Source of the DNA: Euzebyales bacterium
GTDB lineage: Bacteria > Actinomycetota > Nitriliruptoria > Euzebyales > JAHELV01
Assembly: GCA_036374135.1 (NCBI GenBank)
Contig: DASUUK010000076.1
Coordinates: 1-43,751 of the forward strand
Length of the DNA stretch: 43,751 nucleotides
Reading direction: 5' to 3'
The position numbers were made by a program, and so were the translations under genes. The notes under the pieces were generated by a model. It saw only the letters and a program-made list of their open reading frames with translations, had not been told where the DNA came from and did not search any database. Positions 1-43,751 of the stretch are shown here, piece by piece (position 1 is the first letter of the stretch; the number at the start of each line of letters is the position of its first letter).

Positions 1-14
1 GGCGTCGGTGGCGC

Positions 15-20
15 TACATT
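15..20 (+). promoter_or_regulatory. possible -10 box for the first gene
   Basis: TACATT fits the actinobacterial TANNNT -10 pattern and lies about 36 bp upstream of the ATG at 57. No convincing -35 box is visible because the window begins here. This is a weak call that rests on one hexamer. Confidence 0.2.
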
Positions 21-56
21 CGTCGTGACGCAACCCGGTCTGCCACTGGCGGCGCC

Positions 57-3000
57 ATGGTCTGTCCGCACTGCGGCACCCACAACGACGCCGGCGAGCT
101 CGCATGCGCGGCCTGCGGCTCGCCGCTGCGCACGGACGCCCCGCGCCCGGAACGTCGGTACGCGACGGTGGTGTTCGCCGACCTCGTCGGGTTCACGGCC
201 TTCGCGGAGGACCGCGATCCCGAGGATGTGCACGCGGTCGTCGACCGGTGCCTGTCGATGCTCGGCGCGGTGGTCGCGGAGCACGGTGGATCCGTGACGC
301 GGGTCATCGGCGATGAGGTCATGGCGTTGTTCGGCGCGCCGGTCGCCCACGGTGACGATGCCGAGCGTGCAGTGCGTGCGGCGCTTGTCATGCAGCAGCG
401 CATGTCAGCGGATGGGCACCTGGCCGGTGGGTTCCAGCTGCGGGTTGGCATCAACACTGGCGTCGTGCTGTACGCGCCGCTCGGCCCGGACGCCACCCGG
501 CGCCCGACCGTGATGAGCGACGCGGTCAACATCGCAGCGCGTCTGCGCAGTGAGGCGGAACCGGCGGGTGTGCTCGTCGGTCGCGAGACCTATCGCACGA
601 CGCGGCACGCCATCGACTACGCGGACACGCGCATGGTCACCGTCCGCGGCAAGTCGGCCCCGCTGCCGGCGTGGACAGCGTTGCGCGCACGACCCCGGTC
701 CCAGACAGCGTCGCCGTGGACGCTCCCGCTGGTCGACCGGACCGCCGAGATGGCGACGCTGCAGGACGCCTGGCGCGATGTGTGCACGACCGATGCCGCG
801 CGTGTCGTCGCAGTCGTCGGCTCGGCGGGCATCGGCAAGTCGCGGCTCGTGGAGGCGTTCAGGGAGCAGCTCGATCACGAGACCGCGCGTGTGCTGCGGG
901 GCTGGGCACTGGCCTACGGGACCGGGACCGGCTACGGGCCGCTGTCGCACCAGCTCCGCGCCGACGCCGGCGTGACCGACGGCCAGCGGATGCCCGAGGC
1001 GCGGACGCTGCTGTGGGCCCGCATGCGCCAGATCATCGCGGACGCCGACGAGCTCGACGAGGCGCAGTTGGCGGCCCTCGCGGGCCTCTCGAGCGGGGAG
1101 GCGATCGCCGAACGCCAGGGACTGCTGGCGTTCGCCAGGCGGTACCTCGCGGCGCTCGCGCGCAGGCGTCCCACCGCGCTGGTCTTCGAGGACATGCACT
1201 GGGCCGATCCCAGCGTGCTGGATCTGATCGAGCTGGTCGCCACGCGTACGCGCGACGCGCCGTTGCTGGTCGTCGTGGTCGCCCGACCCGAGCTGTTCGA
1301 CATGCGACCGTCCTGGCGCACCGACGCGATGCCGATCCGCATCGTGCCGCTCGAGCCTCTGGGCCACGACGACGCGCGCCAGCTCGTCAGCGCGGCGGTT
1401 GCCGACGACGCCACGAACGGTGACGCCGCTGCGGTCATCGATCGCGCGGGCGGCAACCCGTTGTTCATCCTGGAGCTGGTCGCGGCGGCGCAGGGAGGCA
1501 CGGCCACGGCCGACAACGTTCCGCCCACCGTGCAGAACCTCATCGCCTCGCGGCTCGACGCGCTCAGGGAGGACTGCCGGCAGCTCGCGCTGGCAGCGGC
1601 GGTCGTCGGCAAGGCATTCTCGCGCGACGACGTGGTCGCCCTGCGCGCCGACGCCGTCGACGTGCACGTGGACGCGCAGCTCGACGCGTTGATCGACGCG
1701 GGCGTGATCCAGCGCGCCGCGACGCGGACCGACCGGTACGCCTTCAACCACGACCTGATCCGCGACACCGCGTACGAGACCCTCGCGCGCTCGACGCGCC
1801 GCCACTACCACGCGCAGATCGCGCGGCGCCTCGAAGCGGCGCACGCCGGCACCGTCGACGAGCTCGCGGGTCAGGTGGCCTACCACTGGCTGCGCACGGA
1901 CGACCCGGTGGCGGCCGTCCCGTACCTCGTCGCGGCGGCCGAGCGTGCGAGTCACGCGTGGGCCACGCAGGAGGCTGCGGCCTTGTACAGCCAGGCGCTG
2001 GAGGTGCTTCCGGACGACGATGAACGCCGACCGGGGTTGCGGCTCGCGCACGCCATCGCGCTGACCGATGCCGGGGACCTGACGCGGGCGTGTGACGCGT
2101 TCGCGGCGCTGATCGGCGATCTGTCCGGGGCCGAACGCGTCGAGGCGCTGATCCAGTGGTCGAAGGCGGCGTTCTGGACCATGGACACCGCCGGGGCGCA
2201 GCGTCTCGCGCGGCGGGCGAAGGAGGAGGCGGAGACGATCGGCGCCGTGCCGCACGCGCGCGCGGCGGTCCACCTGTGCAACGCGTTGTCGTCGCTGGAG
2301 ACGCGCACGGCCGAGGGTGTCGCGGAGGGGGAGGCGATCATCCGGTCGTGGCCGGCCGACGCTCCGACACGCGATCGTGGCTCCATGCTCAGCATGCTCT
2401 CCGTCTACCACTACTGGGTGGGTGACTTCGGCGCCTCGATCGACCGGGGGCGCGAGGGCTATCAGATCAGCCGGGACCTGCGCAGCCTCGACGACATGCT
2501 GTTGGCGTCCAGCCATCTCGCGCTCGGTCTCACCGGCGCGGGCCGCCACGTCGAGGCGCTGCAGGTGTGCCGGGACGCCGCCGCCGACGGGTTGGCGCAC
2601 GAGCTGATCCCGCGGTTCACCGCCCGCCTGTTCAACATGTGGGCGAACGCGTTGCGCGAGCTCGGCGACCTCGACGGTGCGCGCCGGCGCAGCGAGGAGG
2701 CGATCGAGCTGGGTGAGCGGGCGGCGTTTCCGCCGCCGATCGTCCAGGCCCGCATAGACCTGCTCTACGCCGACCTGGCCGCGGATGAGTTCGGTCGGGC
2801 GTCGCGGCTCTGGCCCGAGCTCCACGCGCAGGCCGCGGCGATGAAGGCCTGGCACAACTGGTTGACCATCGGTCGGTTGGCGACGGCCCGCGCGGAGATC
2901 CTTCTGGCCACGTCGGAGCCCGAGGTCGCGGCCGAGGCGGCGCACGAGGCGATCGATCACGCGCGCCGTGTGGGACGCCGCAAGTACGAGGTGGCGTCGC

Positions 3001-3287
3001 GGCAGGTGCTCGGGTCCGCGCTGCTGGCGCAACGGCGTCCCCGTGACGCGGTGGGCGTGTTCGAAGTCTGCCTGCGCGACGCGTCCACGCTCGGTCAGCC
3101 GACCGCCGTCATGCGGGCCGCCGCGGGCCTGCGTGATGCGGCGTTCGCAGCCGGTGAGGACGACCGTGCGGAGGTCGCCGACGGCGTCGCGCGCGACGCG
3201 CTGCGTTCGTTCCTGGACCGGGTGGGCGACCAGTGGCGGGACCACGTGCTGTCGACACCGGCCGGACGCGCGGTCGCGCGCGCGTAG
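57..3287 (+). CDS. zinc-ribbon / class III cyclase / AAA ATPase / TPR regulator
   Basis: A 1076-residue cytoplasmic multidomain protein. Residues 3-20 form a zinc ribbon with paired cysteines (C3, C6, C17, C20). Residues about 33-205 are a class III nucleotidyl cyclase domain with both metal aspartates, D42 in FADLVGFT and D86 in IGDEVMALFG. The Lys that usually fixes the purine in this family (VEKFIGD pattern) is Arg82 here, so cyclase activity and substrate are uncertain. A STAND-like AAA module follows, with Walker A (GSAGIGKSR) near residue 255 and Walker B (ALVFEDMHWAD) near 380. The C-terminal third is helical and TPR-like. This architecture is common in actinobacteria as a signal-regulated ATPase, but no ligand is known. 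No strong ribosome-binding site precedes the ATG. It ends convergently with the next gene, five bases away. The family call is firm and the function unknown. Confidence 0.9.
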   Translation: MVCPHCGTHNDAGELACAACGSPLRTDAPRPERRYATVVFADLVGFTAFAEDRDPEDVHAVVDRCLSMLGAVVAEHGGSVTRVIGDEVMALFGAPVAHGDDAERAVRAALVMQQRMSADGHLAGGFQLRVGINTGVVLYAPLGPDATRRPTVMSDAVNIAARLRSEAEPAGVLVGRETYRTTRHAIDYADTRMVTVRGKSAPLPAWTALRARPRSQTASPWTLPLVDRTAEMATLQDAWRDVCTTDAARVVAVVGSAGIGKSRLVEAFREQLDHETARVLRGWALAYGTGTGYGPLSHQLRADAGVTDGQRMPEARTLLWARMRQIIADADELDEAQLAALAGLSSGEAIAERQGLLAFARRYLAALARRRPTALVFEDMHWADPSVLDLIELVATRTRDAPLLVVVVARPELFDMRPSWRTDAMPIRIVPLEPLGHDDARQLVSAAVADDATNGDAAAVIDRAGGNPLFILELVAAAQGGTATADNVPPTVQNLIASRLDALREDCRQLALAAAVVGKAFSRDDVVALRADAVDVHVDAQLDALIDAGVIQRAATRTDRYAFNHDLIRDTAYETLARSTRRHYHAQIARRLEAAHAGTVDELAGQVAYHWLRTDDPVAAVPYLVAAAERASHAWATQEAAALYSQALEVLPDDDERRPGLRLAHAIALTDAGDLTRACDAFAALIGDLSGAERVEALIQWSKAAFWTMDTAGAQRLARRAKEEAETIGAVPHARAAVHLCNALSSLETRTAEGVAEGEAIIRSWPADAPTRDRGSMLSMLSVYHYWVGDFGASIDRGREGYQISRDLRSLDDMLLASSHLALGLTGAGRHVEALQVCRDAAADGLAHELIPRFTARLFNMWANALRELGDLDGARRRSEEAIELGERAAFPPPIVQARIDLLYADLAADEFGRASRLWPELHAQAAAMKAWHNWLTIGRLATARAEILLATSEPEVAAEAAHEAIDHARRVGRRKYEVASRQVLGSALLAQRRPRDAVGVFEVCLRDASTLGQPTAVMRAAAGLRDAAFAAGEDDRAEVADGVARDALRSFLDRVGDQWRDHVLSTPAGRAVARA

Positions 3288-3291
3288 GTCG

Positions 3292-4077
3292 CTACGGCTG
3301 CACCGCGCTGCGCAGGGTGGTCGCGTTGACGCGTACGTACGTGGCGGCGGCCCGCATGGCGGGTACGAACGCCCCCAGCCGCACCAGTGCAGGGTCGTCG
3401 CGCCGCTGTGCCGAGGTGACCGCCGCGACGGTGGCGGCGATCCGGCGGGTGACCACGCCGATGACGTCGACGTCGGCGGGCATGCCGTAGGCCGCGCACA
3501 GCACACGCAGCCGTTCGGCCTGGTCGTCAACGGTCAGGTCGATGCCGTGGTTGCGTGCCCGCACCGGGTCCATCAGCGGCACGGTCATCCACGCAGCGTG
3601 CGCGAGGTCCCACTCGGGGCGGGCCGGGGCCGCCAGGTCCCAGTCAATGAGCCCGACGATCCGCATCCCGTCGAACACGAGGTTCGGCGGGCCGACGTCG
3701 TTGTGGCACACGATCTCCCCTGGGCCCGGCGCGCCGGTCCCGGTGCGCCATCGCGCGTCGGGTGGGACGACGACATCGCGGACCGCCTCGTGGTAGTCGC
3801 GCAGGAGGTGGCCCACGCTGATCAGGACGCGATCGTCCCACGCCCACGACGGCCACGGCGGCCTGCCCACGGTCTGGCCGTCGATCCAGTCGAGCACCTC
3901 ACAGCCGTCCGGGTCCACGCCGTGGAGCCGGGGCGAGGCAGGAAAGCCGACCGTGGCGAGGTGCTCCAGCACCCGGTGCACGCTCGCGCTCCACGGTCCG
4001 GTCGGTCGTCGGACGGTGTCACCGACACGGCGGATCGTGGTCATCCATCCATCGAGCGGGGTCTCGTCTGCGGGCAC
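3292..4077 (-). CDS. aminoglycoside phosphotransferase (APH)-family kinase
   Basis: A 261-residue protein with the APH/choline-kinase fold. The Brenner catalytic motif is visible as H125-N-D127 with N132 (CHNDVGPPN), and the metal-binding DxD lies at D145-W-D147 (GLIDWDLA). The N-terminal lobe carries the VRRPTGPWSASVH stretch seen in phosphotransferases of this family. These enzymes transfer the ATP gamma-phosphate to small-molecule hydroxyls. Nothing in the sequence defines the substrate, and many chromosomal members are not resistance genes. The start is a GTG at 4077; an ATG at 4044 would drop the conserved ETPLDG segment, so the longer form is preferred. It is divergent from the molybdate operon. 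Confidence 0.85.
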   Translation of the reverse strand: MPADETPLDGWMTTIRRVGDTVRRPTGPWSASVHRVLEHLATVGFPASPRLHGVDPDGCEVLDWIDGQTVGRPPWPSWAWDDRVLISVGHLLRDYHEAVRDVVVPPDARWRTGTGAPGPGEIVCHNDVGPPNLVFDGMRIVGLIDWDLAAPARPEWDLAHAAWMTVPLMDPVRARNHGIDLTVDDQAERLRVLCAAYGMPADVDVIGVVTRRIAATVAAVTSAQRRDDPALVRLGAFVPAMRAAATYVRVNATTLRSAVQP

Positions 4078-4154
4078 GGGCCGGTCCGATCACCCATTGG
4101 TGCTCCATGGTCGAGCCTATGCGCGTCGCCGCCCTCTCCTCAACGCACCGAACC

Positions 4155-4196
4155 ATACCTATGGATTTCGTTGCATTTACACAATTGCCTAGGTAT
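4155..4196. promoter_or_regulatory. inverted repeat operator candidate in the mod promoter
   Basis: ATACCTA at 4155-4161 is mirrored exactly by TAGGTAT at 4190-4196, with 28 bp between the arms. A second pair, ACAAT at 4181 and ATTGT at 4195, overlaps it. This is the most AT-rich patch in the neighbourhood and it overlaps the predicted -35 and -10 boxes, as expected of an autoregulated repressor site. The likely binder is the HTH-TOBE protein encoded immediately downstream. It does not match the Escherichia coli ModE box. The binding role is inferred. Confidence 0.35.
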
Positions 4197-4199
4197 TGT
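4171..4199 (+). promoter_or_regulatory. promoter of the molybdate operon, probably leaderless
   Basis: TTGCAT at 4171-4176 and TATTGT at 4194-4199 are separated by exactly 17 bp. The GTG start codon at 4207 begins seven bases after the -10 box, where transcription would initiate. There is no room for a ribosome-binding site. Leaderless mRNAs with this geometry are common in actinobacteria. Confidence 0.5.
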
Positions 4200-4206
4200 T
4201 CGCGGC

Positions 4207-4605
4207 GTGGCGGAGGATGGGCTTCGGATCGGCCAGGCGGCGACGCTGCTCGGCGTCAGCGTGGACACGCTGCGCCGGTGGGAGGACCAGGGTCGGGTCG
4301 AGCTCGCGCGCAGCGACGGCGGCCAGCGGTTGGTGCCGTTGCCAGAGGTCCAACGCCTGCTCGGGGAGCGTCGCACGCCGTCGCGGGTGATCGCGGCGTC
4401 GTCGGCGCGCAACCAGCTGGACGCGATCGTGACGCGTGTGGTCTCAGGCGTTGCTGCGGCGACCATCGAGATGCAGGCCGGTCCGTACAGGCTCGTCGCG
4501 CTGACGACCGCCGAGAGCGTCGACGAGCTCGCGTTGGACATCGGCACGCGTGTCGTCGCCTCGGTCAAGGCCACCAATGTCATCGTCGGACTTCCCAGGG
4601 AGTAG
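4207..4605 (+). CDS. HTH-TOBE molybdate-responsive regulator
   Basis: A 132-residue protein with two domains. The N-terminal MerR/excisionase-type helix-turn-helix (about residues 5-55) reads GQAATLLGVSVDTLRRWEDQG. The C-terminal Mop/TOBE domain (about 65-132) includes SVKATNVIVGLPRE, the signature used to bind molybdate or tungstate oxyanion. It is therefore likely a molybdate-sensing DNA-binding protein controlling the transporter that starts three bases after its stop. It differs from E. coli ModE, which has a LysR-type HTH and two TOBE domains, and matches the short form found before modA in actinobacteria. The GTG start is chosen because the HTH begins right after it and the promoter -10 lies seven bases upstream. 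Family assignment is strong; autoregulation is inferred. Confidence 0.8.
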   Translation: MAEDGLRIGQAATLLGVSVDTLRRWEDQGRVELARSDGGQRLVPLPEVQRLLGERRTPSRVIAASSARNQLDAIVTRVVSGVAAATIEMQAGPYRLVALTTAESVDELALDIGTRVVASVKATNVIVGLPRE

Positions 4606-4608
4606 GCG

Positions 4609-5394
4609 TTGGCGGACCGCGTCGTCGGGTGTCTCCTGCTCGCCCTGATGCTCGCCGCGTGCGCTGGTTCCGGGTCGGCGGCGCCGACCACGGGACGGAC
4701 GGCATCGTCGGACGCGTTGGCCGGCACCGTGACCGTGTTCGCCGCGGCGTCGCTGACCGATGCGTTCGAGGCGATCGGGGAGCGGTTCGAGCAGGCGCAT
4801 CCCGACGTGGACGTGGCGTTCAACTTCGCCAGCAGCTCGACCCTGGCGACGCAGATCACCGAGGGCGCGCCCGCGGATGTGTTCGCCTCGGCCGACCAGG
4901 CGCAGATGGACGTGGTCGACGATGCGGGCGGCATCGTGGGGGAGCGCGTCGACATCGCACGCAACAGCCTGCAGATCGCCGTCGAGCCCGGCAATCCGAT
5001 GGGGATCGCGGGCCTCGACGATCTCGCACGCGCCGACGTGACCGTGGTGCTCGCGGCCGAGGAGGTCCCCGCCGGGGAGTACGCCCGTCAGGTCCTCGAC
5101 GCACAGCGGGTCGCGGTCGATCCGGCGTCGCTGGAGACCGACGTGCGCGCCGTCCTGTCCCGTGTGGCGTTGGGTGAGGCCGATGCGGGCGTGGTCTACA
5201 CCAGCGACGTCGAGTCGGCGGACGGCGCTGTCGAGGGCGTGGTCATCCCGCCGGACCGCAACGTTGCGGTGACGTATCCGATCGCCACGGTGACCGATGC
5301 GCCCAACCCGGCTGCGGCCGACGCGTTCGCGGGCCATGTGACCTCCGACGAGGGTCTGGCACTGCTGCGCGCCGCCGGGTTCTCGGCGCCATGA
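4609..5394 (+). CDS. modA: ModA molybdate-binding lipoprotein
   Basis: A 261-residue extracytoplasmic solute-binding protein of the molybdate/tungstate ABC importer. A lipoprotein signal ends in LAAC with Cys18 as the lipidation site. A short Ser/Thr/Ala linker follows, then the ModA fold: VFAAASLTDAFEAIGERFEQ at the N-terminal lobe, an SSSTLATQI oxyanion-binding loop, and GEADAGVVYTSDV near the C terminus. The start is a TTG three bases after the regulator stop, the only start placing a signal peptide at the terminus. It is co-transcribed with the permease, whose ATG overlaps this stop by four bases. Molybdate captured here is passed to the ModBC complex to feed molybdenum-cofactor enzymes. 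Confidence 0.93.
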   Translation: MADRVVGCLLLALMLAACAGSGSAAPTTGRTASSDALAGTVTVFAAASLTDAFEAIGERFEQAHPDVDVAFNFASSSTLATQITEGAPADVFASADQAQMDVVDDAGGIVGERVDIARNSLQIAVEPGNPMGIAGLDDLARADVTVVLAAEEVPAGEYARQVLDAQRVAVDPASLETDVRAVLSRVALGEADAGVVYTSDVESADGAVEGVVIPPDRNVAVTYPIATVTDAPNPAAADAFAGHVTSDEGLALLRAAGFSAP

Positions 5395-6233
5395 GGGTGG
5401 GTGCCGGCGAGGGCCGGGGGATGGCCTGGGAGCGGGTGGCGTCTCGGCGGTCGCGGGTCGGTCTGCAGGCGGTGATGGGCTGGCTGGGGCTGGGTGCCAT
5501 CGCCCTGCTGCTCCTGCCCCTCGTCGGTCTGCTGGTCAACACCCCGTGGACGCGCTTCGGTGAGCTGATCGGCGATGCGACCGTGCGGTCGGCGCTGCGC
5601 CTGTCGCTCGTGACCTCGTTGACCGCGTTGGCCGTGTCGACGATTCTCGGCGTGCCGCTCGCCTGGCTGCTCGCGCGACGCGAGTTCCCTGCGAAGACCC
5701 TGCTGCGGGCGCTCTGCGTGCTGCCGATGGTGCTGCCACCGGTGGTCGGCGGCGTGGCCCTGCTGCTCGCGTTCGGCCGCCGGGGTCTGATCGGTCAGCC
5801 GCTGGACGCCCTGACCGGCATCACACTGCCGTTCTCCGCCGCGGGCGTCGTGCTGGCCGAGACGTTCGTCGCCATGCCGTTCCTGATCGTGACGGTCGAG
5901 GCTGGGCTGCGATCGATGGACCGCCGCTACGAGGACGTCGCCGCGACCCTAGGTGCCGGCCGGTGGCTGGTGTTCCGACGCGTGACGCTTCCGCTGCTGG
6001 GTCCGTCGCTCGGTGCCGGCATGGCGCTGTGCTGGGCCAGGGCACTCGGCGAGTTCGGTGCCACCATCACGTTCGCCGGCAACCTTTCCGGACGCACGCA
6101 GACCATGCCTCTGGCGGTGTACCTGGAGCTCGAACGCGACGTCGACGCGGCGATCCTGCTCAGCCTGCTCCTGCTCACCGTGTCGGTGATCGTCCTGGTT
6201 GCGCTGCGCGGCCGCTACCTCGGCGTCGGCTGA
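5391..6233 (+). CDS. modB: ModB molybdate ABC transporter permease
   Basis: A 280-residue inner-membrane permease with an N-terminal hydrophobic segment (LGAIALLLLPLVGLLV) and about five more transmembrane helices. The cytoplasmic EAA-loop for contact with the ATPase is visible as EDVAATLGAGRWLVFRRVTLP, and GEFGATITFAGNLSGRTQTMPLAVY is a hallmark of ModB/CysT-type permeases, here near residues 215-240. The ATG overlaps the modA stop (ATGA), indicating translational coupling. It forms the homodimeric channel for molybdate between ModA and ModC. Length is somewhat above the usual 225-260 because of a 25-residue N-terminal extension. Confidence 0.92.
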   Translation: MRVGAGEGRGMAWERVASRRSRVGLQAVMGWLGLGAIALLLLPLVGLLVNTPWTRFGELIGDATVRSALRLSLVTSLTALAVSTILGVPLAWLLARREFPAKTLLRALCVLPMVLPPVVGGVALLLAFGRRGLIGQPLDALTGITLPFSAAGVVLAETFVAMPFLIVTVEAGLRSMDRRYEDVAATLGAGRWLVFRRVTLPLLGPSLGAGMALCWARALGEFGATITFAGNLSGRTQTMPLAVYLELERDVDAAILLSLLLLTVSVIVLVALRGRYLGVG

Positions 6234-6237
6234 CGCG

Positions 6238-7344
6238 ATGAGGGACGCGTCTGCATCGACGGCCGCCGTGGCCGAGGGCGTCGCAGGTACCGACGGTTTG
6301 GTGGCCCGTGTCACGGTCGACCGCGGGTCGTTCCTGCTCGACGTGGCACTGGAGGTCGGCGCCGGCGAGGTCATCGCGCTGCTCGGCCCCAACGGTGCCG
6401 GCAAGACCACGCTGTTGCGCACCCTCGCCGGCCTCGGCGGACTGCGGTCCGGACGTGTCGTGATCGCCGGCCGCACGCTGGACGACACGGCTGCGGGTGT
6501 CCGCCTGGCGCCGGAGGACCGCGGCGTCAGCGTGGTCTTCCAGGACCACCTGCTGTTCCCCCACCTCGATGCGCTCGACAACGTGGCGTTCGGACTGCGC
6601 GCCCGCGGGATGTCGTCGCGTGACGCCCGTGCGCGTGCCGTGGAGTGGGTGGCGCGGGTCGGGTTGTCAGATGTCGCGCACCACCGCCCCGACCAGTTGT
6701 CGGGTGGCCAGGCCCAACGCGCGGCGCTGGCACGCGCGCTGGCCTACCAGCCGGACCTGCTGCTGATGGACGAACCGTTGTCGGCACTCGACGTCGAGGC
6801 ACGCCTCGCGATCCGGCGCGCCCTCCGCGGTCACCTGGATGCGTTCGCCGGGCCGGCCATCGTCATCACGCACGACCCTGTCGAGGCCATCGCCCTGGCA
6901 AACCGTCTGGTCATCCTCGAGGCAGGGAGGATCGTCCAGGACGGATCGATCGACGACGTCACGCAGCGGCCCCGGTCGGCGTGGGTCGCCGGGCTGGTGG
7001 GCCTCAACCTGTATCGGGGGCGGGCGGACGGCACCACCGTCCGCCTGCCGTCGGCACAGCGGATCGTCACCGCGACGGCGGCGCGTGGGGACGTGTTCGC
7101 CGCCGTGCATCCCACCGCCGTCGCGCTGTACCGTGCCCGACCGGACGGGACGCCACGCAACGTGTGGACCGGGACCATCGACGGGTTCGACGTGCACGGC
7201 GACCGTGTGCGCGTCCACGTCGCCGGGCCGCTGCCGATCGTCGCCGAGGTCACCCCGGCGGCGGTCGCCGCCCTCGACCTGGGCATCGGCGGCGACGTCC
7301 ACGTCTCGGTCAAGGCCACCGAGGTCAACATCTATCCCGCATGA
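6238..7344 (+). CDS. modC: ModC molybdate ABC transporter ATPase
   Basis: A 368-residue ATP-binding subunit that powers molybdate import. Walker A is GPNGAGKTT at residues 50-58, the ABC signature is LSGGQAQRAALARA, Walker B is LLLMDEPLSALD, and the switch histidine is in IVITHDPVEA. A C-terminal TOBE domain ends in VSVKATEVNIYPA and probably binds oxyanion for trans-inhibition. The ATG at 6238, four bases after the modB stop, is preferred to an upstream start at 6199 that would overlap modB coding sequence. It is the last recognisable transport gene of the operon. Confidence 0.92.
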   Translation: MRDASASTAAVAEGVAGTDGLVARVTVDRGSFLLDVALEVGAGEVIALLGPNGAGKTTLLRTLAGLGGLRSGRVVIAGRTLDDTAAGVRLAPEDRGVSVVFQDHLLFPHLDALDNVAFGLRARGMSSRDARARAVEWVARVGLSDVAHHRPDQLSGGQAQRAALARALAYQPDLLLMDEPLSALDVEARLAIRRALRGHLDAFAGPAIVITHDPVEAIALANRLVILEAGRIVQDGSIDDVTQRPRSAWVAGLVGLNLYRGRADGTTVRLPSAQRIVTATAARGDVFAAVHPTAVALYRARPDGTPRNVWTGTIDGFDVHGDRVRVHVAGPLPIVAEVTPAAVAALDLGIGGDVHVSVKATEVNIYPA

Positions 7345-7393
7345 TCACCGATGACGAGCGCCCACGACGCCACCCGACACGCGAGGACGTCCG

Positions 7394-7798
7394 ATGAAGA
7401 TCGTTCGAGCGGCCGACGTGACCGCACGCACCGCTGATACGCGGAAGTGGACGGCGGGGGTGTGGCGCGCGGACATCCTGGTGACCCGGAGCGACGGTCT
7501 GCGCAGCAACCGCTTCACGTATGCCCCGGGCAGCCGCTCGCACTGGCACATCCACGACGGCGAGCAGGCGATCATCGTGGTCGACGGCCGTGGCCTCATC
7601 CAGTGGGAGGGCCTCGACGCCGCCGAGATCCTCGCGCCGGGGGATTGGGTGCACGTCAGCCCCGGCGTCGCGCACTGGCATGGCGCCGTGCCCGACGAGG
7701 TCTTCACCCATCTGGCCGTGACGGCCTCGGGACCGACCCGGTGGCTGCACGCTGTCGACGACGACACCTACACGGCGAGCCTTCCGGATGCCGGGTGA
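7394..7798 (+). CDS. cupin-fold metal-binding protein
   Basis: A 134-residue single-domain cupin. Motif 1 supplies metal ligands H50, H52, (H54) and E57 in HWHIHDGEQ, and motif 2 supplies H94 or H96 in GVAHWHG. The rest is short beta strands with conserved glycines (APGDWVHVSPG). Such proteins are small metal-dependent dioxygenases, isomerases or ligand sensors, and the sequence does not say which. A 49-bp gap separates it from modC, so it could be read from the same transcript. The ATG is taken with the downstream purine-rich region; the next gene may start within its last bases. Confidence 0.8.
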   Translation: MKIVRAADVTARTADTRKWTAGVWRADILVTRSDGLRSNRFTYAPGSRSHWHIHDGEQAIIVVDGRGLIQWEGLDAAEILAPGDWVHVSPGVAHWHGAVPDEVFTHLAVTASGPTRWLHAVDDDTYTASLPDAG

Positions 7799-7817
7799 CG
7801 GCGAGCGAGGCCCGACG

Positions 7818-9534
7818 GTGACCGACAACCACGACGTCGCGCGGCTGCTGTACGAGCTGGGTGCGCTCAGCGAGCGGCTCGACGACCGCACCCGACGGTT
7901 CCGCGCGAACGCCTATCGCCGCGCGGCCGCCACCGTCGCCGGTCTCACCGAGGACGTGTTCGCCCTGTCCATCGAGGAGTTGACCGCGCTGCCCGGTGTG
8001 GGCGCCGGTACCGCCGCACGGATCGATGAGTTCCGTCGGACGGGCACGATCGAGCGGCTCGAGCACCTGCGCGCGTTGGACCCGTACGGTGCCGAGGAGC
8101 TCCTGCGCGTGCCGGGGCTCGGGCCGACGACGGTGGTCAAGCTGCGCGACGCCCTGGATGTCCGGGACGTCGCCGGGCTGCGCGCCGCGCTCGATGCCGA
8201 GCGGGTGCGCACCGTGCGGGTTCGGACCTGCCACCGAGCGACGGCTGCGTGAGGCGCTGCGCGACCTGGACCTCCACCGCCGGCAGCCCGGCCTGCCGAT
8301 CGCGGACGCCGTCGGCCACGCGGCGCGAATGAGTCGCATGGTCCGCGGTCTCGACGGCGTGGCCTCGGTGTCGTGGGCGGGTGATCTCGGGCGTCTGACG
8401 GACACGGTCGGCGTGATCGATCTCGTGGTCGCTTCCGACACACCGGACAGCGTGGTGCGCGCCGCCGTCCAGCTGCCGGCGATTCGCGAAGCGATCGACG
8501 TGGACAACTCGACGGCGACCGTGCAGACCTTCGAGGGACCGCGCGTGCGTGTGACCGTTGTGCCACCCACCCGGCTCGGTCTCGCCCTGGTGCATGCGAC
8601 GGCGGACTCCCGCCACTGGCGGGGCCTGCAGGCATTGGCGACCGTGCGATCCATGCGGCTGACCGCCGACGCCATGCACGGACCGGGGGAGACCCTGCTC
8701 GACACCCCGGACGCCGACACGGTGTACCGCGCGCTCGACCTGCAGCCCGTGCCCGCGGAGCAGCGCGACGGCACCGACGAGCTCGACCTGGCGCGCGCCG
8801 GCCGGTTGCCCCGCTGCGCCGATGTCGGGGACCTGCGCGGCGACCTGCACGACTGGTCCGGCGACGGCCGGATGACGATGCGAGAACTGCTGGACGCCGC
8901 CGTGGCCCGAGGCTGGGAGTACGTCGCCATCACCGACCATGCCGAGGACCTGCGGATCAACGGCCTGGACCGGGCGACGATGCGCCGCCAGCGGGACGAG
9001 CTTCAGGCGCTGCGCCGCGGCAACGACGATCTCGCCGTACTGCACGGCGCCGAGCTGAACATCGGTCCGGACGGGTCGGTCGACTACGACCCGGACTTCA
9101 TCGCCGGCTACGACTGGACGGTGGCCAGCGTCCACTCGCTGTTCGGCCTCGACGTCGCCGAGCAGACCGCCCGCGTCGTCGCGGCGATCCGCAACCCTGG
9201 CGTGCACGCCATCGGGCACCTGACCGGCCGGCGCATCGGTCGTCGACGCGGGATCCGCGTCGACGTCGACGCCGTCCTCGACGCGTGCGCCGGCACGGGG
9301 ACCGCGCTGGAGGCCAACTGCCACCTCGACCGGCTGGACGCGCCCGCCGACGTGCTCCGTGAGGCCGCGGCGCGCGGCGTCCACGTCGTGATCTCCACCG
9401 ACGCCCATCGGCTCGGTGATCTCGACAACCACCGTTGGGGCGTGCGGCTCGCCCGCCGCGGCCGCGTGCCACGCGATCTGGTCGCCAACACCTGGCCCGC
9501 CGAACGCTTCCTCGACTGGACCCGCTCACGCTGA
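7818..9534 (+). pseudogene. PolX-like HhH/PHP protein, frameshifted
   Basis: Two reading frames together encode a family-X DNA polymerase/PHP-type protein. The first (7818 to about 8217) gives the 8-kDa and helix-hairpin-helix region: FRANAYRRAAATVAGL, ALPGVGAGTAARIDEF and RVPGLGPTTVVKL. The second continues with FGPATERRLREALRDL and runs to a TGA at 9532. One extra G in a GGG run near 8216-8219 explains the shift. In the palm the usual GDxD pair reads GVID and the third Asp site reads VRVT, so polymerase activity is probably lost. In the PHP domain ITDHAED, GAELNI, SVHS and STDAH remain, but the opening HxH motif is shortened to GDLHDWSGDG. GTG 7818 has a GAGG box seven bases upstream; ATG 7788 is an alternative. 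It may be a sequencing error or a decaying gene. Confidence 0.7.
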
Positions 9535-9714
9535 CCTCGACTCGGGCGGCGTTTCGGCAGCCCTCGGAGTGCCGCCATCCGTGCCGAGCAGCCTCGGGCG
9601 GGTAGCGTTGCTGCGACGCGAGCTGAGCCCCGCGCAGGGTTGTGGCGGCGTGGGACTGCGGATTCACCGGCCGCCGGTGACCGACGACGACCGACGATGG
9701 GGAGGCCCCGGCCG

Positions 9715-10122
9715 ATGTTGTACGGCGAGGAGCATGTGCGCAGGTATCGTGAGACCGCGGGCGAGATCGGTCACGAATGGCAGCCGGGGGTGTTCACGCT
9801 GCTGTTGACCACGACGGGACGCAGGACGGGCGACCGCTACACGACGCCGTTGATCTACCGCGAGGACGGACCCCGGTACGTCGTCGTCGCATCGAACGGC
9901 GGTGCCGACGAGCACCCTGACTGGTACCACAACCTTCAGCATGAGCCTGAGGTTGAGGTCCAGGTGGCCGATCAGATCATTGCTGCCACCGCTCGCACGG
10001 CGTCGAGCGAGGACAGGTCCCGGCTGTGGCCCGCGATGACTGAGGTGTGGCCCGACTACGACGATTACACGCAACGGACCGACCGTGACATCCCGCTCGT
10101 GGTGCTCACACCGCGGTCCTGA
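9715..10122 (+). CDS. deazaflavin (F420)-dependent nitroreductase-family protein
   Basis: A 135-residue protein of the Ddn/nitroreductase-like split-barrel family, which binds F420 or related flavins. Diagnostic stretches are LLLTTTGRRTGDRYTTPLIY near residues 25-45, VVVASNGGADEHPDWYHNLQ near 55-75, and VEVQVADQ. Members reduce nitro compounds, quinones or other substrates with F420H2 and are typical of actinobacteria. The ATG at 9715 is chosen because a GGGGAGG box lies about nine bases upstream; ATG 9697 would place that box inside the gene. A separate unit from neighbouring genes. Confidence 0.85.
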   Translation: MLYGEEHVRRYRETAGEIGHEWQPGVFTLLLTTTGRRTGDRYTTPLIYREDGPRYVVVASNGGADEHPDWYHNLQHEPEVEVQVADQIIAATARTASSEDRSRLWPAMTEVWPDYDDYTQRTDRDIPLVVLTPRS

Positions 10123-10195
10123 TCGGGGCGGCGGGTCTCATCGCGGGGTCGGCACGCGCCACCGGCCGTGTCCCGCACGCGTGAGAGGACGGTGC

Positions 10196-10648
10196 GTGTT
10201 CGTACCTGACGACTTCGACCCACCGACGTCCCTGCATGCGACGTCGCCCGCGGGTGTGGCGTTCCGCCTCGAGCCGCTGGGTGTCGAGCACAACGAGCGC
10301 GACCATCGCGCGTGGATGTCCAGCATCGACCACATCCGGACCAGCCCTGGGTTCGAGGGGCGGCGGTGGCCACACACGATGTCACTGGATGAGAACGCAG
10401 AGGACCTGTCCGGGCACGCGGAGGACTTTGCCGCGCGGCGGGGGTTCACCTACACGGTGCTCGATGCGCAGGATGACGTGATCGGCTGCGTCTACATCTA
10501 TCCCGACGACGATCCGGCACATGACGCCGACATCCGGTCATGGGTGCGTGCCGACCACGCCGACCTCGACATGGTGGTCCGGACGGTCGTCGCGACGTGG
10601 GTGCGTCACGCCTGGCCCTTCGCGGGTGTCAGGTATGCAGGGGTCTGA
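10196..10648 (+). CDS. GNAT-fold N-acetyltransferase-like protein
   Basis: A 150-residue protein with a compact GNAT-type architecture. It begins FVPDDFDPP and contains FRLEPLGVEHNERDHRAWM, then TYTVLDAQDDVIGCVYIYPD, the central beta strands of the acetyl-CoA binding fold, and an acidic helix near the end. I recall related actinobacterial proteins annotated as GNAT-family acetyltransferases; the substrate is unknown. A GAGAGGA box ends six bases before the GTG at 10196, which decides this start over several upstream GTGs. Confidence 0.75.
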   Translation: MFVPDDFDPPTSLHATSPAGVAFRLEPLGVEHNERDHRAWMSSIDHIRTSPGFEGRRWPHTMSLDENAEDLSGHAEDFAARRGFTYTVLDAQDDVIGCVYIYPDDDPAHDADIRSWVRADHADLDMVVRTVVATWVRHAWPFAGVRYAGV

Positions 10649-10877
10649 GGTCCGGCGCCTCGGACCGTGCGCGTCGAAGCGACGGCACCCGATCCGACTC
10701 TCAGCCGTGCCGGTCGCACGCTCGGAGCCTGCCGACGGCAGTTGCAGTGCGGCGGACGCAAGGTCCCCGTGTCCGAGTCTCGCAATCCACGTGTTGACGG
10801 GAATGTGGTCGTCGGCGAGAGTGCATGCTCGGTCGTGGCCGCGCGGTGCGGGCGACGTGAGAAGACGGGATCGGTCA

Positions 10878-12452
10878 ATGCGTCGGTGGTCGTCCGCACG
10901 AGTGGTTCTGCTGACGTTGGCAGTCCTGATGGCGAGTGCGGTTCCCGCCGCCTCCGCGCCGAACAACAACAACTCGGAGAAGCTGCGTCGGGCGGTCACC
11001 GTCGACGGCATCCTCGAGCACGAGCAGGCGTTCCAGTCCTTCGCCGAGGCTGGGGGCGACAACCGCCTGTCAGGTGCGCCCGGCTACGAGGACTCGGTCG
11101 ACTACGTCGCCGATCGTGCCGAGGCCGCGGGCTATGACGTCGAGGTCCAGGAGTTCGAGTACGACCTGAGCTTCCTGGCCGACTGGGAGGCGCCGATCCT
11201 CAGCGTGGTCGGCGGCACCGACTTCGTGGCGGGAATCGCCGGGGCCAGCCTCGGTGGCGACTTCGGGTCGATGTTCAAGAGCACCACGTATGGCACAGAC
11301 ATCACGGCCCCTGTGTGGGCCATCGATCTCGTGCTACCACCCGGCGATGCGCCGAACACGAGCACGAGTGGCTGTGAGGCGTCCGACTACGACGGCGTAC
11401 CCGAGGGCGCGATCATCATCGTCCAGCGGGGGACCTGCACGTTCGCGCAGAAGTTCACCCTTGCTGACGCGTCGCCGGCGGGCGGGATGGTCTTCATCAA
11501 CGAGGGCCAGCCCGGCCGCACCACCCCGCTGTGGTTCAACTTCGACGGCTTGGAGATCCCCACCTTCGCGGCGACCGTGGAGACCGGAACCGCGCTCGCG
11601 AACGGCGTGTCGAGCGGCGACACGGGGTTGACCGCACGCTTCAAGATCGATTGGCGTCCCGGCACCTACACCACGCGTAACGTCATCGCAGAGACGCCCG
11701 GTGGTGACGCCGACAACGTCATCGCGGTCGGTGCCCACCTCGACAGCGTCGGTGTCGGCGCGGGCATTCAGGACAACGGGTCGGGATCCGCGACGATCCT
11801 CGAGATCGCCGAGGGGATGGCCAAGGTGAAACCGCGCAACAAGGTGCGGTTCCTGTGGTTCGGTGCGGAGGAATCCGGTCTGCTGGGTTCGACGTTCTAC
11901 GTCAACAACCTCTCCGCGGAGCAGCAGTCACAGATCGCGGCGATGCTCAACTTCGACATGATCGCGTCGCCGAACTTCGTCCGGTTCGTGTACGACGGCG
12001 ATCTTTCGGATTCGGAACCGCCGCCCAGCGGTGCGCCCGAGGGCTCCGCGCAGATCGAGGAGCTGTTCCTCGACTACTTCGAGAGCCAGGACCTGCCCGT
12101 CGAACCGACCGAGTTCTCCGGCCGCTCCGACTACGGGCCGTTCATCGAGGCCGGCATCCCCGCCGGGGGCCTGTTCACCGGCGCCGAGGGCATCAAGACC
12201 CAGGAGCAGGAGGAGATCTACGGTGGCATCGCGGGTGAGCAGTACGACCAGTGCTACCACCTGTCGTGCGACACGATCGACAACCTGAGCCTCGACGCCC
12301 TCGATCAGATGAGTGACGCCGCTGCGCACGCCACCATCTCCCTGGCGCAGAGCACCGAAGCGATCAATGAAAGACGTGGCAAGGGCAACTTCAACGTCAA
12401 GCCCGACCACGACGTGCCCGCCCCGACCGACATGGCGGCCATGCCGCGGTAG
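10878..12452 (+). CDS. secreted M28 zinc aminopeptidase with PA domain
   Basis: A 524-residue exported peptidase. An N-terminal Sec signal (VVLLTLAVLMASAVPAASA) precedes the mature enzyme. A protease-associated (PA) insert spans roughly residues 150-255, including IIIVQRGTCTFAQKF. The M28 catalytic core carries the di-zinc ligands: H and D in GAHLDSV, D in QDNGSGSATIL, the Glu pair in FGAEESGLLGS, D in LNFDMI, and H in CYHLSCDTIDN. It would remove N-terminal residues from peptides outside the cell, like Streptomyces aminopeptidase. The ATG at 10878 begins the hydrophobic signal directly. The 229-bp gap upstream contains TTGACG at 10794-10799 but no good -10 box. Confidence 0.92.
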   Translation: MRRWSSARVVLLTLAVLMASAVPAASAPNNNNSEKLRRAVTVDGILEHEQAFQSFAEAGGDNRLSGAPGYEDSVDYVADRAEAAGYDVEVQEFEYDLSFLADWEAPILSVVGGTDFVAGIAGASLGGDFGSMFKSTTYGTDITAPVWAIDLVLPPGDAPNTSTSGCEASDYDGVPEGAIIIVQRGTCTFAQKFTLADASPAGGMVFINEGQPGRTTPLWFNFDGLEIPTFAATVETGTALANGVSSGDTGLTARFKIDWRPGTYTTRNVIAETPGGDADNVIAVGAHLDSVGVGAGIQDNGSGSATILEIAEGMAKVKPRNKVRFLWFGAEESGLLGSTFYVNNLSAEQQSQIAAMLNFDMIASPNFVRFVYDGDLSDSEPPPSGAPEGSAQIEELFLDYFESQDLPVEPTEFSGRSDYGPFIEAGIPAGGLFTGAEGIKTQEQEEIYGGIAGEQYDQCYHLSCDTIDNLSLDALDQMSDAAAHATISLAQSTEAINERRGKGNFNVKPDHDVPAPTDMAAMPR

Positions 12453-12584
12453 AACCGCGCGACCCGACGTTCGGTGGTCCGGGACACGGCCGTTCGTCGG
12501 CCGGCCCCGGGACCTCTGACCGTGCCGACGGAACCGTGTGCCCGCCACGCTGCTCACACGGAGCGTGGCGAGGAACGAAACGAC

Positions 12585-13076
12585 ATGAGTACCGCATCGC
12601 CATTTGACGCTGACGCGCCGACACCCGACGGCACCGTGCGGGACGACGCGACGGCTCCCGACCGTCCGATGATCGACGACGGTTCTCCGGTGGACTCGCC
12701 GCCTGAGCGCGTCCCGCTGCGGCGGTCGACCACGGACAAGGTGGTCGCTGGTGTGGCGGGTGGCCTGGGACGCTACCTCGGTATCGACCCGGTGATCATC
12801 AGGATCGCCCTCGTCGTGCTGGCGCTGACCGGCGGATCGGGCGTCCTGCTGTACATCATTGGCTGGATCGCGATCCCGGAGGAGCAGCCAGGCGAGGTGC
12901 CGGCGGGGGTCGTGTCGCCGGACCGCAACCACGGCATCATCGTGTTGGGCGGGGTGCTGATGATCGCCGGGGGGCTGCTGTTCGCCGACCGGCTGATCCC
13001 GTCGTTCGCGACCTTCATGGGTCCGCTGATCCTGGTCGGCCTCGGCGCGGCGCTTGTCGTGGGAGCGCGGCGGTGA
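12585..13076 (+). CDS. PspC-domain membrane protein
   Basis: A 163-residue protein with an acidic N-terminal tail of about 45 residues, a PspC domain (LRRSTTDKVVAGVAGGLGRYLGIDP followed by a hydrophobic helix ending in IGWIAIPEE), and two further C-terminal transmembrane segments. PspC proteins sense envelope stress in proteobacteria; in actinobacteria this arrangement accompanies LiaF-like proteins. It is the first of three overlapping genes: its TGA overlaps the next GTG by four bases. An AGGA box lies about eleven bases before the ATG. Confidence 0.85.
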   Translation: MSTASPFDADAPTPDGTVRDDATAPDRPMIDDGSPVDSPPERVPLRRSTTDKVVAGVAGGLGRYLGIDPVIIRIALVVLALTGGSGVLLYIIGWIAIPEEQPGEVPAGVVSPDRNHGIIVLGGVLMIAGGLLFADRLIPSFATFMGPLILVGLGAALVVGARR

Positions 13077-13717
13077 GCACCGCTCCCGCACCGGTCCCGA
13101 TCCCAGATCGGCAGGAACCAGCATGGGGCCGGCTGCTGTGGGGTGTCGTACTGGTCGGCGCCGGCGTGCTCTGGCTGTTGGACGCCGCCGACGTCGTGGA
13201 CGTCACCTTCCCGCGCATGATCGCCCTGGCCCTGATCGGTGTCGGGATCGTCACCCCGTTCGTCCCGGTGCGTGAGCACGGAGGCGTCATCGGGCTCGGC
13301 ATCGTGCTGGTGGTGCTCGCGCTGATCACCGTGGTGGCCGGTCCGGCCGCCGATGTCACGGTGTTCCGCAGCGGCGCCGGCAACGTGACCCTCGCACCCG
13401 CGTCGGCCAGCCAGGTGCGCGAGACCTACGAACACGGTGCCGGAAACGTCACCGTCGACCTGCGCGACATCACGTTCCCCGTCGGCACGACGGCGACGGC
13501 CGTACGCCTCGGAGCCGGTGAGCTGACCATCCGGGTGCCCGACGACGTCTCGGTGCAGGTCGACGCCAGCGCCGGCATGGGCGAGGTCGTCGTCGACGAG
13601 CAGGAGCGGGCGGGTGTCGCGCCGTCGTTCAGCGGGGAGCTCGCCGGGACGTCGTCGTCGCGGGTGCTCAGCCTCGACGTCTCCGTCGGTGTCGGACGCA
13701 TCGAGGTGACACGATGA
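13073..13717 (+). CDS. LiaF-like membrane protein with beta-helical C-terminal domain
   Basis: A 214-residue protein with four hydrophobic helices in the first 100 residues, followed by a Gly/Val-rich domain (SGAGNVTLAP, HGAGNVTVDL, RLGAGELTIRV, VGVGRIEV) whose regular repeats indicate the toast-rack/DUF2154 beta structure found at the LiaF C terminus. LiaF proteins repress envelope-stress signalling in Firmicutes; no LiaRS two-component system is visible here, so the role is inferred. The GTG start overlaps the PspC stop by four bases, and its own TGA overlaps the next ATG by four, so the three genes are translationally coupled. Confidence 0.8.
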   Translation: MSTAPAPVPIPDRQEPAWGRLLWGVVLVGAGVLWLLDAADVVDVTFPRMIALALIGVGIVTPFVPVREHGGVIGLGIVLVVLALITVVAGPAADVTVFRSGAGNVTLAPASASQVRETYEHGAGNVTVDLRDITFPVGTTATAVRLGAGELTIRVPDDVSVQVDASAGMGEVVVDEQERAGVAPSFSGELAGTSSSRVLSLDVSVGVGRIEVTR

Positions 13718-13893
13718 GCCGTTCCGGATTGGCGTGGGGCACGGTGTTCGTGCTGGTCGGCGTGTTCGCGCTGCTGGCCGATCTGGGTGTCTGGGAGACC
13801 CGGCCCGACTGGATGTGGCCGTTGTTCCTCGTGGCACTTGGCGTTGCGCTGGTCGTCGGCGGCCTGCTGCCCACCAGGGACAGGTCCTCCTGA
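13714..13893 (+). CDS. small 59-residue two-helix membrane protein
   Basis: A short gene whose ATG overlaps the LiaF-like stop (ATGA). It encodes 59 residues with two hydrophobic helices, WGTVFVLVGVFALLADLGVW and WPLFLVALGVALVVGGLLP, separated by a short charged turn. This resembles the LiaI/DUF5668 helical hairpin that also starts LiaF proteins. It is probably a subunit or regulator of the same membrane complex as the two genes before it. The coupled start and clean hydrophobic pattern make it likely real despite its size. Confidence 0.7.
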   Translation: MSRSGLAWGTVFVLVGVFALLADLGVWETRPDWMWPLFLVALGVALVVGGLLPTRDRSS

Positions 13894-14004
13894 GGGCGAT
13901 CTCCTGGCTCGTCGCGCACCCGTCGGCTCGCCGGGCGTCCCTCGCCGCGGCGTCGAGACGCGGCATCGTCGACGGACCACGCCGTGTCGCGCAGGATGGC
14001 TGTC

Positions 14005-14991
14005 ATGGAGCGGATCCAGCAGCTGTTGCGAGCGGTCGACCGGTTCCAACAACGGCACGGCGTGCCGGCGTTCGTGGTCGGGGTCGTCAAGAAGTTCGGT
14101 GACGACCAGGGCGGCAAGCACGCCGCGCTGCTGGCCTACTACGGCTTCGTCTCGCTGTTCCCACTCCTGCTGGTGCTCGGGACCACGATGGCGTACGTCG
14201 TGGAGAACGACCCGGATCTGCAGCAGCGTGTGATCGACGCGGTGGTGGCGCAGTTCCCGGTGGTGGGCCTGCAGTTGCGGGGCAGCATCGGGACCATCCG
14301 GGGGTCGGGGCTCGGGCTGCTGATCGGGGTGCTCGGCACGCTCTGGGGCGGTCTGGGCATCACCCAGACCGCGCAGGACGCGATGAACGCGGTGTGGAAC
14401 GTGCCGAGGAGGGATCGTCCCAATTTCTGGTTGCGGCTGGTGCGCAGCGGTGGCGTCCTGCTGTTGGCAGCCGCGGCGCTGTTCGGCGCGACGTGGCTCG
14501 CGGGCCACGGCGCCGTCGTGCCCGGTGTGCTGGGCTCGTTGGTCTCGCTGTTGGGTTCGCTGCTGGTCAACATGGTGATCGTGGCGGCACTGTTCAGGCT
14601 GCTGACCGCGGTTGACGTGTCCTGGCTGCGTCTCGCGCCCGGTGCTGCCGTCGCGGCGGTCGCGTGGAGCATGGTCCAGGCCCTGGGCGTCCTGATCGTG
14701 ACGCAGCAGGTGGCGCGGGCGAACCTGCTGTACGGGGTCTTCGCCGTCGTCCTCGTCCTGTTGTCATGGATGCTGCTGACGGGCCGGATCCTGATCTACG
14801 CCGCCGAGATCAACGTCGTCCTCGCGCGGCGTCTGTGGCCCCGGAGCCTCCTGCAGCCGCCGCTCACGGCGCAGGACATGCGCGCGCTCACCGCTCTCGC
14901 ACGGACGGAGCAGCTGCGACCGGAGCAGCACGTCGAGGTGACGTTCAGGTCGGGGCCCGACGAGACCGACGACCCTCGACCGCCGGGCTGA
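14005..14991 (+). CDS. YihY/BrkB-family integral membrane protein
   Basis: A 328-residue protein with about six transmembrane helices. The family signature near residues 35-60 is KHAALLAYYGFVSLFPLLLVL, followed by LGTLWGGLGITQTAQDAMNAVWNVPRR and an ending with RILIYAAEINVVLARR. Members were once called ribonuclease BN but are now regarded as membrane proteins of unclear function, possibly transporters or envelope factors. The ATG at 14005 has AGGA eight bases upstream; GTG 13984 and ATG 13996 are alternatives. Its stop codon lies within the first copy of a 36-bp direct repeat. Confidence 0.9.
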   Translation: MERIQQLLRAVDRFQQRHGVPAFVVGVVKKFGDDQGGKHAALLAYYGFVSLFPLLLVLGTTMAYVVENDPDLQQRVIDAVVAQFPVVGLQLRGSIGTIRGSGLGLLIGVLGTLWGGLGITQTAQDAMNAVWNVPRRDRPNFWLRLVRSGGVLLLAAAALFGATWLAGHGAVVPGVLGSLVSLLGSLLVNMVIVAALFRLLTAVDVSWLRLAPGAAVAAVAWSMVQALGVLIVTQQVARANLLYGVFAVVLVLLSWMLLTGRILIYAAEINVVLARRLWPRSLLQPPLTAQDMRALTALARTEQLRPEQHVEVTFRSGPDETDDPRPPG

Positions 14992-15016
14992 GCATGAAGG
15001 CGGCGTGACCGGAACG
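14981..15016. repeat. 36-bp direct repeat, copy 1
   Basis: This segment matches 17748-17783 at 34 of 36 positions, both differences being A to G. It spans the stop codon of the YihY-family gene. CGCCG at its left end can pair with CGGCG 20 bp further on, so it may form a weak hairpin. The two copies bracket the AhpD-like and flavin monooxygenase genes. Confidence 0.75.
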
Positions 15017-15054
15017 CCCGCGGCTGGCCAGCAACCACCCGTCCCGTGGAGGTG

Positions 15055-15435
15055 TCAGTCGGCGTTCGCAAACTCGCGGAACGCCTCGAGCGCTCGCGGG
15101 GCGTAGTCGCTGGCCGCTGGGCCACCGCCCAGGAGGATGGTGACGCTCAGGGTCTCGGCGACCTCCGCCTCGCTGGCGCCCCGCCGTGCGGCGCCGCGCG
15201 CGTGGTAGGCGATGCATCCCTCGCAGTGCTCGGACACAGCGAGCGCCAGGGCGATGAGCTCCTTGTGCTTCGCTGACAGCGCGCCATCTGTCATCGTGGC
15301 CTGCGAGGTGTCGAGGAACCCCTTGAACGCGTCTGGAATCTGCCGGCGCAACCGCTTGGTCGGTTCGCGCAGATCCCGCAGATACTGATGCGCGTCTGTG
15401 CCGTGGCTCGTACGGTGCTCGTTCGTGGCGGTCAT
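15055..15435 (-). CDS. carboxymuconolactone decarboxylase / AhpD-like protein
   Basis: A 126-residue all-helical protein of the CMD/AhpD family. The redox CxxC is C71-E-G-C74, with H78 in SEHCEGCIAYHARGAARRGA; the Glu upstream and His downstream form the AhpD-type relay. Such proteins act as alkylhydroperoxidases or as decarboxylases in aromatic catabolism; the CxxC favours the peroxidase branch. The ATG at 15435 has GGGAGG seven bases upstream. It is divergent from the flavin monooxygenase, with 317 bp between them, suggesting a shared regulatory region. Confidence 0.85.
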   Translation of the reverse strand: MTATNEHRTSHGTDAHQYLRDLREPTKRLRRQIPDAFKGFLDTSQATMTDGALSAKHKELIALALAVSEHCEGCIAYHARGAARRGASEAEVAETLSVTILLGGGPAASDYAPRALEAFREFANAD

Positions 15436-15752
15436 CTGCGGCCTCCCTGTTTCCGGGCCACCAACGACGGGCGGTCGTTGCCGCGCCGTCGCCGTCCGCG
15501 GCGCTCGGCGTTCCACCGCGGACTCCACCCACCATGTGACGCCCGGCGAGACGTGGCCGGGACCATCGTCCGCGCTCGATGGGGTCGTCCAGTCCGGTGA
15601 ACGATCGACGCCACGCTCTGGTTGGTCGCGCCGTCCCGGTCGTTCCCGCCCTTCGGTCAGATCCTGGCCGCTCACCACGCGCATGATCGAACATGGAGAC
15701 CGCGGGGCACACGACGGTGCGCGCTGACGCCAAGCCAGGGAGGACGGAGGCC
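15436..15752. other. 317-bp divergent intergenic region
   Basis: This stretch separates the AhpD-like gene from the flavin monooxygenase. It contains no coding pattern I trust. I could not pick out a convincing -35/-10 pair on either strand, although both flanking genes have strong ribosome-binding sites. Confidence 0.4.
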
Positions 15753-17744
15753 ATGCAGTTCCATCTGAACGGGTTCAGGTCCGGCGATCCGGCGGTCGCG
15801 GAAGCATCGGCGCCCGATGATGGGGCGGGACGGCCCGACGGCCTCCCCGACGAGGTGGACGTCCTGATCGTCGGCTGTGGTCCCGCGGGACTGACACTGG
15901 CCGCGCAGCTCGCGCAGTTCGGGTCGATCAGGACGCGGATCGTCGAGCAGAAGCCGGGGCGACTGCTGGTGGGTCAGGCCGACGGCATCGCCTGTCGTAC
16001 GCTGGAGATGTTCGGCGCCTACGGCTTCAGCGAGCGGGTGCTCAGGGAGGCCTACTGGGTCAACGAGACCGTGTTCTGGAAGCCGGACGAGCGGGATCCG
16101 ACCCGGATCGCGCGGAGCAGCAGGATCCAGGACGTCGAGGACGGCTTGTCGGAGTTCCCGCACGTCATCCTCAACCAGGCACGGGTGCACGACTTCTTCC
16201 TCGACGTCATGCGCAACGCGCCGACCCGGCTTGCACCCGACTACTCGCGGCGTCTGCTCGACCTTGCGATCGGGCCCACGTCATCCGTCGGGGACGGCGC
16301 ATCAGATGCGGGGGAGGGCGGATACGCGGCGACCGCCACGCTCGAGCGCCGTGACCCTCAACATGAAGGGGAGGTCGAGACCGTTCGGGCGCGCTACGTG
16401 GTCGGATGCGACGGCGCGCGGAGCACTGTGCGCAGGGCCCTCGGCCTGGCCCTCCACGGCGACTCGGCCAACCAGGCGTGGGGCGTGATGGACGTGCTCG
16501 CAGTGACCGACTTCCCCGACATCCGGCTCAAGAGCGTCATCCACTCGGCGAACGAGGGCAACGTCCTGATCATCCCGCGGGAAGGTGGCTATCTGGTCCG
16601 CCTCTACATCGAGCTCGACGAGCTCAAGGAGGACGAGCGGGTCGCGAACCGCAACATCACCGCCGACCACCTCATCGCCGCAGCGCAGCGGATCCTGCAC
16701 CCCTACACGCTGGAGGTGCACGAGATCGCCTGGTGGTCGGTCTATGAGATCGGCCAACGGCTCTGCGACCGGTTCGATGACGTCCCGGCCGATGAGATCG
16801 ACACCCGGCTGCCACACGTCTTCATCACGGGGGACGCCTGCCACACCCACAGCCCGAAGGCCGGCCAGGGCATGAACGTGTCGATGCGCGACAGCTTCAA
16901 CCTGGGGTGGAAGCTGGCGTCGGTCATCCTCGGGCGGTGCTCGCCACAGCTGCTGCACACGTACTCCGCGGAACGGCAGACCGTCGCGCGCGAGCTGATC
17001 GAGTTCGATCGGGAGTTCGCCGCGATGTTCAGCGCGCGGCCGAAGACCTCAGTCGATGACGATGGCGACGGCGTCGATCCGGCCGAGTTCCAGCGCTACT
17101 TCGTCCAGCAGGGCCGGTTCACCGCCGGGACGGCGATTCGCTATCACCCGTCGATCATCTCCGCGGAGCTGACGTACCAGCATCTGGCCGCGGGTTTCGA
17201 GATCGGCATGCGCTTCCACTCGGCGCCGGTCATCCGTCTCGCGGACGCCAGACCGGTCCACCTCGGTCACACCGTCGAGGCGGACGGCCGATGGCGCGTC
17301 TTCGCGTTCGCCGGCGCCGCCGATCCCGACGACCCGTCGTCGGCCATCCAGCGCCTGTGTGCGTACCTTGGCGGCGCACCCGACTCGCCTGTCGGGCGCT
17401 ACACGCCACCGGGAGCGGACAGTGATGCGGTGATCGACGTCCGGGCTGTGTTCCAGCAGGACCATCGCGAGCTCGCCGTCGCGGCGGTGCCCACCTTTCT
17501 CCGGCCCCGCAAGGGTCGGTACGGGCTCATTGACTACCAGAAGGTGTTCTGCGCCGACCTGCGCAGGTGCACCGACCCCGTGGTGCGGAGCGACACAGAC
17601 ATCTACGACCGGCGCGGCATCGACCGCGACCATGGCTGCGTGGTCGTCGTCCGCCCGGACCAGCACGTCGCGCACGTCCTGCCACTCGACGCCCACGCCG
17701 AGCTGGCTGCCTTCTTCGATGGCTTCATGATCCCGGCACGCTGA
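15753..17744 (+). CDS. FAD-dependent aromatic monooxygenase (3-hydroxybenzoate 4-monooxygenase-like)
   Basis: A 663-residue class A flavoprotein hydroxylase. It opens MQFHLNGFRSGDP, close to the start I recall for 3-hydroxybenzoate 4-monooxygenases. The FAD dinucleotide motif is VGCGPAGLTLAAQLA (near residue 36), the DG motif is VVGCDGARSTVRRALG, and the GD motif is ITGDACHTHSPKAGQGMN. The C-terminal 180 residues form the thioredoxin-like domain of phenol-hydroxylase-type enzymes. It should use NAD(P)H and O2 to add a hydroxyl to a phenolic ring; meta-hydroxybenzoate is the best guess, phenol possible. The ATG at 15753 follows a GGAGG box; an upstream ATG at 15693 is less likely. No ring-cleavage gene is adjacent. 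Confidence 0.85.
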   Translation: MQFHLNGFRSGDPAVAEASAPDDGAGRPDGLPDEVDVLIVGCGPAGLTLAAQLAQFGSIRTRIVEQKPGRLLVGQADGIACRTLEMFGAYGFSERVLREAYWVNETVFWKPDERDPTRIARSSRIQDVEDGLSEFPHVILNQARVHDFFLDVMRNAPTRLAPDYSRRLLDLAIGPTSSVGDGASDAGEGGYAATATLERRDPQHEGEVETVRARYVVGCDGARSTVRRALGLALHGDSANQAWGVMDVLAVTDFPDIRLKSVIHSANEGNVLIIPREGGYLVRLYIELDELKEDERVANRNITADHLIAAAQRILHPYTLEVHEIAWWSVYEIGQRLCDRFDDVPADEIDTRLPHVFITGDACHTHSPKAGQGMNVSMRDSFNLGWKLASVILGRCSPQLLHTYSAERQTVARELIEFDREFAAMFSARPKTSVDDDGDGVDPAEFQRYFVQQGRFTAGTAIRYHPSIISAELTYQHLAAGFEIGMRFHSAPVIRLADARPVHLGHTVEADGRWRVFAFAGAADPDDPSSAIQRLCAYLGGAPDSPVGRYTPPGADSDAVIDVRAVFQQDHRELAVAAVPTFLRPRKGRYGLIDYQKVFCADLRRCTDPVVRSDTDIYDRRGIDRDHGCVVVVRPDQHVAHVLPLDAHAELAAFFDGFMIPAR

Positions 17745-17747
17745 GCC

Positions 17748-17783
17748 CGCCGGGCTGAGCATGGAGGCGGCGTGACCGGGACG
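17748..17783. repeat. 36-bp direct repeat, copy 2
   Basis: Second copy of the element at 14981-15016, beginning three bases after the monooxygenase stop. Immediately upstream and overlapping, AGCCC and GGGCT (17744-17756) form a perfect five-base stem with a three-base loop, a possible transcription end signal without a T tract. Beyond it lies a decayed ArsR-type gene. Confidence 0.75.
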
Positions 17784-17884
17784 GGCGCGGAGTGCCGTGG
17801 CGGTCGGACGGTGACATCGGGGCCGGCACGGTGGAGTGCGTTGCCGAACCGGACGGCATCGGGCGCACGGGTGTCGAAGCCCCG

Positions 17885-18110
17885 ACGATCGCTTCGAGCT
17901 GCCCACGGTCGCCGAGGTAGGCGCGCGCCAGTGCGCCGAGTCCGTCGAGGGGCGTGGCGGCCACGTCCCGCAGGGCGGCCCACAGGTCGTCGACACGTTC
18001 GGATGCCAGCCGGTAGTGCACATAGGTGCCGGTGCGTCGCGTGGTGACGAGCCGGCGCGCGCGAGCGCGCTACTTCCTGCACCTGCGGGAGGTCAACCGC
18101 ACCGGGCCGG
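17885..18110 (-). pseudogene. decayed ArsR-family regulator remnant
   Basis: The minus strand encodes RRLVTTRRTGTYVHYRLASE (about 18064-18005) followed by ALRDVAATPLDGLGALARAY, the wing and C-terminal helix of an ArsR-type winged-helix protein; this particular form usually continues into a rhodanese domain. Upstream, LPQVQEVARSRA in another frame would be the recognition-helix region, and a TAG interrupts the main frame. No start codon or complete HTH survives and no rhodanese follows. The remnant stops within about 130 bp of the second 36-bp repeat. It lies downstream of the methyltransferase on the same strand and once probably regulated that metalloid cluster. Confidence 0.5.
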
Positions 18111-18325
18111 CGGCATGGCCGCGTGGACCGCCGACGGCTACGCACCGCCACCCTCCCGCTGGTCGGTCCGGGTTACGGCGTGCGGGACCGGCCACTGCTC
18201 GTTGTCCGCCAGACGTCCGAGTGGGCCGCCGGACACGTCCCGGCCTGTCGGTGTTCGCGGTGCGCGGCCTGAGCGGCCGCGATGGTCGTGCTCGAGGCCG
18301 GCTGCCGAGGAGGGTTGCGCCGTGC
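18111..18325. other. unassigned 215-bp stretch
   Basis: Between the methyltransferase stop and the ArsR remnant. Short high-GC open frames exist on both strands but none has a start, ribosome-binding site and recognisable domain together. It may be part of the decayed regulator. Confidence 0.3.
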
Positions 18326-19747
18326 TCACCGGGGCCTGCGGGCGCGGAAGTTGACCCCACGCGTGCCGAACTCGGCCACCTCCCTGCGGGGTCTGGCGGC
18401 ACCCTCGAAGATGTTGGCGCTCCACGTGATCTCGAAGTCCGTGAACCCGGCGGCCACGACCGTGGCCTTGAGCTCTGCCTCCAGCAGAGCCCCTGCGATT
18501 CACCCGGTCCACAGATCGATGTCGCGCTTGGCGTCCTCCGGGATCTCCCGCTCGACGGTGATGTCGGCGATCTGCAGCCGTCCACCGGGCCGCAGCACCC
18601 GGAAGATCTCCTCGAACACCAGCGACTTGTTCGGCGACAGGTTCACCGACCCGTTGGAGACCACCAGGTCGGCCCAGCCGTCGGAGATCGGCAGCGACTC
18701 CGAGAAGCCCGCGCGGAACTCGACCGTGTCGAACCCGGCCGTCGTGGCGCCGGCGCGCGCCTTGTCGAGCATCGCCTCGGTCATCTCGACGCCGATGACA
18801 TGGCCGGCCGGACCCACCGCCCGTGCCGCGATCAGCGTGTCGAGACCCGCGCCCGAGCCGATGTCGACCACGTACTCACCCTCCGTGGGCATGCCCATCG
18901 CGAACGGGTTGCCCGTCCCGGCGAACGACGCGATCACGTCGTCGGGTAGTCCGTCCAGCCACGCCTCGTCGTAGCCGTTGGTCGACAGCGCCGTCCGGCC
19001 GGTGTTGAAGTGATAGCCGCGATCGGGGTCGCGGGCGACGGCGGTGTACTCACGGGTGACCTCGTCGCGGAGGATCTGCACCGCGGCGTTGTCGTCGGAG
19101 AACCGTGACCGGATGAACGCCGGGTCGTCGCGCACCGTGACTTCGGGCACCACCGTGTACGTCGTGAACGTGCCCGTGTCGAGCACCTCGGTACCTTCGA
19201 TCACGCGGTCCCCGCCGGGCGCTCCCAGATCGCGGTAGGCCGACTCGGTCATGAGGAAGTACTGCTTCTCGCGGACCGAGTTCTTCGCCAGCCGGTGCAG
19301 CGTGATCACGTCCGGACCCGACAGCGTGGGGCGCTGGCCGACCTGTGTGAACAGCGCCTCGCCGGAGTGTGCGACGATCTTCAGCTTGAGGTCGCCGACG
19401 ACGCGGCAGGCGTTGCAGTTGCAGACCGAGTAGGCGCCGATCTCCACGAGCCGTTGCGCGAACGTGCGGAACAGTCCGCGCACACGGTCCACGAGGCTGG
19501 CGCCGCGCCGGCGCCAGATATCGGCGTCGCCGCTCTTGACCGCGTACAGGAACAGCGCGTCACCCTCGACCGCCGAGAGCCGCAGCGGCACGTCGATCTG
19601 CCGGATCAGGCTCTCCAGCAGCTCGCCGATGATTGTCTGGCTGTGCCGCAGCGCCGCGTCGTGCTCGATCATGAACTGCGTGTAGCCGCTGATGTCGGCC
19701 AACAGCAGCAGCACCGGCTGCGTCGAGCCATCGGTCATCGTCGTCAT
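18326..19747 (-). CDS. DUF2652 / ArsM-like methyltransferase fusion, predicted selenoprotein (Sec416)
   Basis: Read through TGA at 18502-18500 as selenocysteine, this is a 473-residue protein. Residues 10-190 are a DUF2652 cyclase-like domain (LLLLADISGYTQFM, VEGDALFLYA, VAHSGEALF) with a CxCxxC motif (CNCNAC). Residues about 255-473 are an SAM-dependent methyltransferase of the arsenite-methyltransferase type: VVDIGSGAGLDTLIAA, MTEAMLDKA, VVSNGSVNLSPNKSLVFEE, VLRPGGRLQIADI. At DIDLWTG-U-IAGALLEAEL the family normally has Cys, one of the arsenic-binding cysteines. After the TGA the same frame remains coding for 57 more residues with typical family sequence (FEGAARPRREVAEFGTRGVN) to a normal TGA. 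A nine-pair stem-loop follows the codon. The ATG has AAGGA six bases upstream. It sits 35 bp after a flavin reductase gene. Role in metalloid methylation is inferred. Confidence 0.8.
18470..18492 (-). promoter_or_regulatory. bacterial SECIS hairpin after the Sec UGA
   Basis: On the minus strand, GGGCTCTGC (18492-18484) pairs with GCAGAGCTC (18478-18470), nine pairs with one G-U, closing a five-base loop TGGAG. The loop begins 17 bases after the UGA and has G as its second base, as in bacterial SECIS elements that SelB reads. The spacing and loop agree with the known bSECIS pattern; the hairpin also overlaps coding sequence, as it must in bacteria. Confidence 0.7.
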
Positions 19748-19782
19748 CGGTGGTCCTTGCTTGGTGCGCGGGCTGCGGCCGG

Positions 19783-21186
19783 TCAGGTGACCAGCGGCTG
19801 GGAGCCCGGGTCGAGGACGGTGACCAGCCCGCGGGCGTAGGCGCCGATGGCCTCGCCGATGCCGCCGTGGAAGGTCGGGAAGGCGTAGATCATGCTGCGG
19901 AGGGTGTCGAGCGGTAGCCGGGCATGGACGGCCAGCGCCAGCATGCCCAGCGTCTCGCCGGCCTCGGGGCCGACGGCGGTCGCGCCGACCATCACGCGCT
20001 CGTCGCGGTCGACGACCAGCTTGAGGACGCCGGCGTTGCCGGGTCCGTGCAGCCACCCTCGGAAGGTGGCGGGCACCTGCTTGACGACGACGTCCACCGT
20101 GAGGCCCTGCTCGCGGGCTGCGGCCTCGGTCAAGCCCACCGCGCAGACCTCTGGATCGGTGAATGTCGCCCGCGGGGGTGGCCGGTCGTCGGCGGCGGTG
20201 GGCTCGAGCCGGAGGATGTCGTCGGCGACGATTGCCGCCTGGTGCAGCGCCATGTGGGTGAGCATGGCCGCGCCGGTCACGTCGCCCAGCGCCCACACGC
20301 CGTCGGCGACGCGACACCGCCCGTCGATGGGGACATGGCCGGCCGCCGGGTCCACGCCGACCGTGTCGAGGCCGAGGGCGGCGACGTCGATCGTCCTGCC
20401 TGTGGCGACCAGCAGCCGCTCGGCACGCACCGTCCCGTCGCCGGTGGTCACCGCGATCTGCCCGTCGCCGGCCGACACCTTCTGGACCGGAGATCCGGCG
20501 TGCACGGCGATGCCCTCGCCCGCCAGCGCCGCGGCGACGATGTCCGACGCCTCGGGCTCCTCGGCCGGCAGCAGCCGATCGTGCTGCTCGACGATGGTGA
20601 CCGCGGCGCCGTACCGGGCCAGCACCTGCCCCAGCTCGCAGCCCACCGTGCCGCCGCCGAGCACGATGACCGAGGTGGGCAGCCTCTCGGCCTGGATCAC
20701 ATCGTGCGTTGTCCAGTAGCCGACGTCGTCGAGCCCGGGGATGGTGGGGATCGCCGGCTGTGAGCCCGTCGCGAGCACCACCCCATGGCGGGCGGTGTAG
20801 GTGTCGTCGCCCACGGCCACGGTGCCCGGACCGGTGAGCCTGCCGTATCCGCGGACGAGCGTGCCGCCGCGGTCTTGGAACCGGGCGACGGCCGCGGAGT
20901 CGTCCCACCCGCCGGTGACCTCCTGCCGCACCCGTGTCGCCAGGAGCTCCCAGTCGGGCGTGACCTCGGCCCGCCCGGCAACGCCGTTGACGCGGCGCGC
21001 CTCCTGCAGCAGGTTCGCGGCGCGGATCATCAGTTTCGACGGCAGGCACGCCCAGTAGGCGCACTCACCACCGATCAGGTTCGGCTCGACGCCGACCACA
21101 TCAACGCCGGCGCCCAACAGCCGCAGTGCCAGATCCTCGCCGCCGGTCCCGACGCCGACCAGCACGACATCCGCCATGTGCTCCAT
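19783..21186 (-). CDS. pyridine nucleotide-disulfide oxidoreductase (MerA/LPD-like)
   Basis: A 467-residue FAD flavoprotein of the dihydrolipoamide dehydrogenase/mercuric reductase family. The FAD Rossmann motif is G11-V-G-T-G-G16, the redox-active disulfide is C42-AYWA-C47 followed by LPSK, the NAD(P) motif is VLGGGTVGCELGQVLARYG, and the second FAD motif is GVWALGDVTG. The C-terminal interface reads FPTFHGGIGEA; the usual catalytic His of the HPT motif is Phe, as in mercuric reductases, but the MerA cysteine pair and N-terminal metal domain are missing. It therefore reduces an unknown disulfide or electron acceptor. The ATG at 21186 follows a GGAGGT box. It leads an operon with the methyltransferase fusion 35 bp downstream, which suggests a reductant supply for metalloid chemistry. 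Confidence 0.88.
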   Translation of the reverse strand: MEHMADVVLVGVGTGGEDLALRLLGAGVDVVGVEPNLIGGECAYWACLPSKLMIRAANLLQEARRVNGVAGRAEVTPDWELLATRVRQEVTGGWDDSAAVARFQDRGGTLVRGYGRLTGPGTVAVGDDTYTARHGVVLATGSQPAIPTIPGLDDVGYWTTHDVIQAERLPTSVIVLGGGTVGCELGQVLARYGAAVTIVEQHDRLLPAEEPEASDIVAAALAGEGIAVHAGSPVQKVSAGDGQIAVTTGDGTVRAERLLVATGRTIDVAALGLDTVGVDPAAGHVPIDGRCRVADGVWALGDVTGAAMLTHMALHQAAIVADDILRLEPTAADDRPPPRATFTDPEVCAVGLTEAAAREQGLTVDVVVKQVPATFRGWLHGPGNAGVLKLVVDRDERVMVGATAVGPEAGETLGMLALAVHARLPLDTLRSMIYAFPTFHGGIGEAIGAYARGLVTVLDPGSQPLVT

Positions 21187-21404
21187 CCCGCCACCTCCAG
21201 GCCGTCCGACCCACGGCCGGCTGACCCCAGCCGGGGGCACCCTCACGCCGTGACGATACTCCACCACCCGCCGTGGCGACCCCGAAACGTAGGAAATGGC
21301 GCATCCCGTCCCTTGCCATCGCAGGCCGCAGGCGGGCGCCGCACACCGCATGCGCGCGTCGGGGGTCGACGCCGTGCCCGCACACCCGCCTCGTCTCACG
21401 AGCG

Positions 21405-21597
21405 TCAGGCGCGGGCGGCGGGTGATGAGGTACCGGCGCAGCAGACCCCGCGGGCCGCGTCGACCGCGCCTCGCCTGCCGCTCGGCGAAGTCGTCGGCGC
21501 CGACGACGAGCGCGAGCTCGTCCGCCTCCGCGCCCCACTCGCGCACCCACGCCTCCAAGGTCGCGATCTGCCGCCAGACACGCGCGTGACGCCGCAC
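21405..21597 (-). other. possible small coding remnant upstream of the flavin reductase
   Basis: From an ATG at 21597 the minus strand reads MRRHARVWRQIATLEAWVRE and on through a helical, Arg-rich stretch to about LTLVRRG, with codon third positions almost all G or C. The frame then stays open, with poorer codon use, into the flavin reductase. It may be the start of a decayed gene. I recognise no family. The rest of 21187-21404 shows nothing I can name. Confidence 0.25.
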
Positions 21598-21623
21598 GCG
21601 TGCGTGGAAGAATGCGGCTCCTC

Positions 21624-22499
21624 ATGACGCAGCCGGACGAAACCGTGGACGACGACGGACACACCGGGCACGAGGACCGTGCCGAGGACATGGACGTCGG
21701 TCCCGGGACCGGACACGGCGCCGCGTGGAGCGCGGCCGCCGACGACTACGACCGCTGGTGGGCGGACCTCGGCGCGCCGGTCTGGGATGTGCTGCTCGAC
21801 GCAGCGGCGGTAACGCGCGGCACGCGGCTGCTGGACGTTGCGTGCGGGCCGGGGTGGTTCCTGCGCATGGCGGCTGACCGCGGCGCTGTCGTGGCTGGGA
21901 TCGACGCCGCCGAGCGGATGGTCGAGCTCGCGCGGGCGCGGGTGCCCGAGGCCGATGTCCGCCTCGGGGGCATGGAACGGCTGCCGTGGGCGGCGGCCAG
22001 CTTCGATGTCGTCGTCGCGATCAACGCGATCCAGTTCGCCGACGATCCGGTGGACGCGCTCGCGGAGATCGCGCGGGTCGTCGAGCCAGGCGGCAGCGTC
22101 GGGGTGTGCGTGTGGGGTCCCCGCGAGGACCGGCACGTGCTGGACATCGACCATGCCGTCCGCGCGCTCGTGCCCAACGACGCCGATGCGCCCGACGAGC
22201 CGGAGGACGACCACCCGTCCGTGCCGGACTGGTCCGGCCCCGGCGCAGTCGAGGGGCTGATGCGCGATGTCGAACTGACGCCGACCGACGCGCGGCTGGT
22301 CGACACGCCGCTGCTCCTGCACGACCGCCAGATGCTGATCGAGGCGTTCCTGTCGGACCTGCAGCACTCGGAGGCGGCGCACGTCGCCGGGCTCGACGCG
22401 GTGCGGGACGCGATCGGAGCGGCGGCCGCCCCCTACCGCCGACCCGACGGGTCGTACCTGATCCCCAACACCTTCAGGACGGTCATCGCCACCGCCTGA
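21624..22499 (+). CDS. class I SAM-dependent methyltransferase
   Basis: A 291-residue Rossmann methyltransferase of the UbiE/Methyltransf_11 type. After an acidic 30-residue lead, WSAAADDYDRWW precedes motif I LLDVACGPGWFLRMAADRG, then motif II VAGIDAAERMVELARARVPE, motif IV FDVVVAINAIQFADDP, and VVEPGGSVGVCVWG. It would methylate a small molecule, which the sequence does not identify. The ATG at 21624 is preferred because GGAAGAA lies eleven bases upstream; an ATG at 21612 is in frame. It is divergent from the flavin reductase and convergent with the DUF389 gene. Confidence 0.85.
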   Translation: MTQPDETVDDDGHTGHEDRAEDMDVGPGTGHGAAWSAAADDYDRWWADLGAPVWDVLLDAAAVTRGTRLLDVACGPGWFLRMAADRGAVVAGIDAAERMVELARARVPEADVRLGGMERLPWAAASFDVVVAINAIQFADDPVDALAEIARVVEPGGSVGVCVWGPREDRHVLDIDHAVRALVPNDADAPDEPEDDHPSVPDWSGPGAVEGLMRDVELTPTDARLVDTPLLLHDRQMLIEAFLSDLQHSEAAHVAGLDAVRDAIGAAAAPYRRPDGSYLIPNTFRTVIATA

Positions 22500-22657
22500 T
22501 GTGGCCACCCGGCGCGTTGGTCACCCTGCGCGTCGTTGAGCAGCCGGAGCACCTGCTCCTCGCCGGTCGGATCGAGGACCCACCGGCGAACACCGACGCC
22601 GTGGCCGTCACCTTCGCGGGAGCCCCGGCGACCGCCGTCGGAGCCATGCCGTGTCCG

Positions 22658-24268
22658 TCAGGGGCGGTCTCCTCCGATGACGTGCACGACCTCCGGTACG
22701 AACCGCATCTCGACGACGACCTCGCGATCGAGCTCCTCGACCAGCCTGGCGTGCAGGACCTCAGGCGCCGGTGGCGTGCCCGCACCGTGCACGGTGATGC
22801 TGACCCGGTCGCCCTCCACCTCGAGCGCCGCCACGCTGATGCCGTCGGTGCCGTCGAGCCACGCGCTGGCCGCGCGCTGGGATGCCCGCAGTGCCGCCGC
22901 GTCGTCGATCAGCCCCTTCGTCGTCAGGCCCAGGGGGATCAGCAGCAGGACGACACCGGTCGCAACGGTGGCATAGGAGGTGCGCACACGCCGGCGTTCG
23001 CGCAGGAGCCGGGACCAGTCGACGTATCCGGTGAGCAGGAACACCGCGCTGGCCATCGCCACGATGGCCGTCAGGTTTGTGACGAACAGCAGCATGGCGC
23101 CCGCCGCCTGCTCGTAGCTGCCCGCGTAGAGCGTCACCCCGGTCACGGCGAGCGGCGGTACCAGGGCGATCGCTACGGCCACGCCCGGCAGCGCCTCGGA
23201 GACGTCGGAGCGGCTCACGGCGAACGCACCGGCAGCTCCGGCGGCGACCGCGATGGCCAGATCGAGCAGGTTCGGAGCCGTACGTGACGTCACCTCGTCG
23301 TTCGCGACCACGGTCGGCAGGTCGGGCACGAAGCCGGTGAGCACATAGGCCAGCGCGACCGCCGCGACCGTCGCGACCAGCACGATGCCGCCCGAGCGCA
23401 GCGCCCCAGCCGTCCACCCGCGCAACACCGCCGACGCCGTGGCGAGGATCGGCGTCATGAGCGGTGCGATCAGCATCGCGCCGATGACGACGGCCGTGGA
23501 GTCGGCGGCGACGCCGAACGTGGCGAGGGCCGTCGACAACGCCATGAGGATGGCGAAGCGGAACAGCCGCCGGCGCCCGTCGTCGCCGTCGAAGAACAAC
23601 GTCGCGTCGATCCGGTCGCGGTCGACCTGACCCATCTGCCGCGCGGTCAGGTGGCCGGGCAGCCGTCCGCGTGGCGGTGCGTCGGCGCGGGACGCCGCGG
23701 CGGTCATCGTGTCGGCGCGTCCGATCGCCGCCGCCACGAGCGATGCGCGGAAGATCCACAACAGGCCGGTGCCGACCACCACGACGCGCACGGTCGCCTC
23801 GGGGAACAGCGCGACGACGATCGCCAGCGCCACGGTCAGCACACCTCGGGCCAGCCGGTCATACCGCCGTTCACGTGCCGCTGATCCGAACGCCTGCACC
23901 GACTTGACGGCACCGTAGGTGGCGATCAGCGCGGCAGCCACCAGCCCCACCGACTGCGACGTCTCGGACGGCCACGCGACCATGGCCACTCCCGCCGCCG
24001 CCGTGAGCCCGCTGCGCCACCAGGGTGCACGATGCCCTCCAACGAGGCGCGGCGCATGCTCGAGCACCGCGATCGCGATCAGCGTGACGCCGACGATCTC
24101 GTCGAACAGTTCGGTCACCCCTGAGCGCGCGGCCACCAGCACGACGATGCCGACGGCGGCGATTGCGCCCCGCCACACCACCGGGCTCGCGGCCAGCGCA
24201 CGCCCGACACCGTCGCGTGCGCGCCGCAGATCCCATCGGTCGCCGCGGTCGGCTGCGTCGGGTCGCAT
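22658..24268 (-). CDS. HdeD-like plus DUF389 integral membrane protein
   Basis: A 536-residue membrane protein with two modules. The first 170 residues hold about six helices in the pattern of HdeD/DUF308 proteins (WRGAIAAVGIVVLVAARSG, WWRSGLTAAAGVAMVAWP). Residues about 215-450 are the DUF389 domain (VIGAMLIAPLMTPILATASA, ALPGVAVAIALVPPLAVTGV), followed by a soluble C-terminal domain. DUF389 proteins are widespread with no defined function. The fusion of the two modules is uncommon as far as I can recall. The ATG at 24268 follows a GTG three codons upstream that could also serve. Confidence 0.8.
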   Translation of the reverse strand: MRPDAADRGDRWDLRRARDGVGRALAASPVVWRGAIAAVGIVVLVAARSGVTELFDEIVGVTLIAIAVLEHAPRLVGGHRAPWWRSGLTAAAGVAMVAWPSETSQSVGLVAAALIATYGAVKSVQAFGSAARERRYDRLARGVLTVALAIVVALFPEATVRVVVVGTGLLWIFRASLVAAAIGRADTMTAAASRADAPPRGRLPGHLTARQMGQVDRDRIDATLFFDGDDGRRRLFRFAILMALSTALATFGVAADSTAVVIGAMLIAPLMTPILATASAVLRGWTAGALRSGGIVLVATVAAVALAYVLTGFVPDLPTVVANDEVTSRTAPNLLDLAIAVAAGAAGAFAVSRSDVSEALPGVAVAIALVPPLAVTGVTLYAGSYEQAAGAMLLFVTNLTAIVAMASAVFLLTGYVDWSRLLRERRRVRTSYATVATGVVLLLIPLGLTTKGLIDDAAALRASQRAASAWLDGTDGISVAALEVEGDRVSITVHGAGTPPAPEVLHARLVEELDREVVVEMRFVPEVVHVIGGDRP

Positions 24269-24293
24269 CCGTGTCACGCGCCCGCGTGGCCGC

Positions 24294-24452
24294 TCACAGG
24301 CGACCGCCGCGTTGGGGAGCCACAAGTGCCATCCACCCCCGGAACAGCGGGCGCGCCGCGAGGATCGACGGATCGCGTTCCAGCAGTTGATCGACACGTT
24401 CTCGGATCATCTCGCCGGCGTCGGCGGTGACCTCGGCCCGGCACACGCCCAT
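24294..24452 (-). CDS. hypothetical 52-residue ORF
   Basis: The ATG overlaps the stop of the PucR-like remnant (TGATG). It encodes MGVCRAEVTADAGEMIRERV, then a basic segment RDPSILAARPLFRGWMALV. No domain is recognised. The coupling geometry and helical composition argue for coding, but it lies in a region of decayed genes and could itself be a fragment. Confidence 0.35.
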   Translation of the reverse strand: MGVCRAEVTADAGEMIRERVDQLLERDPSILAARPLFRGWMALVAPQRGGRL

Positions 24453-24927
24453 CAGTCGTCGTGCAACGCCAGGAGGTCCAGCGCGATGGACGCGCGCAGT
24501 CGCTCGGAGTGGCGCGTGAGATCGAGCCCCGTCAGTTCCTCGGTCTTGTCGAGGCGGTACCGCAGCGTCTTGTGGTGCACGGGGATCAGCTCGGCTGCGT
24601 TCTTCTGCTAGCAGTCGCGACCTCCTCCGTCTCCGAGCAGCCCAGCAGGCAGATCGCGCCGAGCGCGGCCTGGCCGGCGCGCACCTGCTGCCCGAACGCC
24701 GGCTCGTGCTGGGGGTCGACCCGCAGGCGGACGACCGATGTGTCGTCACCGTTGTCGCGGAGCAGGTGCGTCGTCGGCAACGTGGGAGCCTCGAGGCGCT
24801 GTAGCGCGGCGTTGAGGACGGCATCGACCTCGGCGACAGAGGCCGCTGCGCGCAGTGCGGGCACGGCGTCGGTCGGCACCGCAACGGGGTCCGCCGCGGC
24901 CATGACGGAACCTTTCTGCTCGGGCAC
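24452..24927 (-). pseudogene. PucR-type regulator remnant, frameshifted and truncated
   Basis: The last 45 codons encode NAAELIPVHHKTLRYRLDKT followed by EELTGLDLTRHSERL, the conserved C-terminal HTH of PucR/CdaR-type regulators. In the same frame a TAG at 24610-24608 precedes it. The frame just upstream, from an ATG at 24927, reads LRAAASVAEVDAVLNAALQR and ends ALGAICLLGCSETEEVATA; one indel near 24605 would join the two. Even joined, the product is only about 155 residues, far short of the usual 400-500, so the N-terminal sensory region is gone. Confidence 0.55.
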
Positions 24928-24948
24928 CGTCGCCTCCCATCCTCGCCG

Positions 24949-25640
24949 TCAGCGACCACCTGCGAGCAGCGTCTTCATGCTAGAGCCGGACTCGAAGGCG
25001 CGATAGGCCTGCACGGCAACCTCGAGCGACATCGGTGATCACGGCTGACGGGTCGAACGCCGCGCCCAGTGGTCCGTCGCCACCGACGGCGTCGATGACG
25101 GCGTCCGCTCCGCAGCTGCGGTGAGATCGTGCACGAGCCGATCCAGCTCGTCGGGGTCCGAACCGATGCCGCCCAGGCGGTCGGCCATCACACGGCGTTC
25201 GGCACGTGGCTCCGAGACGACCACGGCCGCCGCACCGCAGGCCTGGCCGGCCAGGTTGGCCATCTGCCCGACGGGTCCGACACCGATGACGGCGACGACA
25301 TCACCAGGTCGCATGTCGGCCCGTCGTGCCGCCGCGTACCCGGTCGGCAGTGCGTCGGTCAGCAGCACCGCACGGTCCGACCGCACCCCGTCCGGCAGCA
25401 CACCGAGGCTGACGTCGGCGAACGGGACGCGCACGGCCTCGGTCCGCGCACCGGCCAGCGGCGGGCCGAACACGCAACCGCCGACCATGAACCTGCGCTC
25501 GGTGCATTCCCAGTGGTCGCCCCGGCCGGCACCACCAGCACAGGCCGCACGCCAGGATGTCGCTGCCGACGACGCGGTCGCCGATCTCGAGCCGGCTACC
25601 TGCCGTTCCCGGACGACGCCGATCCGCGTCGGTCGAAGGA
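24949..25640 (-). pseudogene. zinc-type alcohol dehydrogenase remnant
   Basis: Pieces of a medium-chain dehydrogenase lie in order in several minus-strand frames: GDRVVGSDILACGLCWWC (structural-zinc cysteines), GGCVFGPPLAGARTEAVRVP, VLLTDALPTGYAAARRADM, the Rossmann motif VVAVIGVGPVGQMANLAG, then ADAVIDAVGGDGPLGAAF in another frame, and a C terminus EVAVQAYRAFESGSSMKTLL ending at a TGA at 24951-24949. The N-terminal 60 or so residues with the catalytic zinc Cys are missing. At least three frameshifts separate the pieces, so this cannot give a working enzyme. Confidence 0.7.
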
Positions 25641-25679
25641 CCGGGTCTTCTGAGCGACGGCGGCGCAGGACCACGCGAC

Positions 25680-26600
25680 GTGACCATCGACGCGCGCGAC
25701 GACGACCGCTACGCCGTGCTCAACGCCGTCGTGCTCAAGAAGATGGCCACGGCCCCGATGCTGCCAGGTCGATCATCGCCGGGCTCGCCGACGACGGCCT
25801 CGTCGCCGCCGTCGGCGAGCAGGTGCCGACCGACGCGGCCGAGCCTGCGCTGGCCGAGGCCGCAGCCGCCCGCTACGCCGACCTGCGCGCCGATCCGGCG
25901 ATCGCGGACCTGCACGGCGACTTCGAGCGCATCAACCGGCGGTTCCTGGAGGCGATGACGTGGTGGCAGCGGGCCGACGTCGGTGGACAGACGGTGCCCA
26001 ACACCACCACGACCCCGCCTACGACGCCGTGACCTACCGGGAGCACCACCGCATCCCGCACGACCTCAACCGCCGTCGTCGCGCAGACGATGGTCTTCGG
26101 CAACCTCGGGGCGCCTTCGGGCACCGGCGTCGCATTCGAGTCGGCGACGCGATGTGGTTGGACGGCGCGACCGGCGAGGGGTACGTCGGCGCTCTGGCCA
26201 TGAGCCGGCCCGCCACCTCGAACGTGCACCTCGCCACGCTGCTGCAGCACGCCGACGAGCAGGTCGACGTGACGCTGTTCGCGCGCGCGACCACGGAGGA
26301 CCAGATCACCGACGCGGTGCGTCGGGGCGCCGACGGCATCGTCACCAGCGTCGATGACGTCTTCGCCACCAGCGGGCCTTCGACGACGCCATGGCCGTGC
26401 TCACCGACCAACTGGTGCTCGACCGTCGCGACCTGTCGGCTTTCGAGGAGCTCGTCGCCGCCCAGTTCACGCCGCTGCTGCGCCGTGCCGCCGACGCGCC
26501 GCTGACGTTCGGGCGATCGACCTCCTCGCCGACGAGGCGCGGGAGATGCTCACGCAGACCGAGTTGCTGACGACGCATCCCGGCCATGTCCGCCGGCGCC
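25680..26600 (+). pseudogene. PEP-utilizing dikinase (PPDK-like) remnant
   Basis: Plus-strand fragments in different frames resemble a pyruvate, phosphate dikinase-type enzyme: an N-terminal helical part (YAVLNAVVLKKMATAPM, then ADLHGDFERINRRFLEAMTW), AQTMVFGNLGAPSGTGVAFE (ATP-grasp segment), GDAMWLDGATGEGYVGALAM (phosphohistidine-domain end), TLFARATTEDQITDAVRRGA (PEP-binding barrel start) and AIDLLADEAREMLTQTELL. Hundreds of residues are missing between the segments and none of the frames is continuous. The family call is moderate because the pieces are short. Confidence 0.5.
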
Positions 26601-26696
26601 GCTGTCGAGCGCGGGCACGATCTCGCCGCGACCGATGATCTGTGCGATCGTGTGTCGTCGATCACTGTGCATACGCGCACACATCCGGAGGATCCC

Positions 26697-27113
26697 ATGG
26701 CCAGCCGACTGAATCCGTACCTGACCTTCCGCGGCGATGCCCGCGAGGCGATGGAGTTCTACCAATCCGTCTTCGGCGGTGAGCTGACGATGAACACGTT
26801 CAAGGAGTTCGGGATGTCCTCGGACCCGAGCGATGACGACAAGATCATGCACGCCCAGCTCGAGGCTGAGAACGACATGACGCTGATGGGCGCCGACTCG
26901 CCGGCCGGCATGGAGCTTCAGCCGGGCAGCACGATCAGCATCTCGCTGAGCGGCGACGACGACGCGCTGCTCGCCGGCTACTTCGAGCAGCTGGGGGAGG
27001 GAGGGACCGTTCGCGAGCCGCTCGTGCAGGCGCCCTGGGGCGACAAGTTCGGCATGCTCACCGACAGGTTCGGGATCGACTGGCTCGTGAACATCAGCGG
27101 CCAGGGGGCGTAG
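26697..27113 (+). CDS. PhnB-like VOC-superfamily protein
   Basis: A 138-residue glyoxalase-fold protein of the PhnB/YjdN type. It shows NPYLTFRGDAREAMEFYQSV (residues 6-25), GGELTMNTFKEFGMSS, MHAQLEAENDMTLMGADSP, and APWGDKFGMLTDRFGIDWLV near the end. Members are small dimeric proteins without an assigned reaction. A GGAGG box lies six bases before the ATG at 26697. It appears intact beside several decayed genes. Confidence 0.88.
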   Translation: MASRLNPYLTFRGDAREAMEFYQSVFGGELTMNTFKEFGMSSDPSDDDKIMHAQLEAENDMTLMGADSPAGMELQPGSTISISLSGDDDALLAGYFEQLGEGGTVREPLVQAPWGDKFGMLTDRFGIDWLVNISGQGA

Positions 27114-27237
27114 CCGCCGCCACCGCGGATCTCACTCGGATATCACGGCCGGGGTAGGCGGGTCACCATGCCGCGCCACTCCAGTCACATCACGCCAACC
27201 AGCGGCCGCGGTGTGCGGGTTGCGGGTGATCTCCGGC

Positions 27238-28062
27238 TCACAGGATCGGCGTGCGCGGAAGTCCGGACCGTACCCAGTCACGGGCGAGTTCGAGTGCGAA
27301 CGCGTCGCGGTCGACGACGTGGAGGTCATAGGCGATCACGTCGCCGGTGGCGTCGGTCCGTTGTCGTTCAACCGGTACGTCGGGCAGCAGCGAGTCGACG
27401 ATCTGCTGCACCTGGCTCATGGTGAGCCCGCCCTCGTCGATCCGGATGCAGCGGTCGATCCAGCGGTCTTCGAGCCAGGCTCTCAGGAGCGGCACACGGA
27501 CACCGACCTTGAGAGCCTGCTCGCCCCCCGCGTTCGCCCACTGCGGACTGCTGACGACCTCGTACCAGATGTCGATCTGCCGATCGATCTCCGCATCGAC
27601 ATCCTGCGACGCGCGCTTCTTGGCCAACGCGCGTCCGAACGCAGAGAGCACGTCGTGCGCCTCCGACCAGGCCGTCGACCACAGCGGCTGGCGTCGACAT
27701 CCCGGCGAACCGCCCACCACCGTCCCGGAACACGAGGCGCCTCATGGCTGGCCAGATCTTCCGGCGTCTTGAACACGCCGGCGAGGTACTCGCCGCCGAT
27801 GTCGACGCGGAACCGCTGGATGGCGTCGCCCGGCCTCTCGGCTGGGGACTCGTCGTGGCCGAAGGCGTCCATCTGCGAGGGTGGCCACGGTGCCTCGGGA
27901 TCGAGCAGAAAGGCGAGCACCGGCTTGGCCGGGGGCTCGATCGCGGCCTCGAACTCACTGCTCCATGCCGATGACGTCATGGCCCAGGCGGCGCAAGGCT
28001 GTGTCGACCGTTGCACGATGGTGGGCGAGATCGCGGAGCGTCGATGACAGATACACCTTCAT
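27238..28062 (-). pseudogene. decayed DUF4062 gene
   Basis: The start is well preserved: a GAGGAGG box seven bases before the ATG at 28062, then MKVYLSSTLRDLAHHRATVD, the signature opening of DUF4062 proteins, ending at GMEQ and a TGA. The following frame gives PVLAFLLDPEAPWPPSQMDA and GEYLAGVFKTPEDLASHEA, the next part of the family, so roughly 45 residues are deleted plus a shift. A third frame (27720 to 27238) reads SAFGRALAKKRASQDVDAEI and DRWIDRCIRIDEGGLTMSQV to a normal stop. DUF4062 is a TIR-like fold found at the N terminus of NLR-type and other putative immune proteins. It lies 157 bp downstream of the FHA-TIR gene on the same strand. Confidence 0.65.
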
Positions 28063-28219
28063 CGCCTGCCTCCTCGCCCAGCCACGGCTGGTTGCGCGTG
28101 CTGCAGTGAATCACGAAAGTCCCTCTGCCGTCGTCCGCCGACGTGGGAGCAGGGCGCAATGCGCCCGATTCGGATGCGTCAGGGTTGGCGCGGTCGCCGT
28201 CGACGACGGGCGTGGGAGC

Positions 28220-29299
28220 TCAGATGCCTTTCTTCAGGCCCGCTCGCCTCAACGCCTGCCCGACACCGACGACGACGATGGACGCGGCGAACACGCCCCA
28301 GCCGATGAACGGCGGAGGGATCCCACCACCACCTATCGACGGGTCGTTCACCTCGGCGAACCCCAGGTAGGCGAACAGGGCGAATCCCACGATGCATCCG
28401 ATGGCCCCGATCGCGCTGATGACCGAGCCGATGGCGATGAGAACCTTGCCCGGTCTGCCCTCTCGACCGGCTCGGGCGGCGAGCAACAGTGCATCGTCGA
28501 GGCCTGCCAGCTGCCGGTTCCGGCGTGCGGCGTCGCGGCGTTCAGTGAGCGGCAGTTGCTGGACGCCGCTGAGGATCATTCTCAACTCGTCCGGATACGG
28601 GGCATCGTCTACGACCACGGGTATGACCTTCAGCCCGAGACGGTCCGCTGCCTGGACCTCGCGGATGACCCACCGACTGCGCATGGAGTGGAAGCTGACG
28701 ACGAGCAGCACGATCCAGGCCGCTTCGAGGGCGCGCATGAGTTCGCCGTGCCACTCCTTGCCCCCGGCGATGCCTGCCTCGTCGATCCACACGTTCCACC
28801 CGCGGCGGCGGAGGTGGTCGGCGATCATGCGCGCCGCGGTCTTGTCCTCGGAACTGTGGCTGACGAAGATCGGGACCTGTGACAGCGGTACGGTTCGTGC
28901 CGTGGCGACAGGGGCATCACGCGGCGCGGCGGGCAGGTCGTCCGCTCCCATCTGATCACGTGTGGCGGACAGTCCGCTTCGGGTGGAGGCAGCGGGCACT
29001 TCGACGACCGCTTCGACGGGCCCGAACCGGATCACGTCGCCGTCCGACAGATCGACCCAGTCGGTTGCCGGTCGGTCGTTGACGTGCGTGCCGTTCTGCG
29101 ACCCGAGGTCGCGGACGCTCACGCGATCTCCGTCCCAGTGGAGCTCGGCGTGACGCCGGCTGACGTACTCGGAGGCGATCGCCACCCCCGCGGCGGGGTC
29201 GCGCCCCACGATCGAGCGTCCGACCGGCAGGCGGTGGGTCGCGCGTGCCTCAGGGGGAGATTCGACCCGGATCACGGCTGGGTCACGATTGGTGGTCAT
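28220..29299 (-). CDS. FHA-TIR-membrane protein
   Basis: A 359-residue protein with an unusual domain order. Residues 1-102 form an FHA phosphothreonine-binding domain with the key residues G32-R33, S47-R-R-H50 and the G66-SQNGT turn. A 40-residue linker leads to a TIR domain (about 143-255): PIFVSHSSEDKTAARMIADH, GWNVWIDEAG, and S-R-W210-VIR-E214, the WxxxE containing the likely catalytic Glu for NAD hydrolysis. Two transmembrane helices follow near residues 298-325 and 335-355, so the TIR and FHA parts face the cytoplasm. Bacterial TIR proteins act in antiphage defence or NAD-derived signalling. Binding of a phosphorylated partner through FHA would be the trigger, which is inference. It is divergent from the toxin-antitoxin pair and upstream of the DUF4062 remnant. 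Confidence 0.85.
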   Translation of the reverse strand: MTTNRDPAVIRVESPPEARATHRLPVGRSIVGRDPAAGVAIASEYVSRRHAELHWDGDRVSVRDLGSQNGTHVNDRPATDWVDLSDGDVIRFGPVEAVVEVPAASTRSGLSATRDQMGADDLPAAPRDAPVATARTVPLSQVPIFVSHSSEDKTAARMIADHLRRRGWNVWIDEAGIAGGKEWHGELMRALEAAWIVLLVVSFHSMRSRWVIREVQAADRLGLKVIPVVVDDAPYPDELRMILSGVQQLPLTERRDAARRNRQLAGLDDALLLAARAGREGRPGKVLIAIGSVISAIGAIGCIVGFALFAYLGFAEVNDPSIGGGGIPPPFIGWGVFAASIVVVGVGQALRRAGLKKGI

Positions 29300-29537
29300 C
29301 GCGCCATCGCTCCATCCAGCGCGGTGTGGGCGGCGTGGGACCTTGACGGCATCGTGTCAGGTGCTGGATACCACACCCCGCCGCTGTCGGCGTGTCATCG
29401 AGGTGATACAGCGACACCGCTCCCTCGCCTCACCTCGGCAGCGTGCGACGCGATCGCGCCGCGGCCCTCGCCTCACGGCAGTGTCCAGACGGCGGCTGGC
29501 GCGCCGCTGACTGGCCCGGGTGAGTGGACTAAGTCGT

Positions 29538-29771
29538 ATGACTACGTCTGTTGGGGTTCACGAGGCCAAGACGCACCTCAGTCAGCTGCTGCGCCGCGTT
29601 GCCGCAGGTGAGGAGATCACGATCACTCGCCGGGGCCGTGATGTCGCGCGCCTCGTTCCTCCCGTCCGTCGGGCACGCCGCCGGCTCGGGTTCGACCGCG
29701 GACGGTTCGTCGTGCCAGACGACTTCGATGCGCCGCTGCCCGACGAGCTGCTGGAGGCCTTCGAACGGTGA
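29538..29771 (+). CDS. Phd/YefM-family antitoxin
   Basis: A 77-residue type II antitoxin. It begins MTTSVGVHEAKTHLSQLLRR, the Phd/YefM DNA-binding fold, followed by VAAGEEITITRRGRDVARLV, and a C-terminal tail (VVPDDFDAPLPDELLEAF) of the kind that wraps the toxin. It would neutralise the PIN toxin next to it and repress their shared promoter. The ATG at 29538 is preferred to a GTG at 29520 because the fold starts right after it. The stop overlaps the toxin GTG by four bases. Confidence 0.88.
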   Translation: MTTSVGVHEAKTHLSQLLRRVAAGEEITITRRGRDVARLVPPVRRARRRLGFDRGRFVVPDDFDAPLPDELLEAFER

Positions 29772-30175
29772 GACTCCTGCTCGACACCCACGTGCTCCTG
29801 TGGGCGGCGGTGGACCCGGAGCGGCTTGGAGAGGTGGCCGGCGTGCTCGAGGACGCCGACAATGAGGTGCTTGTCTCGGCCGCCAGTTCGTGGGAGATCG
29901 CGATCAAGTACGGACTCGACAGGTTGCCGTTGCCCGAGCCGCCCGAGCGCTACGTCCCACACGTGTTCCGCGAGCTCGATGTCACGCCGCTGGGCATCGA
30001 GCATTCCCATGCGCTGGCGGTCGCCGCGCTGCCGCCTCACCATCGAGATCCGTTCGACCGCATGCTCGTTGCGCAGGCACAGCAGCTGCGAATCCCGATC
30101 GTGACGACGGATGAGATGCTCGACGACTACGACGTTGATGTCCTGCTCGTGGGACGAGCCCAGGCCCTCGACTGA
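29768..30175 (+). CDS. PIN-domain toxin (VapC-like)
   Basis: A 135-residue PIN-domain RNase. The acidic catalytic set is complete: D6 in LLLDTHVLLW, E43 in SSWEIAIK, D94 and D97 in HHRDPFDRML, and D115 in VTTDEML. Such toxins cut tRNA or rRNA in a magnesium-dependent way when free of antitoxin. The GTG start overlaps the antitoxin stop, so the pair is translationally coupled. The gene ends about 70 bp from a truncated DHFR-like gene on the opposite strand. Confidence 0.88.
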   Translation: MRLLLDTHVLLWAAVDPERLGEVAGVLEDADNEVLVSAASSWEIAIKYGLDRLPLPEPPERYVPHVFRELDVTPLGIEHSHALAVAALPPHHRDPFDRMLVAQAQQLRIPIVTTDEMLDDYDVDVLLVGRAQALD

Positions 30176-30244
30176 TGCATGGTCGACGCGGCTGCGGCGC
30201 TGCCCTACCGTGCGACCAGCGCGGTTGGGACGTCGCCGTCGAAC

Positions 30245-30403
30245 GGTGAGGCCCTCGACCACCCACGCACGTGACCCGTCGTCGAAGTAGGGCATGTGCC
30301 GGCCGCCGTGGGGGAAGCCGTCGGTGCAGTCCTCGTCAGCTGCCCCGGGTGCCTGCACGACCCCGTCCAGGCTCATCCACTCGGACACGACTACTCGGCG
30401 CAT
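30245..30403 (-). pseudogene. 5' fragment of a DHFR/RibD-C-family gene
   Basis: A good AAGGAG box sits seven bases before the ATG at 30403. The protein opens MRRVVVSEWMSLDGVVQAPG, the standard start of the dihydrofolate-reductase-like RibD C-terminal family, and continues through HMPYFDDGSRAWVVEGLT. After about 53 residues the homology ends abruptly near 30245, next to the toxin gene. The remaining 130 or so residues are absent. The cut probably marks where the neighbouring segment joined. Confidence 0.65.
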
Positions 30404-30654
30404 GGGGCACTCCTTCGCGGTCGTCGGACGTTCCGTCACCGGCGCTGCCGCCTCCTTGTTCGTTCTTGTCGCTGGGATGCTCACCGTAGTACGTGGCTGC
30501 GGTCGACCACCAGGTTGGCAAGGCCTGTGGCCTCTCCGGCGGTCAGTGCTGTGACGGGACGTTCGCTGCAGACCCGGGGGACCAACGCCGTCCCTGCCCC
30601 GGGGTCGAAACGTCAACGATGGTGGGCACCGGAGCGTGGCGCGGAGGTGTGGGA
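30404..30654. other. 251-bp divergent gap
   Basis: Lies between the DHFR-like fragment and the membrane protein gene. Apart from the AAGGAG box of the fragment at its left edge, I see no gene or clear promoter here. Confidence 0.3.
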
Positions 30655-31683
30655 ATGATGCGCGCGTCAAAGGTCGACGTCAACGTCGTGACAGTGCCGG
30701 CCACCCCCCAGGCGGTGCCGCACGGTGGCCGGTCGAGCGGCCGTCCGTTGCCGATCGGGTACTCGGTCGTGCTGGCGGTCGTGCTGGTCGGCGCGACCGC
30801 GTTCGGGCTGCTGTCCGACACGCCGTACCGGGCGGCACCCGGGGTCCGTCCGACGCTGCCGGATGTGCTGCGTGGCCAGGATCTGCTGACGTTGATGACG
30901 GTGCCGCTGCTTGTCTGGGCGGGCGTGCGGGCGCGGGCTGGGTCACTGCGCGCGCATCTGCTGTGGGCGGGTCTGCTGCTGTACTACGCCTACTCGTACG
31001 TCATGTACGCGTTCGCGCCGTTCACCGACGCGTTCCTGCTGTATGTCGCCGTGATGGGGATGGCATCCTTCGGGCTGCTCGACGGCGTGCTGCGGCTGCG
31101 CATGGACGTGGTGTCGGCCGCGTTCGCGCAGGCGCCACGGCGTTCGCTGGGGGTGTTCCTCATCGCGGTGGCCGTGCTGTTCGCCGGCATGTGGCTGGCG
31201 ATGATCGCGCCGGCCATCCCCGGCGGTCTTCCCGCGGGGCGGCAGACCTATGACATCGCCAGCGCCGTCCACATCCTCGATCTCGCGTTCGTGCTGCCGT
31301 TGCTGCTGACCGCCGGGATCATGCTGTGGCGCGGCCACGTCGCCGGCTCGGCGCTGGCGGGCGTCCTGCTGTGCCTCAAAGTGACCCTGGCGCTGGCACT
31401 GCTGAGCATGAACCTCGCCTTCGTGCCGCGACCCAACCCCGGCGAGACCGCCCTGTGGGTCACGATCGCCGTCATCGCCGCCGGCTGGCTGGCCGTCGGC
31501 GCCCGCCGCATGCGGCCGTCGGACGCTCCGTGGCTACGTCCCAGCATATGGTGCACGGACGCGGAGCTGCCGGCCCTCGACAATGACGCGGACGCCGCCG
31601 GCGGCGCGAGCGGTCCCACGGCGGCGACGCACCCCTCGGAGCCCTCAGCCGCGACCGGCGCCACACGCGGACGTCAGCCGTGA
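30655..31683 (+). CDS. polytopic membrane protein of unknown function
   Basis: A 342-residue protein with about eight transmembrane helices, among them YSVVLAVVLVGATAFGLLSD, LWAGLLLYYAYSYVMYAFAP and SLGVFLIAVAVLFAGMWLAM. The last 45 residues are a hydrophilic Ala/Thr/Ser-rich tail. I do not recognise a named family. The ATG at 30655 follows a GGAGG box at suitable distance, and an immediate second ATG could also serve. It converges with the rubrerythrin-VIT1 gene, leaving 145 bp without a clear terminator. Confidence 0.75.
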   Translation: MMRASKVDVNVVTVPATPQAVPHGGRSSGRPLPIGYSVVLAVVLVGATAFGLLSDTPYRAAPGVRPTLPDVLRGQDLLTLMTVPLLVWAGVRARAGSLRAHLLWAGLLLYYAYSYVMYAFAPFTDAFLLYVAVMGMASFGLLDGVLRLRMDVVSAAFAQAPRRSLGVFLIAVAVLFAGMWLAMIAPAIPGGLPAGRQTYDIASAVHILDLAFVLPLLLTAGIMLWRGHVAGSALAGVLLCLKVTLALALLSMNLAFVPRPNPGETALWVTIAVIAAGWLAVGARRMRPSDAPWLRPSIWCTDAELPALDNDADAAGGASGPTAATHPSEPSAATGATRGRQP

Positions 31684-31828
31684 CACGATCGTCACCGGAC
31701 CGCCGACGCGGTTGCGGGGCGTCCCCAGCGTGGCGGGCGGTGCGCCGTGCCCACCGCTCCTGTCGTGGTGACTGCATCGGGGCGGGACAATGGAGCGATC
31801 GCATGATGGCCCGGGGCCGGATCGACGG

Positions 31829-32950
31829 TCAGTCGAGTGTGACGCCCACGAGCGCGCCGATCAGATAGGTCACCACGGCCGCACCGCCGCCGATGAGCAC
31901 CATGCGCAGGCTGGACCGCCATGCCGGCCGGCCAGTGAAGACCGACAGGATCGCGCCGACGCCGGCCAGTGCCAGCGCCGACATCAGGGCGGAGGCGACG
32001 ACGGCTCCGGTCCCGACCACAGCGAACAGGAACGGCACCAGAGGGACCAGCGCGCCGAGAGCGAACGCGACGAATGACGACACGGCGGCTGCCCATGGTG
32101 ACCCGAGATCGCCGGGGTTCAGGCCGAGCTCCTCACGTGCGAGCGTGTCCAGCGCCACATCGGGATCGGTCATAATCTGCTTGGCCACCGCCGCGGCGAG
32201 CTTGGCGGGCATGCCCTTGCCCCGGTAGATCAGCTCGAGCTCGTGGCACTCGTCATCGGGGAACTGTTCCAGTTCCCAGCGCTCGACCGACAGCTCGCGC
32301 TCGTACAGCTCGCGCTGAGACCGGACACTGACCCACTCGCCCGCCGCCATCGAGCCCGCGCCGGCGACGAGGCCGGCGACCCCGGCGAGCACGATGACCG
32401 CGGGATCGGTCGTGCCGCCGGCCACGCCCATGATCAAGGCCAGATTCGACACCAGGCCGTCGTTGACGCCGAACACGGCGGCACGCAGGGCTCCACCGGC
32501 AGTGATCCGGTGTCGTGCGTCGGCCAGCGCCAGCCCCTCGCCGACGTTGTCGTGCGACGCGAGGGCCAGGGCGCGACCGTGGCCGGCCTCTTCCTCGGCC
32601 ATGCGGTCCGGCGCGTACGGGTTGGCGCGGTAGCGGTCACGAGCGGCCGCCTCACCACGGATCACGGCGGGAAGCGCATGATCGACTCCGAAACGACGCG
32701 CCCGCCACACCAGCAGCCGGTGACGCCAGGGCATCGGCGCCGGTTCCGGCGTCCGACCCTCCGCCCGCAGCAGCCCGTCCCAGTGATCGGCGTGGCGCTC
32801 CTCGGTCGCCGCGAGCTCCTCGAGCAGTGCGGCGTGCTCCGCGCTCAGACCCGCGAGCTCGCGATACAGCGCCGCACTCGCACGTTCGTCGCGGTACAGA
32901 GCCGCGAACTGCGCAAGATCGTCCTCCGAGAACCCCGTCGACCTGGCCAC
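31829..32950 (-). CDS. rubrerythrin-VIT1/CCC1 fusion (iron/manganese transporter)
   Basis: A 373-residue protein in two parts. Residues 1-140 are a four-helix ferritin-like domain with metal-binding carboxylates (YRDERASAALYRELA, ATEERHADHWDGLLRAEG). Residues about 150-373 are the VIT1/CCC1 membrane domain, starting AAVFGVNDGLVSNLALIMGV, with GEWVSVRSQRELYERE and two pairs of C-terminal helices. VIT1 proteins move Fe(II) or Mn(II) across membranes, and the ferritin-like domain probably binds or oxidises the iron, as in the MbfA proteins of rhizobia. The GTG at 32950 is chosen because AAAGGA lies seven bases upstream. The longer frame upstream contains an unrelated TetR-like remnant. Confidence 0.88.
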   Translation of the reverse strand: MARSTGFSEDDLAQFAALYRDERASAALYRELAGLSAEHAALLEELAATEERHADHWDGLLRAEGRTPEPAPMPWRHRLLVWRARRFGVDHALPAVIRGEAAARDRYRANPYAPDRMAEEEAGHGRALALASHDNVGEGLALADARHRITAGGALRAAVFGVNDGLVSNLALIMGVAGGTTDPAVIVLAGVAGLVAGAGSMAAGEWVSVRSQRELYERELSVERWELEQFPDDECHELELIYRGKGMPAKLAAAVAKQIMTDPDVALDTLAREELGLNPGDLGSPWAAAVSSFVAFALGALVPLVPFLFAVVGTGAVVASALMSALALAGVGAILSVFTGRPAWRSSLRMVLIGGGAAVVTYLIGALVGVTLD

Positions 32951-33049
32951 CGGCGCATCCTTTCCGCACGGCCACTCCGCCGAGGTCAGGGTGCCGCGGT
33001 TCGCAACCCGGTTGCAGGGACCTCCGGCCCCGCTCGTGAGGAACAAGCG

Positions 33050-33181
33050 CCCCGGCGGCTGCCGCGGTCGCGCATCCGCCGATCGCGCCGCGGCGAGCGC
33101 TGCCCGGGTCTCGCTGTGTCGCGCGGCGTACAGCCAGAACTCCAGCGTCAGGATCCCGAACGCGCGCCTGCGGTCATCTGC
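33050..33181 (-). pseudogene. TetR-family C-terminal remnant
   Basis: The stretch FGILTLEFWLYAARHSETRA within the open frame upstream of the VIT1-like gene matches the ligand-domain helix (LxxEFWLxAxRxPxxR) seen in many TetR regulators. No HTH or start codon belongs to it. It is short, so the call is tentative. The rest of 32951-33433 shows nothing I can identify. Confidence 0.35.
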
Positions 33182-33433
33182 TGTGACGATTCGGCCCGGG
33201 CCCGCGTCGCAGTTCGGCGTCGGATGTGGTCGTCGCCAGCCGCTCCATCTATGGGAGTTGGTGATCGAGGTGGCCGCAGCGTCGAGCACGCCGGGTGACG
33301 GGTCACTGCACGACGCCACGGGCGGGATACCGCGTGAAGGGTTGGTCGGCGACCTGGTCGTTCGAGGGCATGAGGCCGCCTGGTCTTCCCGGCGCCGCTG
33401 GCGGCGACGAGCGCAACCTGTCGGAGCGTGGCG

Positions 33434-33829
33434 CTAGGTGTCGTCCGGGGCCGTCATCCACTGCACGAGCTGGATTACGACGCCGTTGGGGTCGGTGACC
33501 TGGAAGAAGCGCTCGCCCCACGGTTCGGTGTCGATGGGCGTGGTGATGGCGACGCCTTCGGTCACGATCCGCGCGTACTCAGCATCGATGTCGTCGACGA
33601 CGAACACGACCAGCAGTCCGTCGGCGTTCCGACCCGCGAGCGCCGCTGGTCTGAATGTCGGCAGACCGGTGCGCAGATAGATCACGTTGAACCCTGCGTC
33701 CGGACGACTCAGCGACACGAACCCGTCGTCGCCCATGTCGCGCGTGAACCCGAAGTGGTCGACGAGGAATGACGCCGATGCCTCGACGTCGGCCACGTTG
33801 AGCGAGATGGCGGATGCGGTGATGTGCAC
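33434..33829 (-). CDS. glyoxalase/VOC-family protein
   Basis: A 131-residue VOC-fold protein. It opens MHITASAISLNVADVEASAS and shows FLVDHFGFTRDMGDDGFVSL, DAEYARIVTEGVAITTPIDT, and EPWGERFFQVTDPNGVVIQL, the end strand carrying the usual Glu/Pro-Asn-Gly pattern. The family covers glyoxalases, dioxygenases and resistance proteins, and the substrate is unknown. The GTG at 33829 follows GGAGG by a short spacer; an ATG at 33844 in the same frame would put that box inside the gene. Confidence 0.82.
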   Translation of the reverse strand: MHITASAISLNVADVEASASFLVDHFGFTRDMGDDGFVSLSRPDAGFNVIYLRTGLPTFRPAALAGRNADGLLVVFVVDDIDAEYARIVTEGVAITTPIDTEPWGERFFQVTDPNGVVIQLVQWMTAPDDT

Positions 33830-33844
33830 ATGCCCTCCGATCAT

Positions 33845-34252
33845 GAGCGCCGGTCGCAACCTCGTACGGTGTATCAAGATGCTGGTGGTAGCGCACCGTG
33901 GTCCGTAGCCAGGTGCAGGGCCGAAGGTCAGCGATGACTCCCCGACAGTCCCCGGGTCGGCACAGGAGGGTGCGAAAGTCCCATTCGCTGTCGTGCATGC
34001 ACCGGACGGACTCGCCCGGCGGCCAGGCCCCTTGCGATGACGTGTTGCGCTCACCCGTTGCATCCGACGGGATACGCCAAGTCAAGTCTCGGCGGTCGCT
34101 GCCGGCGCCTTGCCCAGCGCTGGGAGGATCGCGGCGACTACCTCAGCCGCGAAGGCTCGCGGTGACGGCGCGATCGGACTCGCGAAGATCATTCTTCCAG
34201 GACTCACGCATCGGTGTGGCCTGCAAGTCCGCGATGATTACGGCTTCGACCG
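33845..34252. other. 408-bp stretch without a supported gene
   Basis: Lies between the glyoxalase-fold gene and the cyclase remnant. Open frames occur on both strands but have irregular codon use and no start with a ribosome-binding site. Nothing recognisable. Confidence 0.3.
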
Positions 34253-34470
34253 TCACTCGAGCACGGCCTCGCCCGCGGCGCTCGCGGCGCTCGCGACCGC
34301 CAGCCTCCGCTGGGCCTCCACCGCGGCGAGCACCGCGGCAGCGGCCGTGGGGAACACCGCGAGACACGCGTCACCCTCCAACGGTGCCGCGCGACCATCT
34401 CGGGGTAGCGGGCTCCCACGCGTGCCAGCACGCGCGTGCTCCCCTCGATGTCCGTGAGGAGGAAGGTCAC
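34253..34470 (-). pseudogene. class III cyclase domain remnant
   Basis: The minus strand begins VTFLLTDIEGSTRVLARVGA and continues to MVARH, the first half of the cyclase domain of LuxR/AAA-type regulators. It then jumps near 34380, in another frame, to EGDACLAVFPTAAAAVLAAV and ends GEAVLE at a stop. About 25 residues between the two blocks are deleted and everything after GEAVLE is lost. It resembles the cyclase domain of the gene at 57-3287 in family but is a different subtype (DIEGST rather than DLVGFT). Confidence 0.65.
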
Positions 34471-34608
34471 GCTCCCCCGGGGACCGGGTGGTCATTCGCG
34501 GATGCTACCCGACGTGCGGGGCGGTGCCGTCCCCGGCCCCGCCCCGCGAGGTGGCGGATCTCACCCGCCACCAGCGGTGGGCTCGTGCACCCACCGCGCA
34601 ATGGGCCG

Positions 34609-36642
34609 TCAGCCGGACGACACGGTGGTGAAACCGCCCGGCGCGACGCGGGCCCTCACGGCGCCGTCCTCGCCGGTGGTGACGTTGACGAGGCGGCCCT
34701 GATCGTCGTAGGACCGTGCGTGCACGTCACCCACGTCGCCGAGGTGCAGCTCCTGCCACCGGGTGCGCCGGTCGAAGCTGCGGAGCAGCCCCTGCGCCTC
34801 CCCCTCGCCGGCGAGCAGCAGCCACTCGATGTTCGGCTGCACGAGCGTGGCGTCCACGCGCACCGCGTCTCCACCGCCCGACCGGCGCGCCTCGACGGGC
34901 ACCTCTCCGGGCCCGACGGGTCGCACCACGTCCGTGCTGCCCACCTCGAGATAGCCCGGCTCCGGCGTCACCCCCTGCGGCCCCGCCCCACCGGCGCGTT
35001 CGGCCCCGGCCATGCGGCCGTCGAGCAGGTGGCGGGTGACGCCTGCGGCCGCGCGCTCCCGCCAGAACACCGGCATGACGTGGTAGGCGTCCGCGGTCGG
35101 CAGGTCGACCGGCACTGACACGTGCCCGCCGTGGCCCAGCTCGACGTAGGCGCCACCGGTGAAGAGGCTCTCGCCGGTCCAGGCGGGATCGGCGGTCACG
35201 ACGGTCGCATCGTCGCGGACGGTGCCGTCCTCGGCCTCGACGAGCTGCCACGTCACCTGGGCGATGCGCGAGGCGACGTGCGCGCGCTCGGCCAGCTCCG
35301 GCCGGGCGTCGAGGGCCAGCATCGACAGCAACCCGTGGATGGTGGACTCGGCGCCGGAGTTGCGGTTCACGACGCCGTCGGGGTTGATGCCGTCGAACGT
35401 GCGCCCGCTCCCGGGGTCGTACATCTGCTCACCCGCGGGGTTGTTGCCGAAGTACCAGGCGGCGGCCATCGCAGCGACCTCCGTGAACGCGTCGCGGCCC
35501 GTCGCGTCCTGGGCGCCGAGCAGATTCTGCAGCGTCGCGTCGGCGCCGTAGGCGATCTGGGTGCGGTCCGCCGGCGCGGGCAGCCAGCCGTTCTCAGGGC
35601 CGTTCTGCACGAGGAGATGGGGCGTGAAGCTCCCGGTCTCGTCGACGGCGGCCTGGATCCAGTCGGGCTCGCCCATCAGGGTGCCCGCCCGCGCGAGCGC
35701 GCCGGCCATCTGGTCGCCCCAGGCGTGCCAGACCGTCCGGGACTGCGCCCACGGCAGGAGCGCCCGGAACGGCCAGGTCCGCACGTCGCCGTCGCCCATG
35801 AGCGCGATGCCCTCGGCGAGCTTGCGCAGCGCCGCCTCGGCACGCTCGTCGCCGGTGGCCTCGACATAGGCGGCAAGGCCATAGACGGCCTCCGACGACG
35901 CGTCGGCGCCGTCGGCGATGAGCCAGGCCGGCCACGCGAGCCCGTCGACCTGCTGCAGCCGCGGGTAGTCCGGTTCGAGGACCTGTCGCTCCACCGCCGC
36001 GATGGCCAACTGCAGCCGCTCCTCGAGGAAGGCGGCGAACACCGGGTCGTCGCCCGCAAAGGCCGCGTAGCCCTCACCGAGCGCCCAGATCGTGCGCGCC
36101 AGCCAGTACGACGGCCCTGAGTCGCTGGGGTTCGGCAGCTCCACCGGTTCGGCACTGGGGTTCAGCGTGCCGTCGGGCTGCATCCACAGCACGACGTTGC
36201 CGCGGTGCTCGCCCTCGACGGTCTGCAGGTACGTGAGGCCGCGGAGCAGCCCGTACGCGTGCTCACGGCTGGAGGCGTCCCCGAACTGCTGCCAGTGGCG
36301 CAGGAACACCACGGCGGCGCGGCTGATGTCGTCGGCGTTGTAGGCCCCCTGTCCGTACGTGTCGGTGGCGGGGTCGTAGGTGCCACCACCGATCCGGACG
36401 TACCCGTCCTCCCCCGGCTCGGCGTAGGTCCAGAGCATCCCGATGGAGGGATCCTCATCGAGCTGGTACGTCGTGTGCCCGGCCTGCTCTGGCGGCGTGA
36501 CCTCCGTGGTGAGGAATTCGAGGTGATCGAGGTTCGTGAGCCTGCCGTTGGCCGCCGCGGCACCGGTCGGTGCGGCGAGCAGGCTCATGGCGAGCACCAT
36601 CAGCGCGACGAGGGAGCGGACGCGGACCGGTGGTGGGGACAT
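34609..36642 (-). CDS. secreted glycosidase-like protein
   Basis: A 677-residue exported protein. The signal peptide reads LVALMVLAMSLLAAPTGAAA. The bulk (about 60-430) is helical with repeated aromatic motifs (YWLARTIWALGEGYAAFAGD, AVVFLRHWQQFGDASSREHA, TVWHAWGDQMAGALARAG), as in (alpha/alpha)6-barrel glycosidases and lyases; the last 200 residues look beta-rich (VELGHGGHVSVPVDL), as a carbohydrate-binding region would. I cannot name a CAZy family. It is divergent from a LacI-type regulator and a sugar ABC operon ending in a GH130 enzyme, so it likely degrades the glycan those genes import, perhaps a mannoside. The ATG at 36642 has GGGAG upstream. Confidence 0.75.
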   Translation of the reverse strand: MSPPPVRVRSLVALMVLAMSLLAAPTGAAAANGRLTNLDHLEFLTTEVTPPEQAGHTTYQLDEDPSIGMLWTYAEPGEDGYVRIGGGTYDPATDTYGQGAYNADDISRAAVVFLRHWQQFGDASSREHAYGLLRGLTYLQTVEGEHRGNVVLWMQPDGTLNPSAEPVELPNPSDSGPSYWLARTIWALGEGYAAFAGDDPVFAAFLEERLQLAIAAVERQVLEPDYPRLQQVDGLAWPAWLIADGADASSEAVYGLAAYVEATGDERAEAALRKLAEGIALMGDGDVRTWPFRALLPWAQSRTVWHAWGDQMAGALARAGTLMGEPDWIQAAVDETGSFTPHLLVQNGPENGWLPAPADRTQIAYGADATLQNLLGAQDATGRDAFTEVAAMAAAWYFGNNPAGEQMYDPGSGRTFDGINPDGVVNRNSGAESTIHGLLSMLALDARPELAERAHVASRIAQVTWQLVEAEDGTVRDDATVVTADPAWTGESLFTGGAYVELGHGGHVSVPVDLPTADAYHVMPVFWRERAAAGVTRHLLDGRMAGAERAGGAGPQGVTPEPGYLEVGSTDVVRPVGPGEVPVEARRSGGGDAVRVDATLVQPNIEWLLLAGEGEAQGLLRSFDRRTRWQELHLGDVGDVHARSYDDQGRLVNVTTGEDGAVRARVAPGGFTTVSSG

Positions 36643-36665
36643 GGCGGCTCCCGGCTTCGATGGCG

Positions 36666-36694
36666 TTGACACCTTCCTACTTGGGCGCTTAAGT
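36666..36694 (+). promoter_or_regulatory. promoter toward the LacI-type gene
   Basis: A perfect TTGACA at 36666-36671 is followed after 17 bp by TTAAGT, a weak -10 box. CTTG at 36680 and CAAG at 36700 flank the palindrome CTTAAG (36688-36693), a possible operator overlapping the -10 region. It lies in the 91-bp gap between the divergent glycosidase-like and regulator genes. Confidence 0.4.
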
Positions 36695-36733
36695 TCGATC
36701 AAGGACCCTTCTCGGATTTTGCGAGGAAGCCGC

Positions 36734-37789
36734 ATGGCCAGCGCGAAGAGGCGCTCCGTCACCTTGGCGGACGTCGCACCGCCGCGGGGATTTCGTCCTC
36801 GGCCGCCTCCTACGCCATGAACGGCCGTCCCGGGGTGTCCGAGGCCACTCGCGAGCGGGTCCGCCGCGCTGCCGAGCAGCTGGGGTGGCAGCCGCACGCC
36901 GGCGGCCGTGCCCTCGCCCGCGCCAGGGCTTCGCGGTCGGACTCGTCCACGCGATCCCTGCGCGACTCCTCGCCGCCGATCCCTTCTTCGCGAGCTTCCT
37001 CGCCGGGCTCGGGAGGCGCTGGCGAACGCGGCTCGAGCCTGCTGCTCCGTGTCATCGCCGAGGGGACCGACGAGGCGCAGGTGTACCGCACGCTCGCGGG
37101 CAGTGGCATGGTGGACGGCTTCGTCCTCACCGACGTGCGTCGGCGCGATCCACGGCCCGGCTGGGCCGAGGAGCTCGGCGTGCCCGTGGTCGTGCTCGGG
37201 CGGCCCGGCCGCGCCCGTGCGTGCGGCTGGATCTGGATTGACGACAACGGCGGCGTCGGGGCGGCGGTCGACCACCTCGTCGCGCTCGGACACCGGCGCA
37301 TCGCGCACGTCTCGGGGCCGGAGCTGTACCTCCACGCCAGGGCGCGGGCTCTGGCCTGGCGCCGGGCGCTGCGACGCCACGGGCTGCCGGACGACCGGTG
37401 CGCGATCGCGGACCTCACCGCCGAGGGGGGAGCGGCCGCCACGAAGCAGCTCCTCGACGGCGCGCCGCTGCCGACGGCCATCGTCCACGCGAACGATCTC
37501 ATGGCGATGGCGGGCATGGGGGTGCTCGCCGAGGCCGGCCTGCGGGTGCCGCAGGGACGTGTCCGTCGTCGGCTTCGAGGACGCCCCGCTCGCCGGCTTC
37601 CTCCGCCCGCTGCTCACCTCGGTATGCGCCGACGTCCACGAGTGGGCGCGGACGGCCGGCAATGAGGTTCTCGACCGCATCGAGGGCGGGCCGCCCCGCG
37701 AGCTCGAGCTCCGCACCGCCCGACTCGTCGTCCGCGGCTCGACCGCCGCGCCTCCGTCCGCAGCGCCGAACCGGAATCCCGAAGGCTAG
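36734..37789 (+). pseudogene. LacI-family sugar regulator, multiply frameshifted
   Basis: A complete LacI-type regulator can be assembled from several frames: MASAKRRSVTLADVA, then ISSSAASYAMNGRPGVSEAT (HTH and hinge), GFAVGLVHAIPARLLAADPF, LLLRVIAEGTDEAQVYRTLA, IDDNGGVGAAVDHLVALGHR, HANDLMAMAGMGVLAEAGLR, and VVGFEDAPLAGFLRPLLTSV to a stop at 37789. Breaks fall near 36779, 36930, 37015, 37045 and 37555, mostly at G or C runs where one base more or less restores the frame. No domain is missing, so base-calling errors are as likely as a true pseudogene. A functional version would repress the ABC transporter and GH130 genes that follow. Confidence 0.75.
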
Positions 37790-37797
37790 GAGCCGCC

Positions 37798-39141
37798 ATG
37801 TCCCGTCGCTTCCATCGCCGCGTCCCGACCGTCCTGGTCTCCGTGCTGCTGTTGCTGCTCGCGGCGTGCGGCGGTGGTGAGGGCGAGAGCGGAGAGGACA
37901 CCGCCGGTGGCGCGAGCCCCGAGGCGACCGGCGGCGACGGTGGTGGCGAAGCCGCTGGCGGCGTGGGGCCGATCGACATCTGGTACTCGAACAATCCCGA
38001 GGAGATCGAATGGGGCGAGGCCGTCGTCGAGGCGTGGAACAGCGAGAACTCCGACCAGCAGGTGACGGCGCAGGAGATCCCCGCCGGTGAGTCGTCGGAG
38101 GAGGTCATCCGGGCGGCGATCACCGCCGGCAACGCCCCGTGCCTGATCTACAACACCGCTCCCGCCGCCGTTCCGTCGTTCAACCGCGCCGGCGGGCTCG
38201 TGGCACTCGACCAGTTCGACGGGGCGCGCGAGCTCATCGAGGAGCGGCTCGGCGACGTCGCCTCCCAGTACCAGTCCGAGGATGGGCAGTTCCATCAGTT
38301 CCCGTGGAAGGCCAACCCCGTCATGATCCTCTACAACAAGGATCTTTTCGAGGAGGCCGGCCTGGACCCCGAGAACCCGCCGCTGTCGACCCACGACGAG
38401 TTCCTCGAGACGTCCCGTACGCTCGTGGAGCAGGGCGTCGCCGAGGCGGCGATCTACCCGGCGCCGACGTCGCAGTTCTTCCAGTCCTGGTTCGATTTCT
38501 ACCCGTGGTTCGCGGCGGAGACCGGCGGCCAGCAACTCGTCGAGGACGGCGAACCGCAGTTCAACAGCGAGGCCGGCCTCGCCGTCGCCAACACGTGGAA
38601 GACCCTCTATGACGAGGGGTTGGCGCCCCGCGAGGAGTACCAGGGCGACGCCTTCGCCGACGGCGTCTCGGCGATGAGCTCCGCCGGTCCCTGGGCCGTC
38701 GCCATCTACGGCGACGTCAACTGGGGCGTCGTGCCACCGCCCACCTCACAGGGCACGGGTTCGGAGGAGGTCTACACCTTCTCCGACGGGAAGTCGGTGG
38801 GGCTGTACACCGCCTGCGAGAACCAGCAGACCGCCTGGGACTTCCTCGCCTTCTCCATGAGTGAGGAGAACGACCAGGCGCTGCTGGAGACGACCGGTCA
38901 GATGCCGATGCGCCAGGACCTGCTCGACGCCTTCCCGGACTTCTTCGAGCAGAACGCGCAGTACGAGATCTTCGCCCAGCAGGTCGACCGCGTGGTCGAG
39001 GTGCCGTACCTGCCGAGCTCCATCGAGATGTGGCAGACGTTCCGCGACGCCTGGAGTTCCTCCGTGATCTTCGGCGAGCAGGAGGTCGAGCCGGCCATGG
39101 AAGACGCGGCGAACGCCGTCGCGGACCTGGTCCAGGGGTAA
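37798..39141 (+). CDS. ABC sugar-binding lipoprotein
   Basis: A 447-residue family 1 extracellular solute-binding protein. A lipoprotein signal ends at LLAAC with Cys24, followed by a Gly/Glu-rich linker. The fold shows IDIWYSNNPEEIEWGEAVVE, PVMILYNKDLFEEAGLDPEN (a hallmark of carbohydrate-binding members), and AMSSAGPWAVAIYGDVNWGV. It delivers an oligosaccharide to the two permeases that follow. AGGAG lies six bases before the ATG. Only 8 bp separate it from the regulator. No ATPase gene is in the cluster, so a shared MsmK-like ATPase probably serves it. Confidence 0.9.
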   Translation: MSRRFHRRVPTVLVSVLLLLLAACGGGEGESGEDTAGGASPEATGGDGGGEAAGGVGPIDIWYSNNPEEIEWGEAVVEAWNSENSDQQVTAQEIPAGESSEEVIRAAITAGNAPCLIYNTAPAAVPSFNRAGGLVALDQFDGARELIEERLGDVASQYQSEDGQFHQFPWKANPVMILYNKDLFEEAGLDPENPPLSTHDEFLETSRTLVEQGVAEAAIYPAPTSQFFQSWFDFYPWFAAETGGQQLVEDGEPQFNSEAGLAVANTWKTLYDEGLAPREEYQGDAFADGVSAMSSAGPWAVAIYGDVNWGVVPPPTSQGTGSEEVYTFSDGKSVGLYTACENQQTAWDFLAFSMSEENDQALLETTGQMPMRQDLLDAFPDFFEQNAQYEIFAQQVDRVVEVPYLPSSIEMWQTFRDAWSSSVIFGEQEVEPAMEDAANAVADLVQG

Positions 39142-39145
39142 GGCC

Positions 39146-40075
39146 GTGGCCGCCGCCACTGACGCGGGGCCGGAGGGCCAGTACCGCACACCGCTGCGCC
39201 AGCGGCTCTTCGGCGTCCACCCGATCGGGTACGCCTTCGCAGGCCCGTACCTCATCTTCTGGCTCGCCCTGTTCGCATTCCCGATCGGGTTCGCGGTGTA
39301 CATGTCGTTCTTCGATTGGTTCTTCGCGGCGCCCGGCGCCGAGGTCGACCGACCGTTCGTGGGTCTGGACAACTACACCGAGGTGCTCGGCGACCCGAGC
39401 GTGCGGCGGGCGGCCCTGAACGCCCTCATCTTCATCGTCATCAACGTGCCGCTCACCGTCGTGCTGGCGATGGTGCTCGCCTACGCCCTCAACCAGGCGC
39501 TGCCGCTGCGCACGTTCTTCCGCGCCAGCTACTACGTGCCCTACGTCACCGCCAGCGTGGCGATGATCGCCGTGTGGCTCTGGCTGTTCTCGGGCGGCGG
39601 TCTGATCAACCAATTGCTGGGTCCCCTGTCGCCGGACCCATCCTGGCTCGTCAACAGCTTCTGGGCGATGCCGGTCATCGCGCTCTTCGCCACGTGGAAG
39701 CAGCTCGGCTTCTACGTGCTCCTGTACCTGGCCGCCATGCAGAACGTCTCCGACGAGCTGTACGACGCCGCGAAGGTCGACGGGGCCGGGGTGGTCCGGC
39801 GGTTCTGGACGGTGACGGTTCCCGGCGTGCGCTCCGCCACGACACTGGTGGTGGTCCTCGCGATCATCATCGGCGCGAACTTCTTCACCGAGCCGTACCT
39901 GCTCACCGGCGGCGGCGGGCCGAACGGCGCGTCGGTGTCCCCCGTACTCATCATGTACCAGGAGGGCATCGAGCAGGGCAACGCGGGCTACGGCGCCGCG
40001 ATCGGCGTCCTGCTCGCCGCCGTCGTGATGATCATCTCCGCCATCAACCAGTTCGTCCTCGAGGAGCGTGAGTGA
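39146..40075 (+). CDS. sugar ABC transporter permease (MalF-like)
   Basis: A 309-residue inner-membrane protein with six transmembrane helices, the first being YLIFWLALFAFPIGFAVYMS. The EAA loop for the ATPase is ELYDAAKVDGAGVVRRFWTV. It resembles MalF/UgpA-type permeases of CUT1 sugar importers. The GTG start lies four bases after the binding-protein stop, and its own stop overlaps the next ATG, so the transporter is one transcriptional unit. Confidence 0.9.
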   Translation: MAAATDAGPEGQYRTPLRQRLFGVHPIGYAFAGPYLIFWLALFAFPIGFAVYMSFFDWFFAAPGAEVDRPFVGLDNYTEVLGDPSVRRAALNALIFIVINVPLTVVLAMVLAYALNQALPLRTFFRASYYVPYVTASVAMIAVWLWLFSGGGLINQLLGPLSPDPSWLVNSFWAMPVIALFATWKQLGFYVLLYLAAMQNVSDELYDAAKVDGAGVVRRFWTVTVPGVRSATTLVVVLAIIIGANFFTEPYLLTGGGGPNGASVSPVLIMYQEGIEQGNAGYGAAIGVLLAAVVMIISAINQFVLEERE

Positions 40076-41082
40076 TGGCCACCAACACCGATCCCCCGAC
40101 CGACGGTCCGACCACGACCGACCACCGCACCACGACCGATCGGACCGGGCGCGGGGACGACGTCGACGCGCCGGCTGTACGGGCACCCGATCAGGGCACG
40201 GCTCGGGAAGCGGCCGCAGAGGGCCGCGAGGTCCAGACCCTCGTCCGCCGCCGCACACGTGCCCGGATGGCCGGATTCGTCCTCCTAAGCCTCGGGGCGA
40301 TCCTCTTCCTCTTCCCGTTCTGGTACATGGTCGTGGGCTCCCTGCAAACGGAGCCGGATCCGACCGTGGGCGGCGCGTTCCCCGATCCCGCGAACATCAC
40401 CCTGGCCAACTACGCCGACATCAACAGCCGACTCGATCTCCTGCGCACCCTGTTCAATTCGGGCGTCTTCACCGGTGGGGTCATCGTGTTCACCCTCGTG
40501 CTGGGGCTGCTCGCCGGCTACGCCCTTGCGGTGCTCGACTTCCGGGGAAAGGGCTTGGTGTTCAGCGTCGTGCTGCTGAGCCTGATCGTGCCGTTCCAGT
40601 TGCTCATGATCCCGCTGTACGTCATGATCGTGCGCACCTACGGGTTGGCGGACAGCTACCTCGGCATGATCCTGCCGTTCGCCGTCAACGCCACCGCGGT
40701 GTTCATCTTCCGGCAGTTCTTCCGCTCGATCCCGCGCGACCTGTTCGATGCGGCCCGGATCGACGGCGCGAGCGAACTGCAGATCCTGCTGCGACTGGCG
40801 ATTCCGATCGCCCGTCCGGCGATCCTCACGGCCATCATCGTGACGTTCATCGGACCGTGGAACGAGTTCCTCTGGCCGTTCCTGATTACCAAGCAGCAGA
40901 CCATGCAGCCGCTCGCGGTGGCGCTGGCCAACTACATCACCACGATCGCGGGCAGGGCGGCCAACCCCTTCGGCGCGATCCTCGCAGGCGCGACGGTGCT
41001 CGCCATCCCCGCGGTCGTGCTGTTCCTGGCGTTCCAGCGGTACTTCCTCCAGTCCGACATCGGCGCGGGCATCAAAGGCTGA
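40075..41082 (+). CDS. sugar ABC transporter permease (MalG-like)
   Basis: A 335-residue permease with a hydrophilic Asp/Thr-rich N-terminal extension of about 60 residues, then six helices (MAGFVLLSLGAILFLFPFWY at the start). The EAA loop is LFDAARIDGASELQILLRLA, and FIGPWNEFLWPFL is typical of MalG-type CUT1 permeases. The ATG overlaps the preceding stop (TGATG). It pairs with the MalF-like protein to form the channel. The long extension is unusual in length and carries charged residues only. Confidence 0.9.
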   Translation: MATNTDPPTDGPTTTDHRTTTDRTGRGDDVDAPAVRAPDQGTAREAAAEGREVQTLVRRRTRARMAGFVLLSLGAILFLFPFWYMVVGSLQTEPDPTVGGAFPDPANITLANYADINSRLDLLRTLFNSGVFTGGVIVFTLVLGLLAGYALAVLDFRGKGLVFSVVLLSLIVPFQLLMIPLYVMIVRTYGLADSYLGMILPFAVNATAVFIFRQFFRSIPRDLFDAARIDGASELQILLRLAIPIARPAILTAIIVTFIGPWNEFLWPFLITKQQTMQPLAVALANYITTIAGRAANPFGAILAGATVLAIPAVVLFLAFQRYFLQSDIGAGIKG

Positions 41083-41084
41083 CG

Positions 41085-42137
41085 GTGACGACCTACCGCC
41101 TAGAGCGCCGCGGCATCGTGATGGTGCCGGACAAGGAGGACAGCCGGGAGGCTTGGGGCGTGCTGAACCCGGCGGTAGTGCGCGGCCGCGACGGCGACCG
41201 CTACCTCCTCCCGCGGCTGGTCGCGGAGAACAACCTGTCATGCATCGGTCTGTGCCGGATCCTCGCCGACGACCACGGGGACCCCTGCGGGGTGGAGCGC
41301 CTCGGCGTCGTTCTGGAGCCGCAGCTGCTCTGGGAGCGCAACGCCGTCACCGCGGGCGTCGAGGATCCGCGCGTCACGTTCGTCGAGGCGCTCGACACCT
41401 ACGTCATGACGTACGCGGCGTACGGGCCGTTCGGGGCGCGGATCGGCCTGGCCGTGTCGGACGATCTGCGGCACTGGCGGCGTCTCGGTCCCGTCACCTT
41501 CGACTACGAACCGGAGCTCGGTGCCGATCTCAACCTGTACCCGAACAAGGACGCCGTCTGGTTCCCCGAGCCGGTTCCCGGCCCGGACGGTGCGCCCGCC
41601 TTCGCCATGCTGCACCGGCCGAGCTGGAACCTCGAGGAGGTCGCGATGCTCGGCTACGACGCCGTGCCACCCGGGCTCGCCGACCGCCGGCCGGCGATCT
41701 GGGTGTCCTACGTGCCCGTCGATGCGGTCGGAGACGACCTGCGGGGGCTGACGCGTCAGCTCGGTCATCGCTGTGTCGCCTACGCCGAGCAGCCCTGGGA
41801 GGAGCTGAAGATTGGGGGCGGGACGCCGCCGATCCGCACTGAGCACGGGTGGCTGTCCGTCTTCCACGGCGTGTCGGGGCGCTATCTCTTGGGGGTGGCG
41901 CTGCAGCCGTGCGTGCACTACGCGGCCGGGGTTATGGTCCACGATCCGCAGGACGTCGCCCGGCTGCGGTACCGCTCCGCGCGGCCGCTGCTGCAGCCGG
42001 AACTCGACGAGGAGCGCGTCGGCACCGTGCCCAACGTGGTCTTCCCGACGGGCATCGACGTCCGCGACGACCACGCCGCGGACGTCTACTACGGCATGGC
42101 GGACAGCCGCATCGGGTGGGCCCGGCTCACCTGGTGA
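41085..42137 (+). CDS. GH130 family beta-mannoside phosphorylase/hydrolase
   Basis: A 350-residue five-bladed propeller enzyme of GH130. Diagnostic blocks are VLNPAVVRGRDGDRYLLPRL, AGVEDPRVTFVE (containing the proposed catalytic Asp), YAAYGPFGARIGLAVSDDL, NKDAVWFPEPV, GGGTPPIRTEHGWLSVFHGV and VGTVPNVVFPTGID. GH130 enzymes cleave beta-mannosides, many by phosphorolysis giving mannose 1-phosphate; the subfamily is not decidable by eye. The GTG starts two bases after the permease stop. It lacks a signal peptide, so it acts in the cytoplasm on the imported sugar. Confidence 0.88.
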   Translation: MTTYRLERRGIVMVPDKEDSREAWGVLNPAVVRGRDGDRYLLPRLVAENNLSCIGLCRILADDHGDPCGVERLGVVLEPQLLWERNAVTAGVEDPRVTFVEALDTYVMTYAAYGPFGARIGLAVSDDLRHWRRLGPVTFDYEPELGADLNLYPNKDAVWFPEPVPGPDGAPAFAMLHRPSWNLEEVAMLGYDAVPPGLADRRPAIWVSYVPVDAVGDDLRGLTRQLGHRCVAYAEQPWEELKIGGGTPPIRTEHGWLSVFHGVSGRYLLGVALQPCVHYAAGVMVHDPQDVARLRYRSARPLLQPELDEERVGTVPNVVFPTGIDVRDDHAADVYYGMADSRIGWARLTW

Positions 42138-42156
42138 CGCCCGCCGCGGCGAGCGG

Positions 42157-42956
42157 TCAGGAACGACGTTCGGCCAGCGTCAGCAGCGTGCCCAGGACGA
42201 GTCCGAGCGTGGCGTGCCCAACGACCACGCGGAGATGGCTCTCGACGCGGTACGCCGTCAGCGACGACAGCGAGGTCCCCTCGTCCACGACGAGGAAGCC
42301 GGCCGCGCGCACGATGAGCCCCGCTCGCAGCGGGGCCACGCCGCGGCGGTCGAGGAAGCTCGCGAGCACGCCGTACGTGGTGCCGAACGTGCGGTGGGCC
42401 GCGAGTCCGATCCGCCTGGCGGCGGCGTCGTCGATCTGCCGGCCGGTCGCCTGGGCCACCTGATGACCGAACTGGGTGAGCCTGCCCCCTGGGGCCAGCT
42501 CCTTCTCCTTGTGCTGCGACGCGGCGCTCTGTCGCCGGAGGAACCCGCTCGTGACCGCGTCCATCGTCCGGCTGGCGGCATAGCCGGCGAGGGCGCCGAC
42601 CACCGGGTTGCTGCCGACCATCGCCCAGCGGTCGGCGACCTTGCCGTTGCGGAAGCGGTAGATCTCCACCGCCTCGTACTCGGTCGAGCGCCCCTCCGTG
42701 TGGAGCGAGGCGCGACCGAAGCACACGCCCACGTCGTCGGCGAGCACGTCGTGGAGCGCGAGTCGAAGGTCACCTTGTCGGCGACGGACGTCATCCGCTC
42801 GAGGACGGTCTCGCGTCCGCGCAGCGGCTCCACCTCCCCGACCTGGTGCCACACGACGTCTTCGGCGAGTAGCTCCGAGAGCGACTGCGGGCCTTCGTCG
42901 CGCATCCGCTGCATGGCGTCTCGCATCATCTTCGCGTTTGGGTGATCGGCCTTCAT
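42157..42956 (-). pseudogene. SnoaL-like / membrane-segment fusion with one frameshift
   Basis: From the ATG at 42956 the frame reads MKADHPNAKMMRDAMQRMRD and LSELLAEDVVWHQVGEVEPL, the start of a SnoaL-like NTF2 fold. Near 42770 the frame changes and continues LALHDVLADDVGVCFGRASL, EAVEIYRFRNGKVADRWAMV, and then a second region (QIDDAAARRIGLAAHRTFGT, SHLRVVVGHATLGLVLGTLL) of the kind in YagU/DUF1440-like membrane proteins. One base indel joins the two, giving a roughly 265-residue protein. It may be a sequencing error. The combination is uncommon as far as I know. Confidence 0.6.
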
Positions 42957-43186
42957 GGTCACGATGGTCACGCCCCTCGTCCGCCCACCCGATACCGGCA
43001 GCCACATCATCCGCTCGTCACCCGACGCGGGCACGCACCAATCGGATCCGCCGGCCCGACCGTCCGCCGGGTGGGGATCGGCGGTCCCGTCACGTCGCAT
43101 ACGATCCACGCCACGGCTCCCACGGCTGCCCACGATGCCCGCACCGACGTCGGCCGGGCGGGGTCACGCTCCCAGCGGTCGCCTAC

Positions 43187-43357
43187 GTGCTGTTCTTCCT
43201 GGCCGGCGCTGCGATGTTCGCCACGCTGACGGCGTCCTACCACCGCCGCCATCAGCTGCGCTGGACCGCCGTCGCCGCCGGCTTCATCTGGCCCCCCGTG
43301 CTGCTGGGCGGGCTGCTCGTGGCCGTGCCCGCACTGCTCGGGACGATCAGCCCATAG
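43187..43357 (+). CDS. small 56-residue membrane protein
   Basis: From the GTG at 43187 the product is LFFLAGAAMFATLTASYHRR, then a second helix (FIWPPVLLGGLLVAVPALLG). The frame extends about ten codons upstream (VTLPAVAYV) without a start codon, so the true start may lie in another frame or the start is 43187. Two helices and a basic turn suggest a small membrane protein of unknown role. Confidence 0.45.
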   Translation: MLFFLAGAAMFATLTASYHRRHQLRWTAVAAGFIWPPVLLGGLLVAVPALLGTISP

Positions 43358-43484
43358 TCCACTTGCAGCGGTCGGGCGACCGCGCATGGACACGGGCTCG
43401 TCCGCGCCCGGCCGCCATCACCTGGCACCGACTGCCCGAAACCCCCGCGACTGCCGTCTCGGGTCCGATACCACCTGCGGGATC

Positions 43485-43505
43485 ATCGCTGAAGGACGAT
43501 AGCAT
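43485..43505 (+). promoter_or_regulatory. promoter/operator candidate for the ArsR-family gene
   Basis: TAGCAT at 43500-43505 is a plausible -10 box, with only six bases to the ATG at 43512, so the transcript may be leaderless. ATCG at 43485-43488 and CGAT at 43497-43500 form a short inverted repeat just upstream, where an ArsR protein could bind. The repeat is only four bases per arm. Confidence 0.3.
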
Positions 43506-43511
43506 CGGTCC

Positions 43512-43751
43512 ATGGCGATCAGTGTAGATGGCGGTGAGCTTCCGCTGGTGGCGAGCCGGTCGGAGCTGTCGGCGGCGGTGGCGTTGTTCCGCAGCCTGGC
43601 GGACCCGACCCGGCTGGCGCTGGTGCGGCGGCTCGCCGCCGGCGAGCGGCGGGTGACCGATCTGGTGGGCGAGCTGGGCCTGGCGCAGTCGACGGTGTCG
43701 GCGCATCTGGCGTGCCTGCGGGACTGCGGGCTGGTCGACTTCCGCGCGCAG
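43512..43751 (+). CDS. ArsR-family metal-responsive regulator, partial
   Basis: The 5' 80 codons of an ArsR/SmtB-type repressor cut by the window end. The dimerisation and HTH regions read ALFRSLADPTRLALVRRLAA and VTDLVGELGLAQSTVSAHLA, then CLRDCGLVDF. The Cys in HLACLRDCG lies where CmtR/CadC-type sensors place metal ligands, so a soft-metal sensor is possible. It normally precedes a metal transporter, which would be outside the window. Confidence 0.85.
   Translation, partial: MAISVDGGELPLVASRSELSAAVALFRSLADPTRLALVRRLAAGERRVTDLVGELGLAQSTVSAHLACLRDCGLVDFRAQ

Follow-up and report, generated by a model that had tools for sequence, protein, structure and literature searches.

A predicted selenocysteine-containing ArsM-family methyltransferase with an N-terminal DUF2652 domain in a Euzebyales bacterium

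Introduction

The window analysed here, a stretch of 43,751 nucleotides from a Euzebyales bacterium, carries on its reverse strand a methyltransferase gene whose reading frame contains a TGA codon. This raises the question of whether the codon ends the protein or is read as selenocysteine and, in the second case, on which substrate such a methyltransferase would act. An earlier note on this DNA, made from the letters alone, had proposed a selenocysteine-containing, ArsM-like methyltransferase. Selenocysteine in ArsM proteins has been known since 2007; Cys/Sec pairs in ArsM are credited to Fomenko 2007 in the papers that cite it (PMC9312934 and PMC13188914). ArsM selenoproteins have also been found in GOS (PMC2398784) and counted as 41 proteins in 39 organisms (PMC5029168), and UxxG has been given as the Sec motif of ArsM (PMC13188914).

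Results

Gene and domain organization

The frame opens with an ATG at 19747 and runs for 415 codons to the TGA at 18502-18500. It then continues in the same frame for 57 codons to a second TGA at 18328-18326, as the earlier note had it, giving a 473-residue product in which the first TGA stands at position 416 (Table 1). The N-terminal part contains a DUF2652 domain (PF10851; Pfam 88 bits against a gathering score of 22.1, residues 40–163), which adds to the description in the earlier note, and Methyltransf_31 covers residues 289–417 with 94.8 bits.

The NCBIfam model for arsenite methyltransferase, NF008823, gives 221.4 bits, under its cut-off of 263, and the models of known ArsM double-selenoproteins give 191–212 bits, far under theirs. 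Because the protein falls under every NCBIfam cut-off, standard annotation probably ends it at residue 415. Truncation by the current family models is very probably to be expected, and the earlier suggestion that standard gene calling would cut off the readthrough part is thereby supported as probable.

Table 1. Positions of the predicted selenoprotein gene, its parts and its upstream neighbour in the window
Feature	Position	Strand	Remarks
Predicted selenoprotein gene, DUF2652 – ArsM-like methyltransferase	18326..19747	-	473 aa, predicted Sec at 416, stop TGA 18328-18326
In-frame UGA (predicted Sec416)	18500..18502	-	aligned to Cys224 of CmArsM
57-codon readthrough part	18329..18499	-	purifying selection, dN/dS 0.107 vs same-genus orthologue
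SECIS-like hairpin 3' of the UGA	18470..18492	-	GGGCUCUGC UGGAG GCAGAGCUC, conserved by covariation
DUF2652 domain	19259..19630	-	residues about 40-163; CxCxxC at Cys109/111/114
ArsM-like methyltransferase domain	18329..19090	-	residues about 220-473; no Cys, one predicted Sec
Pyridine-nucleotide disulphide oxidoreductase, upstream neighbour	19783..21186	-	MerA/lipoamide-dehydrogenase type, below family cut-offs

Conservation of the in-frame UGA

Homologues were collected from genome contigs (loci L002–L007) and from matches in 199 related genomes. In the resulting alignment 34 of 36 sequences have TGA at exactly the column of residue 416 and the other two have TGC (Cys). The TGA-bearing sequences come from at least five phyla, namely Gemmatimonadota, Acidobacteriota, Myxococcota, Chloroflexota and the phylum of the window itself, and the surrounding motif LWTG-U-IAGAL is kept across them. 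Canonical ArsM proteins have Cys at this column, so that the position named in the earlier note, where ArsM-type proteins carry Cys, is confirmed by the alignment with Cys224 of CmArsM. A sequencing error, which would have undone the proposal, is excluded because an independent genome of the same genus and more than 30 others carry this TGA as well.

The same-genus homologue (L010), from an independent species, is 89% identical to the window protein. Between the two genes dN/dS is 0.107 over the 56 aligned codons after the TGA, compared with 0.126 for the first 205 codons and 0.129 for the stretch up to the TGA, and 16 of the 22 changes downstream of the TGA fall in third positions. A plain truncation would not be expected to look like this, as had been argued earlier from the preserved downstream coding. 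The codon could still be read as a true stop, in which case the protein would be truncated or the gene a pseudogene and the downstream similarity a relic; TGA is a stop in the standard code, and the NCBIfam scores all lie under curated cut-offs. Purifying selection beyond the codon, its occurrence in several phyla with Cys as the sole alternative, the covariation of the hairpin and the complete selenocysteine machinery of the genome (both described below) make this reading highly improbable.

A second alternative is that the UGA is decoded as some other amino acid, for example as Trp through a near-cognate tRNA or a reassigned codon. The homologue at locus L006 has two extra in-frame TGAs, one of them at a position where the others have Trp. 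The alternative residue at column 416 is, however, always Cys and never Trp, TGA is the usual stop of the window genes, and the hairpin is retained with UGA but not with TGC; the chance of this reading is accordingly very small. The Chloroflexi homologue itself (L006:2940-3716) may, with its two further TGAs, represent a pseudogene, an assembly error or another code.

The hairpin downstream of the UGA

A hairpin with a UGGAG loop begins at the eighth base past the TGA and is formed from nine pairs, or ten if the closing U-G pair is counted; it corresponds to the nine-pair hairpin of the earlier note. Over 41 nt its minimum free energy is -18.2 kcal/mol (z = -2.6); folding is equally good in 2 of 200 shuffled sequences, so that the fold of the window sequence taken alone is only moderate evidence for a SECIS element.

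The comparison of the homologues is far more informative. In the 34 TGA-bearing sequences 94.0% of the cells of eight hairpin pairs are paired, against 85.0% (sd 1.4) after shuffling, and 21 cells show a double change, against 7.0 (sd 2.0); none of 500 shuffles reaches the observed value of either. Columns 14 and 30 switch in step between C-G and G-C, columns 15 and 29 likewise change together from C-G to U-A, and in one instance an Ala/Gly change (GCC/GGC) is balanced on the opposite arm by GGG/GGC, which is synonymous. Sliding the register of the hairpin lowers pairing to 27–51%, and the two Cys versions (L025 and L035) retain just 4 of the 8 pairs. As the shuffles ignore the relatedness of the homologues, these last two observations weigh more. 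Taken across the homologues, the covariation is decisive for a predicted SECIS-type structure that is conserved, with pairs kept by compensatory changes. An Rfam scan of the window gave no match.

Selenocysteine machinery

The genome to which the window belongs contains each component that the earlier note had proposed to look for. Profile searches gave 449 bits for selA (cut-off 268), 314 for selB (cut-off 242), 69 for tRNA-Sec, selC (gathering score 47), and 349 for selD (cut-off 125). The selD gene (G000:C74:8268-9188) itself carries an in-frame TGA, in HGAGUACK, adjoined by a strong hairpin. Two genes similar to that of the formate dehydrogenase alpha subunit (G000:C74:27005-28891 and 21275-22018) likewise have in-frame TGA codons, and are probably further selenoprotein genes.

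Among the related genomes selA is present in 26 of 30 with the TGA-bearing gene, one as a fragment only, and in 113 of 169 others (p = 0.03), a co-occurrence that is statistically weak because most relatives carry selA. The four TGA-bearing genomes without a selA match are G056, G059 and G060, which are 71–78% complete, and G130, which is 98% complete. In G059 selB is present despite the missing selA match; in G130 neither a selA match nor a convincing selB was found, and its TGA homologue (G130:C250, L031) may lie on a misplaced contig or in a genome that has lost the machinery. The idea that the Cys versions mark genomes without selenocysteine machinery was rejected, as three such genomes (G034, G039 and G058) have selA.

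An in-frame UGA flanked on either side by conserved coding sequence, Cys or UGA in the homologues, a conserved hairpin and selA, selB, selC and selD are thus all found together. The best explanation of the observations as a whole, and one that we hold with high confidence from the sequence comparisons, is that the gene encodes a genuine selenoprotein, an ArsM-family methyltransferase with an N-terminal DUF2652 domain and selenocysteine at residue 416.

Active site and substrate

By both sequence and fold the best PDB matches of the window protein are ArsM structures, represented by CmArsM, CrArsM and human AS3MT, with 6cx6, 4fr0 and 5evj at the top of the fold search; the AlphaFold model (overall pLDDT 57.8) reaches confidence in much of the methyltransferase domain and not beyond it. 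Superimposing the arsenic ligands of CmArsM on the protein by alignment places Sec416 at Cys224, a Thr at Cys72 and a Gly at Cys174. Sec416 is the sole Cys or Sec of the catalytic domain, the only cysteines of the protein (109, 111 and 114) being those of DUF2652. In a tree of 59 methyltransferases all three of Cys72, Cys174 and Cys224 are present in nine canonical ArsM proteins of the same phylum, and position 174 is Gly in 39 of 39 sampled Sec proteins as well as in 11 proteins with Cys at 224.

The term 'ArsM-like' used in the earlier note therefore holds for fold and family, including the SAM methyltransferase domain, but two of the three ligands of ArsM/AS3MT are missing, the NF008823 cut-off is not reached, and arsenite methylation is not to be assumed. 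The CmArsM variants C174A and C224A are inactive toward iAs and MMA, and C72A is inactive toward iAs (PMC3877260). Since the equivalents of Cys72 and Cys174 are missing and the corresponding CmArsM mutants are inactive, plain methylation of arsenite by the window protein appears unlikely. The view that the protein is an ordinary arsenite methyltransferase, with Sec standing in for one of the three As-binding cysteines and As(III) methylated for detoxification, would agree with the ArsM family and fold, with the Sec at the Cys224 position and with the failure to find a closer ArsM homologue in the genome. It is hard to reconcile with Thr and Gly at the two other sites, with the lack of Cys at 174 in every sampled Sec protein, with the loss of activity of C174A on iAs and MMA, and with the neighbouring genes scanned in the window, among which no ars gene was recognised; we consider it doubtful.

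The DUF2652 domain

Among the genomes searched, the fusion of DUF2652 to the methyltransferase is found only in two species of the window's genus. Five other DUF2652 (PF10851) proteins of the phylum share the domain and its conserved CxCxxC (Cys109/111/114 in the window protein) with no methyltransferase in the frame read, and four of the five continue by eye into a region that looks like SRPBCC/START.

By its motifs (ADISGYT...EGD...) DUF2652 resembles a class III nucleotidyl-cyclase homology domain. It might then make a cyclic nucleotide or sense a ligand, in which case the methyltransferase would serve as the output of signalling and not in detoxification. The ADISGYT and EGDA motifs, which we liken to those of class III cyclases, and the restriction of the fusion to two species would fit such a role. 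A Lys preceding the GD is usual in class III cyclases, however, and is not in place here (SAVEGDA), and most of the homologues that lack DUF2652 retain the Sec enzyme, which leaves this role improbable.

Phylogeny and gene neighbourhood

The tree joins the window protein and its same-genus homologue (99/98) to proteins of Gemmatimonadota, Acidobacteriota, Myxococcota and Chloroflexota and not to those of their own class, which suggests horizontal transfer. Other genomes of the order and class have two methyltransferases in tandem, one with Sec and the other with Sec or Cys, adjoining a sigma factor gene in several of them. Such pairs of ArsM-derived proteins, in which both members carry Sec or Cys at the corresponding site, occur at L061, L062, L065, L063 and L060; upstream lie a sigma factor (Pfam, L061) and a small Cys-rich protein that by eye resembles an anti-sigma factor. 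A Cys-type member (L060:6684-7895) has a C-terminal extension that looks cupin-like by eye (HTHPQAHEAVMVSGQGRL).

Neighbouring genes were chosen by GC content by codon position, longest-ORF calls being unreliable at this GC content. The pyridine-nucleotide disulphide oxidoreductase is the upstream neighbour in both species with the fusion (the window and the same-genus genome G002), and in G002 it is followed by DsrE, ArsR-rhodanese, MBL-rhodanese and MFS genes. This neighbourhood suggests a role in sulphur, selenium or metalloid chemistry. On the forward strand at 18050-18330, immediately beyond the 3' end of the gene, rhodanese-like fragments (GMAAWTADGYAPP and VRQTSEWAAGHV) lie in different frames, as if a rhodanese gene had decayed there; for the second motif G002 has a match at the DNA level. 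At 15055-15684 on the reverse strand the window also encodes an AhpD-like carboxymuconolactone decarboxylase with a CEGC motif, which matches the ArsM_AhpD_UU and arsenosugar-associated peroxidase-like models, both below cut-off.

Discussion

The window protein shares with the known ArsM selenoproteins (NF008823/PRK11873) the ArsM fold and a Sec where other homologues hold Cys, and its UIAG fits UxxG. Unlike NF008823 members it stays at 221 bits against the cut-off of 263 and is fused to DUF2652. It also lacks the other two As ligands, in contrast at least to the nine canonical ArsM proteins of the tree. The models NF041537 (ArsM_AhpD_UU), NF041536 (ArsM_DUF2284_UU) and NF047649 (MTase_UXPK_star) likewise describe an ArsM-type domain with UxxG (PMC13188914). 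Their methyltransferase part is matched at the 191–212 bits given above, but the protein has no AhpD, DUF2284 or UXPK-star C-terminal part and remains far below the cut-offs of 510, 575 and 460 bits, and the AhpD-like protein of the window is encoded separately, unlike the fused ArsM_AhpD_UU. In the tree, the tandem 'LMFKDEIQ' methyltransferases found in the order and class of the window form a clade separate from the window protein; like it they have Gly at 174, and where it has Sec they have Sec or Cys. No closer copy was found in the genome of the window. Among the papers listed by a literature search, none was on a DUF2652 fusion. What is new here is the DUF2652 fusion, the score below every NCBIfam cut-off and the absence of the Cys72 and Cys174 ligands.

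The following mechanism would accommodate these features. SelB carrying Sec-tRNA-Sec would recognise the hairpin just 3' of the UGA at 18502-18500, for which the comparative support is strong, and selenocysteine would be inserted at residue 416. At the position of Cys224, Sec416 would act through its lone selenolate, holding a soft substrate or activating it, and SAM would supply the methyl group; candidate substrates are an arsenical, either bound to a thiol or alkylated beforehand, and species of selenium, tellurium, mercury or persulphide. The neighbouring flavin disulphide reductase, or else the thiols of the cell, could keep the residue in the reduced state, and, more speculatively, DUF2652 could serve as a sensor or as a donor of further metal ligands. 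Handling of a soft substrate by Sec416 for SAM-dependent methyl transfer is the most likely role, given roughly an even chance. The fuller proposal is more tentative, at somewhat below even confidence. Here an ArsM-derived clade without the tris-cysteine site would use a single selenolate on a substrate other than arsenite, coupled in this genus to a cyclase-like DUF2652 whose CxCxxC may sense or hand over a metal or metalloid.

The covarying hairpin also contributes a SECIS family with good support, in which one can see synonymous and amino-acid substitutions follow the pairing of the RNA. The proteins themselves amount to a natural experiment on the ArsM active site, where two As ligands have been lost and the third is kept, usually as selenium. 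The window enzyme makes it testable whether a soft element can be methylated with the help of one selenolate alone, and which element that would be.

Follow-up and report, generated by a model that had tools for sequence, protein, structure and literature searches.

To our knowledge, the bacterial TIR effectors known so far are triggered by nucleotide signals, by nucleic-acid-loaded partners or by STAND sensors. A TIR domain fused to a phosphothreonine reader would make protein phosphorylation the step immediately before the destruction of NAD+, and an FHA-TIR protein would be a small, defined protein for studying kinase-triggered cell suicide. Among FHA proteins, TB39.8 is FhaA, a partner of housekeeping kinases. 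A number of reports touch on the two domains: FHA and TIR have been listed separately among effector domains (PMC7159879, PMC8195603), a survey of TIR proteins makes no mention of FHA (PMC7075850), and the KKP kinase-kinase-phosphatase defence module carries FHA fused to a kinase (PMC11341870). Our literature search for the terms 'FHA-TIR' and 'TIR-FHA' found neither. Here we describe a gene encoding both domains in a stretch of 43,751 nucleotides from a Euzebyales bacterium, referred to below as the window.

Results

The FHA-TIR gene and its product

The gene and the parts of its product are placed in the window as follows:

28220..29299, minus strand: gene of the FHA-TIR protein with two transmembrane helices, 359 aa (basis: ORF, Pfam and coding-type codon GC)
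29021..29212, minus strand: FHA domain, residues 30-93 (PF00498, 6.4e-18)
28880..29020, minus strand: linker, residues 94-140, 47 aa, containing Thr106, 114, 133 and 136 (basis: sequence)
28529..28870, minus strand: TIR domain, residues 144-257 (PF13676, TIR_2, 9.6e-23; same place in the whole-genome search)
28658..28672, minus strand: W210-x-x-x-E214 with the putative catalytic Glu (the protein's only WxxxE; aligns with AbTIR and BtTIR)
28346..28453, minus strand: predicted transmembrane helix 1, residues 283-318 (hydropathy; helix in a low-confidence AF2 model)
28244..28315, minus strand: predicted transmembrane helix 2, residues 329-352 (hydropathy; helix in the same low-confidence model)

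The reading frame extends from an ATG at 29299 to a stop at 28220. An earlier sequence-only reading had given these coordinates, which the ORF bears out, and had left the strand unstated; it is the minus strand, the plus strand at 28220-29299 holding another, stop-containing frame. The GC content at the three codon positions (0.72/0.51/0.82, in a window of 71% GC) follows a coding pattern, and the ATG is preceded, at a distance of about 10 nt, by a ribosome-binding-like GGAG. Scans for promoters and terminators found none. That reading had also proposed the order FHA, TIR and two C-terminal transmembrane helices, with which Pfam and hydropathy agree, and had called the FHA residues and the WxxxE Glu intact, as they are in the alignments, W210..E214 being the sole W-x-x-x-E.

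The FHA domain scores 65 bits with PF00498 (Pfam cut-off 20.7), and the residues that contact the phosphopeptide (G32-R33, S47, H50 and N69-G70) are kept in the alignment. By its profile score and its Arg/Ser/His/Asn motif, the domain is thus a putative phosphothreonine reader. Among PDB sequences it matches best the FHA domain of M. tuberculosis TB39.8 (5.9e-15).

The TIR domain reaches 81.4 bits with PF13676, where the Pfam cut-off is 28, and keeps the motifs FVSHSSEDK, VWIDE and W210-VIR-E214. In the alignments E214 is paired with the WxxxE Glu of AbTIR (8g83) and BtTIR (7uxr), both NADases, and of CRISPR-associated Cat1, and W210..E214 supplies the aromatic-xxx-E signature of TIR NADases. 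Since these motifs are kept and E214 aligns with the NADase Glu, it is plausible that the domain is catalytically competent; a scaffold TIR would also be compatible with the sequence.

The hydrophobic peaks of the C-terminal part lie at residues 286-304 (KD 2.55) and 332-350 (1.85). The single-sequence AF2 model is poor (pLDDT 48), and its low-confidence succession of beta strands, an alpha/beta domain and helices 283-318 and 329-352 is the same as the domain order. Basic residues precede helix 1 and follow helix 2 (RRAGLKKGI) and the inter-helix loop is acidic (EVND), which by the positive-inside rule suggests that both ends of the protein are inside and that FHA and TIR would thus be cytoplasmic.

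Two-helix membrane proteins act in other conflict systems, and a Streptomyces plasmid pairs TIR with a SLATT/DUF4231 two-helix gene beside MoxR and CHAT. This, together with the fact that no cognate kinase was identified beside the window gene, speaks for a phosphate-independent FHA that would serve as a dimerisation or intramolecular module, the trigger being another one, such as a disturbance of the membrane to which the two helices would respond. Such an arrangement appears improbable to us, given that the phosphopeptide-contact residues are conserved and that the C-terminal helices, compared with the SLATT/DUF4231 models, gave no Pfam match of the kind that marks SLATT two-helix effectors. 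The Streptomyces locus itself (NZ_CP108601.1, 2117-6297) reads SLATT/DUF4231 - TIR - MoxR - hypothetical - CHAT-TPR and resembles the conflict systems of PMC7159879.

Neighbouring genes and kinases

Three features adjoin the gene:

27238..28062, minus strand: decayed DUF4062 gene (PF13271, 2.6e-6; low end approximate)
29520..29771, plus strand: Phd/YefM antitoxin, divergent from the FHA-TIR gene (PF02604, 6e-12)
29768..30175, plus strand: PIN toxin (PF01850, 1.9e-13)

The DUF4062 remnant is on the same strand as the FHA-TIR gene, some 157 bp past its downstream end, and has a 35-aa N-terminus that matches PF13271 and is followed by a stop and frame shifts. Both this remnant and the adjoining toxin-antitoxin pair had been recognised in the sequence-only reading, and the profile matches substantiate them. 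The DNA of the PIN gene region is 81% identical to that of a site in a genome from the same genus. A broken neighbour raises the question of whether the FHA-TIR gene is itself a decaying, non-functional leftover, fused recently and by chance next to the dead DUF4062 gene, as its being a singleton in our sample might also suggest. The intact frame, the coding codon composition, the preserved motifs of both domains and the GGAG all argue against decay, and make it very unlikely.

The scanned neighbours of the gene are mostly metabolic and transport genes; farther away in the window lie genes for glyoxalase, VIT, DUF389, ABC sugar transport, a methyltransferase and a cyclase-AAA-TPR protein. The last of these (57-3287) has 1076 aa, combines adenylate/guanylate cyclase, AAA_16 and TPR parts, and weakly matches a zinc ribbon at its N-terminus. 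Among the selection of window ORFs that was scanned there is no kinase, adjacent or otherwise, and no genome Pkinase match falls on the contig, in line with the earlier observation that the window has no visible kinase gene. Nor did the scanned ORFs include a phosphatase or a recognisable defence gene beside the FHA-TIR gene, except for the Phd-PIN pair and the decayed DUF4062 gene. The genome as a whole has 16 Pkinase-family matches over the cut-off, eight of them at E<1e-39 and none on the FHA-TIR contig, and a kinase acting in trans on the FHA-TIR protein is possible. The only other TIR_2 gene of the genome, a 1470-aa frame (locus L050, C46) with TIR followed by a STAND-like ATPase region, looks from its sequence like a TIR-STAND protein.

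Rarity of the FHA-TIR combination

TIR_2 was found in 65 of the 396 same-phylum genomes. Among 101 distinct TIR ORFs, nearly all from these genomes and a few from outside (e.g. loci L032 and L052), FHA was present in one, the window protein alone. No other protein covering FHA and TIR was seen in about 1,450 different genomes, where the matches were FHA-only or TIR-only, and this count is a lower bound, since few candidates were scored per genome and divergent FHA-TIR proteins could be missed. The genomes comprised 396 of the phylum, 66 of the class, 294 of the phylum of the Isosphaeraceae relative, 375 of one family and 377 of one order; the wide searches scored five to six candidates per genome, and the search of one family was run without a positive control. 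A scan of genome contigs for a close homologue returned only an FHA-kinase protein, the search of viral contigs yielded none, and the phages and plasmids examined gave TIR-alone or FHA-alone matches, with the exception of the Ca. Chlorohelix locus described below. The gene is absent from three same-genus genomes, in which its flanking genes match isolated places and no single syntenic block. Taken together, the search results, the absence from these three genomes and the non-syntenic flanks show that the FHA-TIR gene is rare and patchy.

This distribution bears on whether the protein belongs to ordinary physiology, its FHA linking it to Ser/Thr kinases with housekeeping tasks in growth, envelope or division and its TIR tuning NAD or assembling membrane signalling complexes, with no part in phage defence. 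Mostly metabolic and transport neighbours, a mycobacterial TB39.8 as the closest solved FHA and a genome with many kinases would all fit such a role. A housekeeping gene, however, would not be expected to be absent from same-genus genomes and non-syntenic, and the FHA-TIR counterpart sits in a defence locus; we thus regard ordinary physiology as rather unlikely, while giving it more weight than the alternatives considered above.

A counterpart in Ca. Chlorohelix with its own kinase

In a relaxed-threshold plasmid search, plasmid NZ_CP128402.1 of Ca. Chlorohelix allophototropha (Chloroflexota) was found to encode an FHA-GAF-TIR protein, WP_341472282.1 (FHA 37-104, TIR 297-402, GAF between), annotated solely as a TIR protein. 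Its gene and the next one, a Ser/Thr-kinase-TPR gene (WP_341472231.1), share a 4-bp overlap. A near full-length PADLOC match to HmaC ends 71 bp upstream of the FHA-GAF-TIR gene, and beyond it there are matches to HmaB and HmaA (E=0). Within this locus (13167-28727), the FHA-GAF-TIR and kinase-TPR genes stand directly behind the Hma set, and the pair may be a kinase-TIR add-on to Hma that has so far gone unreported. WP_341472231.1 also matches the PD-T4-6 defence-kinase models, as any Ser/Thr kinase may. On a second Ca. Chlorohelix plasmid (NZ_CP128401.1, 2037-6227), a 1396-aa kinase-coiled coil-TIR-TM fusion adjoins two further Ser/Thr kinase genes and has FVHKE at the WxxxE position.

WP_341472282.1 and the window protein have in common an N-terminal FHA followed by TIR, with 32% identity in the TIR, 29% in the FHA and the aromatic-xxx-E kept; they differ in that the former has a GAF domain between the two, no transmembrane helices, an overlapping kinase gene and an adjoining Hma set. 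As the comparison consists of one locus, with about 30% identity per domain and a relative that has no helices, the two fusions may have arisen independently, and the membrane part is, as far as seen, specific to the window protein.

Discussion

In this study, we have described a gene whose product joins an FHA domain, a TIR domain and two hydrophobic C-terminal helices. The reading we prefer, to which we would give about an even chance, is that of a membrane-tethered TIR effector of the NADase type, gated by Ser/Thr phosphorylation. Of the phospho-triggered TIR effector proposed in the sequence-only reading, the domain assignment is upheld by Pfam, and the kinase-FHA-TIR logic is backed by the Ca. 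Chlorohelix locus and by the kinases of the genome; at the window gene itself, neither a kinase or phosphatase nor a close homologue was found. A search for the FHA-TIR order with an adjacent Ser/Thr kinase, which had been suggested together with that proposal, yielded it once, at the Ca. Chlorohelix Hma defence cluster. By analogy, this locus gives contextual support to a wiring in defence that would lead from kinase to FHA to TIR.

The trigger, NADase activity, membrane topology and immune role that we infer from the domains, motifs and helices would combine in the following way. The FHA domain would read a phosphothreonine that a cellular Ser/Thr kinase has placed on itself, on a partner or in the Thr-containing linker of the FHA-TIR protein. 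Once bound, the FHA would bring the TIR domains together, or set them free, on the inner side of the membrane, where the two C-terminal helices would act as the anchor and may aid oligomerisation. The clustered TIR domains would then cleave NAD+ through E214, resulting in NAD+ depletion or in an ADP-ribose signal; in this response to phage or stress, the cell would stop growing or die.

In a wider and more tentative view, which we consider possible and somewhat doubtful, FHA-TIR proteins would be recurrent but rare immune effectors linking Ser/Thr kinase signalling to NAD+ cleavage, with a Chloroflexota branch that has its own kinase in a defence cluster and a membrane-tethered branch, that of the window, which would use resident kinases.

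Comparison with known systems

With Thoeris ThsB, TIR-SAVED and the short Argonaute TIR effectors, the window protein has the TIR domain alone in common, its N- and C-terminal parts matching none of them, and no ThsA, SAVED or pAgo partner of the gene was seen. The ThsB_TIR score of the protein, 16 bits, falls short of the cut-off (21.2), and no ThsA-type (SIR2 or macro) domain occurs among the window ORFs scanned. FhaA (TB39.8), FhaB and GarA/OdhI share the FHA domain and have no TIR; with 47.6 bits to the NCBIfam FhaB model and 45.5 to OdhI, far under the family cut-offs of 125 and 200, the window FHA does not belong to either family. The KKP module also has an FHA, used there in phosphorylation-based defence, whereas that of the window protein is joined to TIR, and no kinase was identified nearby. 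AbTIR and BtTIR (8g83, 7uxr) differ in that the matched chains have no FHA and the overall similarity is low (E 2e-4 and 6e-6, respectively); what they share with the window protein is the TIR core and the position of the catalytic Glu.
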